A stretch of DNA of 50,479 bases from contig VGYC01000027.1 of NCBI GenBank assembly GCA_016873095.1, positions 1 through 50,479 on the forward strand. Reading direction: 5' to 3'. The notes below the pieces were generated by a model. The model did no database searches and was not told where the DNA came from. It saw only the letters and a list, made by a program, of their open reading frames with translations. The DNA is from Planctomycetota bacterium. Lineage in GTDB: Bacteria > Planctomycetota > Planctomycetia > Gemmatales > Gemmataceae. Positions 1-50,479 of this stretch are shown here, in pieces. The stretch's first letter is position 1; each line of letters opens with the position of its first letter. A program made the translations under genes and the position numbers.

Positions 1-147
1 GGGGGAACTCGACAATCCCTGGCATGACCGGACCCTCCGTGGTCGTCGTGCGCCATGTGAAATTACCAGGAATTTGAACGAAATTGCCCATTTTGACAAG
101 GCCAGCTGCAGCTTTGCAAAACCTTAGATACAAGTTCGAGTCGATGG

Positions 148-1056
<909 letters not shown>

Positions 1057-1117
1057 GCTAAGTCCTCGTTGCTTGGTCTGGTGATGATCGCAGAGCGATA
1101 TGATATGCGGCGTCAAA

Positions 1118-1145
1118 ACCAGAAACCAGAAACGAGAAACCAGAA
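1118..1145. repeat. 7-bp tandem repeat ACCAGAA, 4 copies
   Basis: Four consecutive heptamers of ACCAGAA (third copy ACGAGAA) lie between the dehydrogenase start and the end of the HlyD-like frame. A fifth degenerate copy may follow. The period of seven matches other short repeats in this window (10184-10267 and 30768-30792). Confidence 0.75.
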
Positions 1146-1157
1146 AACAAGAACGAC

Positions 1158-2585
1158 TCAGCGTTGGAGGCTGATGGCGGCTTCGGCGTTCATGCCGGGG
1201 CGCAGCTTGCCGCCTGGGGCGTCCACGGTGATCGTGACCGGGACGATGGTCTTGGCCCTTCTGCCGGTGCGAATCGTGATTGGGGCATCGGCGACTTTGG
1301 TAACGCGTCCCTGATAGATCTTGCCGGGAAAGGCCACGACCCGAAGCCGGACGGCCTGACCCGGATAAACGACCTGCCGACCTGCGAATCGAGAGCACGG
1401 AATGGCTGACGAAGCTCCGCGAAAGCGGCGTCCGTCGCGAGCAGATGCAGACCGGAAAGACCCATGAGCATCGCGCAGCGAAGCGTCTCCGAATAGCCGG
1501 TCTCCCGACGAACTTCCCCCTTGAGTAGAGCGAACTTGTCTTCCGGTACCTGCACGCGCACTTGCAATCGATCAGGATCAGCCACGCGCAGCAGCAGTTG
1601 CCCCGGCTTGACGGCGTCGCCACGAGCGAGATCGGCATGCAGCACGATGCCGTCGCGGGGCGCGTGGACGCGACATGCGTCGATTAGCTCCGTCATCGTC
1701 GCAAGCTTGTCTTCTTCAGCGCGGAAGGCAGCGCGCAAGGAATACTTGGTAGCCCGCAGTTGCTCTCTCGTGTTTTCCGCTTCTCTTGCTGCCTGCTCAA
1801 GCAAGCGCTCCTTGGCGCGATGGTAGGCCCAGCGGCGCTGGACTTCGAGCGGCATGACGTGCGTGATCAGCATCTTGAGATCGCCTTGCCTGTTTCGAAG
1901 CTTCACCTCGGCGTGATCGAGCCGCACTTGAAACCGTTCCAGGTCCTTCTTGTCGATCAACCCGCGTGCGCGCTTCGCCTTGGCTTCTTCCAGTTCGTCC
2001 AGGCGCTGTTCGCGCACGTTCTTGGCCCTTGTCGCCTTGCCTTCAACCTTGAGGTAGCTCTGGAGGTATTCTCCACCGACCAGGTTCATATCTTGGGCTG
2101 ACTCCCGAAATTGAAAGAGGTAGTCCGCCAGCTCTTTGGTGGTCCGTATGCGCACCAGCTTCGTGCCGATGTCACGGCCCAGGTATGCCATGAGCCGCAT
2201 CTCCGACAATGCCAGATCGGACTTCGCGTGCTCGATGCGGTTGAACTTCTGTATGCGGTTTGGTCTCGAACTGTTGCTCGGCCTTGATCCAGTCAGCCAT
2301 GGTTCTTGTCACCGCGATCTGTTGCTCGGCGACCTGGGCCAGCAGAGGTGAGTCATCGAGTTCGGCGATCAGTTCACCTCGCTTGCCCTGAGAGCCATGA
2401 TCGCGGATGCTCTTGATCCTGGTCGCGGTTGCCGGCCACCAGACAATGACGGTGGCGTCGGCCGGTTCCAGAACGCCACGGACGACGGCCTTGCCAGGCT
2501 TGCCGGGCTTGGCGTCATCCGCTTGGAGTGCCGCCGGCAACAGCACGGCAAGACAGAGGACGAAAGGCAGCGCGACCGTTCTCAT
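1158..2585 (-). pseudogene. HlyD-like periplasmic adaptor, two frameshifts
   Basis: Read across three frames this is a membrane-fusion / HlyD family efflux or secretion adaptor of about 475 residues. Frame 1 (2585 to about 2260) has a signal peptide, then a lipoyl-like start (VVRGVLEPADATVIVWWPATATRIKSI in part). Frame 2 (about 2260-1385) holds a long charged coiled-coil hairpin, followed by the second lipoyl half ([21 protein letters not shown]). Frame 3 (about 1385-1158) has the beta-barrel end with [13 protein letters not shown] and a TGA at 1158-1160. The first shift fits one extra base in the AAA run (TTT at 2259-2261 on the plus strand); the second fits one missing base near 1378-1385. 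ATG 2585 has GGAG upstream. Either a decaying gene or two sequencing errors. No transporter partner is adjacent. Confidence 0.7.
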
Positions 2586-2716
2586 GCTGGGCTCCTGTGT
2601 TTGCGGATTCCACCAGAGGAAGAATAGAAACGCGCGGGCAACTTGCGCGGCGATTCCGAGCGATTCCGATTGTTCGGAACCGTGGCGCTGACTAACCTGA
2701 TAACAGGAGGTTTAGA

Positions 2717-3043
2717 ATGAACATTTCCGTGCCACCATCCGCGGCCGCGGCCGTTGATCAGCCGAACAACTGGGTGCCGCCACTGCGGAACGGCGATCGC
2801 CTGACCCGCGATGAGTTCGAGCGGCGCTACCAGGGCATGCCCGAGCACATCAAAGCGGAGTTGATCGAGGGAGTCGTGTACATGTCGTCGCCGGTGCGTA
2901 TCAAAAGTCATGGAGAGCCAAACAGCCACCTGGGGGGCTGGCTTACCATGTACCAGGCGTTCACGCCCAGAATTCGCATTGGCAGCAAGGGGCTCAACCG
3001 GGAGCATCACGAGTTCGTCGCCCGACTTGGACAGCACCGCTAG
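2717..3043 (+). CDS. Uma2-family protein, C-terminally truncated
   Basis: The 108-residue product matches the N-terminal half of the Uma2 (DUF820) PD-(D/E)XK nuclease-fold family, with GMPEHIKAELIEGVVYMSSPVR and a following HGxPxxxLxxWLxxY segment at residues 48-81. Full-length members are about 190-230 residues and carry the catalytic D and ExK later; these are absent here. After residue 90 a different frame still resembles family sequence (PDLDSTASP then stop), which points to a frameshift plus stop. The start is well supported by AGGAGG seven bases before ATG 2717. Probably a dead remnant. A full-length relative lies at 20885-21469. Confidence 0.75.
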   Translation: MNISVPPSAAAAVDQPNNWVPPLRNGDRLTRDEFERRYQGMPEHIKAELIEGVVYMSSPVRIKSHGEPNSHLGGWLTMYQAFTPRIRIGSKGLNREHHEFVARLGQHR

Positions 3044-3120
3044 CCCTTAAGATCGCGATTGCGTGCTGCAGGAAAACCGCTTTCGGTTTTTGCTTCTGGT
3101 ATCAAGTTTCTTGATTATCC

Positions 3121-3885
3121 ATGGTTCCACGCCTGCGTTCCCCCATTGTCCTGGTGCACGGCCTCTTTGGCTTCGAGCGGCTGCGGCTGGCGGGGCTAAC
3201 GGTCTCCGAGTATTTTCCGAGCATCCCCGAGATCTTGCAGGCGGCGGGCAATCGCGTGCTCATCCCGTTTGTCAGTCCGACGGCAGGGGTGGCCGATCGG
3301 GCGGCACAGCTCAAGCAATTCCTCGACATCCAGTCGCCCAGCGAACCGGTGCATCTCATCGCCCACAGCATGGGCGGCCTGGATTCGCGCTACATGATTT
3401 CCCAGCTCGGCATGGGCGATCGCGTCCTGAGCCTGACGACGTTGGGCACGCCGCATCGCGGCACCATCTTCGCTGACTGGGCCATCTCGCGGCTGGAGCG
3501 CATCGTCAAGCCTGTGCTGGAGTATCTCGACTTGCCGACTCGGGGCTTCTACGACCTCACGACCAGGGAGTGCCGCAAGTTCAATCACGAAGTGCCGGAC
3601 GTGCTCGGCGTGCGCTACTTTTCGGTGGCCGGCAAGCATGACGGCAACCTGATGAATCCGGAGTGGCTGCTGCCTTACGTGATTGTCATGATCTCCGAGG
3701 GGCCAAATGACGGCGTCGTCTCGGTGGCGTCGGCCACCTGGGGCGAGCACGTGCAAATCTGGCACGGCGACCACTTCAGTCTGGTCAACTGGTCCCATCC
3801 CTTCGGTCAGAACCGCACCTTCAACCGCGACCCGGAGCGACTCTACGGGCCGATCCTGCAGCGGCTCAAGGATGAAGGATTCTGA
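3121..3885 (+). CDS. Lipase / alpha-beta hydrolase
   Basis: A 254-residue alpha/beta hydrolase of the bacterial triacylglycerol lipase type. IVLVHGLFGFERL (residues 9-21) forms the oxyanion region, the nucleophile elbow is AHSMGG with Ser83, and the likely acid and base are Asp197 (GPNDGVV) and His218 (HGDHFSLV). LTTLGTPHRGT (105-114) is typical of lipases that act on long acyl chains. No signal peptide is visible, so an intracellular location is likely unless the start lies elsewhere. ATG 3121 has no clear ribosome binding site. It is convergent with the metallo-hydrolase at 3924-4730. Substrate is not determinable. Confidence 0.85.
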   Translation: MVPRLRSPIVLVHGLFGFERLRLAGLTVSEYFPSIPEILQAAGNRVLIPFVSPTAGVADRAAQLKQFLDIQSPSEPVHLIAHSMGGLDSRYMISQLGMGDRVLSLTTLGTPHRGTIFADWAISRLERIVKPVLEYLDLPTRGFYDLTTRECRKFNHEVPDVLGVRYFSVAGKHDGNLMNPEWLLPYVIVMISEGPNDGVVSVASATWGEHVQIWHGDHFSLVNWSHPFGQNRTFNRDPERLYGPILQRLKDEGF

Positions 3886-3923
3886 CAGGAATCAGAGGCG
3901 CTTGCAACCACCACCCTGACGCA

Positions 3924-4730
3924 TCATTTCTTGTTGCGCGGCCAGTAATTCAGGTTGACGATCAGCGGCCGCGGCCTCTGCGGGTCGCGATTGAGCGTGA
4001 TGGTATTGTCGAGCGAAGAGGTGACGTTGGCACGCGGCTGGTCCTCGAGGAACTCGTCGGCCGGCAATAGCTCATCGTAGATCTTGGTGCCGCAGTGCAT
4101 CGGAAAGATGTACTCGCGCGGCTTGATTTGCTCGACGATCTTCTTGGCCTCGTTGCCGTTGATGGTGTAGATGCCGCCGACGGGGATCATGAGCACGTCC
4201 ACCTTGCCGAGTTGTTTGAGTTGCTCGCGCGACAACTGATGACCGAGGTCACCCAGGTGCACGACGCGCCAGCCGTCGAGGTCGAGAATGAAGATGCTGT
4301 TCTTGCCGTACTTCAAGCCCTGCTCGCCATCGTGGTAAACGCCGACGTTGTGAATGCGGACGTCCTTGACGGCAGTGTCGACCTTGTCCCAGTTGGCCCT
4401 GATGCCGGCTCCCTTGAGGCCGCGGATGATTTTGAGGTCCTTGTCCTTGACGTTGTCGAGGACGCCGACCTGCGTGTGGTCGTTGTGATTGTGACTGATG
4501 GTGACGGCGGCGGCCTTGATGCCCAGCGGTCGGCCGTATGCCGGAATCAGATGCGGATCAAGGACAATGTTCGTCCCCTTGCTCGACTTGACCTCGAAGA
4601 ACGAATGCCCATGCCAGGTGATCTGGATAGGCTTCCAGTCCTTGTCTTTCTTGTCGTCGCCGGAAAAGGCACGCGGTGCCACCAAGAAAGCAGCGACCAG
4701 GAGCAAGCGAGCCACGCCATTCTTCGACAT
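3924..4730 (-). CDS. Exported metallo-beta-lactamase-fold hydrolase (UlaG-like)
   Basis: A 268-residue protein with an N-terminal signal peptide (about residues 1-23, ending near APRAFSGDD). It belongs to the UlaG-like branch of the metallo-beta-lactamase superfamily: WHGHSFFEV at the start of the fold, the zinc motif SHNHNDH near residue 80, HLGDLGH near residue 160, and a late His in FPMHCGT. These supply the metal ligands of a Zn- or Mn-dependent hydrolase. ATG 4730 is preferred over an upstream TTG because GGAG lies eight bases before it. The substrate is unknown; in this family many members are annotated only as metal-dependent hydrolases. Confidence 0.85.
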   Translation of the reverse strand: MSKNGVARLLLVAAFLVAPRAFSGDDKKDKDWKPIQITWHGHSFFEVKSSKGTNIVLDPHLIPAYGRPLGIKAAAVTISHNHNDHTQVGVLDNVKDKDLKIIRGLKGAGIRANWDKVDTAVKDVRIHNVGVYHDGEQGLKYGKNSIFILDLDGWRVVHLGDLGHQLSREQLKQLGKVDVLMIPVGGIYTINGNEAKKIVEQIKPREYIFPMHCGTKIYDELLPADEFLEDQPRANVTSSLDNTITLNRDPQRPRPLIVNLNYWPRNKK

Positions 4731-4794
4731 CTGCAATTCTCCAGCTAGCAGCGTTCAGCCATCAGATTTCATCCGGTTGCGAGGGGAGCTAACG

Positions 4795-6015
4795 CTATTT
4801 CAGAAACCAAGGCATCAGCTCATGCCCCTTCTCGAACGCCAGTTCCGCACGCTCGGCAACGATTTCATCATAGCTATTCTGCCCGCGCGGCTGAATGCCA
4901 GTCCCGGCGGCAGCGAACGGGACCTTGCCATGGGCATGCGCGCGTGTACGCAACGGCGTGCGATGGTCCGGCGATACCAGGATGCGCCACTCACCATGTT
5001 TCTGCAGAGCGTCCAGCAGCGTGCCGACAACGTGACGATCGATCTCCTCCAGCGCCTTCACCTTTTCGTCGGCCCGGCCTTCGTGTGATGCCTCGTCCGG
5101 CGCTTCCACATGGACACATACCAGGTCATGATCGTCCAGTGCCTTGGCGCCGTAGCGGCCCTTGGCGGCGTAATCGGTGTCCAGATAGCCCGTGGCCCCG
5201 GGAACGTCGATGCGCGTCCAGCCGAGCAGCACGCCGACGCCGCGAACCAGATCGACAGCGCTGACAATGGCGCCGCGCTTGCCGTGGATTTCACCGAACG
5301 GCCGCAGCCGCGGTGCCCGTCCCTGCCCCCAAAGCCACACCTGGGTGGCCGTCCGCTCCCCCGCCTGCCGACGTTCCCGGTTGACTGCATGGTCACGTAG
5401 AATCGGACGGCTGCGCTGCATGAGGTCTTGCAACAGCTTGCTACCGGGCCCACGCGGCAGATGCTCGGCAATCAGGCGGTCGGGGATGTCGTGCGGCGGT
5501 TGCGTCTTTGTCTCGTTCGTGAACGGCGCCGCTTGGCCCCTGAAGATCATGATGTTGCGATAGCTGACGCCAGCGTGAAACTCCAGTGTGCCGCCCTGGC
5601 CCTCGCCCGCCGATATCGGGCCGCCCAGGTTTTTCTGGATGGCGTCGATGAGCGTCCGGCCCTCGGCGGAATGAATGTGCCCGGCCGTGAAGTCGCGCAT
5701 CTCCTCGTTTTCCACCGTCACCAGATTGCAGCGTATGGCCCAGTCGTCCGTACCCAGGGACAGTCCCATCGCTGCCGTCTCGAGCGGCGCCCTGCCAGTG
5801 TAGACGATCTCGGGGTCGTAACCGAACAGGCTCAAGGTGGCCACATCGCTGGCCGGTGTCAGCGATGCTGGCACATTGTTCGATTGGCCGACCACGCCGA
5901 GCTGCGCGATGCGATCCATGTTCGGCGTCGACGCGGCCTGGAGAGGAGTCTTGCCGCCGAGCGATGCCTGCGGTTCATCCGCACAACCGTCGGGAATGAT
6001 GATCGCGTACTTCAT
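4795..6015 (-). CDS. apgM: Cofactor-independent phosphoglycerate mutase, archaeal type
   Basis: A 406-residue enzyme of the alkaline-phosphatase superfamily that interconverts 3- and 2-phosphoglycerate in glycolysis and gluconeogenesis without 2,3-bisphosphoglycerate. The start MKYAIIIPDGCAD has the first metal Asp9, and the phosphoserine nucleophile is Ser56 in PASDVATLSLFGYDP. Later metal ligands sit in HVEAPDEASHEG and VSPDHRTP. This short form is common in archaea and in several bacterial phyla including planctomycetes. The start ATG has no obvious ribosome binding site. It stands alone, 65 bases upstream of the metallo-hydrolase gene and on the same strand. Confidence 0.9.
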   Translation of the reverse strand: MKYAIIIPDGCADEPQASLGGKTPLQAASTPNMDRIAQLGVVGQSNNVPASLTPASDVATLSLFGYDPEIVYTGRAPLETAAMGLSLGTDDWAIRCNLVTVENEEMRDFTAGHIHSAEGRTLIDAIQKNLGGPISAGEGQGGTLEFHAGVSYRNIMIFRGQAAPFTNETKTQPPHDIPDRLIAEHLPRGPGSKLLQDLMQRSRPILRDHAVNRERRQAGERTATQVWLWGQGRAPRLRPFGEIHGKRGAIVSAVDLVRGVGVLLGWTRIDVPGATGYLDTDYAAKGRYGAKALDDHDLVCVHVEAPDEASHEGRADEKVKALEEIDRHVVGTLLDALQKHGEWRILVSPDHRTPLRTRAHAHGKVPFAAAGTGIQPRGQNSYDEIVAERAELAFEKGHELMPWFLK

Positions 6016-6201
6016 GAGATAACAATATCAAGCCGCGCCTGTGCTTGCAAAAGGGAAAATGACTGAAGGCGGCGCAGCCCAGAGACAGGCAAATTCTTCG
6101 ACTGCCGGTATTACTGCTTGCTCGCGGCGACTGCCGACCGTAGATTCATTCCGTGTCCGTTGCCACCCACCCGACGCATTCCTCCCAGCAGGGCGGCCTG
6201 C

Positions 6202-7452
6202 ATGAATCGCTTGCTCAGCAACCGCTGGTTTCAACTCTCGATCGGCATCGCCGGCATGGTGGCGGTCGCGAACTTTCAGTATGCCTGGACGCTGTTCGTG
6301 CGGCCGCTGGTGCAGGAACGCGGCTGGACACGAGTCGAGGTCGCCAATTCGCTCAGCATATTCTTCACGCTGGCCCAGACCTGGCTGGTGCCGTTCGAGG
6401 GCTACCTGGCGGACCGCATCGGACCGCGGCGTCTGGTCCTCTTTGGCGGCGCTGCCGTGGCGCTGGCCTGGGTTGTCAACGCCCACACGACCTCTCTGGG
6501 GGTGCTTTACGCGAGTCAGGTGTTGAGCGGTTGCGGGTCGGGCATTGTCTACGCCCTCAGCATGGGCAATGCCCTCAAGTGGTTTCCGGATCGCCGCGGT
6601 CTGGCGGCAGGCCTGACCGCCGCGGCCTTCGGCGCCGGATCCGCCGCCACCATTCTGCCGATCAAGTGGACCATCGATAGCGAAGGCTACCAGACGGCAT
6701 TTCTATGGTTCGGCCTGGCACAAGGATTGGTCGTCATGCTTGCCGGGCTGGGAATGCGTTTTCCGCGCGCCGACGAAATCCGGGCTCCGCTTCAGCCAAC
6801 GGTCTTGCAAACCGGCCGCGACTTCACGCCGCTGGAGATGCTCAGGACGCCAACCTTCTGGCTGGTGTATCTGATGATGACCGTGGGCGCCGTCCCTGGC
6901 TTGCTCATGCTGGTCCAGCTGGAACCGATGGCCCATGACTTCGGCATCGCGACGACGCCCGTTACCATCCTGTGGATCACGCAGGCGGCCTTGCCGTTCG
7001 CCATCGTTCTCGACCGCATCACCGGCGGGCTGACCCGGCCAGTGTTCGGCTGGATTTCGGACCACATCGGCCGCGAGCTGGCGATCTTTCTCGCCTTCTC
7101 TCTGGAAGGCGCCTCACTCCTGGCGCTCATCCTTTTCTACGCAGATCCAGTCATTTTCGTGCTGATGTCCGGGCTGGCGTTCTTTGGCTGGGGCGCCATC
7201 TTCAGCCTGTTCCCCGCCGTCAGCGGCGACATGTTCGGCGGCAAGTTTGCCACGACCAACTACGGCCTGCTCTACACGGCCAAGGGCACTGCCTCGCTGC
7301 TCGTGGCGCTGGCCAACTACATGCAGGCACGCACCGGCAACTGGGAGGGCGTCTTCGCCTTCATGATTGCCGCCGACTGGCTGGCGGCGCTGCTGGCGAT
7401 CCTGGTGCTGCGGCCGTTGCGCAGGCGGAAGGACGCAACTGAAGCAGCGTGA
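6202..7452 (+). CDS. MFS transporter, oxalate/formate antiporter (OFA)-like
   Basis: A 416-residue inner-membrane transporter with about 12 hydrophobic segments. The major facilitator signature between helices 2 and 3 is seen as GYLADRIGPRRLVL, repeated in degenerate form as GWISDHIGRELAIF in the second half. The arrangement FQYAWTLFVRPLVQERGW near the start and the glycine-rich SGCGSGIVYALSMGNALKWFPDRRGLAAG are typical of the OFA branch, which exchanges small carboxylates. The start ATG 6202 is chosen because it begins just before the first helix; only a weak purine stretch precedes it. An oxalyl-CoA-synthetase-like gene lies 1.2 kb away on the opposite strand, which makes oxalate a possible substrate, but this is inference. 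Confidence 0.82.
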   Translation: MNRLLSNRWFQLSIGIAGMVAVANFQYAWTLFVRPLVQERGWTRVEVANSLSIFFTLAQTWLVPFEGYLADRIGPRRLVLFGGAAVALAWVVNAHTTSLGVLYASQVLSGCGSGIVYALSMGNALKWFPDRRGLAAGLTAAAFGAGSAATILPIKWTIDSEGYQTAFLWFGLAQGLVVMLAGLGMRFPRADEIRAPLQPTVLQTGRDFTPLEMLRTPTFWLVYLMMTVGAVPGLLMLVQLEPMAHDFGIATTPVTILWITQAALPFAIVLDRITGGLTRPVFGWISDHIGRELAIFLAFSLEGASLLALILFYADPVIFVLMSGLAFFGWGAIFSLFPAVSGDMFGGKFATTNYGLLYTAKGTASLLVALANYMQARTGNWEGVFAFMIAADWLAALLAILVLRPLRRRKDATEAA

Positions 7453-7686
7453 GCAAGCGCCGGCATTCGGCGACACGTCGTTTCGTTCCGCTGCGCTTCG
7501 GTGTTAGGTGCCGGTCAAACGACCCACCCGCGAATTACTTACGGCACGAACTCGAGTGGTCGGCAAGTGGTCGGCCAAGTTGTCCGCGTGTCACCGTCTC
7601 GGTTTTTGGACAATAATACGCCGACCGAGCTTGACAACCCAAACGCGCTCGCCTCTCCCGGCGGGCGTTCCGGGGCCCGAAGAATC

Positions 7687-8190
7687 TCACGCTTCTTCAT
7701 TGCTTTTCATCAGCCCACTCCTTTCGGGGCACGTCGCCGTGGCCTTCGGATCATGGCGCACCGTACGCCTGATCGCCTGAATAGCGCAGTACACTGCCGC
7801 GATCGGGACGAGCAGCATCATGCCAAGTTGCGCGTCTTCGCTCAGCCAGTTCGGAGGAAAGAACAGGAAAGCCACAAACACGATAATGAGAATGTCCTGC
7901 AGAATGAGCAATACTCCGCGTAACCGAACGCTTGCAGGCAGCGGCGTTCGTCGCGTGACAATGAGCAGGCATGAGACCCAGAGCGCCCAGAAGACTGCTG
8001 GCATGATGGCGCAGGCGAACAGCGCTGCCGTCCACCACTTCACACCACCCGCCATGATGAGCAACAACGCCAGCAGCGAACAGATCGCAACCACAACGAG
8101 GCAGGCGACCGCCACGAGATTTCGTCCGGCCTTCGCGTGCCGCTCGCTATTTGCTGGTTGATCCGTGGACGGAACTTCCTCCCGGTTCAT
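7687..8190 (-). CDS. Hypothetical membrane protein, four helices
   Basis: A 167-residue protein with a polar N-terminus of about 22 residues and then four predicted transmembrane helices (about residues 24-48, 52-77, 88-107 and 120-140), ending in a polar tail. No catalytic motif is visible and I do not recognise the family. It starts 27 bases after the end of the next membrane-protein gene on the same strand, so the two probably share a transcript with the acyl-CoA synthetase. Its helix spacing resembles that neighbour, so the pair may be diverged paralogues. Confidence 0.6.
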   Translation of the reverse strand: MNREEVPSTDQPANSERHAKAGRNLVAVACLVVVAICSLLALLLIMAGGVKWWTAALFACAIMPAVFWALWVSCLLIVTRRTPLPASVRLRGVLLILQDILIIVFVAFLFFPPNWLSEDAQLGMMLLVPIAAVYCAIQAIRRTVRHDPKATATCPERSGLMKSNEEA

Positions 8191-8217
8191 GCCAACCTCG
8201 ATCGCAGTTCTTCCGCA

Positions 8218-8613
8218 TTACTTCGGCTCTGCCAAATCATCATCGCTCCGTCTGAGGAACCAAGCGACAACATGAAGCAGCGCGAGCAGAATGGCTCCGG
8301 ACAGAAGCATCCAGCCCGGAAGCGCTTGAAATACCGTCAGCAGAAGTAGGACATGAAGCAGCCCTTGCACGACAATGACAAATCGGTAACGCGGCACGAT
8401 TACTGCCGCGAGGGCATGGCACAGAGCGAGAAACGTCGCCGGGAGCACGATGCCCACCGACACGAGCAACACCTCCCATGAGGGCCGTTCGCCAACGCCT
8501 AGAAGTGCATAGCTGGTTGCCGCGACACACGGGACCAGAATGTAGACGATCCTGACAGGGACAATCCAGCGCGCTGGCATTTGCGCTCTCATCGCACAGG
8601 TCGCTCGTCTCAT
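8218..8613 (-). CDS. Hypothetical small membrane protein
   Basis: A 131-residue product with four hydrophobic segments (about residues 17-40, 47-72, 76-100 and 102-120) and no recognised domain. ATG 8613 overlaps the TGA of the acyl-CoA synthetase gene as ATGA, which suggests translational coupling, although internal ATGs (residues 8 or 12) could also serve. Function unknown. The coupling implies a membrane role tied to the synthetase transcript, but nothing in the sequence proves it. Confidence 0.6.
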   Translation of the reverse strand: MRRATCAMRAQMPARWIVPVRIVYILVPCVAATSYALLGVGERPSWEVLLVSVGIVLPATFLALCHALAAVIVPRYRFVIVVQGLLHVLLLLTVFQALPGWMLLSGAILLALLHVVAWFLRRSDDDLAEPK

Positions 8614-10121
8614 TTCTTGTCCGCGAACGCCGCCGCCATAAAGCGGCGTTGCACCTTACCGGTCGGCCCCTTGGGTAGCTCGCTCACCAGGTGGATGACC
8701 TTGGGGACCTTGAAATCGGCGAGGCGTTCGCCGCAATGGCTTTGCAGGTCGGCGACGGAAACATCCGCGCGTGCCACGACGACGGCGTGCACCTCCTCGC
8801 CATACTTGTCGTGCGGCGCGCCAAAGGCGGCGGCCTCGGCAACGGCCGGGTGGCTCAAAAGGGCCGCGTCCACCTCCAGCGGCGAGATCTTCTCGCCGCC
8901 GCGGTTGATGAGTTCCTTGATCCGCCCGATCAGCGTGAGATAACCGTCGGCGTCCTGGATGCCGCGGTCGCCAGTGCGGAACCAGCCGTTGGTGAACGCT
9001 GCGGCGTTGGCATCGGGGTTGTTGTGGTAGCCGTGCGTGACATTCTTGCCGCGGACGACGACCTCGCCTTGCGCGCCAACCGGCAGCAGGTTGCCGGCCT
9101 CGTCCATGATGGCCACATCGACGTTGGTCCCGCGCCCGACGCTGCCAGGCTTTCGAATCCCAGGCGGCAACGGATTGGACGTCATCTGATGCGCCGCCTC
9201 GGTCATGGCATAGGCTTCCAGCGTGGGCGCGCCGAAGCGGTCCTCGACCTGCTGCATGGTCGCCGGCGCCAACGCCGAACTGCACGAACGAATGAAGCGG
9301 AAGCCGGCCTGCCGCGGCGCCTCGTCGGCATCCGCGCGTGACAGGAGCACCTGATGGATGGTCGGCACGGCGGAGTACCACGTGACGCGCTGCTGCTTGA
9401 CGGCTGGCCAGAATTGTCCCGCACTGAAGCGCGGCGGAATCACCAGCGTGCTGCCCGCCCACAGCGACGATAGCGTCGCGCCGATCAAGCCATGCACGTG
9501 AAACAGCGGCATGACGACGAGACTGATATCGGCGGCCGTCAACTGATAATGACTCGCGATGTTCTGGATCGACGTCATCAGGTTGCCGTGTGTCAGCGGC
9601 ACGCCCTTGGGCCGGCTGGTCGTGCCGCTGGTGTGCAGGAACAGGGCGACATCGTCCACCTGCGGCGCGTCCGGCGACTTACCGGTGGATGCAGGGAGTT
9701 TCTCGCCCTGAAGACGCACCGCGCCCTTGCCGTCGCGATCCGCCTTCCAGAGCGGTAAACCCAGCGCCGCGGCGACATCGTGAATCGGGTGCGCTTCGGC
9801 CGGCGCGATCACGGCTCTCGTCCCCGCATCTTCCAGGTAAAAGCGAAACTCGTCCGCCTTGTATGCTTGATTCAACGGGGCGGCGACCAGGCGGGCGCGT
9901 GTCACCGCCAGAAAGCTGACGAGATTCTCCAGCCCGTTCGCAAGGACAATGGCCACCGCGTCGCCGGGTTGCAATCCCGTCTGCCGCAGCCGGGCCGCAA
10001 GCGACTCAACCTGATCCAGCAACGCGCTGTAAGTGGTTCGGCTGCCGCATTCCGGCAGGATCACCGCGACATGGGCGGCATCGCCCCGGCGGCACAGGTC
10101 AGCAAGCGTATATGTTGACAT
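8610..10121 (-). CDS. AMP-forming acyl-CoA synthetase, oxalyl-CoA synthetase-like
   Basis: A 503-residue ANL-superfamily ligase that activates a carboxylate with ATP and CoA. The P-loop TSGTTSRPKGVPLTH is near residue 160, YAMTEAAHQM is the A5 motif, GWFRTGDRG the A7 motif with its catalytic Asp, and PTGKVQRR near the C-terminus supplies the catalytic Lys. The stretch MPLFHVHGLIGATLSSLWAGS followed by RFSAGQFW and WYSAVPTIHQ is characteristic of the Pcs60/AAE3 oxalate-CoA ligase group. The start is set at ATG 10121 because the N-terminus then aligns with the family; the open frame continues upstream only through a tandem repeat. It is the first gene of a three-gene run with two small membrane proteins. 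Confidence 0.85.
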   Translation of the reverse strand: MSTYTLADLCRRGDAAHVAVILPECGSRTTYSALLDQVESLAARLRQTGLQPGDAVAIVLANGLENLVSFLAVTRARLVAAPLNQAYKADEFRFYLEDAGTRAVIAPAEAHPIHDVAAALGLPLWKADRDGKGAVRLQGEKLPASTGKSPDAPQVDDVALFLHTSGTTSRPKGVPLTHGNLMTSIQNIASHYQLTAADISLVVMPLFHVHGLIGATLSSLWAGSTLVIPPRFSAGQFWPAVKQQRVTWYSAVPTIHQVLLSRADADEAPRQAGFRFIRSCSSALAPATMQQVEDRFGAPTLEAYAMTEAAHQMTSNPLPPGIRKPGSVGRGTNVDVAIMDEAGNLLPVGAQGEVVVRGKNVTHGYHNNPDANAAAFTNGWFRTGDRGIQDADGYLTLIGRIKELINRGGEKISPLEVDAALLSHPAVAEAAAFGAPHDKYGEEVHAVVVARADVSVADLQSHCGERLADFKVPKVIHLVSELPKGPTGKVQRRFMAAAFADKK

Positions 10122-10183
10122 GGAAATACCGGAGGGTAGGCACTGGTTTCTGTCACGATATGAACGGCTCCGGGAAAATGCAA

Positions 10184-10267
10184 CGTCTGCACAGCCACGT
10201 CTGCACAGCCACGTCTGCACAGCCACGTCTGCACAGCCACGTCTGCACAGCCACGTCTGCACAACCA
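10184..10267. repeat. 14-bp tandem repeat, 6 copies
   Basis: Six head-to-tail copies of CGTCTGCACAGCCA start at 10184, 10198, 10212, 10226, 10240 and 10254. Only the last differs (ACAACCA). The unit is two heptamers, CGTCTGC and ACAGCCA. It lies 63-146 bases upstream of the acyl-CoA synthetase start, that is in its 5' untranslated or promoter region. All frames through it are open, so it produces false coding extensions on both strands. Confidence 0.95.
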
Positions 10268-10330
10268 CGCTGGCGCTCGGCACCTAAAAACATGATTACG
10301 GATCACGCAGCGCGGCGGAGCCGCAATAGA

Positions 10331-10588
10331 ATGCACCGCAACGAAGATCGCCAAAGGTCTTTGCTGGCGGACTTGACGAAAGATCTCGGCCAACGCCAGA
10401 CCTGGAAGGGCCGGACCGTACGAGCCTTGAATTTGTTGGCGCCCGAGGATGCGGCGTTGCTGGCAGCGGTGAGTCGAGGGGAATTCGCCATCAGTGGTTT
10501 TCGCAATCGCGACGTGCGCGACATTCTGTTCGGCGATGCCAAAGATCCTGCGGATCTCAAGCGGCAATAAGGAAAAGTAACGCGGTAG
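10331..10588 (+). pseudogene. C-terminal remnant of a multicopy planctomycete family
   Basis: The frame from 10331 reads a short conserved-looking block: a segment with WKGRTVRALNLLAPEDAALL, then RGEFAISGFRNRDVRDILFG, then LKRQ followed by TAA at 10568-10570, GKVTR and a TAG at 10586-10588. From memory the block RGEFxINGFRNRDLRxLLF ... RRQxxxVTRxLRLLRAHGLI belongs near the C-terminus of a roughly 400-residue family present in many copies in planctomycete genomes. Here the first two thirds are missing and an in-frame stop breaks the block just where the family continues. I read it as a decayed copy; the family assignment rests on recall, not a search. The rest of 10122-10689 holds only the tandem repeat and a short inverted repeat. 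Confidence 0.5.
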
Positions 10589-10590
10589 TA

Positions 10591-10625
10591 ACACGGATAG
10601 TACGGATCGGCAACGACATCCGTGT
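10591..10625. repeat. Inverted repeat ACACGGAT ... ATCCGTGT
   Basis: Perfect 8-base arms at 10591-10598 and 10618-10625, separated by 19 bases, sit between the gene remnant and the end of the flavin oxidoreductase gene. It could form a hairpin downstream of that gene, but there is no T-run on either side to call a terminator. A partial copy (CATCCATGTGGTC) follows. Confidence 0.5.
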
Positions 10626-10689
10626 TCATCCATGTGGTCTGTAATTTTCTTGGACGCCCCAAGACGAATCCATGCTGGCCAGCCATGGA

Positions 10690-11937
10690 TCATTTCTTCT
10701 TGAACAGATCCAGTCCCGAGTTTCCCGAAATCATCGCGAAGACATCGCGGACCTGCTCGAAGCCCGCGCGCAGCAGGAAGTTCGAGTTCCGGCCATGGCT
10801 CTTGGCGCCAAGGATGTAGAAGTTCGCTTCCGGATTGCGGAGGTTGTCCGCGCCGCCGCCGCTCACCTTGAGGCAATCGTGCCCCTTCTGTTCTTGCAAG
10901 GCAGCCGCGAGTTTCATCGGCCCCAGCGAAGCGTAACACTCGTGGACATGCAGCTCGCGATAGATGCTGGTATCAGGCGAGTAGCCGACGTTGCCGATGA
11001 TCAGGTCCACCTCCCAGGTCTTGGCCTTGCCGGCCACGCCGCCGCCCACGCGAAAGCCGCGATCCTGGCCGAGGAACTCGACGCGGTCGATGACCGAGCT
11101 GGCATGATACTCGACATTGTCGTCCGTTCGCGTCGCCAGGGTATTCGCCTTGACCGCGAGCCGGTCGCGCTCGCGCAAGGAGTCGTCGACCACGCGGGCG
11201 AGAGGCTGGGTACGGTTGCTGCGCGCCAGCCAGATGACCCAGGTCGCCGGATTCTCGGCGAAGAGCGCTGACAGCCCGCACACAGTGGTGGCCGCCGAGT
11301 AGCCGCTGCCGACGACCAGCGTCGTCTTGCCGAGGTAGTGCTTCTTGCGCTCGCTGCCCAGGTCTTCCAGCCAGTACATGATGCTGTTCTCGGCGGCCGC
11401 CTCGCCGCTGGCCGGAATACCGCCGTCGCCAAGCCAGCGATGCTGCCCGAACGTCCCGGTACAATCGAGCACGATATCGGCTTCCTCGTTGCGCTCCTTC
11501 TTCTGATTGTCGCGAACGAGCAGGCGAAACGGTTGCCGGGCACGCTTCGGATCGCCGGGATCGTCGTCCTTGAGGTATCCATGCCGGCCAACCGCCAGCA
11601 CCTGCGTCTCCAGATGCAGGCAATTCTTGATGATCTCCAGCTTGGAGAGCGGCACCAGGTACGCGTTGCGATGCTCGCGGCCGGTGATGCAGGCGTCCTC
11701 GGCGGGAAACTCGTGGTCCGGATTGGCGGCGCGGATGGCGGCCCGGCCCAGCGGCGTGCTGTTCATGCCGAACGGGCTGAACAGCTTGACATGCCCCCAG
11801 CGCTGCCAGTAATCGGCGATCTGACCACGCTCGTAGAGGTCCACCGGATATTCGAGTTTGCGCGCATACAGGGCCGCCTCCAGGCCGATGGGTCCGGCCC
11901 CGAGGATGGCGATCCGCGGCAGGTCTGACTTGGGCAT
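10690..11937 (-). CDS. FAD-dependent oxidoreductase, flavin monooxygenase-like
   Basis: A 415-residue flavoprotein. The N-terminal FAD-binding motif is IAILGAGPIGLEAALYA (GxGxxG, residues about 9-25), followed by an acidic residue in LYERG. A second dinucleotide motif, TTLVVGSGYSAATT, sits near residue 225 and should bind NAD(P)H. The C-terminal ILGAKSHGRNSNFLLRAGFEQVRDVF closes the FAD site. This layout is that of the flavin-containing monooxygenase / lysine N6-hydroxylase / thioredoxin-reductase-like group, but no substrate motif is recognised. The start ATG 11937 has GGAGG five bases upstream. The open frame extends 40 codons further but through the REPIN-like element, which is not coding. 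It appears to be a single-gene unit. Confidence 0.82.
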   Translation of the reverse strand: MPKSDLPRIAILGAGPIGLEAALYARKLEYPVDLYERGQIADYWQRWGHVKLFSPFGMNSTPLGRAAIRAANPDHEFPAEDACITGREHRNAYLVPLSKLEIIKNCLHLETQVLAVGRHGYLKDDDPGDPKRARQPFRLLVRDNQKKERNEEADIVLDCTGTFGQHRWLGDGGIPASGEAAAENSIMYWLEDLGSERKKHYLGKTTLVVGSGYSAATTVCGLSALFAENPATWVIWLARSNRTQPLARVVDDSLRERDRLAVKANTLATRTDDNVEYHASSVIDRVEFLGQDRGFRVGGGVAGKAKTWEVDLIIGNVGYSPDTSIYRELHVHECYASLGPMKLAAALQEQKGHDCLKVSGGGADNLRNPEANFYILGAKSHGRNSNFLLRAGFEQVRDVFAMISGNSGLDLFKKK

Positions 11938-12000
11938 GGGTCCCTCCAGCGACTGTCCTATGTACGTGATCGCGAAAGTCATCACGCTTGAGCCACATTG

Positions 12001-12081
12001 GTAGCGGAACTCGCACACGAGTTCCGAAAGCCAGTGCCCAAGTTGCCGAATCATCATGGGAATTCTTGCGAATTCCGCTAC
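12001..12081. repeat. REPIN-like element: two GTAG-headed palindromes in inverted orientation
   Basis: The left half is GTAG followed by the perfect 9-bp palindrome CGGAACTCG-CACA-CGAGTTCCG (12005-12026). The right half, read on the minus strand from 12081, is GTAG followed by CGGAATTC-GCAA-GAATTCC. The two halves share GTAGCGGAA(C/T)TCG and face each other, with 9-bp outer arms GTAGCGGAA (12001-12009) and TTCCGCTAC (12073-12081). A GTAG tetranucleotide beside a palindrome, paired in inverted orientation, is the known layout of REPINs moved by RAYT transposases. It lies between the flavin oxidoreductase start and the WGR gene stop. No RAYT gene is in the window. Confidence 0.75.
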
Positions 12082-12085
12082 GTCT

Positions 12086-13882
12086 CTAGCCGTCTTGTTT
12101 TTGCACTGCAGCCCAGCCTTCTACTTCCGCCAGCAACTCCGGAGCATCCTGGACAATGGCATCGAGGATGCGCTGCAACAATTCATCCGGCGGCGAATGC
12201 ACGGGCGACGGCAACTTTCCCAATGGCGAATCCATGAGTGCATGCGCAATCATCGGCGTCGGGAGGCCCAGCAATTCGCGCACTCTATGCACGGCCAGAA
12301 TCTCTACCGGAAAGATGTCGTACGGAGACCACGAAAATTCCTGGTAACCCGACTCGCCGGTGCGCAGCAGGTGATAATCGCAGCACATCTCCAGTGCCAC
12401 GCTCAGCTTCGCGGGATCCTCCCAGGCGCTAAAGATCTGCTGATAGACTCCGAGCTTTGCCTTGGGATAATTCGCCCAGTTGATCTCGATGTTCTTCCAC
12501 AGGGCGTAGAGTTGCAAGAGGTACGGCTCCAACGGCGTGAAGTGCCAGCTGAAATGCTCGGGATGCTTCAGCATTGCCTCGCCGAGCCAGCGCACGATGC
12601 TCAGATCGCCCAGGCTCCACGCTAGCGCCAGCAGCCGGCCGCCATGATCGGGGATCTGATCGATCTCCTGGCGCTTTCCCATGTGGCGCTGCAAATGGAT
12701 GCTCCAGACTTCGTACTGCAACGCCAGGTGGATGCGGGGCCAACCTTCCGGACGACCTTGCAAGACGCTGGTGACGCCTTCCTCAATGATCCGTTTTCCG
12801 ACAGACTCCATCGCCAGGGTGATCAGCAGCAACCGTCGCGGCGTCGCCATTTGTTCGCGCCATCTCTGGATCGCCGGCGCCATCTGCTCGCGCGTCATGC
12901 CGACAAAACGAGGCTCAAAGCGTTCTTCAGTGCAGCGTTTAAGAACGTTTTCGATCTTCTCGACGTGCTCGCGATGAAAATCCTCCATGTTTACGAACCA
13001 TTGTTTGGCGTTCTTGAGATGGTTCTTGATCAAGTTGTGCTTGGGCTTGACGTTGCCCCCGGTCTTCGTAAAGGTCGAGGATGACACATGAGTCGCAAAA
13101 ACCTTCCAGAACCACGGGCCCAGAAGCTCGCGAATGCTCGCGAACTTCGAGGCAGGCTGCACGACGTGCAAGCAGGTGTCGGTTGCCTCGTAGGGCCGCA
13201 GCGACAGAATCTTCAGGTCGGCGGGCAGTACCTTTTCCAGCGCGAATAGGAGATCGTGCAGGCACGGCTCCTTGCCTTTGAGGCGGACGCGGTAGCGCGA
13301 ACCAATGCCGGCGTGTTGCAGCACAACTGTCTTGGGAAAGCCGGTGTCCGGGTCGTCCTCTTCGATCATCCCCTTCACGCCGTGGGGAAACAGGCGTTGC
13401 CAGACATCATTGAGGACCTCGGCGGGATGGAAACGCCAGTCGGTGTAGATCGTCGCCGGCGCGTCTGCGAGTGCGTTCGCGAAACTAAAGGCGAGATCTT
13501 CGGCTTGATCGGGAAAGGCTGCGACGGCCTGTTCGGATGCGCCAAGAATCTTCAGCGCCTCTTGAATGATAGAACGCTCCGGGGGTTCCGCCGGGCGATC
13601 GTGTACGTCCGCCGCTTTGTCGTGCATCGCAGTCCCGGACGCGACGCCCGGTGTTTCAGCGCTGGCCGTTGAACCGGTTTCGACATAGCCCTTGCCGAGC
13701 TTTTCTGCAATGAGCTTGTCGCAAGCTTTTTTCAATTCGGCGGCATTGCTGAGTGTCTTTGTTTGGCTCTGCCCTTTCGTGCCGATGCGCCCGAAATGGA
13801 CGGTGAAGGTGCAATCGTCCCAGTCGATCGTCCAGAACTTGGCAGACTTGTCAGCGATGAATTGAAACTCACGGCGCGGCAT
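12086..13882 (-). CDS. WGR-domain protein
   Basis: A 598-residue protein. Residues 1-70 form a WGR domain (FWTIDWDDCTFTVHFGRIGTKGQ then TKTLSNAAELKKACDKLIAEKLGKGY), a module that binds nucleic acid or proteins in PARPs and in bacterial MolR-like proteins. A Pro/Ala-rich linker (about 70-105) leads to a long alpha-helical remainder with no catalytic motif that I recognise. ATG 13882 has GGAG at good spacing. It starts 23 bases after the stop of the formyltransferase gene on the same strand, so the two may be cotranscribed, but their functions do not obviously connect. The C-terminal 500 residues may be a family of their own. Confidence 0.75.
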   Translation of the reverse strand: MPRREFQFIADKSAKFWTIDWDDCTFTVHFGRIGTKGQSQTKTLSNAAELKKACDKLIAEKLGKGYVETGSTASAETPGVASGTAMHDKAADVHDRPAEPPERSIIQEALKILGASEQAVAAFPDQAEDLAFSFANALADAPATIYTDWRFHPAEVLNDVWQRLFPHGVKGMIEEDDPDTGFPKTVVLQHAGIGSRYRVRLKGKEPCLHDLLFALEKVLPADLKILSLRPYEATDTCLHVVQPASKFASIRELLGPWFWKVFATHVSSSTFTKTGGNVKPKHNLIKNHLKNAKQWFVNMEDFHREHVEKIENVLKRCTEERFEPRFVGMTREQMAPAIQRWREQMATPRRLLLITLAMESVGKRIIEEGVTSVLQGRPEGWPRIHLALQYEVWSIHLQRHMGKRQEIDQIPDHGGRLLALAWSLGDLSIVRWLGEAMLKHPEHFSWHFTPLEPYLLQLYALWKNIEINWANYPKAKLGVYQQIFSAWEDPAKLSVALEMCCDYHLLRTGESGYQEFSWSPYDIFPVEILAVHRVRELLGLPTPMIAHALMDSPLGKLPSPVHSPPDELLQRILDAIVQDAPELLAEVEGWAAVQKQDG

Positions 13883-13905
13883 GCGGGTGCTCCGACTTAT
13901 TCACT

Positions 13906-14796
13906 CTACCCCAGCAACTTCCGCAAATGCAAATGATGCGGCCCCAGGTTGCCGCCGTAGTTGCCGGCGGTGATGTGCAGGACGCCGGGTTGACAGGCGG
14001 CGCGGACGCCGGTGCGGGTCGCCTCCTCCACGGCCGCGAGGTCGAGGCCGTCGATGACGATTTCATAGACCGCGTTCACGCCCTCCGGCAAGGCGCTCTG
14101 GACCAGGCCGCGCAGTGTCGGGCAGTAGGCGTCGTTGGTGCTGGCGCGGAGCTTCTTGTACTTGCTGCCGACCTTGCTGCCGCTGCGGACGACGCCGCCG
14201 GGGAACGGCATGATGACATTGGGCAGCTTGCCGATTGCTTGCACCGCGGACTCGGCCGCCGCGAGCGCCTTGGCCTGATCTTCGCCGAGGATGAGGAAGT
14301 TGCCGCCGGCGACGCCCTTCATGGTGCCGAAGACATCCTCGCAGACGAACTCGCCGTCCATCACCGGCAGACGCCAGTAGCGGATGCCTTCGAGCTTCTT
14401 GCTGAACTGATGGCCGTCGCCGAAGAAGCGCAGGTTGCCGCCGACGCGGATGCTCTTGTCCTTGACGACGGGCAGTCCGTTGTAACAAGCGGTGGTCGGG
14501 CAGGTGAGGATGCACTGGCCGACGCGGTTGACGACGGCCTTCTGCAAGGCATCGCGATTGAAGGCGAACATGAGGAGGCTGACGCCGGGCCGGCCGTCGG
14601 GAGTTTCTTCCGCCGGCACGATGCGCTCGATGCCGGCTTCCACGTCGCAGCCAATGACGGAGGAGGCGTAGCCGGTCGCGACCCGGCCCGCCGTCTGCGC
14701 CCATTCCGGCGACTCCGCGGTGACGATGAGCCGGGCCCCCGTCATGGGAAAGGCCTCGGCGAACGTGTCTTCGATGGTCACGCCGTTGATGTTCAC
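13906..14796 (-). CDS. ftr: Formylmethanofuran--tetrahydromethanopterin formyltransferase
   Basis: A 296-residue cytosolic enzyme (Ftr / FhcD) that moves a formyl group between methanofuran and tetrahydromethanopterin. It shows the family start INGVTIEDTFAEAFPM, then ARLIVTA, GYASSVIGCDVEAGIE, the block TCPTTACYNG near residue 101, GGNLRFFGDGHQFSKKL, and GGVVRSGSKVGSKYKKLRASTNDAYCPTL at about 203-231. Length matches bacterial and archaeal members. The start codon is GTG 14796. In methylotrophs and planctomycetes this enzyme serves formaldehyde oxidation together with FhcABC; none of those genes, nor methenyl-H4MPT cyclohydrolase, is visible here. Confidence 0.93.
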   Translation of the reverse strand: MNINGVTIEDTFAEAFPMTGARLIVTAESPEWAQTAGRVATGYASSVIGCDVEAGIERIVPAEETPDGRPGVSLLMFAFNRDALQKAVVNRVGQCILTCPTTACYNGLPVVKDKSIRVGGNLRFFGDGHQFSKKLEGIRYWRLPVMDGEFVCEDVFGTMKGVAGGNFLILGEDQAKALAAAESAVQAIGKLPNVIMPFPGGVVRSGSKVGSKYKKLRASTNDAYCPTLRGLVQSALPEGVNAVYEIVIDGLDLAAVEEATRTGVRAACQPGVLHITAGNYGGNLGPHHLHLRKLLG

Positions 14797-14973
14797 GAGA
14801 CTAAAATAACGAAAACAGGCGAGGCAGGAAAGCCACTGGGGTGCCCCATGGCTGCGTGGGCACGTTTAGCTGGTCCCTTGTCTCTTATCCGTGCCATGCG
14901 TGTACTCGAGAATCACGCGCGAGTGCGCTCCAGTTCCCGCCTCTGTGTTGCAGTGCTCCCGCCGGAGTAGCGC

Positions 14974-16875
14974 CTACAATGGCCGCACCGCCGACTCGCG
15001 GCCTGCATGACGGACGATCAGGCCGGCCCGAGGCGCCTCCAGACCGCGGCGCAACCGGTAGCCTTCCCTGAGATCAGCAGTCAGGTCCAGGACTCTGCTC
15101 AGCGCCGTATCGAAGACGGCCAGCGTCGGACCGCAGTCGATCACGGATTCGACCGGCACGATGAGTGAATTGTGGAAGGCACGCGTGACATCGAACTCCA
15201 CGCCGCGCCAGTCGAACGCCCCAGCAAGCTGCCGCACTCCGGCCGGCAGGGTTCGCAGCAGCACGAAGTCCTCGGCCACACGACGGACATCTGCCAGCGA
15301 GACGATTCCCGTGTTCGCCGTTTGCACGTTGTCGAGATGCATGCCACGGATGGGCATTCCCGCCAGGCGTGCGTGCAGGCCCGCAAGATCGATGGCCAGG
15401 TCCAGTGCGCGGCAGAGCTCGCCCAACTCGTTCAGCCGGCGAGCGGCTATGGAACGACTGAAGGCAAGATAGCTCAGCAGTGGCGTTCGATCCGGCTCCC
15501 CCGGCGCCTTCCCGGCTCCCAGCGGGCGGTCGATGAACACGGCCAGGCCCTGTTCGCGCAGCTCATCGGCCGACTCCAGGTCCCGCAGACTCTGCGTCAG
15601 AATCGCCCGGGCATGCTCGCCGGCAGTCAAGGGATCGCCGTCGTACAATCGCCGGCGACGCTTGCCGGGATGCAGCAACTGCTCTTCCGGGACGCGCACG
15701 AACGGTGCTGGCAGTACACGGGCATTCTCGCCGGGGGAGGTTGGCGCGTCCGGGACGCAATGCCCCTCGTAGTGCGCGCGCAGGCGCCAGCCATCCCGCA
15801 ACGCCCGGCGGCGCTTTTGTGGAAGCCCCCCCTCCGCCGAGAAAAGGTCGCCGTGCGTTTCGCACAGATGCAACAAGCGCTTCAGGCATGCGTCCAGCAG
15901 CAGTGCGTCGGGATAGTTGGCGCCGCGGTGGTGATAGGTGGACAGGTCATAGGCGGTCAGATGTCGGCCGAGCTGACGCAGCAGTTGCCCGAGAAAGTCG
16001 ACCTCGTCAGCGGCAGTGGCATCGCCCTGGCTCACCAGGCATCCGATGAATGACATGGCGTTGTCAACCAGCCCCGTCCACGGTGAAAGAGACACGTCGT
16101 TGAACATGACGCACAGCAGGCCGAGGACATCGCGAGCCGGACGGAGGTGCCATCGGCGGCGCCTGGCGAAAAGGTCGGCCAGATCGGGCACTTCGGCGAT
16201 GTCCGCGACACGCAGGGCGGCCTCCAGCAGCCTGGCAAGTTCCGCCGGGGCGCGACCCGCTTGCATGCCATCGTGAAGCCTTTCCATCAATTCTCGGCAG
16301 GAGCGCAGCGGCACATCTGCTCCGCCGCGATGATCGACAAACGCCAGGTGTCCGAGCGCGAATCCCGGCAGCGGCGACTCCAGCGATGTCAACGGCAGCC
16401 GACTTGCGCCCAGCACGGCGGCGGCGACCAGGTCCGAGATCTCGGCACGCAGCTCGGCCTCGCTCGAGTGCTGAAACTCCTCGAGATGGATGGTGCCAAC
16501 CAGCTCCGGTACCCAGGCGGTCGTCTCGCGGCTGTCAATGACATTGTTGCCCGCGTCCACGGCTTCCCATACATGGCAGAGAACGGCGCGGACAACGTGC
16601 AACTGTCTCGCGGTCTCATCAAGCTTGAACGACAGAATCGGGGCGGCGGAGCGTCGGCCGGCCTCCACGTGGTAGACATTCCAGCTCGTGAAGGACTTGG
16701 CCTCGCGCGCGAAGCGAGGCGGGACCAACCGCCCACGCGATATCTCCCAGGCGATTTCCTCGCGCGGCAGCCGCTCCCAGAGCAGGTCCATGCCGGGACG
16801 TATGAAGAAATTGCCTGCATGCAGAACGTTGGCCGCCAGCTTGTGAATCTTGCGCAGCTCGCCTTCGTGGATCAT
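14974..16875 (-). CDS. Conserved-looking protein of unknown function, 633 residues
   Basis: I do not recognise the family. With ATG 16875 the product has 633 residues (MIHEGELRKIHKLAANVL...), no signal peptide or membrane helix, and a mostly alpha-helical, Arg- and Leu-rich composition. Short repeated-looking segments of the type VADIAEVPDLADLFARRRRWHL and a His-rich STYHHRGANYPD are seen. Codon use matches its neighbours and the reading frame is open over the whole length, so it is a real gene. An upstream frame extension of 51 codons overlaps the divergent small secreted-protein gene and is unlikely to be translated. No partner genes suggest a role. Confidence 0.65.
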   Translation of the reverse strand: MIHEGELRKIHKLAANVLHAGNFFIRPGMDLLWERLPREEIAWEISRGRLVPPRFAREAKSFTSWNVYHVEAGRRSAAPILSFKLDETARQLHVVRAVLCHVWEAVDAGNNVIDSRETTAWVPELVGTIHLEEFQHSSEAELRAEISDLVAAAVLGASRLPLTSLESPLPGFALGHLAFVDHRGGADVPLRSCRELMERLHDGMQAGRAPAELARLLEAALRVADIAEVPDLADLFARRRRWHLRPARDVLGLLCVMFNDVSLSPWTGLVDNAMSFIGCLVSQGDATAADEVDFLGQLLRQLGRHLTAYDLSTYHHRGANYPDALLLDACLKRLLHLCETHGDLFSAEGGLPQKRRRALRDGWRLRAHYEGHCVPDAPTSPGENARVLPAPFVRVPEEQLLHPGKRRRRLYDGDPLTAGEHARAILTQSLRDLESADELREQGLAVFIDRPLGAGKAPGEPDRTPLLSYLAFSRSIAARRLNELGELCRALDLAIDLAGLHARLAGMPIRGMHLDNVQTANTGIVSLADVRRVAEDFVLLRTLPAGVRQLAGAFDWRGVEFDVTRAFHNSLIVPVESVIDCGPTLAVFDTALSRVLDLTADLREGYRLRRGLEAPRAGLIVRHAGRESAVRPL

Positions 16876-17006
16876 TTCACTCAGGTTCGGCCGATCGGCA
16901 CACCTTGTCAAGCTCCACCCGGAAAAAAGACTCCGATTGTGCCGATAGAAGGAGATGTAGGAAGGTCGCTTGAACGGGGCCGGACGGAATTCTTGGAGGA
17001 GATGCG

Positions 17007-17603
17007 ATGACAGGGAAAACCACGGCATGGGCGCTGACCGGCTTCTTGCTCATCAATGGCGTCTGCCGGGCGCAGGAACTTGCAGCGGGCCAGGAAGAGG
17101 TTGGCCAGATTGAATTCAATCACGGCGACTGCGGCCCGGCCGGTTGCGGACACGGTCACGGTCGCGGACTCCATCGCCACAACGACGATGGCAGAACCGG
17201 CTGTCAGCGAATCTGGGGATGGTGGACCTATCGGCCTCTGCCGGTGCCGCATCACCTCAAGGGCTGCATTCGTTTTCAGCAGACGCCGCAGGCCCCCTAC
17301 TACGCATACTTCGTTTATCTCTATGGACCGCGTTCACCGAACCTGGGCTTCAAGCCGACGCCAGTCCATCGTGGCGAACTCTGCGCGCATGGGCTGCCGC
17401 TGGCATCCCCGGCACCTTTGGAAGGCTACACCGATCCAGGCACGGTGCCGGCGCCCGAGGAAACGCTACCCACGCCGCGGCACAACGACGCTATCCCCGA
17501 TTCCAATACGCTGCCCCATACCGCTCCCGAAGAATCCGAGCCGTCAGCTTCGAATACGTCGAAGAATGTACCCGTGCGCGAAGAACAGGGAAATCGGCGA
17601 TGA
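17007..17603 (+). CDS. Small secreted protein, function unknown
   Basis: A 198-residue protein with a signal peptide (MTGKTTAWALTGFLLINGVCRAQE, cleavage near residue 22). The mature part has a His/Gly/Cys-rich stretch (GDCGPAGCGHGHGRGLHRHND, about 41-61), a WTYRPLPVPHH segment, and a Pro/Glu-rich, low-complexity tail. The His-rich stretch may bind metal, which is only a guess. GGAGGAG lies at ideal spacing before ATG 17007. Proteins with the short WWTYRPLP-type segment are common among exported planctomycete proteins. It is divergent from the unknown 633-residue gene and convergent with tryptophanase. Confidence 0.65.
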   Translation: MTGKTTAWALTGFLLINGVCRAQELAAGQEEVGQIEFNHGDCGPAGCGHGHGRGLHRHNDDGRTGCQRIWGWWTYRPLPVPHHLKGCIRFQQTPQAPYYAYFVYLYGPRSPNLGFKPTPVHRGELCAHGLPLASPAPLEGYTDPGTVPAPEETLPTPRHNDAIPDSNTLPHTAPEESEPSASNTSKNVPVREEQGNRR

Positions 17604-17639
17604 GCGCGGAAGCTGCGTGGCGCGAAACGCGCTGGCTGT

Positions 17640-19022
17640 TCACGGTGCGCCAAGCTCGGCAAACCTGGCTGTGAAGTGGCGGAGCACCGGCGGCTCCTCG
17701 ATCATGCGCAGCCCGCGAAGCTCGTTGCGTGAATGGAACACATGCACCGTTGCTTCGATGACGTAATCGATATGGCTCTGTGTGTACACGCGGCGCGGGA
17801 TGGCAAGTCGCACGAGTTCCATCGGTGGATGGCTCGCTTGCCCGGTTTCCGGGTCACGGCGTCCGAACATGACGCTTCCGATCTCGACGGCGCGGATGCC
17901 TGCATATCGATAGAGCGCGCACACCAGCGCCTGCCCGGGAAACTGCTCCACGGGGATATGCGGGCAGAACGCGGCTGCATCCAGGTATATGGCGTGTCCG
18001 CCCGGTGGCTCGAGAATCGGTACTCCCGCCTCCAGCAAGCGCTCGCCCAGGTACTGCACGCTGCGAATCCGGTAGCGCAGATAGTCCTCGTCGAGGACCT
18101 CGCGAAAGCCCTGGGCCATTGCCTCGAGGTCGCGGCCAGCCAGCCCGCCGTAGGTGACGAAGCCTTCGGTGAGGATGAGCAAATTGTCGGCCCGGCGCGC
18201 CAGGTCGTCGTCGCGCATGAGCAGCACGCCGCCGATGTTCACGAGGCCATCTTTCTTGGCGCTGATGGTCGCGCCATCGGCGAGATCGAACATCTCGCGG
18301 GCGATTTCCCGGGCCGTGCGCTGCTCCTGCCCCGGCTCGCGCAGCTTGATCAGGAAGGCATTCTCGGCGAAGCGCGCGGCGTCGAGAAACAGCGCGATGC
18401 CGTGCTTGCGGCAAATGTCGCGCACCTCGCGGATGTTGGCGAGGCTGACCGGTTGGCCCCCGCCGGTATTGTTGGTGACCGTCAGGACGCACACGGGAAT
18501 GCGCTCGGGGCCGATGTCGGCGATGAGCCTCGTTAGCTTGGCCGGATCGAGATTCCCCTTGAAGGGATGCCGGCAGCGCGGCTGCGTACCCTCATCGATG
18601 ACGAGATCGACAGCCATGGCCCCGGAATGTTCGATATTCCCGCGGGTCGTGTCGAAATGGTTGTTGCCGGGAATGACCTTGCCCGGCCCGCCGACCAGTT
18701 CGAAGAGAATCCGCTCGCTGGCTCGGCCCTGATGCGTGGGCAGGATGTGCGGCATGCCGGTGAGGCGTCGCAACTCCGCCTCAAAGCGAAACCAGCTTCT
18801 GGCTCCAGCGTACGACTCGTCGCCACGAATCATGCCGGCCCACTGCTCGCTGCTCATCGCCGAGGTGCCGCTATCGGTGAGCAGGTCAATGATCACGTCC
18901 TCGGCCGGGACCTGGAAGACGTTGAAGCTCGCCCGCCGCAGCGCAGACTCGCGTTCCGCGACCGTGGTCAGCCGGATTGGCTCGACCATCTTGATCTTGA
19001 ACGGCTCGATGATGGTCTTCAT
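17640..19022 (-). CDS. tnaA: Tryptophanase
   Basis: A 460-residue PLP enzyme of the tryptophanase / tyrosine phenol-lyase family, which splits L-tryptophan to indole, pyruvate and ammonia. Features: SYAGARSWFRFE near residue 70, LPTHQGRASE at 94-103, TVTNNTGGGQPVSLANI near 181, LDAARFAENAFLI near 213, and the PLP site ISAKKDGLVNIGG with adjacent Lys256 and Lys257, the second being the expected Schiff base. The discriminating position is Ile381 in AVEIGS, as in tryptophanase; tyrosine phenol-lyase has Arg there. The end RHFTARFAEL is also family-typical. It follows a small secreted-protein gene by 12 bases. There is no tnaC-like leader visible. Confidence 0.9.
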   Translation of the reverse strand: MKTIIEPFKIKMVEPIRLTTVAERESALRRASFNVFQVPAEDVIIDLLTDSGTSAMSSEQWAGMIRGDESYAGARSWFRFEAELRRLTGMPHILPTHQGRASERILFELVGGPGKVIPGNNHFDTTRGNIEHSGAMAVDLVIDEGTQPRCRHPFKGNLDPAKLTRLIADIGPERIPVCVLTVTNNTGGGQPVSLANIREVRDICRKHGIALFLDAARFAENAFLIKLREPGQEQRTAREIAREMFDLADGATISAKKDGLVNIGGVLLMRDDDLARRADNLLILTEGFVTYGGLAGRDLEAMAQGFREVLDEDYLRYRIRSVQYLGERLLEAGVPILEPPGGHAIYLDAAAFCPHIPVEQFPGQALVCALYRYAGIRAVEIGSVMFGRRDPETGQASHPPMELVRLAIPRRVYTQSHIDYVIEATVHVFHSRNELRGLRMIEEPPVLRHFTARFAELGAP

Positions 19023-19034
19023 GCCGCCTCGCCG

Positions 19035-19397
19035 TCACTTGGCGGCCTTCAGCCCCGTGACGGTAACAATGAGCCGTTGTCGGACTTCAACACCCTTGCG
19101 AATCGTCAGGTTGCCGGTGACGACAACAGCCTTGCCGTCAAGCTTTTCGGCGAGCGCTTGCAGGTCGCGCTTCTTGGCAAGATCCAGCTCGAGCGCCCCG
19201 TCGGCCGTGGTCAACACCGTGCCGGTCGTCTCGCCGCCGATGGCGAAGATGCCCGTCTTGAGCGTGCCGCGGGCCTCGACCTTGATGTAGCCGACCTTGC
19301 CCTTGGCAGCTGGTTCATCGGCATCGTTGCCTGCGGCTGCGCCGAATGCAAGGAGGCCAAGCGTTACAATGCCGAGCGCGAGAATGGTCCTGGTCAT
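19035..19397 (-). CDS. Small exported protein, function unknown
   Basis: A 120-residue product with a signal peptide (MTRTILALGIVTLGLLAFGAAAG) and a compact beta-rich remainder (KVEARGTLKTGIFAIGGETTGTVL ... KAVVVTGNLTIRKGVEV in parts) that resembles small OB-fold-like exported proteins of planctomycetes; that is a structural impression, not an identified family. ATG 19397 is chosen over an upstream in-frame start because AGGAGA lies six bases before it and the signal peptide begins there. It ends 12 bases before tryptophanase on the same strand, so the two could be one transcript. Confidence 0.7.
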   Translation of the reverse strand: MTRTILALGIVTLGLLAFGAAAGNDADEPAAKGKVGYIKVEARGTLKTGIFAIGGETTGTVLTTADGALELDLAKKRDLQALAEKLDGKAVVVTGNLTIRKGVEVRQRLIVTVTGLKAAK

Positions 19398-19563
19398 GGA
19401 ATCTCCTGTGTGTTGTGTGACGTGTTCCATTGGCCTGAAGGGCGGTCCGAGATCGATAGATTGACAGGGCGTTCCATGTTCCGACGAATGGGCAGTGGTT
19501 TTGGATTGCCATTTCGCTGGACGCTTTCAAAAGTGACCGTCATGATGCACTTGCATGGTCACG

Positions 19564-20760
19564 TTACGCTCGGCAGAGTGGATGCTTGAGCGTCAGCCAT
19601 GCCCCGTCCTCCTTGGAGCTGAGTACGCACTGGGTGACGAAGTTCATGCCGTCCACCCCGTCGGCGACATTGGGATAAATGCTGTTGGCGGCGTCGACTT
19701 TCTTGCCGGAAGCGCGGGCGATCATGTCGTCGTAGGCGGCGGTGTAGACGTTGGCGAACGCCTCCAGGTAGCCTTCTGGGTGGCCGCTGGGCACGCGACA
19801 TGACGCCTTGGCCGAAGCGGTCATGTACGGCGCGTTCGGATCACGCGTGTACAGCCGGTGCGGCTGGCCGTTGACCTTGACCCACATCTTGTTCGGCTCC
19901 TCCTGGTGCCATTCGAGCGAGGCCTTGGTGCCGTCCACTTCGATCCGGACATCGTTCTCCCGGCCGTGCGATATCTGCGAGGCGCTCACTGTTCCCAGGG
20001 CGCCGTTCTGGAAGCGGATGATGGCCGTGCCGTAATCGTCCAGTTCGCGACCCGCCTCGAATGTCTTGAGCACGCAGGAAATGCGATCCGGCAACAGGCC
20101 GGTCATGAAGCGGGCGAGGTTGTAGGCGTGGGTGCCGACGTCGCCGAAGCAGCCGGCCGCGCCGGACCGCTTTGGATCCGTCCTCCACGCGGCCTGCTTT
20201 TGCTGATCCTTCTCGATGCGCGTACGTAGCCAACCCTGGATGTAGGATGCGCGGAAAGCGTTGATCTCGCCCAGATCGCCATTGCGAATCATGTCGCGGG
20301 CCTGGCGAACCAGCGGGTTGCCGGTGTAGTTGTGCGTCACGGCGAAGACGACGCCGGTCTTGTGCACGACCTTGGCCAGCTCCTCCGCCTGGGCCAGGTC
20401 GAAAGTCATCGGCTTGTCGCACATGACGTTGAAGCCGGCCTCGGCAAACGTTTTGGCGATCTCGAAATGCGTGTTGTTGGGCGTGGCCACGGCGACGAAA
20501 TCGACGCGCTCGCCGTCCGGCAGCTTGGCCTCGGCGGCAGCCATCGCCTTGTAGGACCCGTAGGCCCGTTCCGGCTTGATGTCGTAGTCCGGAGCCGACG
20601 CCTTGGCCTTGGCTGGGTCCGAGGAGAGGGCACCTGCCACGAGCACGGCGCGATTGTCCAGCACTGCCGCCGTCGCGTGCACCCGGCCTATGAACGCACC
20701 TTGTCCTCCTCCGATCAGTCCCATCCGCAGCTTGCGATTCAACGGCGCATTCGTCGGCAT
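19564..20760 (-). CDS. Gfo/Idh/MocA-family oxidoreductase
   Basis: A 398-residue NAD(P)-dependent sugar or inositol-type dehydrogenase. The Rossmann motif is MGLIGGGQGAFIG (residues about 13-25), followed by DFVAVATPNNTHFEIAKTFAEAG and the family motif CDKPMTF (an EKP variant) near residue 120. GCFGDVGTHAYNLARF holds the catalytic region Asp/His pair. Planctomycetes carry many such paralogues, usually for sugar metabolism, and the substrate cannot be assigned. The start ATG 20760 follows GGAGGG at good spacing; the frame remains open far upstream but is out of family there. It stands alone. Confidence 0.88.
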   Translation of the reverse strand: MPTNAPLNRKLRMGLIGGGQGAFIGRVHATAAVLDNRAVLVAGALSSDPAKAKASAPDYDIKPERAYGSYKAMAAAEAKLPDGERVDFVAVATPNNTHFEIAKTFAEAGFNVMCDKPMTFDLAQAEELAKVVHKTGVVFAVTHNYTGNPLVRQARDMIRNGDLGEINAFRASYIQGWLRTRIEKDQQKQAAWRTDPKRSGAAGCFGDVGTHAYNLARFMTGLLPDRISCVLKTFEAGRELDDYGTAIIRFQNGALGTVSASQISHGRENDVRIEVDGTKASLEWHQEEPNKMWVKVNGQPHRLYTRDPNAPYMTASAKASCRVPSGHPEGYLEAFANVYTAAYDDMIARASGKKVDAANSIYPNVADGVDGMNFVTQCVLSSKEDGAWLTLKHPLCRA

Positions 20761-20884
20761 GATGTCCCTCCCGGTTGATGTGCTGAATTGCAATAGGGCA
20801 AATATATAGAGCGGAAGGGAGCAGCGGTCTGCACGATCATGGCAAAATGATTCTGATGAGCTTCGGAGGTGTCGCGACGCTGGG

Positions 20885-21469
20885 CTACGGCAGCAACTCT
20901 TCTGCCATGATCGACGCGGTTGGCAGGGCCAAAGGGCAAAACGTCTGGTTGCCGCGGAAGACTTGCACATCGCCATAAACGCAGTCAAACTCGCCGGTCG
21001 GATCGGAGATGGGCCGGCGATGGACCTCCACCTGGCGATCCGGAAGGTTGACGATCCAGTAATCTCCAATGGCGGCGCTGGCATAAATGCCGACCTTCGT
21101 CGTGCGATCAAATCGCAATGTGGAATCGCTTACCTCGACGAGCAACAGCGCCGTCGTCGGGTGCTGTTGCAGATAGTCCTCGCGGCTACCGGAGACGACC
21201 GAGACATCTGGATTGGGCTCGGTGTCTCCACCCAGTGCGACGGGCGCCTGCGTGCGCACCCAGAATCCGGTTGCAAAAACCTGTTCGAGACGCCGGGAAG
21301 TCTTGTCGATGCACGCGTAATGACCGGACTTCTGGTTGGGCATCTCGATGATCTCCCCGCGAATCAGCTCGACGCTCTGACCGAGGAACCAGCCCAGGTC
21401 CATCATCTGATAGAACTCGTCCCGGCTCCAGCGGCGTATGCGCGGTTCGGCGATCTGCAAGGTGGCCAA
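20885..21469 (-). CDS. Uma2-family protein (DUF820), full length
   Basis: A 194-residue protein of the Uma2 family, a PD-(D/E)XK nuclease-fold group found in very many copies in planctomycetes and cyanobacteria. The expected blocks are present: WSRDEFYQMMDLGWF at the start, VELIRGEIIEMPNQKSGHYACI, then EPNPDVSVV, LLLVEVSDSTLRFDRTTKVGIYA (the E and K of the putative active site) and DYWIVNLPDRQVEVHR. The start is taken as TTG 21469 because GGAG lies eight bases before it; the family N-terminus fits and earlier codons do not. Biological role unknown; nuclease activity is inferred from fold only. Confidence 0.85.
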   Translation of the reverse strand: MATLQIAEPRIRRWSRDEFYQMMDLGWFLGQSVELIRGEIIEMPNQKSGHYACIDKTSRRLEQVFATGFWVRTQAPVALGGDTEPNPDVSVVSGSREDYLQQHPTTALLLVEVSDSTLRFDRTTKVGIYASAAIGDYWIVNLPDRQVEVHRRPISDPTGEFDCVYGDVQVFRGNQTFCPLALPTASIMAEELLP

Positions 21470-21586
21470 GAGACTGCTCCTTTGCGCGAAACACGACCTG
21501 CGGTATCTTACCAGAGCGTGCTTCCTCTGCAAATCACAACAAAGCGACCGTGCTGCTCGACATGCCAGCACGCGGTTGGCATCCCG

Positions 21587-23029
21587 TCACTTCCCGCCAG
21601 CGTGCCCCGTCATCACGGCGCACATACCGCCGCGCTGGGCCACGTTGACGACCTGCTTCTGCGAGGCCCGGCCAAGAATCGCCAGGCCGTACTTGGTGGC
21701 GGCGAAGCCCATCACCGCGTAGAACGGCTCGACGTGCAGCTTGCCTTCCTCATCCAGCACCGGGAACTCGCTCACCGGGATGCTGGCGAGTTTTTGCACC
21801 ACCCAGCGCTCGCGATCGGCAAGGGCCTTCTCAATGGCCGACTCCCATTCTGCCGCGCTGATGCTTGGGCCGATGACCACCCCATCGCCGCCATACGCAC
21901 GGTTCGGCTTGAGCACCAGGCTCTCCTGCTCACGGCGCACGTAAGGGAGCAAGTCGCCTGGCTGGCTGTCTGGCAACGACACGCGGCGATCCGAGAGGAT
22001 CCGCGTCCACAGGATATGCCGACGAAAGACCTGTCGTTCGTCCGGGTTGAAGTATTTCAGCGTGAACTGTGGGTCGGTGAGCACTTCCCAGCAGCTCTTC
22101 TGGTCAAGCTCGGCGGTGATGGAGGAGATGATGCGATTCTGGCGAAACATGGTACGCATCGGCTCCACGTCCTTGCCTTCGCGTTCAATTTCGAGCAGAT
22201 CGAGGACCGAGTAGTCGCGATAAACAAGATCGATGGGCTCGCCGCCATAGCAAACTTCGCCCTTGCTCAGGGTCAACTCGGCCGGGTCGGCATGCGTGAT
22301 CCTCAGGCCGTACTTGGCGTGGAAGTACTGCGCGAGTTCCTCTTGCTCGTCGGGGCCATAGCCGGCGTATTTGGGCTCGACGAAGCAAACGTGCTGCGCC
22401 GGTCGGCCGACGGCCTCCAGGTGCTCAAGCACGTCTTGCATGAGTAGCTCACGAACGTCCTGTCCAAGCGACAGCCGCAACTCCGGATCGACTTCTTCAA
22501 GAACAGGCAGAACCACGTCGTGGACGATGCGCTCGCAGGTGGGAACCAGGTGCAGGCCGCCGATGCCGCTCATGTTCGGCTCGACGAAGCGGAGCGAGTC
22601 TTTCCACATGGGACTGATGAAGTCGACCATGGCGTCGAGCCGGCCAAAGACGGGGTTATTCTCGCGCTGGCTCGGGCCCCAGCATTGCCACAACCATTCC
22701 TCCTCGCCGGGCGACAGACGCAATGCCTCGCGGACACCGAAATCTTGCATGTACAGTTCCGGCAATCGCTTCAATGCGCTAGAGATGGTCAGCGATACGA
22801 AATGAATGTAGGCGAGCTGATCCGGCAGCACGGTGATGGGGCAGGGCAAGACGCGGATCGTGTCCAGTTCGCCGTCGCGCAGGTAGATCAGGTGGCGGCG
22901 AAAAGCCTCCTCGCGGATCTGCGCCATCAATTCCAGCAGCCGCGCCTCCGGAATCTTGTAAAACGCCTTGCGCACCCGGCTGGCCAGCCGCAAGCCGCTT
23001 AGACCGAGCTCTTCCGCGGGAGTGAGCAT
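21587..23029 (-). CDS. Circularly permuted ATP-grasp-like protein
   Basis: A 480-residue soluble protein. SLVLKPNRAYGGDGVVIG (about residues 394-411) is the glycine-rich ATP-binding loop with its Lys of an ATP-grasp enzyme, and the preceding PNMSGIGGLHLVP (about 175) resembles the phosphate/Mg region in glutathionylspermidine-synthase-like and circularly permuted ATP-grasp proteins. Such enzymes usually ligate a carboxylate to an amine. The C-terminal AQRGGMCAVM fits the family end. No peptide or polyamine partner gene is adjacent, so the substrate is open. The start is ATG 23029; it is divergent from the pseudouridine synthase gene. Confidence 0.65.
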   Translation of the reverse strand: MLTPAEELGLSGLRLASRVRKAFYKIPEARLLELMAQIREEAFRRHLIYLRDGELDTIRVLPCPITVLPDQLAYIHFVSLTISSALKRLPELYMQDFGVREALRLSPGEEEWLWQCWGPSQRENNPVFGRLDAMVDFISPMWKDSLRFVEPNMSGIGGLHLVPTCERIVHDVVLPVLEEVDPELRLSLGQDVRELLMQDVLEHLEAVGRPAQHVCFVEPKYAGYGPDEQEELAQYFHAKYGLRITHADPAELTLSKGEVCYGGEPIDLVYRDYSVLDLLEIEREGKDVEPMRTMFRQNRIISSITAELDQKSCWEVLTDPQFTLKYFNPDERQVFRRHILWTRILSDRRVSLPDSQPGDLLPYVRREQESLVLKPNRAYGGDGVVIGPSISAAEWESAIEKALADRERWVVQKLASIPVSEFPVLDEEGKLHVEPFYAVMGFAATKYGLAILGRASQKQVVNVAQRGGMCAVMTGHAGGK

Positions 23030-23114
23030 GACATTAATCTAATGATTTCGGCGAGCCACGACCGTTCACGTTTGCGCACTTGCGGACGCCGGCCGAGAAC
23101 TGGGAGAGAATTGC

Positions 23115-23819
23115 GTGCAAATCCTTTACGAGGACAATCACTGCTTGGCCGTCAACAAGCCGGCGCCGCTGTTGACCCAGGGGCCACCCGGAATTCCCAC
23201 GCTGGAAGCGATGGCCAAGGACTATCTGAAGGAGAAATATCACAAGGCAGGCTATGTCTATCTCGGTATTCCTCATCGGCTGGACCGGCCCGTCTCCGGA
23301 GTTGTGTTGTTCGCTCGGAGCACCAAAGCAGCGCAGCGGCTGGCAGAGCAGTTCCGCGCGCGGCAGGTCGTTAAGGTTTACAAAGGTATCGTTGCCGGCT
23401 ATCCCGAGCACAGTGAAGGCATCTGGCAAGATTGGCTGCGCAAGATCAAGGAGGCGGCACGCTCGGAGATTGTGCCCGAGTTTTCCGACGGCGCCAAGCT
23501 GTCGTTGCTGCGTTATCGCGTGCTCCAAGGATGCGCCGGCGGCGCGCTGGTGGAGTTTCGACCCGAAACAGGCCGGATGCATCAGATTCGCTTGCAAGCA
23601 TCCAGGCATGGTCATCCCATACTCGGCGATGTCAGCTACGGCTCGCAAGCGTCGTTTGGTCCTCCGGCCGAATTACCTCGTGACCGGGTCATAGCGTTAC
23701 ATGCCCACAGCCTGACATTCCTTCATCCCATCCGCTACGAGCCGATCACCGTGACGGCCTCGCTGCCGGATTACTGGCCAGTTTCGGCAGCAGAGATCGA
23801 GCGCCCAGGCGAAGTCTGA
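23115..23819 (+). CDS. RluA-family pseudouridine synthase
   Basis: A 234-residue RNA-modifying enzyme that converts a uridine of rRNA or tRNA to pseudouridine. The motif GIPHRLDRPVSGVVLFAR contains catalytic Asp57, and the later GRMHQIRLQASRHGHPILGD is the second conserved block of the RluA/RluC/RluD family. It lacks an N-terminal S4 domain, so it resembles the short RluA/TruC-like forms. The start is GTG 23115 with GGAG nine bases upstream; no ATG is near the family N-terminus. The target uridine cannot be assigned. Confidence 0.88.
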   Translation: MQILYEDNHCLAVNKPAPLLTQGPPGIPTLEAMAKDYLKEKYHKAGYVYLGIPHRLDRPVSGVVLFARSTKAAQRLAEQFRARQVVKVYKGIVAGYPEHSEGIWQDWLRKIKEAARSEIVPEFSDGAKLSLLRYRVLQGCAGGALVEFRPETGRMHQIRLQASRHGHPILGDVSYGSQASFGPPAELPRDRVIALHAHSLTFLHPIRYEPITVTASLPDYWPVSAAEIERPGEV

Positions 23820-23974
23820 ATCGAGTCGGAGTTTCGACGACCTGCGCTCCTGACTTGCCCGGGTTGCCTGGCTTGCCCTGGCGCGTCGGAAAAATCGAAA
23901 TTAACCGCACAATCGGCAAGCGACCGGACGATACAGAAGAGGAGTCCAGGCAAGCCCTGAGGGTGAAGCGGATT

Positions 23975-25351
23975 ATGCGCGTGATGCGGATTGGACCTTG
24001 GCTGTTGCTGGCGGCGCTATCGGGCTGCTGTCATCGGCCGCATTCCCACAGGGAGGACCTGACCGCTGGGCTTCCCATCGTGCCGCGCCAGCTGCCGGCG
24101 TTCGACTGGCAACGCGTGCCTGGGCTGGCGGAAGTGCCCCGGCATAAGTTCGTCGGGCCGTATCGGGCCCTGGCCGAGCAGGAGGCGCAATGTCTGGCTG
24201 CGAATAACTCCCAGGGCGCGGCACTCTTGCAACAGGAAGGACAGCTCGGATCCAAATGTCCCACCAGCAAGCGCGACATGCAACGGGCGCTCAACAACTT
24301 TAGCGGGCTCGAGTTGATGAACAAGGACGCCGGAACGGCCCTCGACCTGTATTTCCGGCTCGCCAAGAACGAGGCCCAGCGTGACATCCTCGATCGCAGC
24401 CTGCGCGAAGTCAACGAGGCCGTCAAGGAAGCTGACAAGATGGAGGCGCAGGGTCTCAAGATTCCGCCCGAGATCGAGGAGTTTCGCAAGAGACAGAACC
24501 TTCTGAAGGCGGATCGCGGCCTGGTAGATGCCGCCATCGAAAAGCTCAATCGACTCCTGGCGAACATGATCGGCATGCACGGCGTGCCGGAGCATCAACG
24601 CCTGCTGCCGACCGCAGAGCTGGAGCTGTCGCCCGTGCCGGTGGATCTGCACGAGGCCATCTCGCTGGGGCTCGGCAATCGCCCGGAACTCAGGCTGCTG
24701 CGCTACGCCCGCGAGGAATCCAGCCGCGGCAACATCTCGGTGATCCGCGACCTCTTGAAGTCCTCGTCATCGTTGCTTGGCAAGTCGCCCAGCGGGCCAC
24801 TGGGCAAGCTCAAGACGTGCATCGCCGCCCGTGAGATCAACACGCGCCGCGACCAGCTTGACGAGGCGATTGTGCAAAAGGAGCGTGAAGTCAGCAGTGA
24901 GATTCGCGAGGCCGCCGGCGAGATGCGCGGTCATGCGTACCTGGCCGCCGTCATCCGCCAGCGAGTCGTGGATGCCCACGGCAAGCTCAACGAACAGGAA
25001 AAGAAGCTCAAGAACGGCCTGGTGTCGCCGTTCGAGGTCTATAACGCCAGGATGGCAGCGTGGAAGGCCGAGGCCGACCTTGTGCAGGAAGTTGCTGCCT
25101 GGAACATGGCCCGCACCAAGCTCAAGAAGGCCCAGGGCTTGCTGACGCTGGAATGCGGGCTGGACTATCAGCCGCGCTTCCATCACCATCTTTGCCGCAA
25201 TCTCCACGAACGGCTGTCGTCGCGCCGATGTTGCGACGACTACTCCTGTGTGCCGACCAGTTCCGTTGCCCCCGCCTATGAAGTTGTTCCCGATACGGAA
25301 GTGCTGGGCTTGCCGCTCGAGTCGCCGCCGACGGATGATCCGCAACCCTAG
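23975..25351 (+). CDS. TolC-like outer-membrane efflux lipoprotein
   Basis: A 458-residue exported protein. The signal peptide ends in the lipobox LSGC (cysteines at about residues 18-19), so it is predicted to be lipid-anchored. The body contains long heptad-like helices (about 125-215 and 285-415) and the segment VPVDLHEAISLGLGNRPELRLLRYA, which marks the second half of an outer membrane efflux protein repeat. KLKNGLVSPFEVYNARMAAWKAEADLVQEVAAW fits the last long helix. It is probably the outer channel of a tripartite efflux system; no adaptor or pump is adjacent. The tail is Cys/Pro-rich and atypical. An in-frame TTG lies 40 codons upstream, but the signal peptide places the start at ATG 23975. 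Confidence 0.75.
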   Translation: MRVMRIGPWLLLAALSGCCHRPHSHREDLTAGLPIVPRQLPAFDWQRVPGLAEVPRHKFVGPYRALAEQEAQCLAANNSQGAALLQQEGQLGSKCPTSKRDMQRALNNFSGLELMNKDAGTALDLYFRLAKNEAQRDILDRSLREVNEAVKEADKMEAQGLKIPPEIEEFRKRQNLLKADRGLVDAAIEKLNRLLANMIGMHGVPEHQRLLPTAELELSPVPVDLHEAISLGLGNRPELRLLRYAREESSRGNISVIRDLLKSSSSLLGKSPSGPLGKLKTCIAAREINTRRDQLDEAIVQKEREVSSEIREAAGEMRGHAYLAAVIRQRVVDAHGKLNEQEKKLKNGLVSPFEVYNARMAAWKAEADLVQEVAAWNMARTKLKKAQGLLTLECGLDYQPRFHHHLCRNLHERLSSRRCCDDYSCVPTSSVAPAYEVVPDTEVLGLPLESPPTDDPQP

Positions 25352-25564
25352 TCCGCTTTGCCTCTGCCCGACAAGATCCCGTGACCTTCAGGACACACAC
25401 CAAGTTGCCACTGGTTTTTCTCTTCGAGTGCACCTTCACGGTTCAATCTCACATCGCGATGAGTCAGTCGTTCCGGCTTGATCAGCTCGCCGTGTCGAGA
25501 TAGGATTCACGCATGGGGCGAAGGAATCTCGTGAGTTGTCCGCGCCGAGAAGTTGACAAGGATC

Positions 25565-27223
25565 ATGCCGATGGCCGCCGTCATTGACACTGCCGCCCAG
25601 GACCGCTGGGAGAAGGAAGTCGCGGCCGCGCCGGTGCGGCCGGAGCCGCCCTCAACTGTCAGCGGCGTGCCCATCGAGCCACTCTACACGCGGAACAGCC
25701 TCGACGGCTTCAATCCCGACACGGAACTTGGCTTTCCCGGTCAGTATCCATTTACGCGCGGCGTACATGCTACGATGTATCGCAGCCGGCTGTGGACCAT
25801 GCGACAGTTTGCCGGCTTCGGCACCGCCCGGCAGACCAACGAGCGCTTTCGCTTCTTGCTCGCCAAGGGGCAAACCGGGTTGAGCACGGCGTTTGATCTG
25901 CCCACGCTCATGGGGCTGGACAGCGACGATCCGCGCTCGCTGGGCGAGGTCGGCCGGCTCGGTGTCGCAGTCGATACGCTCGACGACATGCGCACGTTAT
26001 TCGACGGTATCGATCTCAACAACGTCTCCGTGTCGATGACCATCAATGCGCCGGCGGCGATCATCATGGCGTTTTTCCTGGCCAATGCCCAGGACCAGGG
26101 CGTGGACTGGAAGCAACTGCGTGGCACATTGCAAAACGATATCCTGAAGGAGTTTCATGCGCAGAATGAGTTCGTCTTTCCGCCGGAGCCGCACGTCCGG
26201 CTTGTCTGCGATGTCATCGAGTACTGCGCTCGCGAAGTGCCGCAGTGGAATCCGGTGTCGATAAGCGGCTACCACATCCGCGAGGCCGGCTCGACCGCGG
26301 TTCAGGAACTCGCGTTCACGCTGGCCGACGGCTTTCATTATATCGACACGTGCCTGGCACGCGGCATGGATATCGATGACTTTGCGCCGCGACTGAGCTT
26401 TTTCTTCAACTCACACAATGACATCTTCGAGGAGATTGCCAAGTACCGGGCCGCTCGCGTCCTCTGGGCCGAGACGCTGCGCAACAAGTACGGCGCCCGC
26501 AAGGAGTCATCTTGGAAGTTGCGCTTTCATGCGCAGACGGCCGGTTGCTCGTTGCAGGACAAGCAGCCGGAGGTGAATCTCATCCGCGTGGCCTACCAGG
26601 CGCTGGCGGCCGCGCTGGGCGGCTGCCAGTCGCTGCACACCAACAGCATGGACGAGACGCTGGCCCTGCCGTCGGAACATGCGGTCACGCTGGCGCTGCG
26701 GACCCAGCAGGTGCTGGCCCATGAGACCGGCGTCACCAACACGGTGGACCCGCTCGGTGGCAGCTATTTCATCGAAGCGCTCACTCGGCAGATGCAGCAG
26801 CAGGCCGGCGGTTATTTCGAGAAGATTGAGCAGCTGGGCGGTATGCTGGCGGCGTTGGAGAAGGGCTTTTTCCGGCGCGAGATCGCCGACGCTGCCTTCG
26901 CTTACCAGCGCGATGTGGACGCGCAGAAAAAGCTGATCGTCGGAGTCAACGCCTTCACGGAAGCGGAGCAGAAGCCGCTGGAAACCCTCGTCGTCGATGA
27001 GCAGGTGGAAGCGGAGCAGGTGGCATCGCTGGGCAAGCTGAAGTGGCAGCGCGACGCCGCCGAGGTGGCGTGCGTGTTGGCCGAGGTGCGCCGCGTGGCC
27101 GCCACTCGCGAAAACCTGATGCCCGCATTCCTGCAAGCCGCCCGCGCCCGCTGCGGCGTCGGCGAGATCATGAATGCCCTGGCGGACGTGTTTGGCAGGT
27201 ATTCTGGAGTGGCACGGTGGTAA
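25565..27223 (+). CDS. B12-dependent acyl-CoA mutase, large subunit (not canonical methylmalonyl-CoA mutase)
   Basis: A 552-residue adenosylcobalamin-dependent mutase large subunit: a TIM-barrel CoA-binding domain with the linker but no C-terminal B12 domain, which is encoded next door. Family blocks: [22 protein letters not shown] (about 65-86), [34 protein letters not shown] with catalytic His237, [13 protein letters not shown] and [16 protein letters not shown]. Aligned to methylmalonyl-CoA mutase, Tyr89 is replaced by His68 and Arg207 by Gln200; these bind the substrate carboxylate. Gln at the second position is seen in isobutyryl-CoA mutase. So a non-dicarboxylate acyl-CoA is the likely substrate. 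ATG 25565 is chosen, with AAGGA just upstream; ATG 25571 is an alternative. Confidence 0.9.
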
Positions 27224-27377
27224 GGGGCTGCGTCTCAGACCGATCGTGCAAGAACATGCAATCCCGGCTCGTAGCTTTTCAGTAAGTCAAGCTCGTCGCG
27301 ACGCCAAGCTCGAAGAATCGAGGCTGCTGAAAACCAGTTCATTGTCCTGAAACCACTGGCGCTGATCCGGAGGCATC

Positions 27378-27803
27378 ATGGCGGAGCATCTCGCCCAGAA
27401 TCGCGCTGCAAAACGAATTGTGCTCGCCAAGGTCGGGCTTGACGGTCACGACCGCGGCGTCAAGGTCGTGGCCCGGGCGCTGCGCGACGCCGGCTTTCAT
27501 GTCATCTACGCGGGGCTCTGGCAGACTCCGGAGGCCGTCGTTCGCGCCGTCGCTGACGAGGACGCCGACTGGGTTGGGCTCAGCATCCTGAGCGGGGCGC
27601 ACATGACCCTCGTGCCTCGCGTCCTGCGTCTCTTGAAGGAAACGGGCCTCGCGAATGTCGGCGTTCTGGTCGGTGGCATCATTCCCGAAGACGAAGTCCC
27701 GAAATTGCTTGAACTGGGCGTGGCACGCGTATTCGGCCCGGGCACGTCGATGCCGGAGATCGTGGAGTTCCTCAAGCAAAATAGCGGGGCACGCCATGAT
27801 TGA
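27378..27803 (+). CDS. B12-binding small subunit of acyl-CoA mutase
   Basis: A 141-residue cobalamin-binding domain. The motif DxHxxG is present as DGHDRG with His24 as the lower axial cobalt ligand, followed by GLSILSGAHMTLVPRVL and VGGIIPEDEVPKLLELGVARVFGPGTS, both typical of mutase B12 domains. It pairs with the large subunit 155 bases upstream to form the split mutase, as in IcmB, HcmB and archaeal methylmalonyl-CoA mutases. GGAGG sits five bases before ATG 27378. The 3' end overlaps the MeaB-type gene by eight bases. Confidence 0.93.
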   Translation: MAEHLAQNRAAKRIVLAKVGLDGHDRGVKVVARALRDAGFHVIYAGLWQTPEAVVRAVADEDADWVGLSILSGAHMTLVPRVLRLLKETGLANVGVLVGGIIPEDEVPKLLELGVARVFGPGTSMPEIVEFLKQNSGARHD

Positions 27804-28704
27804 GCGCCTCATCGAGCGTTTTCGCCACGGCGACCGGCTGGCACTAGCGCGCCTGATGAGCCTTGCCGCCCGCGGCGAACTGCCACGCGACACGCTGGGC
27901 GCCTTGCAGTCGAGCAAGCCGGCCCGAGTCGTCGCCATCACCGGCTCTGGCGGCGTAGGCAAGAGCTCTCTTGTCGGCAGACTCATCACGGTCGTTCGCG
28001 ACCAGGGACTCAAGGTTGCGGTGCTGGCCTGCGACCCGCAAAGTCCGCTCAGCGGCGGCGCGCTTCTGGGCGACCGCGTGCGCATGGCCGGCAAGCCGGA
28101 CGACGACGGCGTCTTCATCCGCAGCCTTGCTGCACTTTCGGGACAGAGCGCGCTGGCGGCGCATCTGGATACGATGATTCGTCTGTGCGAAGCCTTTGGC
28201 ATGGAGGTCGTCCTCATCGAGACTGCCGGCGCTGGACAGGGTGACACTGCCGTGCATGCGCTGGCCGATGTCGTTGTCCTGCTTCTCCAGCCGGAGACGG
28301 GAGACGATCTGCAGCGGGAAAAGGCAGGCGTTTTCGAGGTGGCCGACGTGCTTGTGGTACACAAGGCCGATATGCCTGGGGCCGAGCAGGCGTTCGCCCA
28401 GGTGCGTGCGGCCGCCGAATTGGCGACTCCTCCAGTGCCCGTCCTGAAAGCCAGTGCCCGCACCGGCGAAGGGCTTGCGGAACTCTGGCGCCTGGTAGCA
28501 GGCCGGCCATTGCGACGACAGGCCGACCAGGTCGACAAGGATCTGCTCGTCGCCATTCAGGAAGAGCTTGCCAGGCGCTTTGAGAGTGCTCTGGCTGGCG
28601 GCGTGAAGGGTGTTCGCGACCTCGTCTCTCGCTGGCGGCAGGGAAGCGTCTCCAGCCATGAAGCGGCAACCGCCGTACTCGACTTGCTTCTAAATGAGCC
28701 ATGA
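27796..28704 (+). CDS. MeaB/ArgK-family GTPase, mutase chaperone
   Basis: A 302-residue P-loop GTPase that loads cobalamin and protects the mutase from inactivation. P-loop GSGGVGKSS at about residues 50-58, then DPQSPLSGGALLGDRVRM (switch region), LIETAGAGQGD in place of the usual ETVGVGQSE, and VVHKADMPGA for guanine specificity (usually NKAD; here HKAD). The start ATG 27796 overlaps the small-subunit stop, implying coupled translation and a shared job. The altered G3 and G4 motifs, if real, may affect GTP use. It could be called MeaB, or MeaH if the mutase is of the hydroxyisobutyryl type. Confidence 0.9.
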   Translation: MIERLIERFRHGDRLALARLMSLAARGELPRDTLGALQSSKPARVVAITGSGGVGKSSLVGRLITVVRDQGLKVAVLACDPQSPLSGGALLGDRVRMAGKPDDDGVFIRSLAALSGQSALAAHLDTMIRLCEAFGMEVVLIETAGAGQGDTAVHALADVVVLLLQPETGDDLQREKAGVFEVADVLVVHKADMPGAEQAFAQVRAAAELATPPVPVLKASARTGEGLAELWRLVAGRPLRRQADQVDKDLLVAIQEELARRFESALAGGVKGVRDLVSRWRQGSVSSHEAATAVLDLLLNEP

Positions 28705-29180
28705 GCGAGGAACAGGAAGCGGATCTCTGGTGGGGCTCATACTCTGGCTGGACCATGTGGCCCAGTTTCATCGCCTGTCTGCTGATTACGGCATCGATCG
28801 GCTGGCTGGCCTGGCGGTTTGTCGAGAAAGACCTGTTACAGCTCACCTTTCTTGGGGTTGCTACCTCACTCTGGATCCTGCAGTTCATGCGATGGGGCAA
28901 GCGTGTCTTCAGCTACAATTACCGTCTGACGAACCGCCGGCTATTTCGCGACAAGGGATTCCGGCGCCAGAATCTCTTCAATGTCGAACTCAAGAGCATT
29001 GCCCACGTGCATGTGCGGCAAAGCAGCGTTGAAAGAATCGTCAACGTCGCCCGCCTCGTCATCCGCCAGTCCGACCCGAAACACCCGCCGCTCATCCTTG
29101 AAGGCGTATCTCAGCCGTTCGCTGTCGCCGACCAGATTCGCGAGGCCGTGCAAAAGGCGCAGGACGCGCAACCCACGTAG
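28701..29180 (+). CDS. PH-domain-like membrane protein
   Basis: A 159-residue protein with two transmembrane helices (about residues 20-42 and 48-67) and a C-terminal segment SYNYRLTNRRLFRDKGFRRQN ... VELKSIAHVHVRQSSVERI (in part) that matches bacterial PH (bPH2, DUF304) domains. ATG 28701 overlaps the MeaB-type stop as ATGA, so it is translationally coupled to the mutase operon although no functional link is known. Function unknown; a membrane-associated stress or lipid role is often suggested for the family, without proof. Confidence 0.75.
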   Translation: MSEEQEADLWWGSYSGWTMWPSFIACLLITASIGWLAWRFVEKDLLQLTFLGVATSLWILQFMRWGKRVFSYNYRLTNRRLFRDKGFRRQNLFNVELKSIAHVHVRQSSVERIVNVARLVIRQSDPKHPPLILEGVSQPFAVADQIREAVQKAQDAQPT

Positions 29181-29303
29181 GGCGGCCATGTCGCCACCAG
29201 GCGGCACGCCGTACACGCGTGAATCAGTCAGGATCTCGCCGCGTCATGACCGAGCAAGACGAAACGATTTGCACGCCGGCCTGGTCGCATCTAAAATGGC
29301 GGC

Positions 29304-32300
29304 ATGATCCAACCGAAGCAGGTGCGGCACAGTCTGGCATCGGCCGAGGAAGCGCGGCAAGCCTTCCAGCCCTGGCAGTTGCCTGACTTCGAGATCGGCC
29401 GGCACAACTTGCAGCAGCTTGCGGGGTCGGTCGGTCTTGAGGCGTTGACGGACCTCTGTCACTACCTGGGTCGCTTCTTGCCGCGCTGTCCGGATCCGGA
29501 CATGGCACTCAACAGCTTCGAGCGTTTCTTGAATAGCCCCGGAGGGGCCGAGCAATTGCCCATGCTTCTCGAAGGCCGGGCCCGTGTGCTGGAAATCCTG
29601 TTGCAGCTTCTCAGCACGAGCCAGTTTTTCAGCGACCTTCTGAACACCAATCCGGACTACCTGGAAATGCTGCGCATCCCGTTGCGCAGCAGCCCGAGCC
29701 GGGTGGAACTCCGCGAGCAATTGCAAGGCGAGGTCGATGCCGCCCATGAGGACTCGGCGGTGCTGCGGGCCTTTCGCCGCTTTCGGCAGCGGCAGATCCT
29801 GCGTATCGGCACCAACGACATCATTCGCGATCGTCCGCTGGAGGAGATCACGCGCGACATCTCGCGCGTCGCCGATACGGCCCTGGAAGTGGCGCTGGCA
29901 ACAGCGTTGCGCCACATCCGCAATCGCTTCGGCGAGCCGGTCACCACCGCCGGGCAGCCGGCGCGCTGCGTCATTCTCGCCTTCGGCAAGCTCGGCGGCA
30001 AGGAACTCAACTATTCCAGTGACATCGACCTGATGTTTCTTTACGACGACGAAGGCAGCACCCGTGGCAAACGGGTTACCAGCATCAGCAATGACGATTT
30101 CTTTGCCCGCGTCGTCACCGAGGTGGTTCGACTGCTGTCATTCCACACCGACCGCGGCCAGGCCTATCGCGTCGATCTGCGGCTACGTCCCGAGGGACAG
30201 CGCGGACCACTGGCACGCTCTCTCGCCAGCACCCTGTCGTACTACGACACACTGGGCCGCACCTGGGAACGGCAGGCGCTCATCAAGCTGCGTCCCGTCG
30301 CCGGCGACGTCCGCCTCGGCGAGGAGTTTCTGAAGGCCATCGAGCCGTTCGTCTACCGAAAATACCTGTCGTTTGCCGAGATCAACGAGATCAAGGCCCT
30401 CAAGCGCAAGATCGAGCACAAGACACGCAAGGCCGGCGAGGACGAGACCGAGGTCAAGACCGGACATGGCGGCATCCGCGATATCGAGTTCACCATCCAG
30501 TTTCTGCAACTGCTCAATGGCGGCGACCTGCACGAATTGCGCCAGCGGAACACCCTCAAGGCCATGCGCGCCCTGGAAAAGGCCGGCTGTCTCACCGACC
30601 AGGAGTACCGCGTTCTGGACGACGCTTACCGTTTCTTGCGAAAAGTCGAACATCGCCTGCAACTGATGTTCGACTTGCAAACCCACCGACTGCCCGGCGC
30701 TGCCGAAGAATTGCGCAAGCTGGCGCTGCGGATGGGCTACGTCCTGCAGGAGCCGGGATTCAGCACCCAGGAGACAGGAGTCAGGAGTCAGGTATTGGCG
30801 GCCGGCAGTCAGGAGCCGGTTGCGGACGGAGAAGAGGCAGAACTGTGCGACCCGCTGACGGCATTCATGCGGCATTACCGGGCCAAGACGGGAGTGAATC
30901 GCAAGATTCTTGATCACCTGTTGCATCAAACTTTTGCCGAGGCGAGTCAGGCCGAGCCGGAATCAGACCTGTTGCTGGATACCAACCCGGACCCGGAGAA
31001 GATCCAGGCGGTGCTCGGCAAGTATCCGTTTCGCGATGTGCAGGGCGCGTACCAGAACCTCGTGCTGCTGGCCAACGAGAACGTGCCGTTTCTATCAACG
31101 CGGCGTTGCCGGCAGTTCCTGGCCAGCATTGCACCGCAACTCCTGCGTACCCTCGCCGACACCCCCGATCCGGACCTGGCCCTGGTTAATCTCGAGAAGG
31201 TTTCAGCGTCGCTCGGCGGCAAGGGCGTGCTCTGGGAACTGTTCAGCTTCAATGAGCCGAGCTTGAAGCTGTATGTCGAAATATGTGCCTGGAGCCAGTT
31301 CCTCTCGCAGATTCTCATTACCAATCCCGGCATGATCGACGAGTTGCTGGACAGCCTGGTGCTCAACCAGCCACGCAGCGCCGACGACTTGCGGCAAGAG
31401 CTGAGCGACCTGTGCAAGGGGGCTAGTGACCTCGATCCAATCTTGCACAGCTTTCAGGACAAGGAATTGTTGCGCATTGGCGTGCGCGACATCCTGGGGA
31501 AGGACCAGATTCGTGCCACGACCGCGGCGCTTTCGGATCTGGCGGAGACGATCCTGGTGCGCATCGCCTCCGGACAGTTCCCGCCGCTCGCACGCAAGTA
31601 CGGCGTGCCCTATCTCGCGGAAGGCGAGCGTGCCGGGCAGGTGAGCCGCTATGTCTGGCTGGCGCTGGGCAAACTGGGCGGCCGGGAAATGAGCTATCAC
31701 AGCGACCTCGACCTGATGCTTGTCTACGAAGGCGATGGTCACACCGGGCCTCCCCCTTCGGCTTCGCGCTTCGACCAGTTCGAGCTGACGGACAATTTCC
31801 ACTTCTTCACAGAACTGGCCCGGCGGGTCATCAGGGACACCAGCGTCATCGGACCGCGCGGCCGTTTGTATCAGGTGGACATGCGTCTCAGGCCGACGGG
31901 GAAATCGGGCAGCCTCGTGATACCGCTGAGCGAGTTTCGCCGATACTACGACGGCGGCGGCGCCCAGTTATGGGAGCGCCAGGCCTTGACGCGCGCGCGG
32001 CTGGTATTCGGCGACGCCGCTTTCGGCCTGGAAGTGCAGGCCGCTCTCGAGAGCGCCGCCTATGGATTGGACTGGTCCTCGGAACTGGCCGACGACATGC
32101 GCCTCATGCGCGAGCGTCTGGAGGCCGCCGGCAGCACCCGCGACGTCAAGCGAGGCTTCGGCGGCATCATCGACGTCGAGTTTCTGGTACAGATGTTCCG
32201 CCTCAAATTTGGCCGCACCTTGCCCGAACTCCGCAACCCCAACACCTGGGCCGCACTCGACACGTTGCGACTGGCTCAGCGCTTGACCGCCACGGAGCAT

Positions 32301-32540
32301 GACCAGTTGCTTAAAGCTTACGACTTCCTGCGCCTGGTCGAAAGCCGTCTGCGCATCGTCCACAATCGCTCCTTCGATGAATTGCCGGAGAATCCGGAAG
32401 ATCTCGACAAGCTCGCTCGCCGCCTCGGCATCGACCCCGGCGACGGCATTGCGGCCGGCCAGCGCTTTCTCGAAGAACTTGACCGCCACATGACGCAGAC
32501 GCGTGAGCTGTTCTTGCAAGTTTTTGAGAGAGAACGGTAG
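29304..32540 (+). CDS. glnE: Glutamine synthetase adenylyltransferase / adenylyl-removing enzyme
   Basis: A 1078-residue bifunctional regulator of glutamine synthetase. Two nucleotidyltransferase domains are plain: FGKLGGKELNYSSDIDLMFLYD near residue 230 (adenylyl-removing half) and LGKLGGREMSYHSDLDLMLVYE near residue 785 (adenylyl-transferring half). Each is followed by the conserved GxxxxVDxRLRPxG and GGIxDIEF/VEF blocks. It is longer than E. coli GlnE (946 residues). About 30 residues near 485-515 are encoded by a heptamer repeat and look like an insertion between the two halves. No P-II or glnA gene is adjacent, and the start ATG 29304 has only a weak upstream purine stretch. Confidence 0.93.
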   Translation: MIQPKQVRHSLASAEEARQAFQPWQLPDFEIGRHNLQQLAGSVGLEALTDLCHYLGRFLPRCPDPDMALNSFERFLNSPGGAEQLPMLLEGRARVLEILLQLLSTSQFFSDLLNTNPDYLEMLRIPLRSSPSRVELREQLQGEVDAAHEDSAVLRAFRRFRQRQILRIGTNDIIRDRPLEEITRDISRVADTALEVALATALRHIRNRFGEPVTTAGQPARCVILAFGKLGGKELNYSSDIDLMFLYDDEGSTRGKRVTSISNDDFFARVVTEVVRLLSFHTDRGQAYRVDLRLRPEGQRGPLARSLASTLSYYDTLGRTWERQALIKLRPVAGDVRLGEEFLKAIEPFVYRKYLSFAEINEIKALKRKIEHKTRKAGEDETEVKTGHGGIRDIEFTIQFLQLLNGGDLHELRQRNTLKAMRALEKAGCLTDQEYRVLDDAYRFLRKVEHRLQLMFDLQTHRLPGAAEELRKLALRMGYVLQEPGFSTQETGVRSQVLAAGSQEPVADGEEAELCDPLTAFMRHYRAKTGVNRKILDHLLHQTFAEASQAEPESDLLLDTNPDPEKIQAVLGKYPFRDVQGAYQNLVLLANENVPFLSTRRCRQFLASIAPQLLRTLADTPDPDLALVNLEKVSASLGGKGVLWELFSFNEPSLKLYVEICAWSQFLSQILITNPGMIDELLDSLVLNQPRSADDLRQELSDLCKGASDLDPILHSFQDKELLRIGVRDILGKDQIRATTAALSDLAETILVRIASGQFPPLARKYGVPYLAEGERAGQVSRYVWLALGKLGGREMSYHSDLDLMLVYEGDGHTGPPPSASRFDQFELTDNFHFFTELARRVIRDTSVIGPRGRLYQVDMRLRPTGKSGSLVIPLSEFRRYYDGGGAQLWERQALTRARLVFGDAAFGLEVQAALESAAYGLDWSSELADDMRLMRERLEAAGSTRDVKRGFGGIIDVEFLVQMFRLKFGRTLPELRNPNTWAALDTLRLAQRLTATEHDQLLKAYDFLRLVESRLRIVHNRSFDELPENPEDLDKLARRLGIDPGDGIAAGQRFLEELDRHMTQTRELFLQVFERER
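30768..30792. repeat. Heptamer repeat CAGGAG(A/T) inside glnE
   Basis: Three consecutive heptamers CAGGAGA, CAGGAGT, CAGGAGT plus CAGG lie in the coding sequence, with another scattered copy (CAGTCAGGAG) at about 30808-30817. The surrounding codons form a Gln/Glu/Ser-rich stretch between the two enzyme halves of GlnE. The reading frame is kept. Confidence 0.7.
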
Positions 32541-32685
32541 TCTGGGCACAAGCGCGGCGTCAGCCATGCGGCTGAGCGCCGCGTATGCGACGCTGCCGGC
32601 GTCGCCAGCGTCGCAGGATCATTGAGGATCTGGCGCACCGACGTACTGCAGAGTTGATTCCCGGCGACATGCCAAGGGCAATGTC

Positions 32686-34212
32686 ATGAGCAACCCCATC
32701 CCGGCCGCGACGATTGTGCTGGCCCGTTCCCGCGAGTCGGAGGAACTCTACCTCATCCGGCGGAGTCAACACCTGCGCTTTTTCGGCGGTTTCTGGGCGT
32801 TTCCTGGCGGCAAGGTTGACGCCGCGGATCGCGCGGTCCCCTGGCGAGGCCGGCGTCCTGACGATGGCCTGCTGGCGATTCGGTCCGCCACGGCCGCGCG
32901 CGAGTTGTTCGAGGAGACCGGCGTGCTGCTGGCACGCCGAACGGACGGTTCCTTTCCCGTCGCGGAGCCGGCCTGGGAGCGTGTTCGGCTTGAAGTTGCC
33001 GACGGCAGACGGTCCTTCGGGCAATTCCTCCAGGAAACGAACCTGGCACTGGCGGTCGAGGACTTCACGCAGATCGGCGAGGTGACAACACCGGAGTTCG
33101 CTCCGCAACGCTACGCGACGACATTTCTCGCCGGGACATTGCCGCCGGGGCAGACGCCCAGGGTGTGCGGCAAGGAACTGGATGAGGGCCGGTTCGTGAG
33201 CGCCGCCGACATGCTGGTCTGCTGGAACCGCGGCGCATGTCTGCTGTCGCCGCCGACGATCATGACTCTCGAAGCCGTTGCCGGTCGTCCCGTGCTAGAA
33301 GCGCCGCTGCGGCTTGGACTGACCATGGCACTTCTGAAGACGGGCAAGATTCATCCAATCTATTTCGCACCGTGCGTGCAGATGATCCCGCTCCGGACCA
33401 TGGCCTTGCCTCCAAGTACACACACCAACGCCTACCTGATCGGCAGCGGGCCAGTGTACCTCCTTGATCCGGGACCTTCTGATCCGAGTGAGCAACAACG
33501 ACTCATCCAGGTGCTGGACGAGAAGGTGGAGCGCGGCAGAAAGCTGGACGGCATCGTGCTGACGCATCACCATCCCGACCACATCGGCGCGGTCGTTGCA
33601 TGCGCGGAGCGGTATCGCGTCCCGGTCTGGGCGCATCCTTTGACGGCGGAACTCGTGCGCGACAAGTTCGCCGTCGATCATCTCCTGAATGATGGCGCTT
33701 GCCTGGACCTCGGTCCCTGTCCGGACGGCGGCGGGCCCTGGCACATGCGGGCCATGCACACGCCGGGGCACGCGCCGGGACACCTGGTCTTTTACGAGCC
33801 GCGCTATCGACTGCTCTTCGCCGGCGATATGATCTCGACCTTGTCCTCGGTGGTCATCGCCCCACCCGAAGGGGATCTGACGCAGTATCTCGAGTCGTTG
33901 CGGCGTATGCGTGACCTCGATTGTCGCCTGCTGTTGCCAGCGCACGGCAATGCTAGCACGCAGTCGCGACAAACCATCGATGACAACATCAGCCTGCGCC
34001 TTGCCCGCGAAACTCAATTGCTGGACGCGCTGATGGCGGAACCGCAATCGCTCCACACCATCGACGACCTTGCCCGGGCCATCTATCGCGGTCTGCCACA
34101 CAATCTGATGAAATACGCCAAGCTACAACTGCACGCCGGGCTAATCAAGCTGGAGCGCGAGGGAAAGGTGATGCATGTTGTGGACGGCTGGCGCCTGGCA
34201 GAAAAAAGCTGA
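32686..34212 (+). CDS. Nudix hydrolase fused to metallo-beta-lactamase-fold domain
   Basis: A 508-residue fusion. Residues about 5-215 are a Nudix domain: FPGGKVDAADRA followed by AARELFEETGVLL (72-81), with a roughly 20-residue insertion between the two halves of the Nudix box, as in NUDT19-like CoA diphosphatases. Residues about 240-500 are a LACTB2-like metallo-beta-lactamase domain with THHHPDHIGA (about 293), MHTPGHAPGHLVFYE, FAGDMIST and LLPAHGN, giving the expected metal ligands. A winged-helix-like C-terminus (VMHVVDGWRLAEK) ends it, as in LACTB2. Such fusions exist in bacteria; the pairing suggests hydrolysis of acyl-CoA or nucleotide derivatives plus an ester or RNA, but that is inference. 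Confidence 0.85.
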   Translation: MSNPIPAATIVLARSRESEELYLIRRSQHLRFFGGFWAFPGGKVDAADRAVPWRGRRPDDGLLAIRSATAARELFEETGVLLARRTDGSFPVAEPAWERVRLEVADGRRSFGQFLQETNLALAVEDFTQIGEVTTPEFAPQRYATTFLAGTLPPGQTPRVCGKELDEGRFVSAADMLVCWNRGACLLSPPTIMTLEAVAGRPVLEAPLRLGLTMALLKTGKIHPIYFAPCVQMIPLRTMALPPSTHTNAYLIGSGPVYLLDPGPSDPSEQQRLIQVLDEKVERGRKLDGIVLTHHHPDHIGAVVACAERYRVPVWAHPLTAELVRDKFAVDHLLNDGACLDLGPCPDGGGPWHMRAMHTPGHAPGHLVFYEPRYRLLFAGDMISTLSSVVIAPPEGDLTQYLESLRRMRDLDCRLLLPAHGNASTQSRQTIDDNISLRLARETQLLDALMAEPQSLHTIDDLARAIYRGLPHNLMKYAKLQLHAGLIKLEREGKVMHVVDGWRLAEKS

Positions 34213-34242
34213 CATCACTCGCATCTGATAGTGGAATGAGCA

Positions 34243-34566
34243 TCACGCATTCCGCAAGCCCAGCTCCTGCGGGGCGCTCTCGCCGAGGCTCTTTTCCAGG
34301 TCTTCGAGCCGGCGTAGTTGCTGGTCGCGTTCGCCGCGTTCCAAAGCGTAGATGCCGGGGGGCTCGAGAGTTTCGTTGACGGTGAGACGGCAATCGTGCT
34401 GCTTGCGCCGGCTGTGCCGAAACCAGTTCTCGAGACAATCCTGGCAACAGAGGCCGTAGGTCTTGAGTTCTTGCGTTTGTCCGTCGGACCAGAGCGCGGC
34501 AATCTTGTACGCCGCCAGGTTCTTGCAGCCGCGCGTGTAGCAGGAAATGGGATACGGCGGCATCAT
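34243..34566 (-). CDS. Small Cys-containing protein, function unknown
   Basis: A 107-residue protein. Cys9 and Cys14 (SCYTRGC) and Cys40-41-44 (LCCQDC) could form a zinc site, after which comes a charged, helical C-terminus. I do not know the family. It starts at ATG 34566, 20 bases after the stop of the RNase III gene on the same strand, so it is probably in the rnc transcript. The ribosome binding site is weak, and the adjacent ATG 34563 would serve equally well. Confidence 0.55.
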   Translation of the reverse strand: MMPPYPISCYTRGCKNLAAYKIAALWSDGQTQELKTYGLCCQDCLENWFRHSRRKQHDCRLTVNETLEPPGIYALERGERDQQLRRLEDLEKSLGESAPQELGLRNA

Positions 34567-34586
34567 CGAGTTTCGCGTCGAGAGTC

Positions 34587-35312
34587 TCAGTCACATTCGT
34601 ACGGGATGGGCTCGCCGTTGATCTGGGCAAGGGCGTTCATGGCGGCTTTCTGCTCGGCTTCCTTCTTGTTGCGGCCCCAGGCGGGACGATAGCGGTGCCG
34701 GCTGATGAGGGCGGCAATCTTGAAGCACTTGCTGTGATCTGGTCCCTTTTCGTCCAGCAGCAGGTACTGCGGGGTGGCGTTGAACTCCCGTTGCGAAATC
34801 TGCTGGAGCAGCGACTTGAAATTGCCGCCGTGCGCTTCCTCAGCAACCTGTTCGATTTCCGGACCGATGTAGCGCAGGATGAACGTCTTGGCCGCTTCCA
34901 GCCCACCGTCCAGGTAGATGGCCGCTACCAGCGACTCGAAGGCGTCGGCGAGCAAGCTCAGCGGCACGGCGGCGTGGTGGTGCATCCCCTTGCCCACGAA
35001 CATGTACTCGCCGAGGTTTAGCGCCCGTCCGATACGTGCGCAGGTGCGCCGGCTCACGACGACCGACTTGACTCGGGTCATTTCTCCTTCCTGATAATCG
35101 GGAAAGCGGAGAAAGAGTTGCTCGCAGGTGACCAGACCCAGAACGGCGTCGCCGAGGAATTCCAGCCGCTCGTTGGACGCTAGCCGCGTGTCCGCACCGC
35201 TGGTATGGGTCAGGGCGGCGCGCAGCAGGTCGGGCTGGCGAAACTCGTAGCCGATGGCCTTCTGGCATTCCTCCAGAACATCGGCATCGCGAATGGTGAG
35301 TTCCTGCGGCAT
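34587..35312 (-). CDS. rnc: Ribonuclease III
   Basis: A 241-residue double-strand-specific endoribonuclease that processes rRNA precursors. The signature NERLEFLGDAVL (residues 47-58) carries catalytic Glu51 and Asp55, and ADAFESLVAAIYLDGG near residue 125 gives the second metal-binding Asp/Glu pair. A double-stranded RNA binding domain follows (about 165-237, with the RPAWGRNKKEAEQKAAMNAL end block). ATG 35312 is set because MPQELTIRDADVLEECQKAIGY is the family N-terminus; the frame is open further but includes non-family sequence. It is divergent from the Hsp70-like gene across a 283-base spacer. Confidence 0.93.
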   Translation of the reverse strand: MPQELTIRDADVLEECQKAIGYEFRQPDLLRAALTHTSGADTRLASNERLEFLGDAVLGLVTCEQLFLRFPDYQEGEMTRVKSVVVSRRTCARIGRALNLGEYMFVGKGMHHHAAVPLSLLADAFESLVAAIYLDGGLEAAKTFILRYIGPEIEQVAEEAHGGNFKSLLQQISQREFNATPQYLLLDEKGPDHSKCFKIAALISRHRYRPAWGRNKKEAEQKAAMNALAQINGEPIPYECD

Positions 35313-35404
35313 GGTCTCGCGGTCAAAACATCTCGAATTCGTGCGCGACTTGATGTTGACGTTAGCAACGAACCGCCAAAATGTCAACGCCGAGGCAACG
35401 ACGT

Positions 35405-35434
35405 CCGCGAAACCGCGAAACCGCGAAACCGCGA
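35405..35434. repeat. 8-bp tandem repeat CCGCGAAA, 3.75 copies
   Basis: CCGCGAAA is repeated three times and followed by CCGCGA in the spacer between the divergent rnc and Hsp70-like genes. No promoter is clear elsewhere in this spacer. Confidence 0.85.
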
Positions 35435-35595
35435 CGTGCGCCAGACCGTAACTTACGCGAGGCAGCTACATATGCCGTTGCCACGCCAAGTTCAGTAACG
35501 TGGCCGGCATGCCGCGGCCCAAGGTATTCCCTATCTGTTAAAATACTCCTATGGCTGGCCAGCAGGTCGGCCATTTGGAAACGGAGAGTCCCTTC

Positions 35596-37167
35596 ATGGA
35601 ACCGGGCGCAGGCAAGCTTGTCGGCATCGACCTCGGCACTACCTTTTCAGCCATTGCCACGCTGGACGACCGCGGGCAGGCGATCACGTTGCCCAATCAA
35701 GAAGGCGAGATGCTGACGCCGAGCGCCGTTTTCATTGAAGATGGCAGCGCCGTGGTGGGGCAGGCGGCACGGGATGTTGCCCTGGAGCGGCCCGACGCGG
35801 TAGCCATGGTCATCAAACGCTACATGGGGCACGCCCGCCATGGGCAACCGGTCGCCGGCCGCGAGTTCCGCCCCGAGACCCTGTCCGCTGTAATCCTTCG
35901 CAAGCTGATTGCCGACGCCGAGCGGCGCATCGGCCCGGTGCGCAAGGCGGTCATCACCGTGCCGGCCTACTTCGACGACACGCGCCGCAAGGCCACCAAG
36001 GACGCGGGCCGGATCGCGGGCCTGGAGGTGCTAGACATCCTCGACGAGCCGACAGCCGCCGCTCTGGCCTATTCCTTTCAAAGCGACAGCGGCGAGCCGG
36101 TGCGTGGCTTGCCCGAGCAGCAACGCAACGTGCTCGTCTACGACCTTGGCGGCGGCACCTTTGACGTCACGGTGGTCCGGCTATCGCCGCGGCAATTCCA
36201 GTCGCTGGCCATCGAGGGTGACGTCCGGTTGGGAGGAAAGGACTGGGACGACCGCCTCGTCGAGCACGTGGCAGCACGTTTCCAGGCACAGCACGGGGAT
36301 GACCCGCGTAGCGATCCGCAGTCGCTGGCCGCCCTTCGCTCCGCCGCCGAACGGGCCAAGCGAACTCTCAGCAAGGTCTCGCAAACCAGCATCACATGCA
36401 CGCATGGCGGCAAGATGTTGAGCGTGCCGATGAGCCGCGCCGACTTCGAGGCATTGACACGCGACCTCTTGACGCGCACCCGGCTGACCACCCAGCAAGT
36501 CCTGCGACAATCCAAGCTCAGTTGGGAGGCGATCGACCGCGTCCTGCTCGTGGGCGGGTCAACGCACATGCCGATGACCAGGCAAATACTAGAGGAAATC
36601 AGCGGCAAGGCGCCGGACAGTTCCCTGGCCGTCAGCGAGGTCGTGGCTCGCGGTGCGGCCATCCATGCCGGCATCGTCGCGTCGCGCGCCGGCTCCGCCG
36701 ACCGCGCCGCGCTTTCCGAGCCAGTCCGTACGGTGCTCGAACAGATCATCGAGATCAACGTCAATTCGCACAGCCTCGGCATCGAGGTCAAGCAGGGGCA
36801 AGAGCATTTCAACGACATTCTGATTCCGAAGAACACCCAGTTGCCTACGGCCGCCAGCCGGGTCTACCGTACCATCGCCGACAACCAGGTGCGCGTGCGC
36901 GTCAAGGTCCTGCAAGGCGAGGCCAATCAGGCGGAGGCGTGCATCCGCATCGGCGAGTGCTGGGTGGAGGGGCTGGCGCCGCAACTGCCCAGGGGTTCGC
37001 CGATCCAGGTCCGGTGCGGCGTAGGCAGTAACGGCCTCGTCGACGTGATGGCCCTCGACATGACCAGCGGCAAGATGGCCCGTGCCGAGATCCACCGCGC
37101 CAGCGGATTGTCCGACGAGGAAATCGCCCGCGAAGCCGAATGGTTGCGCGGCTTGAACATTCAGTAG
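35596..37167 (+). CDS. Hsp70-family ATPase lacking the helical lid
   Basis: A 523-residue DnaK-like protein. Nucleotide-binding motifs: GIDLGTTFSAIA (10-21), ITVPAYFDDTRRKATKDAG (about 120), DEPTAAALAY, YDLGGGTFDVTVV (about 183) and LLVGGSTHMPM (about 317). A beta-sandwich-like substrate domain follows (about 370-480, with NSHSLGIEV and IPKNTQLP). The protein stops about 110 residues before DnaK would, so it has no full alpha-helical lid. ATG 35596 has GGAG nine bases upstream and is preferred; ATG 35551 is an alternative. It is likely an accessory Hsp70-like chaperone rather than the main DnaK; a zinc ribbon gene follows 17 bases later. Confidence 0.88.
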   Translation: MEPGAGKLVGIDLGTTFSAIATLDDRGQAITLPNQEGEMLTPSAVFIEDGSAVVGQAARDVALERPDAVAMVIKRYMGHARHGQPVAGREFRPETLSAVILRKLIADAERRIGPVRKAVITVPAYFDDTRRKATKDAGRIAGLEVLDILDEPTAAALAYSFQSDSGEPVRGLPEQQRNVLVYDLGGGTFDVTVVRLSPRQFQSLAIEGDVRLGGKDWDDRLVEHVAARFQAQHGDDPRSDPQSLAALRSAAERAKRTLSKVSQTSITCTHGGKMLSVPMSRADFEALTRDLLTRTRLTTQQVLRQSKLSWEAIDRVLLVGGSTHMPMTRQILEEISGKAPDSSLAVSEVVARGAAIHAGIVASRAGSADRAALSEPVRTVLEQIIEINVNSHSLGIEVKQGQEHFNDILIPKNTQLPTAASRVYRTIADNQVRVRVKVLQGEANQAEACIRIGECWVEGLAPQLPRGSPIQVRCGVGSNGLVDVMALDMTSGKMARAEIHRASGLSDEEIAREAEWLRGLNIQ

Positions 37168-37184
37168 GCGGCGTGGAGAGAATC

Positions 37185-37346
37185 ATGGTTTTCGCCGTGC
37201 AGTGCCCGAACCCGAAGTGTCGCAAGTTCATGCTGGTCGAGGAGCACGACCTGACCAAGGTGGTTTCCTGCCTGCTGTGCAAGACGCCGATCCGCGTGGG
37301 AGCGCCGCCGGCAGCGCCACCGCCCAAATCCGCGCCGCAAAAGTAA
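37185..37346 (+). CDS. Small zinc-ribbon protein
   Basis: A 53-residue protein with CPNPKC (Cys7, Cys12) and CLLC (Cys29, Cys32), the layout of a four-Cys zinc ribbon, then a Pro/Ala-rich tail. GGAG lies eight bases before ATG 37185. It begins 17 bases after the Hsp70-like stop, so it is probably cotranscribed and may be its partner or client-binding accessory; no direct evidence. Function otherwise unknown. Confidence 0.7.
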   Translation: MVFAVQCPNPKCRKFMLVEEHDLTKVVSCLLCKTPIRVGAPPAAPPPKSAPQK

Positions 37347-37423
37347 TGCTTGACGTCAATGTGCAGGCATGCTAGGGTTTACGCGGATGACAAAACCCTC
37401 CCTGAACCCTGGAAGGCGGACAA

Positions 37424-40400
37424 ATGCTGTTGTCGCTATTCCGTCAACGTCCATGTCGTCGTAAAGTGGAACGGAAACCGAAGCTTGCGCTTGCTGTGGA
37501 GCAACTGGAAAGTCGCACGGTTCTCAGCACCTTCACAGTCACCAACCTCAAGGATCACGGCGCCGGCTCACTTCGCCGGGCCATTCTCGACGCGAACGCC
37601 CACGCCGGGCCTGACGTCATCCAGTTCAACGTGGCCGGCACCATCAAGCTGACAACCGCCGCCTTACCCGCTATTACCGGCAAAGTCGATATCGACGGCA
37701 CGACCGCGCCGGGCTTCGCGGGCACGCCAGTGATCGAGATAGACTTCAACCAGTTCGCCGGCCTTCGCTTCAACAGCGGGACATCGGGTTCCTCCCTGCG
37801 GGCGCTGGGCTTGGTGCGCTCCGGGGGCACTGGCGTGACCGTCAACGGCGCCGGAGGCGTGATCATCGTTGGCAACTACGTCGGCCTGCGTCTGAACGGC
37901 GTGACGGCTGCTGGCAATCGTGGCGACGGTCTGGAGTTAAAGGGCGCCGCCGGTAGCACCGTCGGAGGAACCACGGCGCAAGAGAGAAACGTAATCTCCG
38001 GGAACTACGCCAATGGCATCCGCATCAACGGGTCATTACGCAACCAGATCGCGGGCAACTACATCGGCACCGACTTCAGCGGCACCATGGATCGCGGCAA
38101 TGCCGGGAACGGCATCCTGGTGACGGCCGGCGCACGCAGAAACGCCATCGGCGCCGGCAACGTGATTTCCGGCAATGGAGCCAACGGTGTGCTCATCAAG
38201 AACAGATCGATGCGCACTACCGTGAGCGACAATGTCATCGGCCTGGCAGCTTCAGGAACGGCGCCGCTGGGCAATCACCTGGATGGCGTGAAGATCGTGA
38301 ATTCCAGCCGCAACCTGATCGGTCGCAGCAATCCAGTGACCGGGGTGACGTACCACAACGCGGACATGGTCACCTTGCAGCCAGTCAGCGCGTGGCAAGG
38401 CATTCGCAATACCGATACGCCGAATGAATACATGATTGTCGGCACATCGGATGACCAGGGCCTGCTGTTCGAGGGAGGCATCGACGGAACGGGCAACAGT
38501 TTTGCGGTCAACTTTCCCGGAGCCGCGGCTACCAGCATCTACGGTCCCGCCAATGTGGCGGGGGGCATCATCCGCCTCGTTGGGACGTACCGGAACGCCG
38601 ATGCGGAAACCGCCGCGGTGACGGTGAATGGATTCCTTTTCGAGGGCACGAGCGCAGAACTGGCTGACAGCACAAAGTATCACACCATCAACCGGGCTGG
38701 AGCAAAGTTCAACTACATTCACAGCACGATGGGCGGCCTCGCTGTGGGCAACTACGACAGCCCGGTCGATCACAACACATTCAATCTGCCTCTGGGCCCC
38801 GGCCACGCCGCCCTTTACGATGTCTCGGACCCCGATAATATCCGATTCCTCACCGACATTGTTTTCCCCGGCGCTCGGAGCAACACTGCCTATGGCATCT
38901 GGTACAACGGCGGCACAAGTTACACGATTTGCGGCGGCTACAGCCTCGATCCCGTCAACAATTTCGCCGATCAGAATCGCCCGCTCGGCCAGGGCTTCCT
39001 GGTCGATTACGATTCCTTGACGGGCAAGTTCTCTCACTGGACGTCATTCGCCTTTCCGAACGGCATAAACTTCGTCACTCACTTTGAGGGCATCAGTAGC
39101 GTCGAGAAGGGCGTCTACACGCTAAACGCCGACTCGCTCCAGATCGGTTCGACGAATCCAACCCAGGGTTCATGGGTGAGCGTCCGCCGCAATACTGACG
39201 GTTCGTTCGGCAAGGCGGCATGGGTGGACCTCAACTATCCGGGCGTTGATCCCACCACCCATATCACCGGCTCGAATTCCGTCTACGGCAACCAGGTAGT
39301 CGGCGTGGTTATCGGCGCGGATGGCTTTTCCTACCAGGCCAGCGTGAATACCGGGTTCACGTTGTCGAATGTGATCAGCGGCAATCGCGGCAACGGCATT
39401 GCCCTCCACGGTGCACATGCCAACCAGATCGCCATGAACTACGTCGGCACGGATATCAGCGGCACGCTCGATCTCGGCAACGCCAGGAACGGCATCCTCG
39501 TGACCAGCAACGCCAGGCGCAACATCATTGGCGGCGAGGCGACCGGCGGCAATAATCCCACCAATAACGTTTTCGTCCGGCCGCCTCAGGGCAACCTGAT
39601 TTCCGGGAACAACGCCCATGGCGTGCTGGTCAATCGCCACGCTTCGCAGAATAGGTTCAGCGGCAACTTCATCGGCACTGACGCGTCGGGAAACACCGCT
39701 CTCGGCAATGCGCTGGATGGCGTGGCCATTCGCAACGCCAACGGCAACATGCTCATCGGCTGCACGTTTCAGCAAGACCCGTTCGTTTTCTACAATGTGA
39801 TCAGCGGCAATGGCCGGAACGGTTTGCGCGTCACCAACTCCAGCAACACAACCATTCAGGCCAATTTCTTCGGCATGGGCGCCGACAACAACACCGCCGT
39901 GAGCAACATGCAAAACGGCGTCGTCGTCGACGGCACCTCCACCAGAACCGTGATGGGCGGACCGATTCCGCTCGGCAATGTCGCTGCGGCCAACGGCCAG
40001 AATGGCATCGTCGTCCGCGGCCAGGCCCGCGGCTTCGTGTCCTACAACACCTTTTGCGGAATCGCCGCGTTCAGCGACGACCCGGTCTTCGGAAATGGCC
40101 GGAACGGCATGCTGATCACCTCCACAGGCGGCAACATCCTCATTCGCACCAGCGTGATTTCCAGCAATCTCGAGAACGGCGTCAAGATCGCTGGCAACGC
40201 ACGCGGCGTGCGCGTTGCCGGCAATATCATCGGGCTCAACACTCAGGGCAAACTGCCGATGGGCAACTTTGGCAATGGCATCGAGGTGGGCGGCAACGCC
40301 CACGCCGTCATCATCGGCAGTCCGCAACCGACCTTCAACATCATTCCGCACAACGCCATCTCCGCCAATGGCGGCCACGGCGTGGCCGTTGTCGACCGTG

Positions 40401-41173
40401 CGCACCACGTCCGCGTGAACTTCAGCTATATCGGCACGGACTTGGACGGCCAGGCCAGCAGCTTGATCGGTCTCGCCGCGCAAGGAAACGCCAAAGCGGG
40501 CGTGTTCCTGGGATCAGGTACGCACTCGGCGACGGTTGGATCCGGCGATCCGAACCTACCCACGGTAATCAGTGGCAACCTCGGCAACGGCATCGAGATG
40601 CGCGGCACGCATAACAATCGAGTCGTCGGCAGTCTGATCGGCATTGACGCCGAGGGCTTGCTGCCATTGCCCAATCACGCCAACGGCGTCTTCATCAGCA
40701 ACAGCGGCGAAAACATCATCGGCCGCACCAACAACACCGCGGGAATGCCGGCCAATGTCATCGCTTTCAACAATGGCAGCGGCGTCGCTGTCGTCTCGGG
40801 CGGCCAGAACGGGATTCGCGAGAACTCGATTTTTGGCAACGCCGGCCTCGGAATTGCCCTGGATCCTGGAGCCAACAATAACCAGGCGGCGCCGGTGCTG
40901 AACTCCGTGGTCAAGATGCCTCTCGGCATGCAGGTGACCGGCAATCTTGACAGTACGGCCAACACCATGTTCACGATTGAGTTTTTCGCCAACGCTGCCA
41001 ACGAACCGGCCGGCCGCTACTTTCTCGGCTCGCTCAAGGTGAAGACAAATGTCAGCGGCGTGGCCAATTTCACATTCTTCGGGCCGCTGCCGCCGGGCGG
41101 TGCTGATTTCATAACGGCCACGGCAACGGACCTGGAAGACAACACGTCGGAGTTCTCCGCGGCGATCTTGTAG
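37424..41173 (+). CDS. Large exported right-handed parallel beta-helix protein with inserted domain
   Basis: A 1249-residue protein. Its N-terminus is basic ([20 protein letters not shown], then TVLS, about residues 12-35), the planctomycete exported-protein motif in which LESR/LEPR precedes the mature part. Residues about 40-300 and 645-1140 are repeated beta-helix coils with the recurring phrases NVISGNxxNGI, NxIGTDxSGT and xLGNxxNGI. Residues about 300-645 interrupt the helix with a non-repetitive domain ([24 protein letters not shown]). The last 80 residues form a beta-sandwich-like domain ([21 protein letters not shown]). GGAAGG before ATG 37424 supports the start. Likely a surface or secreted structural protein; no polysaccharide lyase catalytic residues were recognised. 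Confidence 0.82.
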
Positions 41174-41201
41174 GCGCCGCCCGTTCGACCATGGCTGGTC
41201 G

Positions 41202-42908
41202 CTATCGCCCCTTGGGCATGGCCAGATTGGAGAATTGGCCGGGACTCATGCCGTGGAATGGGTCGCTCATGCGGCTGGCGGTCTCACGCGCGAGCGGCAA
41301 GGAAAAAAGGTTTCGGGTCAGATCTAGCGCTACGTTGGCTCGCTTCAGGAATAGCAAGGCGAAACAGGTGTCCGGAACGCCTGGGAAGAAGTCGCTCCAG
41401 CTGCCGTCGAGTTGCTGGTGAGCGAGGATGAACGGCGTTCCCCAGGCGTACCAGTCCTTGCCGCCAATCGTGCGGAGATCGTAAGCCACCGCGACACGTT
41501 CGACGGACCAGAGGAAATAGAGATCGCCGCGCGAGTTGGCGCCGAGGATCGTGCCGCCTGTCTGGATGTTATTCTGCTCCTTGAGAAGGTCCTGAATTTG
41601 CTTGAGGATAGTCGGTCGCTCCGCAAGGCCGGCCTGAGCGAGGCGTGTTTGCAAGTTCCGCATCTGGGCATTGGCCTGGGCCTTCTCGGCGACGGCCTTC
41701 TGCAGGCCCCGGCCGCCTATCCGCTGGCTCAAGAACAACAAACCTCGTTCAATGGCTTGGTCTCCCAGCCTGGCGGGCCTGGGCCTGTCCAGCTTACCCC
41801 CGGCGGCGCTTGGTCCTTCGCGCTGACCTTGCTGGATGCCGTTGCTCACGGCCAGTCCAAGCAAGCCGGCGCACGTCATCGAATCGGCGCGGAAGTTACC
41901 CGCCTCTGGAGTCCATCTGTACGCCCAACTGCCGTCTGGAGCTTGGCTGGCGCGAAAGCGGGCCTCCACCATGCTCAGCGATCGCGACACGGGAATTCCG
42001 TCGTTCTGGGCACGCCATAGCGCCAGGATCACGAACTGGGTGAGCGAGTTGTCCTCCCAGCCGGTTGGCTGAAAACGAAGCGCCTGTCCCGGGCGATATT
42101 GCAATGCGGGCAATGTCCTGACACTCTCCACCGGCCGGGGCACGAAGATCTTCGTCTTGGCCGCGTAGCGCACCGCCGACTTCAAGGCCTCAAGCAGCGC
42201 TTGCTCCTGCGCGGCGCTCAGAGTCGGACACTTGTAGCTCCAGCCGCCGAGAATTCCTTGACCGGCGATCAATTGCAAAGCGATGCGGCGAACCCATTTT
42301 CGGTCCTTGACATCGCCAACCATGTCCAGGAACAAGAGACACAAGGATCGCTCATAGGTGGCCGTCAACTGCGGCAAGCCGGCACGGACGGATTTGGCGA
42401 GCCGTACCACTGCCGCGTCTTTCTTGTCCACGCCGCACGACAGTAGCGTCAAGCCGGACAAGGCCCGCCCGCCAAGGCGGAAGGCGTCAGTTTTCTTGAG
42501 ATACGCCACGCCGCGTTCGATGGCCGCTGCCAGCCGCGCATTGGTCCGCGGATACTCATAGACCACGGGTTTGGCGACAGCCATCACCGCGGCGGGGGGC
42601 CCTGCTTTCGTGACTGCCGGCACGTCGCTCCCAAGAACCTCACCCTGAACGTGCACGAAAGCTAGCAGAACCAGAGCAATCAAGCGGCCGGCGGCGGAAA
42701 CCCTTGGCGTCGTTTGCAGAAACCTCCCGAGCCTGTCTGATCCCGGCTCCCTCCGCGACTTCTGGAAGAGGGGCCGGGAGGCAGGGTCATTTCCACCTCG
42801 CGGCTGCATCGTCGTTGCACTCAAAACATTTCCTCCCGTCGTCACCATCCTTTCTTCCGGAGCGAGTGGGGAGCCATCGCATCGCTGCTTCGTGGCGTGA
42901 TGATTCAT
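41202..42908 (-). CDS. Secreted prenyltransferase/squalene-cyclase-like repeat protein
   Basis: A 568-residue protein with alpha/alpha-barrel repeats of the terpene-cyclase/prenyltransferase kind: AIERGVAYLKK, GWEDNSLTQFVILALWRAQNDG, FRASQAPDGSWAYRW and DSMTCAGLLGLAVS, then a long charged helix (about 430-470) and a final QQLDGSWSDFFPGVPDTCFALLFLKRA repeat. The catalytic DxDD or DCTAE motifs of cyclases are not seen, so enzyme activity is doubtful. A hydrophobic segment (RLIALVLLAFVHVQGEVLGS) about 75-95 residues in suggests export. The start is uncertain: ATG 42908 has AGGTGG upstream, but ATGs at 42848 and 42809 are also possible. It is convergent with the beta-helix gene. Confidence 0.7.
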   Translation of the reverse strand: MNHHATKQRCDGSPLAPEERMVTTGGNVLSATTMQPRGGNDPASRPLFQKSRREPGSDRLGRFLQTTPRVSAAGRLIALVLLAFVHVQGEVLGSDVPAVTKAGPPAAVMAVAKPVVYEYPRTNARLAAAIERGVAYLKKTDAFRLGGRALSGLTLLSCGVDKKDAAVVRLAKSVRAGLPQLTATYERSLCLLFLDMVGDVKDRKWVRRIALQLIAGQGILGGWSYKCPTLSAAQEQALLEALKSAVRYAAKTKIFVPRPVESVRTLPALQYRPGQALRFQPTGWEDNSLTQFVILALWRAQNDGIPVSRSLSMVEARFRASQAPDGSWAYRWTPEAGNFRADSMTCAGLLGLAVSNGIQQGQREGPSAAGGKLDRPRPARLGDQAIERGLLFLSQRIGGRGLQKAVAEKAQANAQMRNLQTRLAQAGLAERPTILKQIQDLLKEQNNIQTGGTILGANSRGDLYFLWSVERVAVAYDLRTIGGKDWYAWGTPFILAHQQLDGSWSDFFPGVPDTCFALLFLKRANVALDLTRNLFSLPLARETASRMSDPFHGMSPGQFSNLAMPKGR

Positions 42909-43010
42909 GGCTTCCACCTGCGGACAGAATGGCGCGCGCTGCCCGCGCGCCGTGCTACCCAGATTTGCATAGTCTTGAACCCATGCCAAGGCCATCACTC
43001 CACTCACGCG

Positions 43011-44057
43011 TCACTTGACAGCTGTCGGCAACTGGTAGCCTTCCTTGTTGAGTCCGATTCGATAGAGGCTCTTGCCGGCGGTGATGTACAGCGTCTTGCT
43101 TTCCGGTCCTCGACCGAACCCGACATTGGTGGGTATCTCCGTCTTGATGTACGCCAGTTCCTTGCCTGCGGGGGAATAGACGCAGATCCCCGGTCGTGTT
43201 GCGTCGCGGACCGCCACGTACAGGTTGCCTTCGGCGTCGCAGACCAGGCCGTCGGGCCCGTCTTGCGGCGCGTAATCGACCAGGACCTTGCGGAACTTGG
43301 CGGTGCCGTCGCCGGCCAGGTCATAGGCGAGCAGGGCCATGCGGCCCTTGTGCACGGGCGCCTCCTTCGGCAAACGGCCGATGCCGGTGGTGCCGTTGTC
43401 GTTACTGACGACGTACAGCGATTTCTGATCCGGCGACACAGTGACGCCGTTCGGCTTGCCGGCGTCGGTGATGATGCGGTGGATGGAGCCGTCAGGGTCG
43501 ATGCGGTAGACGGCCTGCACCGGCTGATCGATCGGCTCGTGGCCCAGGTAACGTGGGTCGCTGAAATAGATGCGGCCCTTCTCGTCGATGGTGATGTCGT
43601 TGGGCGAATTGAAGGGCCGGCCTTCGAAGAGCCCGGCGATGATGTAGCTCTTGCCCGTCTTCATGTCGGTGCGGATGACGCGCCGGCCGCCGTAGTCGGC
43701 TCCCTCGGCCACGATCATGTTGCCGGCCGCATCAAACTTGATGCCGTTGGACATGCCGCTCGGCGAACGAAAAATGGTCGTCTTCCTGGTCTTCGGATTG
43801 AACTTCCAGATGTGTCCCGCCTCGATCACGCCTTTGTTGTCCCTGGAAGCGTGCGAGAAGGTGATGTCGCTGAAGTAGACCATGCCGTCCAGCGCCACAG
43901 CCACTCCTTCGGTGAGCACGACGCCGCCGTCGAAGACTTTTTCCAGCTTGGCGCCGGCTGGTACGATGCCGTTTTTCTCCTGCGACGTGACCGCCGCGTG
44001 CGAGAACAGGAGAGCGATCAGGATGCCCAACATGGTGAACACCGACTTCCAGTTCAT
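43011..44057 (-). CDS. SMP-30/gluconolactonase-like exported protein
   Basis: A 348-residue beta-propeller. The signal peptide (MNWKSVFTMLGILIALLFSHAAVTSQ) is followed by repeated six-bladed segments: LTEGVAVALDGMVYFSD, GMSNGIKFDAAGNMIVAEG, FNSPNDITIDEKGRIYFSDPRY, KPNGVTVSPDQKSLYVV, and DGPDGLVCDAEGNLYVA. The Glu, Asn and Asp residues in these phrases are the calcium ligands of SMP-30/lactonase family enzymes. Planctomycetes carry many paralogues, assumed to open sugar lactones. ATG 44057 is chosen over ATG 44075 because AAGGAG lies eight bases upstream. Confidence 0.87.
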   Translation of the reverse strand: MNWKSVFTMLGILIALLFSHAAVTSQEKNGIVPAGAKLEKVFDGGVVLTEGVAVALDGMVYFSDITFSHASRDNKGVIEAGHIWKFNPKTRKTTIFRSPSGMSNGIKFDAAGNMIVAEGADYGGRRVIRTDMKTGKSYIIAGLFEGRPFNSPNDITIDEKGRIYFSDPRYLGHEPIDQPVQAVYRIDPDGSIHRIITDAGKPNGVTVSPDQKSLYVVSNDNGTTGIGRLPKEAPVHKGRMALLAYDLAGDGTAKFRKVLVDYAPQDGPDGLVCDAEGNLYVAVRDATRPGICVYSPAGKELAYIKTEIPTNVGFGRGPESKTLYITAGKSLYRIGLNKEGYQLPTAVK

Positions 44058-44219
44058 GCGAAACGCTCCTTTCATGGCAGTTCGCTCGGATTCGCAGCCG
44101 GCGATGCAACCTGTCTGGTGTCGTTGCGCGCCGCGGTTTCCGCTATCTAAGGTAGTCTCTCATGCCGCGCACGCAAGGAGATTTTCGGAACCGCTCGACC
44201 GGCGAGTCCAGAAAGCAAG

Positions 44220-45257
44220 TCATTCCTTCAAGTCCATGAGGAATGCGGCCAGCAGGCCCGTGGCAATGGCAGCCAAGATGCCCAGGAACCAGCGGGCATA
44301 GCCCCAGCCGACCACGAACAGCAAGGCGCCGGCCAAGGCAAAAACCACAAAGCCGATGAACTTGTCCTTGTCCTCGATGGCGCGTCGCCGGTTCACGAAC
44401 TTGCGGTAATAGATCACGAACAGGAGCAAATGTGCGGCTGCGTAGACAAGGATGCTGGCCAGCAAGGGCAGGAAGCGCAGAGCCCAGCCGAATAAGCCGT
44501 GGCTCAACAAGCCGGGAGCGGGCTCGGCTTCTTCGGGCGTGGGTTCGCCCTTTTTCGGCTCTGGATCGGGCGACTTTGTCGGTTCCTTGCCGGATGGATT
44601 CAGACTCTGCAAGACCTTGCGATTCTGCTCGATGCGTGAGATGAGGCTCTGGTCGCCGCCGTGAAACTTCGCAGCTTGGTCCAGGGCATCGCGGGCATCG
44701 TCGAGCAGCCCTTTCTTGCCGTAGGCGACAGCCAAGCCGATCCAGGCCTTGGCATAGCGCGGCTGCAGCGCGATCGCCTCCTTGTACGACTGGATGGCGC
44801 CATCAAGCTTATTCTTCTCATCGAGCAACCAGCCGCGGTTGAACAGGGCGGCCGCGAACAGTTTGACTTTCATTGCGCCCTGGGACCGCAGCAGGTCCAG
44901 CGCCTTGGCGTTGTTGGCGAGGGCGTCATCAGTCGAATTGCGGCCTTGCTTGGCGACCCCGAGGTTGAGCAAGCTGCCGGCTCGTTTGGGGGCGATTGCA
45001 ATGACGAACTGCAGATGTTTTTCCGCTTCGTCGAAGTTCTTGGCCATGATCAGGCAGACGGCAAGGTTATTGCGGGCGTCCAGGTCGCCAGGTGTTCTCT
45101 GAACAATTCTTTCAAGCATTGGCCGCGCCTCGGCGAACCGGCCGCTCTTCATCAAGCCGACCGCCTCGTGAAAGTCGCCGGAGGATTGCGCCACGCTGGC
45201 TTGGCAAAACGCCAGCGCGATGCCAAGCGTGCCCGCCAAAAGCAAGAATCGCTGCAT
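44220..45257 (-). CDS. TPR membrane protein at the end of the radical SAM cluster
   Basis: A 345-residue protein. Residues 1-23 are a signal peptide (ending CQASVAQS), 28-205 contain four or more tetratricopeptide repeats (AKAWIGLAVAYGKKGLLDDARDALDQAA is the clearest), 205-250 are a Pro/Glu/Lys-rich linker, and 250-345 hold two or three membrane helices. ATG 45257 lies five bases after the radical SAM stop, with its GGAG inside the upstream coding end, so translation is coupled. TPR proteins often act as scaffolds for peptide export or for enzyme complexes; that role here is inference. It is the last gene of the run; a 162-base spacer follows. Confidence 0.75.
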   Translation of the reverse strand: MQRFLLLAGTLGIALAFCQASVAQSSGDFHEAVGLMKSGRFAEARPMLERIVQRTPGDLDARNNLAVCLIMAKNFDEAEKHLQFVIAIAPKRAGSLLNLGVAKQGRNSTDDALANNAKALDLLRSQGAMKVKLFAAALFNRGWLLDEKNKLDGAIQSYKEAIALQPRYAKAWIGLAVAYGKKGLLDDARDALDQAAKFHGGDQSLISRIEQNRKVLQSLNPSGKEPTKSPDPEPKKGEPTPEEAEPAPGLLSHGLFGWALRFLPLLASILVYAAAHLLLFVIYYRKFVNRRRAIEDKDKFIGFVVFALAGALLFVVGWGYARWFLGILAAIATGLLAAFLMDLKE

Positions 45258-45262
45258 CGCGT

Positions 45263-46819
45263 TCACTCCGCGCATAATAGCGGCTGCCGGCGATAGGGCG
45301 AGGGCGGCAACTCGGGCACGTCTTCCAGCTGCTTCCGGCACCAATCGCGTAACTCGCGCACCAAAGCGAAAAGGTCGAGTTGTGGATCTTCCTCGAGGGC
45401 GTCGAGTGTCCGCACTGCCACCTCGTAAACGACATCGTCAAATCGATCGAGAGTGTGCTGGCAAAGATCGTGCCGCGGACTCTTCGACTGCATCAGCTTG
45501 CTGAGAATACTCCACTTGGCCATCAGCGACTCGTACCAGCGCGGGAAATGTGGCCAGATGACGCGATCGAAGACGGCCTTAATCGACGCCACTCGCGGAT
45601 CGGCGAATTGATAGCGATAGCAGCCATCCGGTTCACGATAAGCAACGCCCTCGGACACGAGCGGTTCCAGCAGTGGCGTCCCCGGCGATAGTTGCAGGAA
45701 ATTCGTAATGGTATGGATGTTCAGATGCCCGATGTCATGCAGGAATTCGACTGATTCACGAACATTTTCCAGTGTCGTCCAGGGATTGAACATGATGAAG
45801 CCGACATGCGTGTAGACGTCCAGTTCCTTCAGCAACGCAAGGGTGCGCAACACCAGGTCGCGGGACTGGCCCTTCTTGAACGCCCGCCGCGTTGACTGGT
45901 CAACTGCTTCGATGCCAAAGAAGACCATTTGCAGTCCGGCGTCCTTGAGTGGGCGAAAGGTGTCGTGATCAATCCATTCGGCCCGACATTGCAGCGAAAA
46001 GCCGACATTGAGTCGGCGCCGCTTCAGTTCTGCGGCCAGATCGCGGGCGCGCGGCTGGCCAAGCTTGCGGTTGCCGATGAAATCGTCGTCGACGAAATTG
46101 ACCTGCTCGATGCCGTAATCGCTCACCAGCCGATCGATCTCGTCGGCGATGTTCTTCGAACTGCGAAATCGCCAGGGCCGATCGGGATCGAGATTGAAGC
46201 GATGGACGGCACAGAACGTGCACTTGCCCTGGCAGCCCCGACTGGTGGCCAGCGGCGGCATCAAGCCTTGCTCCAGCGTCAACGGCAACGTGTCGCGCAG
46301 CGGAAAGGGGAGGCTGTCGAGATCATCAGCGGGCACGGCCGGCGCATTCATGTGCAGGCGGCCTGCCTCCAGCTGGCACAGTCCGGCGATGGAAGTGTAA
46401 TCGCGGCCTGATTGCAGGCACGTTGCCAGCTCCAGAAGAGGCTTCTCGCCCTCGAAGCGCAGCACTGTATCCAGATGCGGGCACATGCGAAACACCCAGT
46501 CGGGAGCGAAGCTGGCCAGGTTGCCGCCCATCGTGAGATGGGCCTTGGGTAGCGCGTAGCGAAGCTTCTTGGCAAGGTGGATGGCGCTTTCCAGACCATC
46601 CTCACTCATCAGAGACATGCCAACCAGTTCCGGATCCGTGCCGGCAACGCGTTCGAGGACCTGGTCGTCGCTGAGCTTTTCGATCTCCGCGTCGACGACA
46701 TGGACCTCGTGACCGTGCCGGCGCAGCATCCCGCCGACATAGCCCAACCCCAGACATTCCTGGGTTCCTTCGTCGTAACCGGCAACTCGATAAACCGGTC
46801 GAATCAATGTGCAACGCAT
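45263..46819 (-). CDS. Cobalamin-binding radical SAM protein
   Basis: A 518-residue enzyme. Residues 1-140 are a B12-binding fold (GYVGGMLRRHGHEVHVVDAE, MGGNLASFAPDWVF), of the base-off type since the DxHxxG motif is absent. The 4Fe-4S binding motif is SRGCQGKCTFCAVHRF with Cys196, Cys200 and Cys203. The radical SAM barrel follows (VNFVDDDFIGN, FFGIEAVDQSTRRAFKKGQS), and a C-terminal extension of about 110 residues ends the protein. Class B radical SAM methylases add methyl to unactivated carbon or phosphorus, e.g. in RiPP and antibiotic pathways. ATG 46819 has AGGA eight bases upstream. A C-methyltransferase of the adjacent Cys-rich peptide is the most attractive guess; horizontal or vertical oxidative roles remain possible. 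Confidence 0.9.
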   Translation of the reverse strand: MRCTLIRPVYRVAGYDEGTQECLGLGYVGGMLRRHGHEVHVVDAEIEKLSDDQVLERVAGTDPELVGMSLMSEDGLESAIHLAKKLRYALPKAHLTMGGNLASFAPDWVFRMCPHLDTVLRFEGEKPLLELATCLQSGRDYTSIAGLCQLEAGRLHMNAPAVPADDLDSLPFPLRDTLPLTLEQGLMPPLATSRGCQGKCTFCAVHRFNLDPDRPWRFRSSKNIADEIDRLVSDYGIEQVNFVDDDFIGNRKLGQPRARDLAAELKRRRLNVGFSLQCRAEWIDHDTFRPLKDAGLQMVFFGIEAVDQSTRRAFKKGQSRDLVLRTLALLKELDVYTHVGFIMFNPWTTLENVRESVEFLHDIGHLNIHTITNFLQLSPGTPLLEPLVSEGVAYREPDGCYRYQFADPRVASIKAVFDRVIWPHFPRWYESLMAKWSILSKLMQSKSPRHDLCQHTLDRFDDVVYEVAVRTLDALEEDPQLDLFALVRELRDWCRKQLEDVPELPPSPYRRQPLLCAE

Positions 46820-46872
46820 GTCCAGTCCTTTGCGTAGAGCCGAGCAGGTTGGCGGTTTGCCCCGAGCGGCTT

Positions 46873-47118
46873 TCAGTTTTTCGCCTTTGGTACGGCCTCG
46901 TACTGGCGCTCGAAGACGGAGATGGCGGCCGGTTCGGTTTCGCGCACGTTTTCCATCTTGCGAATTTCCTGATACGTGGACTTCGGTGCCTTGTTCTGCG
47001 TCGGCGGCGACGTCCCTTTGTCGTCGCCACCGCAGCCGCGTGCAATTGCGATGATGATGCCGATCACAACGAGGAGCAGGCAACCGCAACCGGCGGCTCC
47101 CTCGGATTGCTGGCTCAT
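46873..47118 (-). CDS. 81-residue membrane peptide in the radical SAM cluster
   Basis: A small protein with one transmembrane helix (about residues 12-28) that opens with the Cys-X-Cys pair Cys11-Gly-Cys13 and ends in a charged cytosolic or periplasmic tail (EIRKMENVRETEPAAISVFERQYEAVP). ATG 47118 overlaps the stop of the SPASM protein as ATGA, so it is translationally coupled. It could be a membrane anchor, an export or immunity factor, or a second substrate since it carries a CxC pair. I do not recognise the family. Confidence 0.6.
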   Translation of the reverse strand: MSQQSEGAAGCGCLLLVVIGIIIAIARGCGGDDKGTSPPTQNKAPKSTYQEIRKMENVRETEPAAISVFERQYEAVPKAKN

Positions 47119-48455
47119 GGCGTCACGTCCTCAGGGACAACACATCCGTCCAGAGCGACCAACACGCGTTCCATGCTCGCGGGATGAACGAAGCGATACC
47201 CCTCCGCCAGCGCCTGCCGCACGCGCCCCATCACGGATTCGAATGCGACGCGGGACGGATGACAGTAGGACGCGCCCATCGGTCGGGCCATCATGAAGCT
47301 CGGGCAGCGGCGACACAGCGGTCTCGCCGAGCCGGTAGGACATTCGGCAAAAAACGTGTGCTCACCGGCTAGGCCGCGCCAGGTATCGATCATGTCGAGC
47401 AACGGTAGTGGCACATGCCCGTTGCCGGTCAAATTCGGCGGCTCCGTACCGATTTTCAGAAAGGAACAGCCCCACGCCTGGCCCGAAGCGGACACGACCG
47501 AGATCTGACAATCGCCCGAGCAAGCCTCCTCGAAGGCGAGATACTCGGCGGCCAGCGGCGTGAAGAAGCTCTCGTTCATCAGCTCGGCGAACTGCTCAGA
47601 GGTAAGCCGTAACTCGGCCAGCGTTGCATCGAGGCGGCGGTCGCTCGGGTAAATGATGGTTGCTACCGTGAAGGAATTGTCCGTGAGGTTGAAGAGGAAG
47701 TTGACCAACTCGAAGCGGTACTCAAAGTTCATGCGCGTCAATGCCGCAGTGGACACAATGGCGATGCCAAGCTCGCGACAGAGTTCGACGATGCGCACCA
47801 ATCGGGCGAATGAACCGGGGATGCCGGTGAAGGCGTCGTGCAGAGCGGCGTTGTGTCCAAAGAAGTCGGACTTGACGATGACGCGCCGGCCCAAGCGTTG
47901 TGCCAGCCGATCCCGGGTCGATGAATCGTCAGGGTCCAGTCCGCCACCGTTGACCAGCAAGCGCAGGGTCGTGTCCGGCGCCCGTTCGTGAAGATAGTCG
48001 AGCAGATCCCAGAGATGCGGATAAAGAAAGATGTCGCCGCCGGTGATGGAGATCTCGGCGCTTGCAGCGGCGAGGAGGCGATCGGCGGCTTGCCAGACCG
48101 CGGCACGGGTTGGCGTCGCTAGCGAATGCCTGGCCGGCCGCAACGTTTGGAAGCAATGCCGACAGGCGTACTCGCACAGGTAGTTGATCTCGAGGTTAGC
48201 TTCGCGGGCATCATTGTGGCGGCGAATGGCCCGCGCCGCATGGTAGACATCAACGTGAAACTGCCCGTTCGCCCAGGCCCGCTCGTCAGATTCTAGGTCG
48301 TTGACTGCAAGCTCTCCGGTCGCAGGTGCATCGGTTGTGAGGACGCCGTGATAATCGAGGCCCGGCTCGTACAGCAGCCAGCGCGCCGCGTCCTTGTCCG
48401 GCTGCCACATGACGCCCGGCTTGACTCGCTCCAAAATCGGTGACGGCAATGGCAC
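47115..48455 (-). CDS. Radical SAM/SPASM-like peptide maturase (second)
   Basis: A 446-residue enzyme. The radical SAM motif is NYLCEYACRHCF with Cys94, Cys98 and Cys101, followed by ISITGGDIFLYP (GGE-type motif, here GGD). The C-terminus has Cys312, 316, 330, 372, 381, 384 and 398, a SPASM/twitch-like set for extra 4Fe-4S clusters, typical of peptide-modifying radical SAM enzymes. The N-terminal 70 residues may hold a peptide-recognition domain. The start is GTG 48455, because AGGAG lies five bases before it; it follows the Cys-rich peptide gene by 16 bases. Likely forms thioether or C-C crosslinks in that peptide, which is inferred from context. Confidence 0.85.
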   Translation of the reverse strand: MPLPSPILERVKPGVMWQPDKDAARWLLYEPGLDYHGVLTTDAPATGELAVNDLESDERAWANGQFHVDVYHAARAIRRHNDAREANLEINYLCEYACRHCFQTLRPARHSLATPTRAAVWQAADRLLAAASAEISITGGDIFLYPHLWDLLDYLHERAPDTTLRLLVNGGGLDPDDSSTRDRLAQRLGRRVIVKSDFFGHNAALHDAFTGIPGSFARLVRIVELCRELGIAIVSTAALTRMNFEYRFELVNFLFNLTDNSFTVATIIYPSDRRLDATLAELRLTSEQFAELMNESFFTPLAAEYLAFEEACSGDCQISVVSASGQAWGCSFLKIGTEPPNLTGNGHVPLPLLDMIDTWRGLAGEHTFFAECPTGSARPLCRRCPSFMMARPMGASYCHPSRVAFESVMGRVRQALAEGYRFVHPASMERVLVALDGCVVPEDVTP

Positions 48456-48460
48456 GCATG

Positions 48461-48465
48461 CTCCT
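48461..48465 (-). promoter_or_regulatory. AGGAG ribosome binding site for the GTG-start SPASM gene
   Basis: On the minus strand AGGAG ends five bases before GTG 48455. It lies in the 16-base gap after the Cys-rich peptide stop and decides the start of the downstream gene against the longer open frame. Confidence 0.6.
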
Positions 48466-48471
48466 AATGTA

Positions 48472-48858
48472 TCAATGAGCTCGCACCGGCACACAGCGGC
48501 AAACGCGGCCGCCGCCGCCGCCCGAGGAATGCCTGTTGCACGAGCAAACCGACTGGCAGGTGCAGGTCCGCAGCGGATCGCACGAACACACCATCACCGT
48601 GTCGCATGAGCAGGCGCGGACGGTCTGGCAGGTGCAGCGACTGACGGTATCGCAACGGCAGCGCGAGCCGCCGGAGAGCACCGTGTTGCAGGTACACACC
48701 GTATCGCAACGGCAGACGATCTCGACGTCGTCGCGCTGCTGCGTCTCCTTCTCGTCAATGTGAATTTCGAGGTCTGGGCGCACGAAGGCAAACACCCGCG
48801 GCGCTTTGCCCTGGCTGTCGTTCTTCTTGGGCCGAAAATCGTTGTCATCTTGTGGCAT
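48472..48858 (-). CDS. Cys-rich CxC-repeat peptide, candidate RiPP precursor
   Basis: A 128-residue peptide. Residues 1-48 are a charged leader (MPQDDNDF..., with VFAFVRPDLEIHIDEKE as a possible recognition segment), with no signal peptide. Residues 49-122 hold 18 Cys in nine Cys-X-Cys pairs, at 49, 55, 67, 75, 83, 91, 99, 105 and 120. Pairs 67 to 99 are exactly eight residues apart: CRCDTVSR, CTCQTVRA, CSCDTVMV, CSCDPLRT; the first two are CRCDTV and CTCNTV. Consensus CxC(D/N/Q)TVxx. A Gly-rich gap (GGGGG) precedes the last pair. ATG 48858 overlaps the upstream radical SAM stop by 14 bases. Between two peptide-type radical SAM enzymes it is best read as their substrate. I know no named family with this repeat. 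Confidence 0.78.
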   Translation of the reverse strand: MPQDDNDFRPKKNDSQGKAPRVFAFVRPDLEIHIDEKETQQRDDVEIVCRCDTVCTCNTVLSGGSRCRCDTVSRCTCQTVRACSCDTVMVCSCDPLRTCTCQSVCSCNRHSSGGGGGRVCRCVPVRAH

Positions 48859-50332
48859 GGAGCAATCCAATCTGGACGAGGGGCTGCGGAGCGTGCGGCT
48901 CCTGGATCGGAACCGGCTCGATAGGCTCCGCAGGACCCAAGGGGATGAGCGCTGAATCGCTCATGGCCTTGATCTGCATCATCACGGTACTGTTCTGCTC
49001 CAACCGGCGGACGAGCTGGTCACGGGTCAGCTCCTGATTGATAAGGCAGCGGGCCGCCTTGAGCCGATCCCGAGGCCGGTCGTCCGAGGTCATGTTCTTG
49101 GCGATGCAATCGCCGGCGCAGTGCCATTTACAAAAACAGTCCTGGCACTCGGGCCGCTCGCGAACGGTGTGGCCTGCCAGTGTCTGCAACTTGGCTTGGT
49201 CCACCGTGAATACCCCCGTACTGGCGTCACGCCCGCCATAAAAAAACTTGTCCGCCAGGTGATCATCCGGATGGCAGACTTCGAAGCACGACGTCAGGAG
49301 TCCTTCCGGAGTGACATTGAAGCTGCCCTCGGGAACGCCGCAGAACGTGTCGGTTACCGTATCGAGCCGAGCTCCCGAGTAGTACAACTCGAGGCCGTAT
49401 TGCCGGGCGACTCTTTCCGCCTCGCGATAATTCTCGATGAAGGCCCAGGCTTGTGGGGCGGCCAGGCCCTTGGCATGTGCCCGCCCGTGGCTGAAGAGCG
49501 GCTCCAGGTGAATCGTGCTCGGCGAATAGCGTTTGAGGAGGTAGGCGACAATGTCGGCCAAGCGCAGCACCGTCTCCTCGGTGACCGTGAGTCGGACGCC
49601 GTAGCGAGCTGCATGGCTATCGAGGTGCCGCAGCGTGGCCTCGACGGTTTCGGCGGAACCGGCGCCGGTCATCGTGGGCCGTTGTCGATCCTGCGCCCAA
49701 GCCGGACCATCATAAGAGATCGAAAAATCGTGAATATGCCTCGCCACCCAATCTACCTTCCACGATGGCAAGACGCCGTTGGTCGCCAGGTTGAGAGCGA
49801 CTTTCAAGCCGTGTCGCTTGGCCAGCTCTTCGGCCCGCAAGGCACTCGCAGTGAGCGTGTCCCAGGCGAGAGTCGGCTCGCCGCCACCATGGTAGGAGAC
49901 GCGGAACTCTTGCTGGCCCAGTTCCAGTGTATTGCGCACCACCAGTTCCACGGCAGCCAGCGCGGTAGCTCTGTCCAGCGAGCCCTTGTAGTCGCCGGCT
50001 GACGCGTAACAATAGCTGCAGCGCAGATTGCAGGCGTTTGTCAAGAACACGGTCACTTCGGTCGGCTTCCAGTCACCACGCCTCTGAAAATTTGGCGGCT
50101 GATCTTCGGGCCCATTGACGGCTCCCGATTCAATCAGGAGTTGCAGGGCGTCCATGTTGGCGCCGGTGGCGCCGGGAAGCGTGCCGTCGCGCAATGACGC
50201 CACCATGTCCACCATGTCCTGGTTGGCCAGCACCACAATTTGCGTGAGCGGCGAGTACAGTATGTACGTGTCTTGCTGGTACGGGATGGCGAAAAACTCG
50301 GTGCTCAGCCGGTAGGCTGTGTAGTGTTTCAT
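48845..50332 (-). CDS. Radical SAM/SPASM peptide maturase (first)
   Basis: A 495-residue enzyme. Residues 1-85 form a domain that resembles the peptide-binding N-termini of maturases (HYTAYRLSTEFFAIPY ... VVLANQDMVDMV). The radical SAM motif is TNACNLRCSYCYASAG with Cys101, Cys105, Cys108; then YHGGGEPTLAW. The SPASM domain has Cys331, 349, 353, 396, 399, 401, 405, 409 and 429, enough for two auxiliary 4Fe-4S clusters. The C-terminal tail is Pro-rich and its last codons overlap the precursor start. ATG 50332 is chosen although its ribosome binding site is weak; GTG 50344 is an alternative. It is the first gene of the run. Predicted to modify the CxC peptide. Confidence 0.9.
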   Translation of the reverse strand: MKHYTAYRLSTEFFAIPYQQDTYILYSPLTQIVVLANQDMVDMVASLRDGTLPGATGANMDALQLLIESGAVNGPEDQPPNFQRRGDWKPTEVTVFLTNACNLRCSYCYASAGDYKGSLDRATALAAVELVVRNTLELGQQEFRVSYHGGGEPTLAWDTLTASALRAEELAKRHGLKVALNLATNGVLPSWKVDWVARHIHDFSISYDGPAWAQDRQRPTMTGAGSAETVEATLRHLDSHAARYGVRLTVTEETVLRLADIVAYLLKRYSPSTIHLEPLFSHGRAHAKGLAAPQAWAFIENYREAERVARQYGLELYYSGARLDTVTDTFCGVPEGSFNVTPEGLLTSCFEVCHPDDHLADKFFYGGRDASTGVFTVDQAKLQTLAGHTVRERPECQDCFCKWHCAGDCIAKNMTSDDRPRDRLKAARCLINQELTRDQLVRRLEQNSTVMMQIKAMSDSALIPLGPAEPIEPVPIQEPHAPQPLVQIGLLHATR

Positions 50333-50412
50333 CCCAACTGGCACATCGGCTAAGGTAGGCGATGGTTCTCTCCACGGGTAGGAAAAACCAAAACCCTCAG
50401 AAGGAGAGAAGC

Positions 50413-50479
50413 ATGAACCAGGACCGGCGTCGGAAGTGGAGCTCGGCGGACAAGCTGCGGATCGTGCTGGCGGGGATGC
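50413..50479 (+). mobile_element. Transposase start, cut by the window end
   Basis: The frame from ATG 50413 has AAGGAG eight bases upstream and reads MNQDRRRKWSSADKLRIVLAGM before the window ends. RRKWSxxxKLRIVL is the helix-turn-helix start of IS3-type OrfA transposases. It is divergent from the radical SAM/SPASM gene, with 81 bases between. An insertion sequence therefore borders the putative RiPP cluster; its terminal inverted repeat would lie at about 50345-50400 but cannot be proven from one end. Confidence 0.75.

Follow-up and report, generated by a model that had tools for sequence, protein, structure and literature searches.

A candidate RiPP system built on a CxC-repeat peptide and radical SAM enzymes, with relatives linked to the twin-arginine pathway

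What does a bacterium make from a short peptide that carries its cysteines in CxC pairs and is encoded among radical SAM enzymes? We addressed this question for a locus in a planctomycete of the Gemmataceae (assembly GCA_016873095.1, contig VGYC01000027.1); the whole stretch analyzed, 50,479 nucleotides, is referred to as the window. The gene set, homology, synteny and motifs, together with the RiPP recognition element (RRE) fold and Tat signals of relatives, make it probable that the locus yields a RiPP-type product that is matured by radical enzymes and exported by a Tat-linked route. The original prediction had also read the locus as a RiPP cluster, and the homology of peptide and enzymes, their constant pairing and the RRE of relatives support it. 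From this evidence we infer each modification reaction, the export of the peptide and the function of the product.

Gene order in the window and in relatives

The five open reading frames first described here are all intact on the minus strand. The gene for rSAM1, a radical SAM/SPASM peptide maturase (P0001, 495 aa, 48845-50332), overlaps by 14 nt the gene for the CxC-repeat precursor (P0002, 128 aa, 48472-48858). A 16-nt gap leads to rSAM2, a second radical SAM protein (P0003, 446 aa, GTG start, 47115-48455), whose gene overlaps by 4 nt that of a small membrane protein (P0005, 81 aa, with GCGC and a hydrophobic segment, 46873-47118). After another 53 nt follows the B12-binding radical SAM enzyme, B12-rSAM, a candidate C-methyltransferase (P0004, 518 aa, 45263-46819). 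These spacings are operon-like, and the genes overlap or nearly touch, as first described. A TPR protein gene on the same strand (P0006, 44220-45257), 5 nt from B12-rSAM and left out of the earlier description, is a sixth member of the operon.

The precursor consists of an N-terminal leader, C[ST]C[DEN]xV-type repeats, a Gly run and the tail RVCRCVPVRAH. Each of its 18 cysteines belongs to a CxC pair, an arrangement that did not arise in any of 20,000 shuffles of the core, and therefore the repeat is not due to chance; nine CxC motifs as such were reached by 30 of the 20,000 shuffles. Relative to its counterpart in a second planctomycete, mismatches amount to 31/20/43% at codon positions 1/2/3, a pattern that marks the gene as coding. 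Profile searches returned no Pfam or NCBIfam model for the CxC peptides, in agreement with the original prediction, which could name no family that the repeat matches.

Is this gene set conserved? In the second planctomycete (JACPRC010000147.1), the same six genes occur in the same order, with 65% identity for the peptide and 68% for both the radical SAM/SPASM enzyme and B12-rSAM. More widely, homologous CxC peptides adjoin homologues of rSAM1, the TPR protein and B12-rSAM in 25 genomes from four phyla; the hosts outside planctomycetes are Coriobacteriia, Clostridiales and one spirochaete. The usual operon runs RRE, radical SAM/SPASM enzyme, CxC peptide, TPR protein, B12-rSAM and a U32/UbiU-like protein. 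An alignment of 18 of these peptides, which we call family I, shows a common leader (LPKPQIEIIVDG...), C[ST]C[DEN]xV repeats in which the Asp/Glu/Asn and Val positions are conserved besides Cys, and an invariant CxCVPV tail. The 18 aligned peptides and the gene order in 25 genomes thus show a layout typical of RiPP systems: a short ribosomal precursor, conserved in its leader but variable in its repeat core, adjoined by modifying enzymes. The original prediction had named three outcomes that would speak against it, namely unrelated peptides in homologous loci, conserved non-peptide partners of the enzymes, and orthologous enzymes with no CxC peptide nearby. Instead, the peptides are homologous, and the enzymes have a CxC peptide as their conserved partner: each of the 25 genomes encoding a family I peptide also encodes rSAM1, and the two genes adjoin each other wherever both lie on one contig. 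The gene set is rare, occurring in 2 of 392 planctomycetes sampled.

The radical SAM enzymes

All three enzymes match Pfam Radical_SAM and carry the CxxxCxxC motif. In rSAM1 it is accompanied by a full seven-cysteine SPASM pattern (C331-x12-G344-x4-C349; C396-x2-C399-x5-C405-x3-C409; C429), and both sets of positions are invariant in 17 homologues, placing rSAM1 among SPASM proteins. The best NCBIfam model is the PapB ranthipeptide maturase (NF047865) at 118.9 bits, below its cutoff of 340; relatives of rSAM1 score 97.9-111.2 bits on it. Scores for the SCIFF maturase TIGR03974 (93.5 bits, cutoff 425) and the QhpD model (80.5 bits, cutoff 453) are also low. The best PDB match by profile is 5wgg (E 3e-35), which we take to be the SCIFF maturase CteB, and 5why and 5wgg head the Foldseek matches. 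By profile and fold, rSAM1 is related to CteB, PapB, SkfB and other maturases, and is closest to the thioether-forming PapB/SCIFF enzymes. However, its NCBIfam scores lie so far below the cutoffs that the bond type is not readable from the model match.

How similar is the locus to the CteB and PapB systems? In both types, a short peptide of Cys repeats is encoded next to a SPASM enzyme that has two auxiliary-cluster motifs. However, rSAM1 scores at most about one third of the family cutoffs, the CxC peptide is unmatched by any SCIFF or PapA model, and the CxC loci add genes for B12-rSAM, a TPR protein and a Tat-RRE.

The second enzyme, predicted to be SPASM-like, is indeed a radical SAM protein (Pfam Radical_SAM, 38 bits), but the SPASM likeness is only approximate, a partial cysteine pattern read by eye. 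It is weakly similar to HxsC, AlbA and GeoRSP proteins; its best NCBIfam model, HxsC, gives 48.5 bits against a cutoff of 267.9. The His-Xaa-Ser system (HxsB/HxsC) likewise combines a pair of radical SAM enzymes and a repeat peptide, but its repeat is HxS rather than CxC, and so low a score places rSAM2 outside HxsC. rSAM2 is 59% identical to its homologue in locus L047 and was found only in the two planctomycete copies; a single-protein scan of genome contigs gave no match, and the plasmids searched held no relative.

B12-rSAM combines Pfam B12-binding and Radical_SAM domains, in that order and both above cutoff, and is thus a B12-dependent radical SAM protein. It is below cutoff for every NCBIfam model, including the RiPP C-methyltransferase TIGR03975 (74.6 bits, cutoff 281.85). 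Its best PDB match is OxsB, and its L047 homologue is 68% identical, as is that of rSAM1. The small membrane protein has a 37% identical homologue at the corresponding position in L047 and a weak match to NF058595. The TPR protein, assigned by Pfam TPR, begins with a signal-like segment and has hydrophobic segments toward its C terminus; L047 has a homologue at the equivalent position, and others occur in the remaining CxC loci.

Leader recognition and the twin-arginine link

The first gene of the usual operon encodes an RRE, a PqqD-like sequence with an RRE fold that carries a twin-arginine signal. In locus L054 this Tat-RRE scores 23.6 bits for Pfam PqqD (cutoff 23.4) and 17.4 for TIGR01409 TAT_signal (cutoff 16.7), and the twin-arginine motif is present in 20 of 21 RREs. 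RRE structures dominate the Foldseek list for the AlphaFold model, with weak E-values (best 0.018); on closer structural comparison some winged-helix proteins that are not RREs scored as high, so that the fold by itself does not settle the assignment. Taken together, the PqqD match, the model and the fold search indicate an RRE gene in relatives, and the window has no separate one. In genome G390, the upstream gene (L047:2922-3356) is not recognized by the RRE profile, so that its reading as an RRE draws only on position, size and an RRSFL motif.

Further genes point to the same pathway. L054 and L059 have TatA/TatC genes a short distance upstream, and the spirochaete locus has TatA and TatC near rSAM1. 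In a sister family, family II, the precursor itself carries a Tat signal, a lipobox and CxC repeats (TIGR01409 at 20.0 in L135, cutoff 16.7); no precursor was found in L134, also of family II. This genetic evidence suggests that relatives usually couple peptide maturation to export by the Tat pathway; Tat signals were seen in relatives only and on none of the window's own proteins. Our literature search brought up no account of a radical SAM RiPP linked to Tat. We tentatively suggest a RiPP class exported by the twin-arginine pathway, in which a Tat-signal RRE might carry the folded, crosslinked CxC peptide as a hitchhiker held by its leader, with dedicated TatA/TatC in some genomes and, in the sister family, a Tat signal on the precursor and a lipoprotein anchor.

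Is the window's copy still functional? The left end of an insertion sequence (50320-50479, plus strand), with its boundary near 50320, supplies the annotated start of rSAM1 (ATG, 50330-50332) and cuts off whatever lay upstream. Of the radical SAM/SPASM gene predicted at 48845-50332, the reading frame and SPASM pattern stand, but the annotated ATG lies inside the insertion sequence. Six other copies in the same genome are 95-100% identical, indicating a recent insertion. No Tat-RRE was found in this genome, whose sole PqqD-like match belongs to a genuine pqq operon. Since the insertion sequence reaches the rSAM1 start and no Tat-RRE was found, the window's copy may be truncated at its 5' end. 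It is conceivable, although we lean against it, that this operon is a decaying remnant whose promoter and RRE gene were removed; the position of the boundary, the recent copies and the lack of a Tat-RRE elsewhere in the genome argue for this. However, all six reading frames are intact, and in a genome that is 95.5% complete over 548 contigs the RRE gene may lie in a gap. The insertion may have disabled expression in this genome. Decay would concern this copy only and is compatible with a RiPP-type reading of the family.

The product and its alternatives

How would a RiPP-type product arise? The leader would be recognized by an RRE, a separate gene in relatives, and possibly also by an RRE-like segment at the N terminus of rSAM1 that is modelled at low to middling confidence. 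In the cytoplasm, rSAM1 would modify the C[ST]C[DEN]xV repeats iteratively, and the likeliest bonds are thioethers from Cys to a nearby Asp/Glu/Asn or Val. PapB joins Cys to Asp across 0-6 intervening residues (PMC9413430), a range that accommodates the C-x-C-[DE] spacing. B12-rSAM probably adds C-methyl groups, and further modification may come from rSAM2 in planctomycetes and from the U32/UbiU-like protein elsewhere. The product would then leave the cytoplasm by the Tat-linked route and, together with the TPR protein, act on the cell surface; a metal- or redox-binding role is plausible. These peptides, dense in Cys repeats and accompanied by radical enzymes of their own, form a family that neither Pfam nor NCBIfam names and that occurs sporadically over four phyla. 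They would extend both RiPP chemistry and the known routes of RiPP export, and their repeats offer a substrate for testing iterative radical crosslinking and C-methylation.

Could the peptide instead be metallothionein-like, binding metal without crosslinks while the radical enzymes modify little or act elsewhere? CxC is the classic metallothionein motif, the peptide shares its density with all cysteines paired, and such repeats could bind metal unmodified; Tat, moreover, exports folded, cofactor-loaded proteins. However, the CxC peptide has no Pfam metallothionein match and is constantly paired with a SPASM maturase, in relatives also with an RRE. The conserved leader, the invariant tail and the conserved Asp/Glu/Asn and Val positions likewise make this unlikely.

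A second alternative is that the peptide, once modified, serves as a structural subunit within some exported enzyme. The precedent is quinohemoprotein amine dehydrogenase, whose gamma subunit is thioether-crosslinked and matured by QhpD, a radical SAM/SPASM enzyme with a peptide substrate whose product functions outside the cytoplasm. The QhpD match of rSAM1 and the apparent export link of relatives are in line with this. In contrast to QhpD/QhpC maturation, however, the CxC loci have many tandem repeats and a Tat link in place of the Qhp transporter, and the operons share no conserved gene for a dehydrogenase or another large exported partner, so we consider this very improbable. A ranthipeptide or sactipeptide antimicrobial is similarly improbable despite the kinship of rSAM1 with CteB, PapB and SkfB, because the conserved set showed no recognizable ABC exporter, leader peptidase or immunity gene, and a Tat link and such long, Cys-dense peptides would be unusual for that class.

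Bufferins, oxazolins and DAG-RiPPs are also Cys-rich modified peptides, each exported by a signal peptide of its own and some of them lipoproteins, and bufferins chelate copper (PMC12452194, PMC12636315). They use MNIO enzymes and Sec or lipoprotein signals, whereas the CxC loci use radical SAM enzymes; the passages searched in these two reports make no mention of Tat (PMC12452194, PMC12636315).

More distant relatives of the enzymes were set aside. Five planctomycete genomes (G134, G455, G280, G412 and G417) encode rSAM1 relatives (E 1e-39 to 1e-80) and no matching CxC peptide, although G455 and G280 have other Cys-rich reading frames. Among 99 relatives, rSAM1 gave weak matches, at best 30% identity (L003), with no CxC peptide nearby. 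Relatives of B12-rSAM in L051-L053, L055 and the Paenibacillus-type L069-L086 lack a CxC peptide in the stretches examined and probably belong to other families; the exception is L072, a member of the CxC family. Many genomes of that family come from gut and rumen samples.

A likely operon in two planctomycetes

Six genes lie on the minus strand of the window, which is a complete contig of an 8.36 Mb genome in 548 contigs. In transcription order, they encode a radical SAM/SPASM enzyme (rSAM1, 48845-50332), a 128-aa CxC peptide (48472-48858), a second radical SAM protein (rSAM2, 47115-48455), a membrane peptide of 81 residues (46873-47118), a radical SAM protein with a B12-binding domain (B12-rSAM, 45263-46819), and a TPR protein (44220-45257). 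Because they are separated by only -14, 16, -4, 53, and 5 nt, these genes appear to form a single operon. The overlapping or nearly touching one-strand layout of the original prediction is thereby borne out, and its domain assignments held in Pfam and NCBIfam model searches. Downstream lie an SMP-30/gluconolactonase-like protein (43011-44075, minus strand) and a 601-aa ORF (41202-43007, minus strand) with no Pfam match.

The original prediction called for a search for the same gene order in other planctomycetes. We found all six genes, in order, on JACPRC010000147.1, a contig of a groundwater Planctomycetota MAG (G390). Identities to the window are 68% for rSAM1, 65% for the CxC peptide, 59% for rSAM2, 37% for the membrane peptide, 68% for B12-rSAM, and about 39% for the TPR protein. 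Codon position 3 is the most divergent in all six genes, including that of the CxC peptide, as expected when genes are kept as proteins. A search of 392 genomes of the phylum with rSAM2 gave a single close relative, in G390 (61% in the search match), and in the phylum sample the rSAM1 profile scored highly only in G390 and the window genome.

From about 50320 onward, the window matches the end of an insertion sequence (50320-50479; transposase start MNQDRRRKWSSADKLRIVLAGM), presumably IS3-like, with six further copies in the same genome, several of the genomic copies being near-identical. The annotated rSAM1 ATG (50330-50332) and first four codons fall within this element, which supplies the start codon. 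The operon ORFs are intact; functional loss of this copy is possible.

Precursor peptides and their distribution

All 18 cysteines of the window peptide fall in CxC pairs, an arrangement matched by none of 20,000 core shuffles. Most of its homologs (family I) share the leader (Y/F)NDR...LPKPQIEIIVDGNSxFKPGMK, for which the planctomycete equivalent is VRPDLEIHIDEKE. The core repeat is C-[ST]-C-[DEN]-x-V, and the commonest distance between consecutive CxC starts is 6 (72 spacings; 183 motifs). A Gly-rich or spacer stretch then leads to CxCVPV-H, -Y, or -RAH, with the final C-x-C-V-P-V invariant in 18 peptide sequences. In line with the original prediction, which could match the repeat to no family, no Pfam or NCBIfam model matches family I peptides.

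An alignment scan for B12-rSAM across 84,980 genomes returned 43 loci, many with a CxC peptide immediately upstream. These include a Spirochaetaceae MAG (L050), Clostridiales MAGs (L054, L057, L059), a Bacillota MAG (L063), and Coriobacteriia (L056, L058, L060-L062, L064-L068, L072, L087, L089). Profile searches detected family I rSAM1 in 8 of 246 Coriobacteriia-class genomes (E below 1e-150), adding five loci, and in 1 of 371 and 1 of 198 genomes of the classes of the Clostridiales genome and the spirochaete, both already known. Family I is rare outside the Coriobacteriia class; its peptide occurs in 25 genomes in total. The end of rSAM1 adjoins the peptide gene except in the spirochaete, where the two lie at the ends of different contigs, consistent with an assembly break.

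Recognition elements and Tat signals

Outside planctomycetes, the usual order is RRE (RiPP recognition element) - rSAM1 - peptide - TPR - B12-rSAM - U32-like. The match of the U32-like protein to the UbiU model is weak; the group containing UbiU includes O2-independent hydroxylases. The RRE search proposed in the original prediction succeeded in these relatives. Pfam detects a PqqD-like domain in the first-gene protein at 23.6 bits, just over the cutoff of 23.4, and the AlphaFold model of this protein, in which residues 41-120 are well above pLDDT 90, shows the order strand-strand-strand-helix-helix-helix. RREs dominate the Foldseek list of the model (the PbtF RRE, TbiB1, heterocyclase RREs, MccB, and CteB); in a second structural look PqqD also matched, and some unrelated winged-helix domains scored equally. 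A twin-arginine motif is present on 20 of 21 first-gene proteins and absent from that of L057. TatA, TatC, and a second TatC-like gene lie upstream of the RRE gene in L054 and L059, and TatA and TatC lie near the spirochaete rSAM1. No RRE was seen within the stretch of L063 examined.

In G390, the start of rSAM1 is overlapped by a gene for a 145-aa protein; this protein contains RRSFL and is not recognized by the RRE profile. No Tat-RRE was found in the window genome, where the sole PqqD-like match belongs to an apparent pqq operon; contig C77 of this genome (L147) carries an apparently ordinary pqqBCDE-like operon.

A second rSAM1 branch (family II, E about 1e-95) occurs in 5 of 246 Coriobacteriia-class genomes, with a precursor upstream in four (L133, L135, L136, L137). 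This precursor has a Tat-type signal and a lipobox-like Cys, together with an acidic spacer and a (G/S)HYWYP tail; its CxC repeats are numerous in L135 and L136 and number three in L133 and L137. Several radical SAM genes follow it in tandem. The L135 signal passes TIGR01409. CxC-peptide systems therefore carry Tat signals in two ways, on the RRE in one arrangement and on the precursor in the other.

Predicted chemistry and related systems

rSAM1 retains the full SPASM motif. In sequence-profile comparison, the solved structure nearest to it is 5wgg (E 3e-35), and 5why/5wgg are the top fold matches of its model. The closest NCBIfam models (PapB, nif11, and SCIFF maturases) all score far below cutoff. 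Since PapB joins Cys with Asp/Glu across 0-6 residues (PMC9413430), the C-x-C-[DE] repeat would by analogy be a possible substrate; the analogy does not identify the bond. The domains of B12-rSAM are ordered as in known C-methyltransferases, but its score lies below the RiPP methyltransferase model cutoff.

The CxC-peptide system resembles RiPP systems with CteB/PapB-type maturation, but lies outside both families by curated cutoffs. Bufferins and DAG-RiPPs are exported Cys-rich RiPPs made by MNIO enzymes and carrying Sec or lipoprotein signals (PMC12452194, PMC12636315). We found no Tat-linked radical SAM RiPP in the open-access literature searched. The CxC-peptide loci are a real, conserved RiPP-type family, with chemistry, export of the peptide, and function predicted; the family carries no name in the libraries searched.

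Other planctomycete clusters also encode rSAM1-related enzymes. One (L100, G134:C448:1-10910) carries a tandem array of three such genes; a CxC peptide was not found there. Near others lie small Cys-rich ORFs, in L102 (10536-10859, minus strand; CPACPCQCDCQC) and L101 (8008-8361, plus strand; CPGNCGCNPVCGC), which are possibly additional precursor types.

Follow-up and report, generated by a model that had tools for sequence, protein, structure and literature searches.

A six-gene row around a B12-binding radical SAM enzyme

What is the substrate of a cobalamin-binding radical SAM (rSAM) enzyme that is encoded next to a small cysteine-rich peptide and two further radical SAM enzymes, and which reaction does it perform? 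The question is raised by a window of 50,479 bases (the whole stretch of DNA that was analysed), which is the entire contig C27 of a planctomycete genome of 8.36 Mb that is 95.5% complete. Six genes form a row on the minus strand of the window, from position 50344 down to 44220. In order, they encode a SPASM-type radical SAM enzyme (rSAM1), a peptide with CxC repeats, a second radical SAM enzyme (rSAM2), a small membrane protein, the B12-binding radical SAM (B12-rSAM) enzyme and a TPR protein. The genes overlap or almost abut, the exception being a gap of 53 bases (46820–46872) between the membrane-protein gene (46873–47118) and the B12-rSAM gene. Both this spacing and the direct run of the B12-rSAM gene into the TPR gene are as described in the first-pass annotation: the last bases of the former overlap or abut the first bases of the latter (44220–45275, minus strand; ATG at 45275 or 45257). 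The TPR protein carries hydrophobic stretches at its N- and C-termini, and its ortholog (39–43% identity) occupies the same place in a second planctomycete locus, L007, described below. The next gene (43011–44075), which encodes an SMP-30-like protein, is absent from the L007 row and was excluded from the row. No protease or transporter gene lies within the row, nor was an MNIO or dehydratase gene seen there.

The source genome uses cobalamin: it encodes a MetH activation domain that scores 411.2 bits. In line with this, the window itself contains, by eye, an ORF resembling methylmalonyl-CoA mutase and, after it, a MeaB-like ORF (25553–28704). No MetH activation domain was found in G406, the genome that carries L007, which is 64% complete.

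Domains and family of the B12-rSAM enzyme

The B12-rSAM enzyme (P0001; 45263–46819, minus strand) is 518 residues long when read from its ATG. Two Pfam domains score above their cut-offs, B12-binding (PF02310, residues 22–131, 69.1 bits against 32.1) and Radical_SAM (PF04055, residues 192–360, 71.6 bits against 29.5), which bears out the initial identification of both the gene and its motifs. The cobalamin-binding Rossmann domain (46427–46756, minus strand) aligns with MetH and other corrinoid proteins in a structure search (Z of about 11–14), and a motif check finds the His-ligand motif DxHxxG in neither this enzyme nor its L007 ortholog. The CX3CX2C cluster motif, CQGKCTFC at residues 196–203 (46211–46234, minus strand), follows in the radical SAM domain, and its cysteines C196, C200 and C203 are invariant in an alignment of 17 sequences. 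Judged by these sequence traits, i.e. an N-terminal Rossmann domain ahead of the radical SAM domain, the CX3CX2C motif and the missing His-ligand motif (predicted base-off cobalamin), the protein belongs to the class 1 cobalamin-rSAM enzymes.

Within that class, the enzyme passes no curated NCBIfam family cut-off. Its best profile is BchE (123.3 bits against a cut-off of 481.35), followed by HpnJ (113.4 against 577.6) and HpnR (111.8 against 650). The ladderane-type B12-rSAM profile (96.1 against 360), ApyD (94.3 against 750), BzaD (88.9 against 450) and TIGR03975, the RiPP maturation radical SAM C-methyltransferase (74.6 against 281.85), also stay under their cut-offs.

The row is conserved in a second planctomycete

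A scan with six exact peptide patterns over genome_contigs, in which 84,980 species are represented by a single genome apiece, yielded a single ortholog of the B12-rSAM enzyme and one distant homolog (L008, 28% identity). The ortholog lies in L007 (Planctomycetota, contig JACPRC010000147.1, the same contig as G406:C111), and G406 belongs to another class of the phylum. All six genes are found there in identical order, with identities of 67, 61, 53, 39, 67 and 39% in row order, and the B12-rSAM gene overlaps its neighbours on either side. The third codon position is the most diverged in all six gene pairs. The preserved order combined with this pattern of divergence implies, at the level of sequence, that the row is not a chance arrangement. 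The proposed coupling of the enzyme to a peptide cluster is thereby strengthened. Orthologs in lipid or housekeeping contexts were sought, and the sole true ortholog found (67%) sits in a peptide context. In terms of co-occurrence, the enzyme and the CxC peptide are together in both known cassettes, so that the support for their coupling comes from two cases (n = 2). Overall, we regard it as likely that the peptide of the row is the substrate to which the B12-rSAM enzyme is coupled.

The broad character of the best profiles (BchE, HpnJ and HpnR) would suit an ordinary housekeeping gene or a degenerate BchE/HpnJ-like gene that became linked to a peptide in the source genome only. This explanation is very improbable and is largely refuted by L007: the linkage recurs in a second genome, where the protein retains 67–68% identity, an open frame and the conserved motifs, and each of the three profile cut-offs is missed by more than 350 bits.

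The cassette is rare. At ortholog level, the B12-rSAM enzyme occurs in 2 of 392 genomes of the phylum, with seven more matches at E values of 1e-51 to 1e-53. The source genome is the only one of 95 in its own family at E ≤ 1e-40 and the only one of 397 in its own class at 1e-60, and G406 is the only one of 23 in its class; these samples of genomes overlap. rSAM2 is equally rare (2 of 392 phylum genomes at 1e-15). A search for the peptide within the order gave matches in 4 of 102 genomes at E ≤ 0.01, namely the source genome and three weak ones (0.001 to 0.004). The 3.2-kb loci around the weak matches (L010–L012) contain no match to P0001, P0002 or P0004–P0007 at 1e-3; in L010 the sole match is to the peptide. 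A peptide profile run against 194 phylum genomes, among which G406 is evidently not included, found the source genome only. Viral contigs searched with queries A1, A4 and A2 gave no relative.

Upstream of rSAM1, the L007 locus carries an ORF with a twin-arginine-like start (P0014). The window contig ends at the equivalent position, and the absence of such an ORF there is uninformative. At this contig end, the plus strand carries the first part of an ORF that resembles a transposase, by eye of the IS3 type (50413–50479).

The CxC peptide and the small membrane protein

The peptide (48472–48858, minus strand) is 128 residues long from the ATG at 48858, a TTG at 48870 being also possible. Its cysteine core (CRCDTV CTCNTV ... 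CRCVPVRAH; 48475–48714, minus strand) is devoid of Phe, Tyr and Trp. All 18 cysteines belong to nine CxC pairs, and the 16 cysteines of the L007 peptide similarly form eight pairs. In 20,000 shuffles, the window peptide gave a mean of 2.4 pairs and a maximum of 8, compared to 9 observed, and the L007 peptide gave a mean of 1.9 and a maximum of 7, compared to 8 observed. The units of the window peptide are CRCDTV, CTCNTV, CRCDTV, CTCQTV, CSCDTV, CSCDPL, CTCQSV, CSCNRH and CRCVPV; 7 of these 9 have Val as their sixth residue, as do 7 of 8 units in L007.

The two peptides are 61–65% identical and share an N-terminal AFVxPDLExHID motif and a terminal RVCRCVPVRAH. Divergence of the peptide gene by codon position is 0.31, 0.21 and 0.42, and because the third position diverges most, the gene is apparently under selection at the protein level. 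The window peptide matches no NCBIfam or Pfam family, and PHROGs contains nothing for either CxC peptide. Small size, a conserved N-terminal part, a repeat core, a conserved unit and the adjacent modifying enzymes are the features of a RiPP precursor, and the peptide would on this basis be classed as one. Trp methylation and biaryl coupling were rejected as reactions on the core because it contains no aromatic residue.

The membrane protein (46873–47118, minus strand) is 81 residues long and displays a CGC motif just ahead of its hydrophobic stretch. Its L007 ortholog is 37–39% identical and retains the CGC. It might serve as an anchor, or the maturases might modify it as a second substrate.

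Partner enzymes rSAM1 and rSAM2

The first-pass annotation listed two SPASM maturases in the row, and this description holds fully for rSAM1 and approximately for rSAM2. The gene of rSAM1 (48845–50344, minus strand) starts with an ATG at 50332 or a GTG at 50344 and overlaps with that of the peptide. Its product contains a CX3CX2C motif and all cysteines of the SPASM pattern, in the order CX17C, CX2CX5CX3C and one final Cys. Among curated profiles, PapB scores highest for rSAM1, with 118.9 bits under a cut-off of 340, and among solved chains the closest in sequence is 5wgg (CteB; 63.3 bits). The second enzyme, rSAM2 (47115–48494, minus strand; GTG at 48494 or ATG at 48410), has a CX3CX2C motif and a partial SPASM-like cysteine pattern. 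Its best profile is a weak match to HxsC (48.4 bits against 267.9), and that of its L007 ortholog is GeoRSP (53.9 against 400).

Relatives of rSAM1 and of the B12-rSAM enzyme in other loci

An rSAM1 profile finds seven of 392 phylum genomes at 1e-30. Small Cys-rich, CxC-bearing ORFs adjoin the rSAM1 homologs in two of five other planctomycete loci, at L046:9036–9359 (CPCQCDCQC) and L045:7008–7361 (CGCNPVCGCNDNDGCC); in L044, L047 and L048 the rSAM1-like enzymes are found without a CxC tract. Among plasmids, the rSAM1 search matched 83 records, and CxC tracts are present in both loci that were opened (L059 and L060). In L059, a Chlorohelix plasmid (NZ_CP128402.1), an rSAM1 homolog (33%) follows a protein that has a twin-arginine-like start and a C-terminal CxC tail. 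The stretch 1770–8819 of this locus contains three radical SAM genes and two exported-looking proteins with twin-arginine-like starts and CxC-bearing tails. A sequence at these protein starts, KPQVFAVSKK, is loosely like APRVFAFVRP of the window peptide. L059 may represent radical SAM modification of the tails of exported proteins. In L060, a Caballeronia plasmid, an rSAM1 homolog (29%) precedes a twin-arginine-type protein (6176–6775) that carries CSCNKESGCACVGHERCVC directly behind its signal. Incidental CxC tracts occur too, five of them in a background of about 241 kb that leaves out the window peptide, so the link between rSAM1-like enzymes and CxC tracts is suggestive only. Neither the L059 nor the L060 stretch contains a match to the B12-rSAM enzyme, and this enzyme is therefore not needed for the handling of CxC sequences in general.

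Homologs of the B12-rSAM enzyme at 25–31% identity sit in other, non-peptide contexts. By eye, five of the seven lower matches in the phylum (L026 and L028–L031) adjoin a methyltransferase and a gene resembling ThiC; L027 is interrupted by a contig end and L025 has no clear context. These contexts lend some weight to the idea that the enzyme of the row acts on a small molecule or a lipid instead of the peptide, being in the row by chance or making a molecule to which the peptide product is joined. We consider this unlikely. The gene order is kept in two distant genomes, the L007 gene overlaps both of its neighbours, and neither the window row nor the L007 row has lipid or cofactor genes. Furthermore, in a tree of 17 sequences, the enzyme and its ortholog form a clade of their own (100/100) on a long branch (1.25 changes per column). 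As far as can be read from these sequences, the broad B12-rSAM family appears to serve several pathways, and only the close orthologs appear to be tied to the CxC peptide.

The conserved B12-rSAM, ThiC-like and methyltransferase arrangement of L026 and L028–L031 is present in several planctomycete families, and L028, the locus scanned for BzaD, gave no match at 1e-25. In L045, a B12-rSAM homolog (27%) lies about 4.5 kb from the rSAM1 homolog with its Cys-rich peptide. This nearness is taken as coincidence because the same pair of B12-rSAM enzyme and methyltransferase recurs in L028, L030 and L031 without an adjoining Cys-rich peptide. A Burkholderia stagnalis plasmid (L049:2618–9410) carries three tandem-like B12-rSAM genes, an insulinase-family gene and a 55-residue ORF, and looks like another B12-rSAM peptide pathway.

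Structure models and the C-terminal region

Among solved chains, OxsB is the closest in sequence (E 4.2e-16 over residues 26–361), and it is not a methyltransferase (PMC13331322, in part). An AlphaFold model of the B12-rSAM enzyme built on three sequences reached a mean pLDDT of 61 and a pTM of 0.48, which is a low to moderate quality. The best structure matches of this weak model are all cobalamin-rSAM enzymes: OxsB (5ul3; Z 18.3, 440 aligned residues, rmsd 11.1) is at the top, followed by TsrM (6wtf; Z 17.7, 318 aligned, rmsd 9.7), TokK (7kdx; Z 16.6, 342 aligned, rmsd 11.0) and CysS (9n1c; Z 15.1, 324 aligned, rmsd 10.3). In a HMMER alignment, Met71, which is kept in the L007 ortholog, corresponds to OxsB Asn186, which lies beneath the cobalt and whose lower-face counterparts are Arg69 in TsrM and Trp76 in TokK (PMC13331322, in part). 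Met71 differs from all three, of which only the OxsB position was aligned here.

The C-terminal region (residues 392–518; 45266–45646, minus strand) is predicted to consist of a hairpin and helices (models with pLDDT of 61 and 63). It had been singled out at first as an unusual extension of about 110 residues, a view that we have dropped. Beyond alignment column 392, the enzyme has 126 residues and its ortholog 103, and 16 aligned relatives (the ortholog included) have 67–181; as a rule, class 1 cobalamin-rSAM enzymes end in a helical domain (PMC13331322, in part). In the structure prediction proposed for this region at the outset, the tail modelled alone has four predicted helices (pLDDT 63). 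The search with this model places the OxsB tail (residues 590–724) fifth (Z 5.8 over 90 aligned residues, rmsd 3.1) amid unrelated helical proteins, and a Foldseek search with the C-terminal domain alone returned nothing under E 1. According to these models, the tail is most likely the normal helical domain of class 1 enzymes.

Proposed function

On balance, we slightly favour a role in which the class 1 B12-rSAM enzyme is dedicated to the CxC peptide of its operon, most likely as a methylase of an aliphatic carbon, and in which the product is held at the membrane. In such a pathway, the peptide would be the substrate of all three radical SAM enzymes. rSAM1 and rSAM2 would recognise the conserved sequence AFVxPDLExHID in its N-terminal part and form C–S links from the paired cysteines. 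The B12-rSAM enzyme would further alter the same core, most probably by methylating an unactivated aliphatic carbon, and the first candidate site is the Val that ends most CxC[D/N/Q/E][T/S/A]V units. The modified peptide would then be retained by the 81-residue membrane protein and the TPR protein; membrane retention is suggested because the row contains no protease or transporter gene. A B12-rSAM enzyme, PoyC, is reportedly able to methylate the C-beta of Val.

Given the coupling to the peptide, methylation is put at somewhat over an even chance, and Val as its site ranks lower still. The C-methylation role implied by the first-pass annotation has lost ground in that the nearest structure, OxsB, is not a methyltransferase and the best profile, BchE, is that of a cyclase, both matches being far below family level. 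Also counting against methylation are the low TIGR03975 score given above and the identity of Met71, which is unlike the lower-face residues of OxsB, TsrM and TokK.

Alternatively, the B12-rSAM enzyme might help to form a C–S bond. More broadly, it could act on the CxC peptide as a cross-linker (by C–S thioether or C–C bonds) and not as a methyltransferase, which would make all three radical SAM enzymes of the row cross-linking. The non-methylating nearest relatives and a substrate packed with cysteines fit such a role, and there is precedent in the class: thioether formation is catalysed by the cobalamin-rSAM enzyme ThnL (PMC13331322, in part), and the cross-linking of aromatic side chains by PbsB (PMC12257519, in part). 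However, coupling of the PbsB type is impossible in a core without aromatic residues, two radical SAM enzymes with SPASM-type clusters are already at hand for C–S chemistry, and the class is generally regarded as one of methyltransferases (PMC13331322, in part). Cross-linking by the B12-rSAM enzyme is thus a tentative alternative to the methylation of the peptide that we prefer.

The reactions of class 1 B12 enzymes are hard to predict from sequence. Here, the near-identical CxC[D/N/Q]TV units and the aromatic-free core mean that mass shifts would be assignable to few residue types. These two properties open the reaction of an uncharacterised B12-rSAM subfamily to direct testing.

Comparison with known systems

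It is unusual for a peptide operon to encode three radical SAM enzymes. New radical SAM peptide pathways, including ones with Asp-Cys motifs and one whose cluster encodes 3 to 5 radical SAM enzymes, have been described (PMC9062424, in part), and the CxC row is not among the pathways in the part of that text covered. In open-licence full text, no description was found of an ensemble that joins a poly-CxC peptide to two unlike radical SAM enzymes, a class 1 B12-rSAM enzyme, a TPR protein and a membrane protein with a CGC motif. The parts, like the multi-rSAM RiPP pathway as such, are of known kinds. The conserved row points to an undescribed chemical remodelling of a peptide and adds a candidate peptide-modification pathway to Planctomycetota. 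More speculatively, it may represent a new RiPP class in which three radical SAM enzymes, one of them B12-dependent, produce a densely sulfur-linked, C-methylated chain at the membrane. It would be a free-peptide version of a wider CxC-tail system, such as that of L059, with the B12 enzyme as a planctomycete addition; we hold this for possible at best.

Of the systems to which the row can be compared, the His-Xaa-Ser system also pairs two unlike radical SAM enzymes with a peptide of short spaced repeats, rSAM1 resembling HxsB and rSAM2 resembling HxsC. Both scores are well under the cut-offs (79.5 against 370 bits for HxsB, and the HxsC value given above), CxC replaces HxS, and a B12-rSAM enzyme is added. 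No row protein matches HxsA or HxsD, and neither the source genome nor G406 contains an HxsC above cut-off. A true HxS system was rejected on these scores and on the lack of an HxS-repeat peptide.

The PapB/SCIFF-type maturases of ranthipeptides are similar in that they include the best profile (PapB) and the closest chain (5wgg) of rSAM1 and act next to a Cys-rich substrate. They differ in that rSAM1 scores below the PapB cut-off and the row has an extra second radical SAM enzyme and a B12-rSAM enzyme. PapB substrates have CX3D spacing. This spacing was looked for and rejected, being absent from the row peptide, which has CxC[D/N/Q/E] instead.

With OxsB, TokK, TsrM and CysS, the B12-rSAM enzyme shares an N-terminal Rossmann domain without a His-ligand motif, a central radical SAM domain and, most likely, a C-terminal helical region, but it is only about 16–18% identical to them in the structure alignments and its putative substrate is a peptide. 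Compared to the B12-rSAM enzymes of RiPP pathways (TIGR03975, ApyD, PoyC, PbsB), it has the same domain order and likewise belongs to a peptide operon, but it scores below the cut-offs of the profiles and is accompanied by two further SPASM-type radical SAM enzymes and a poly-CxC peptide.
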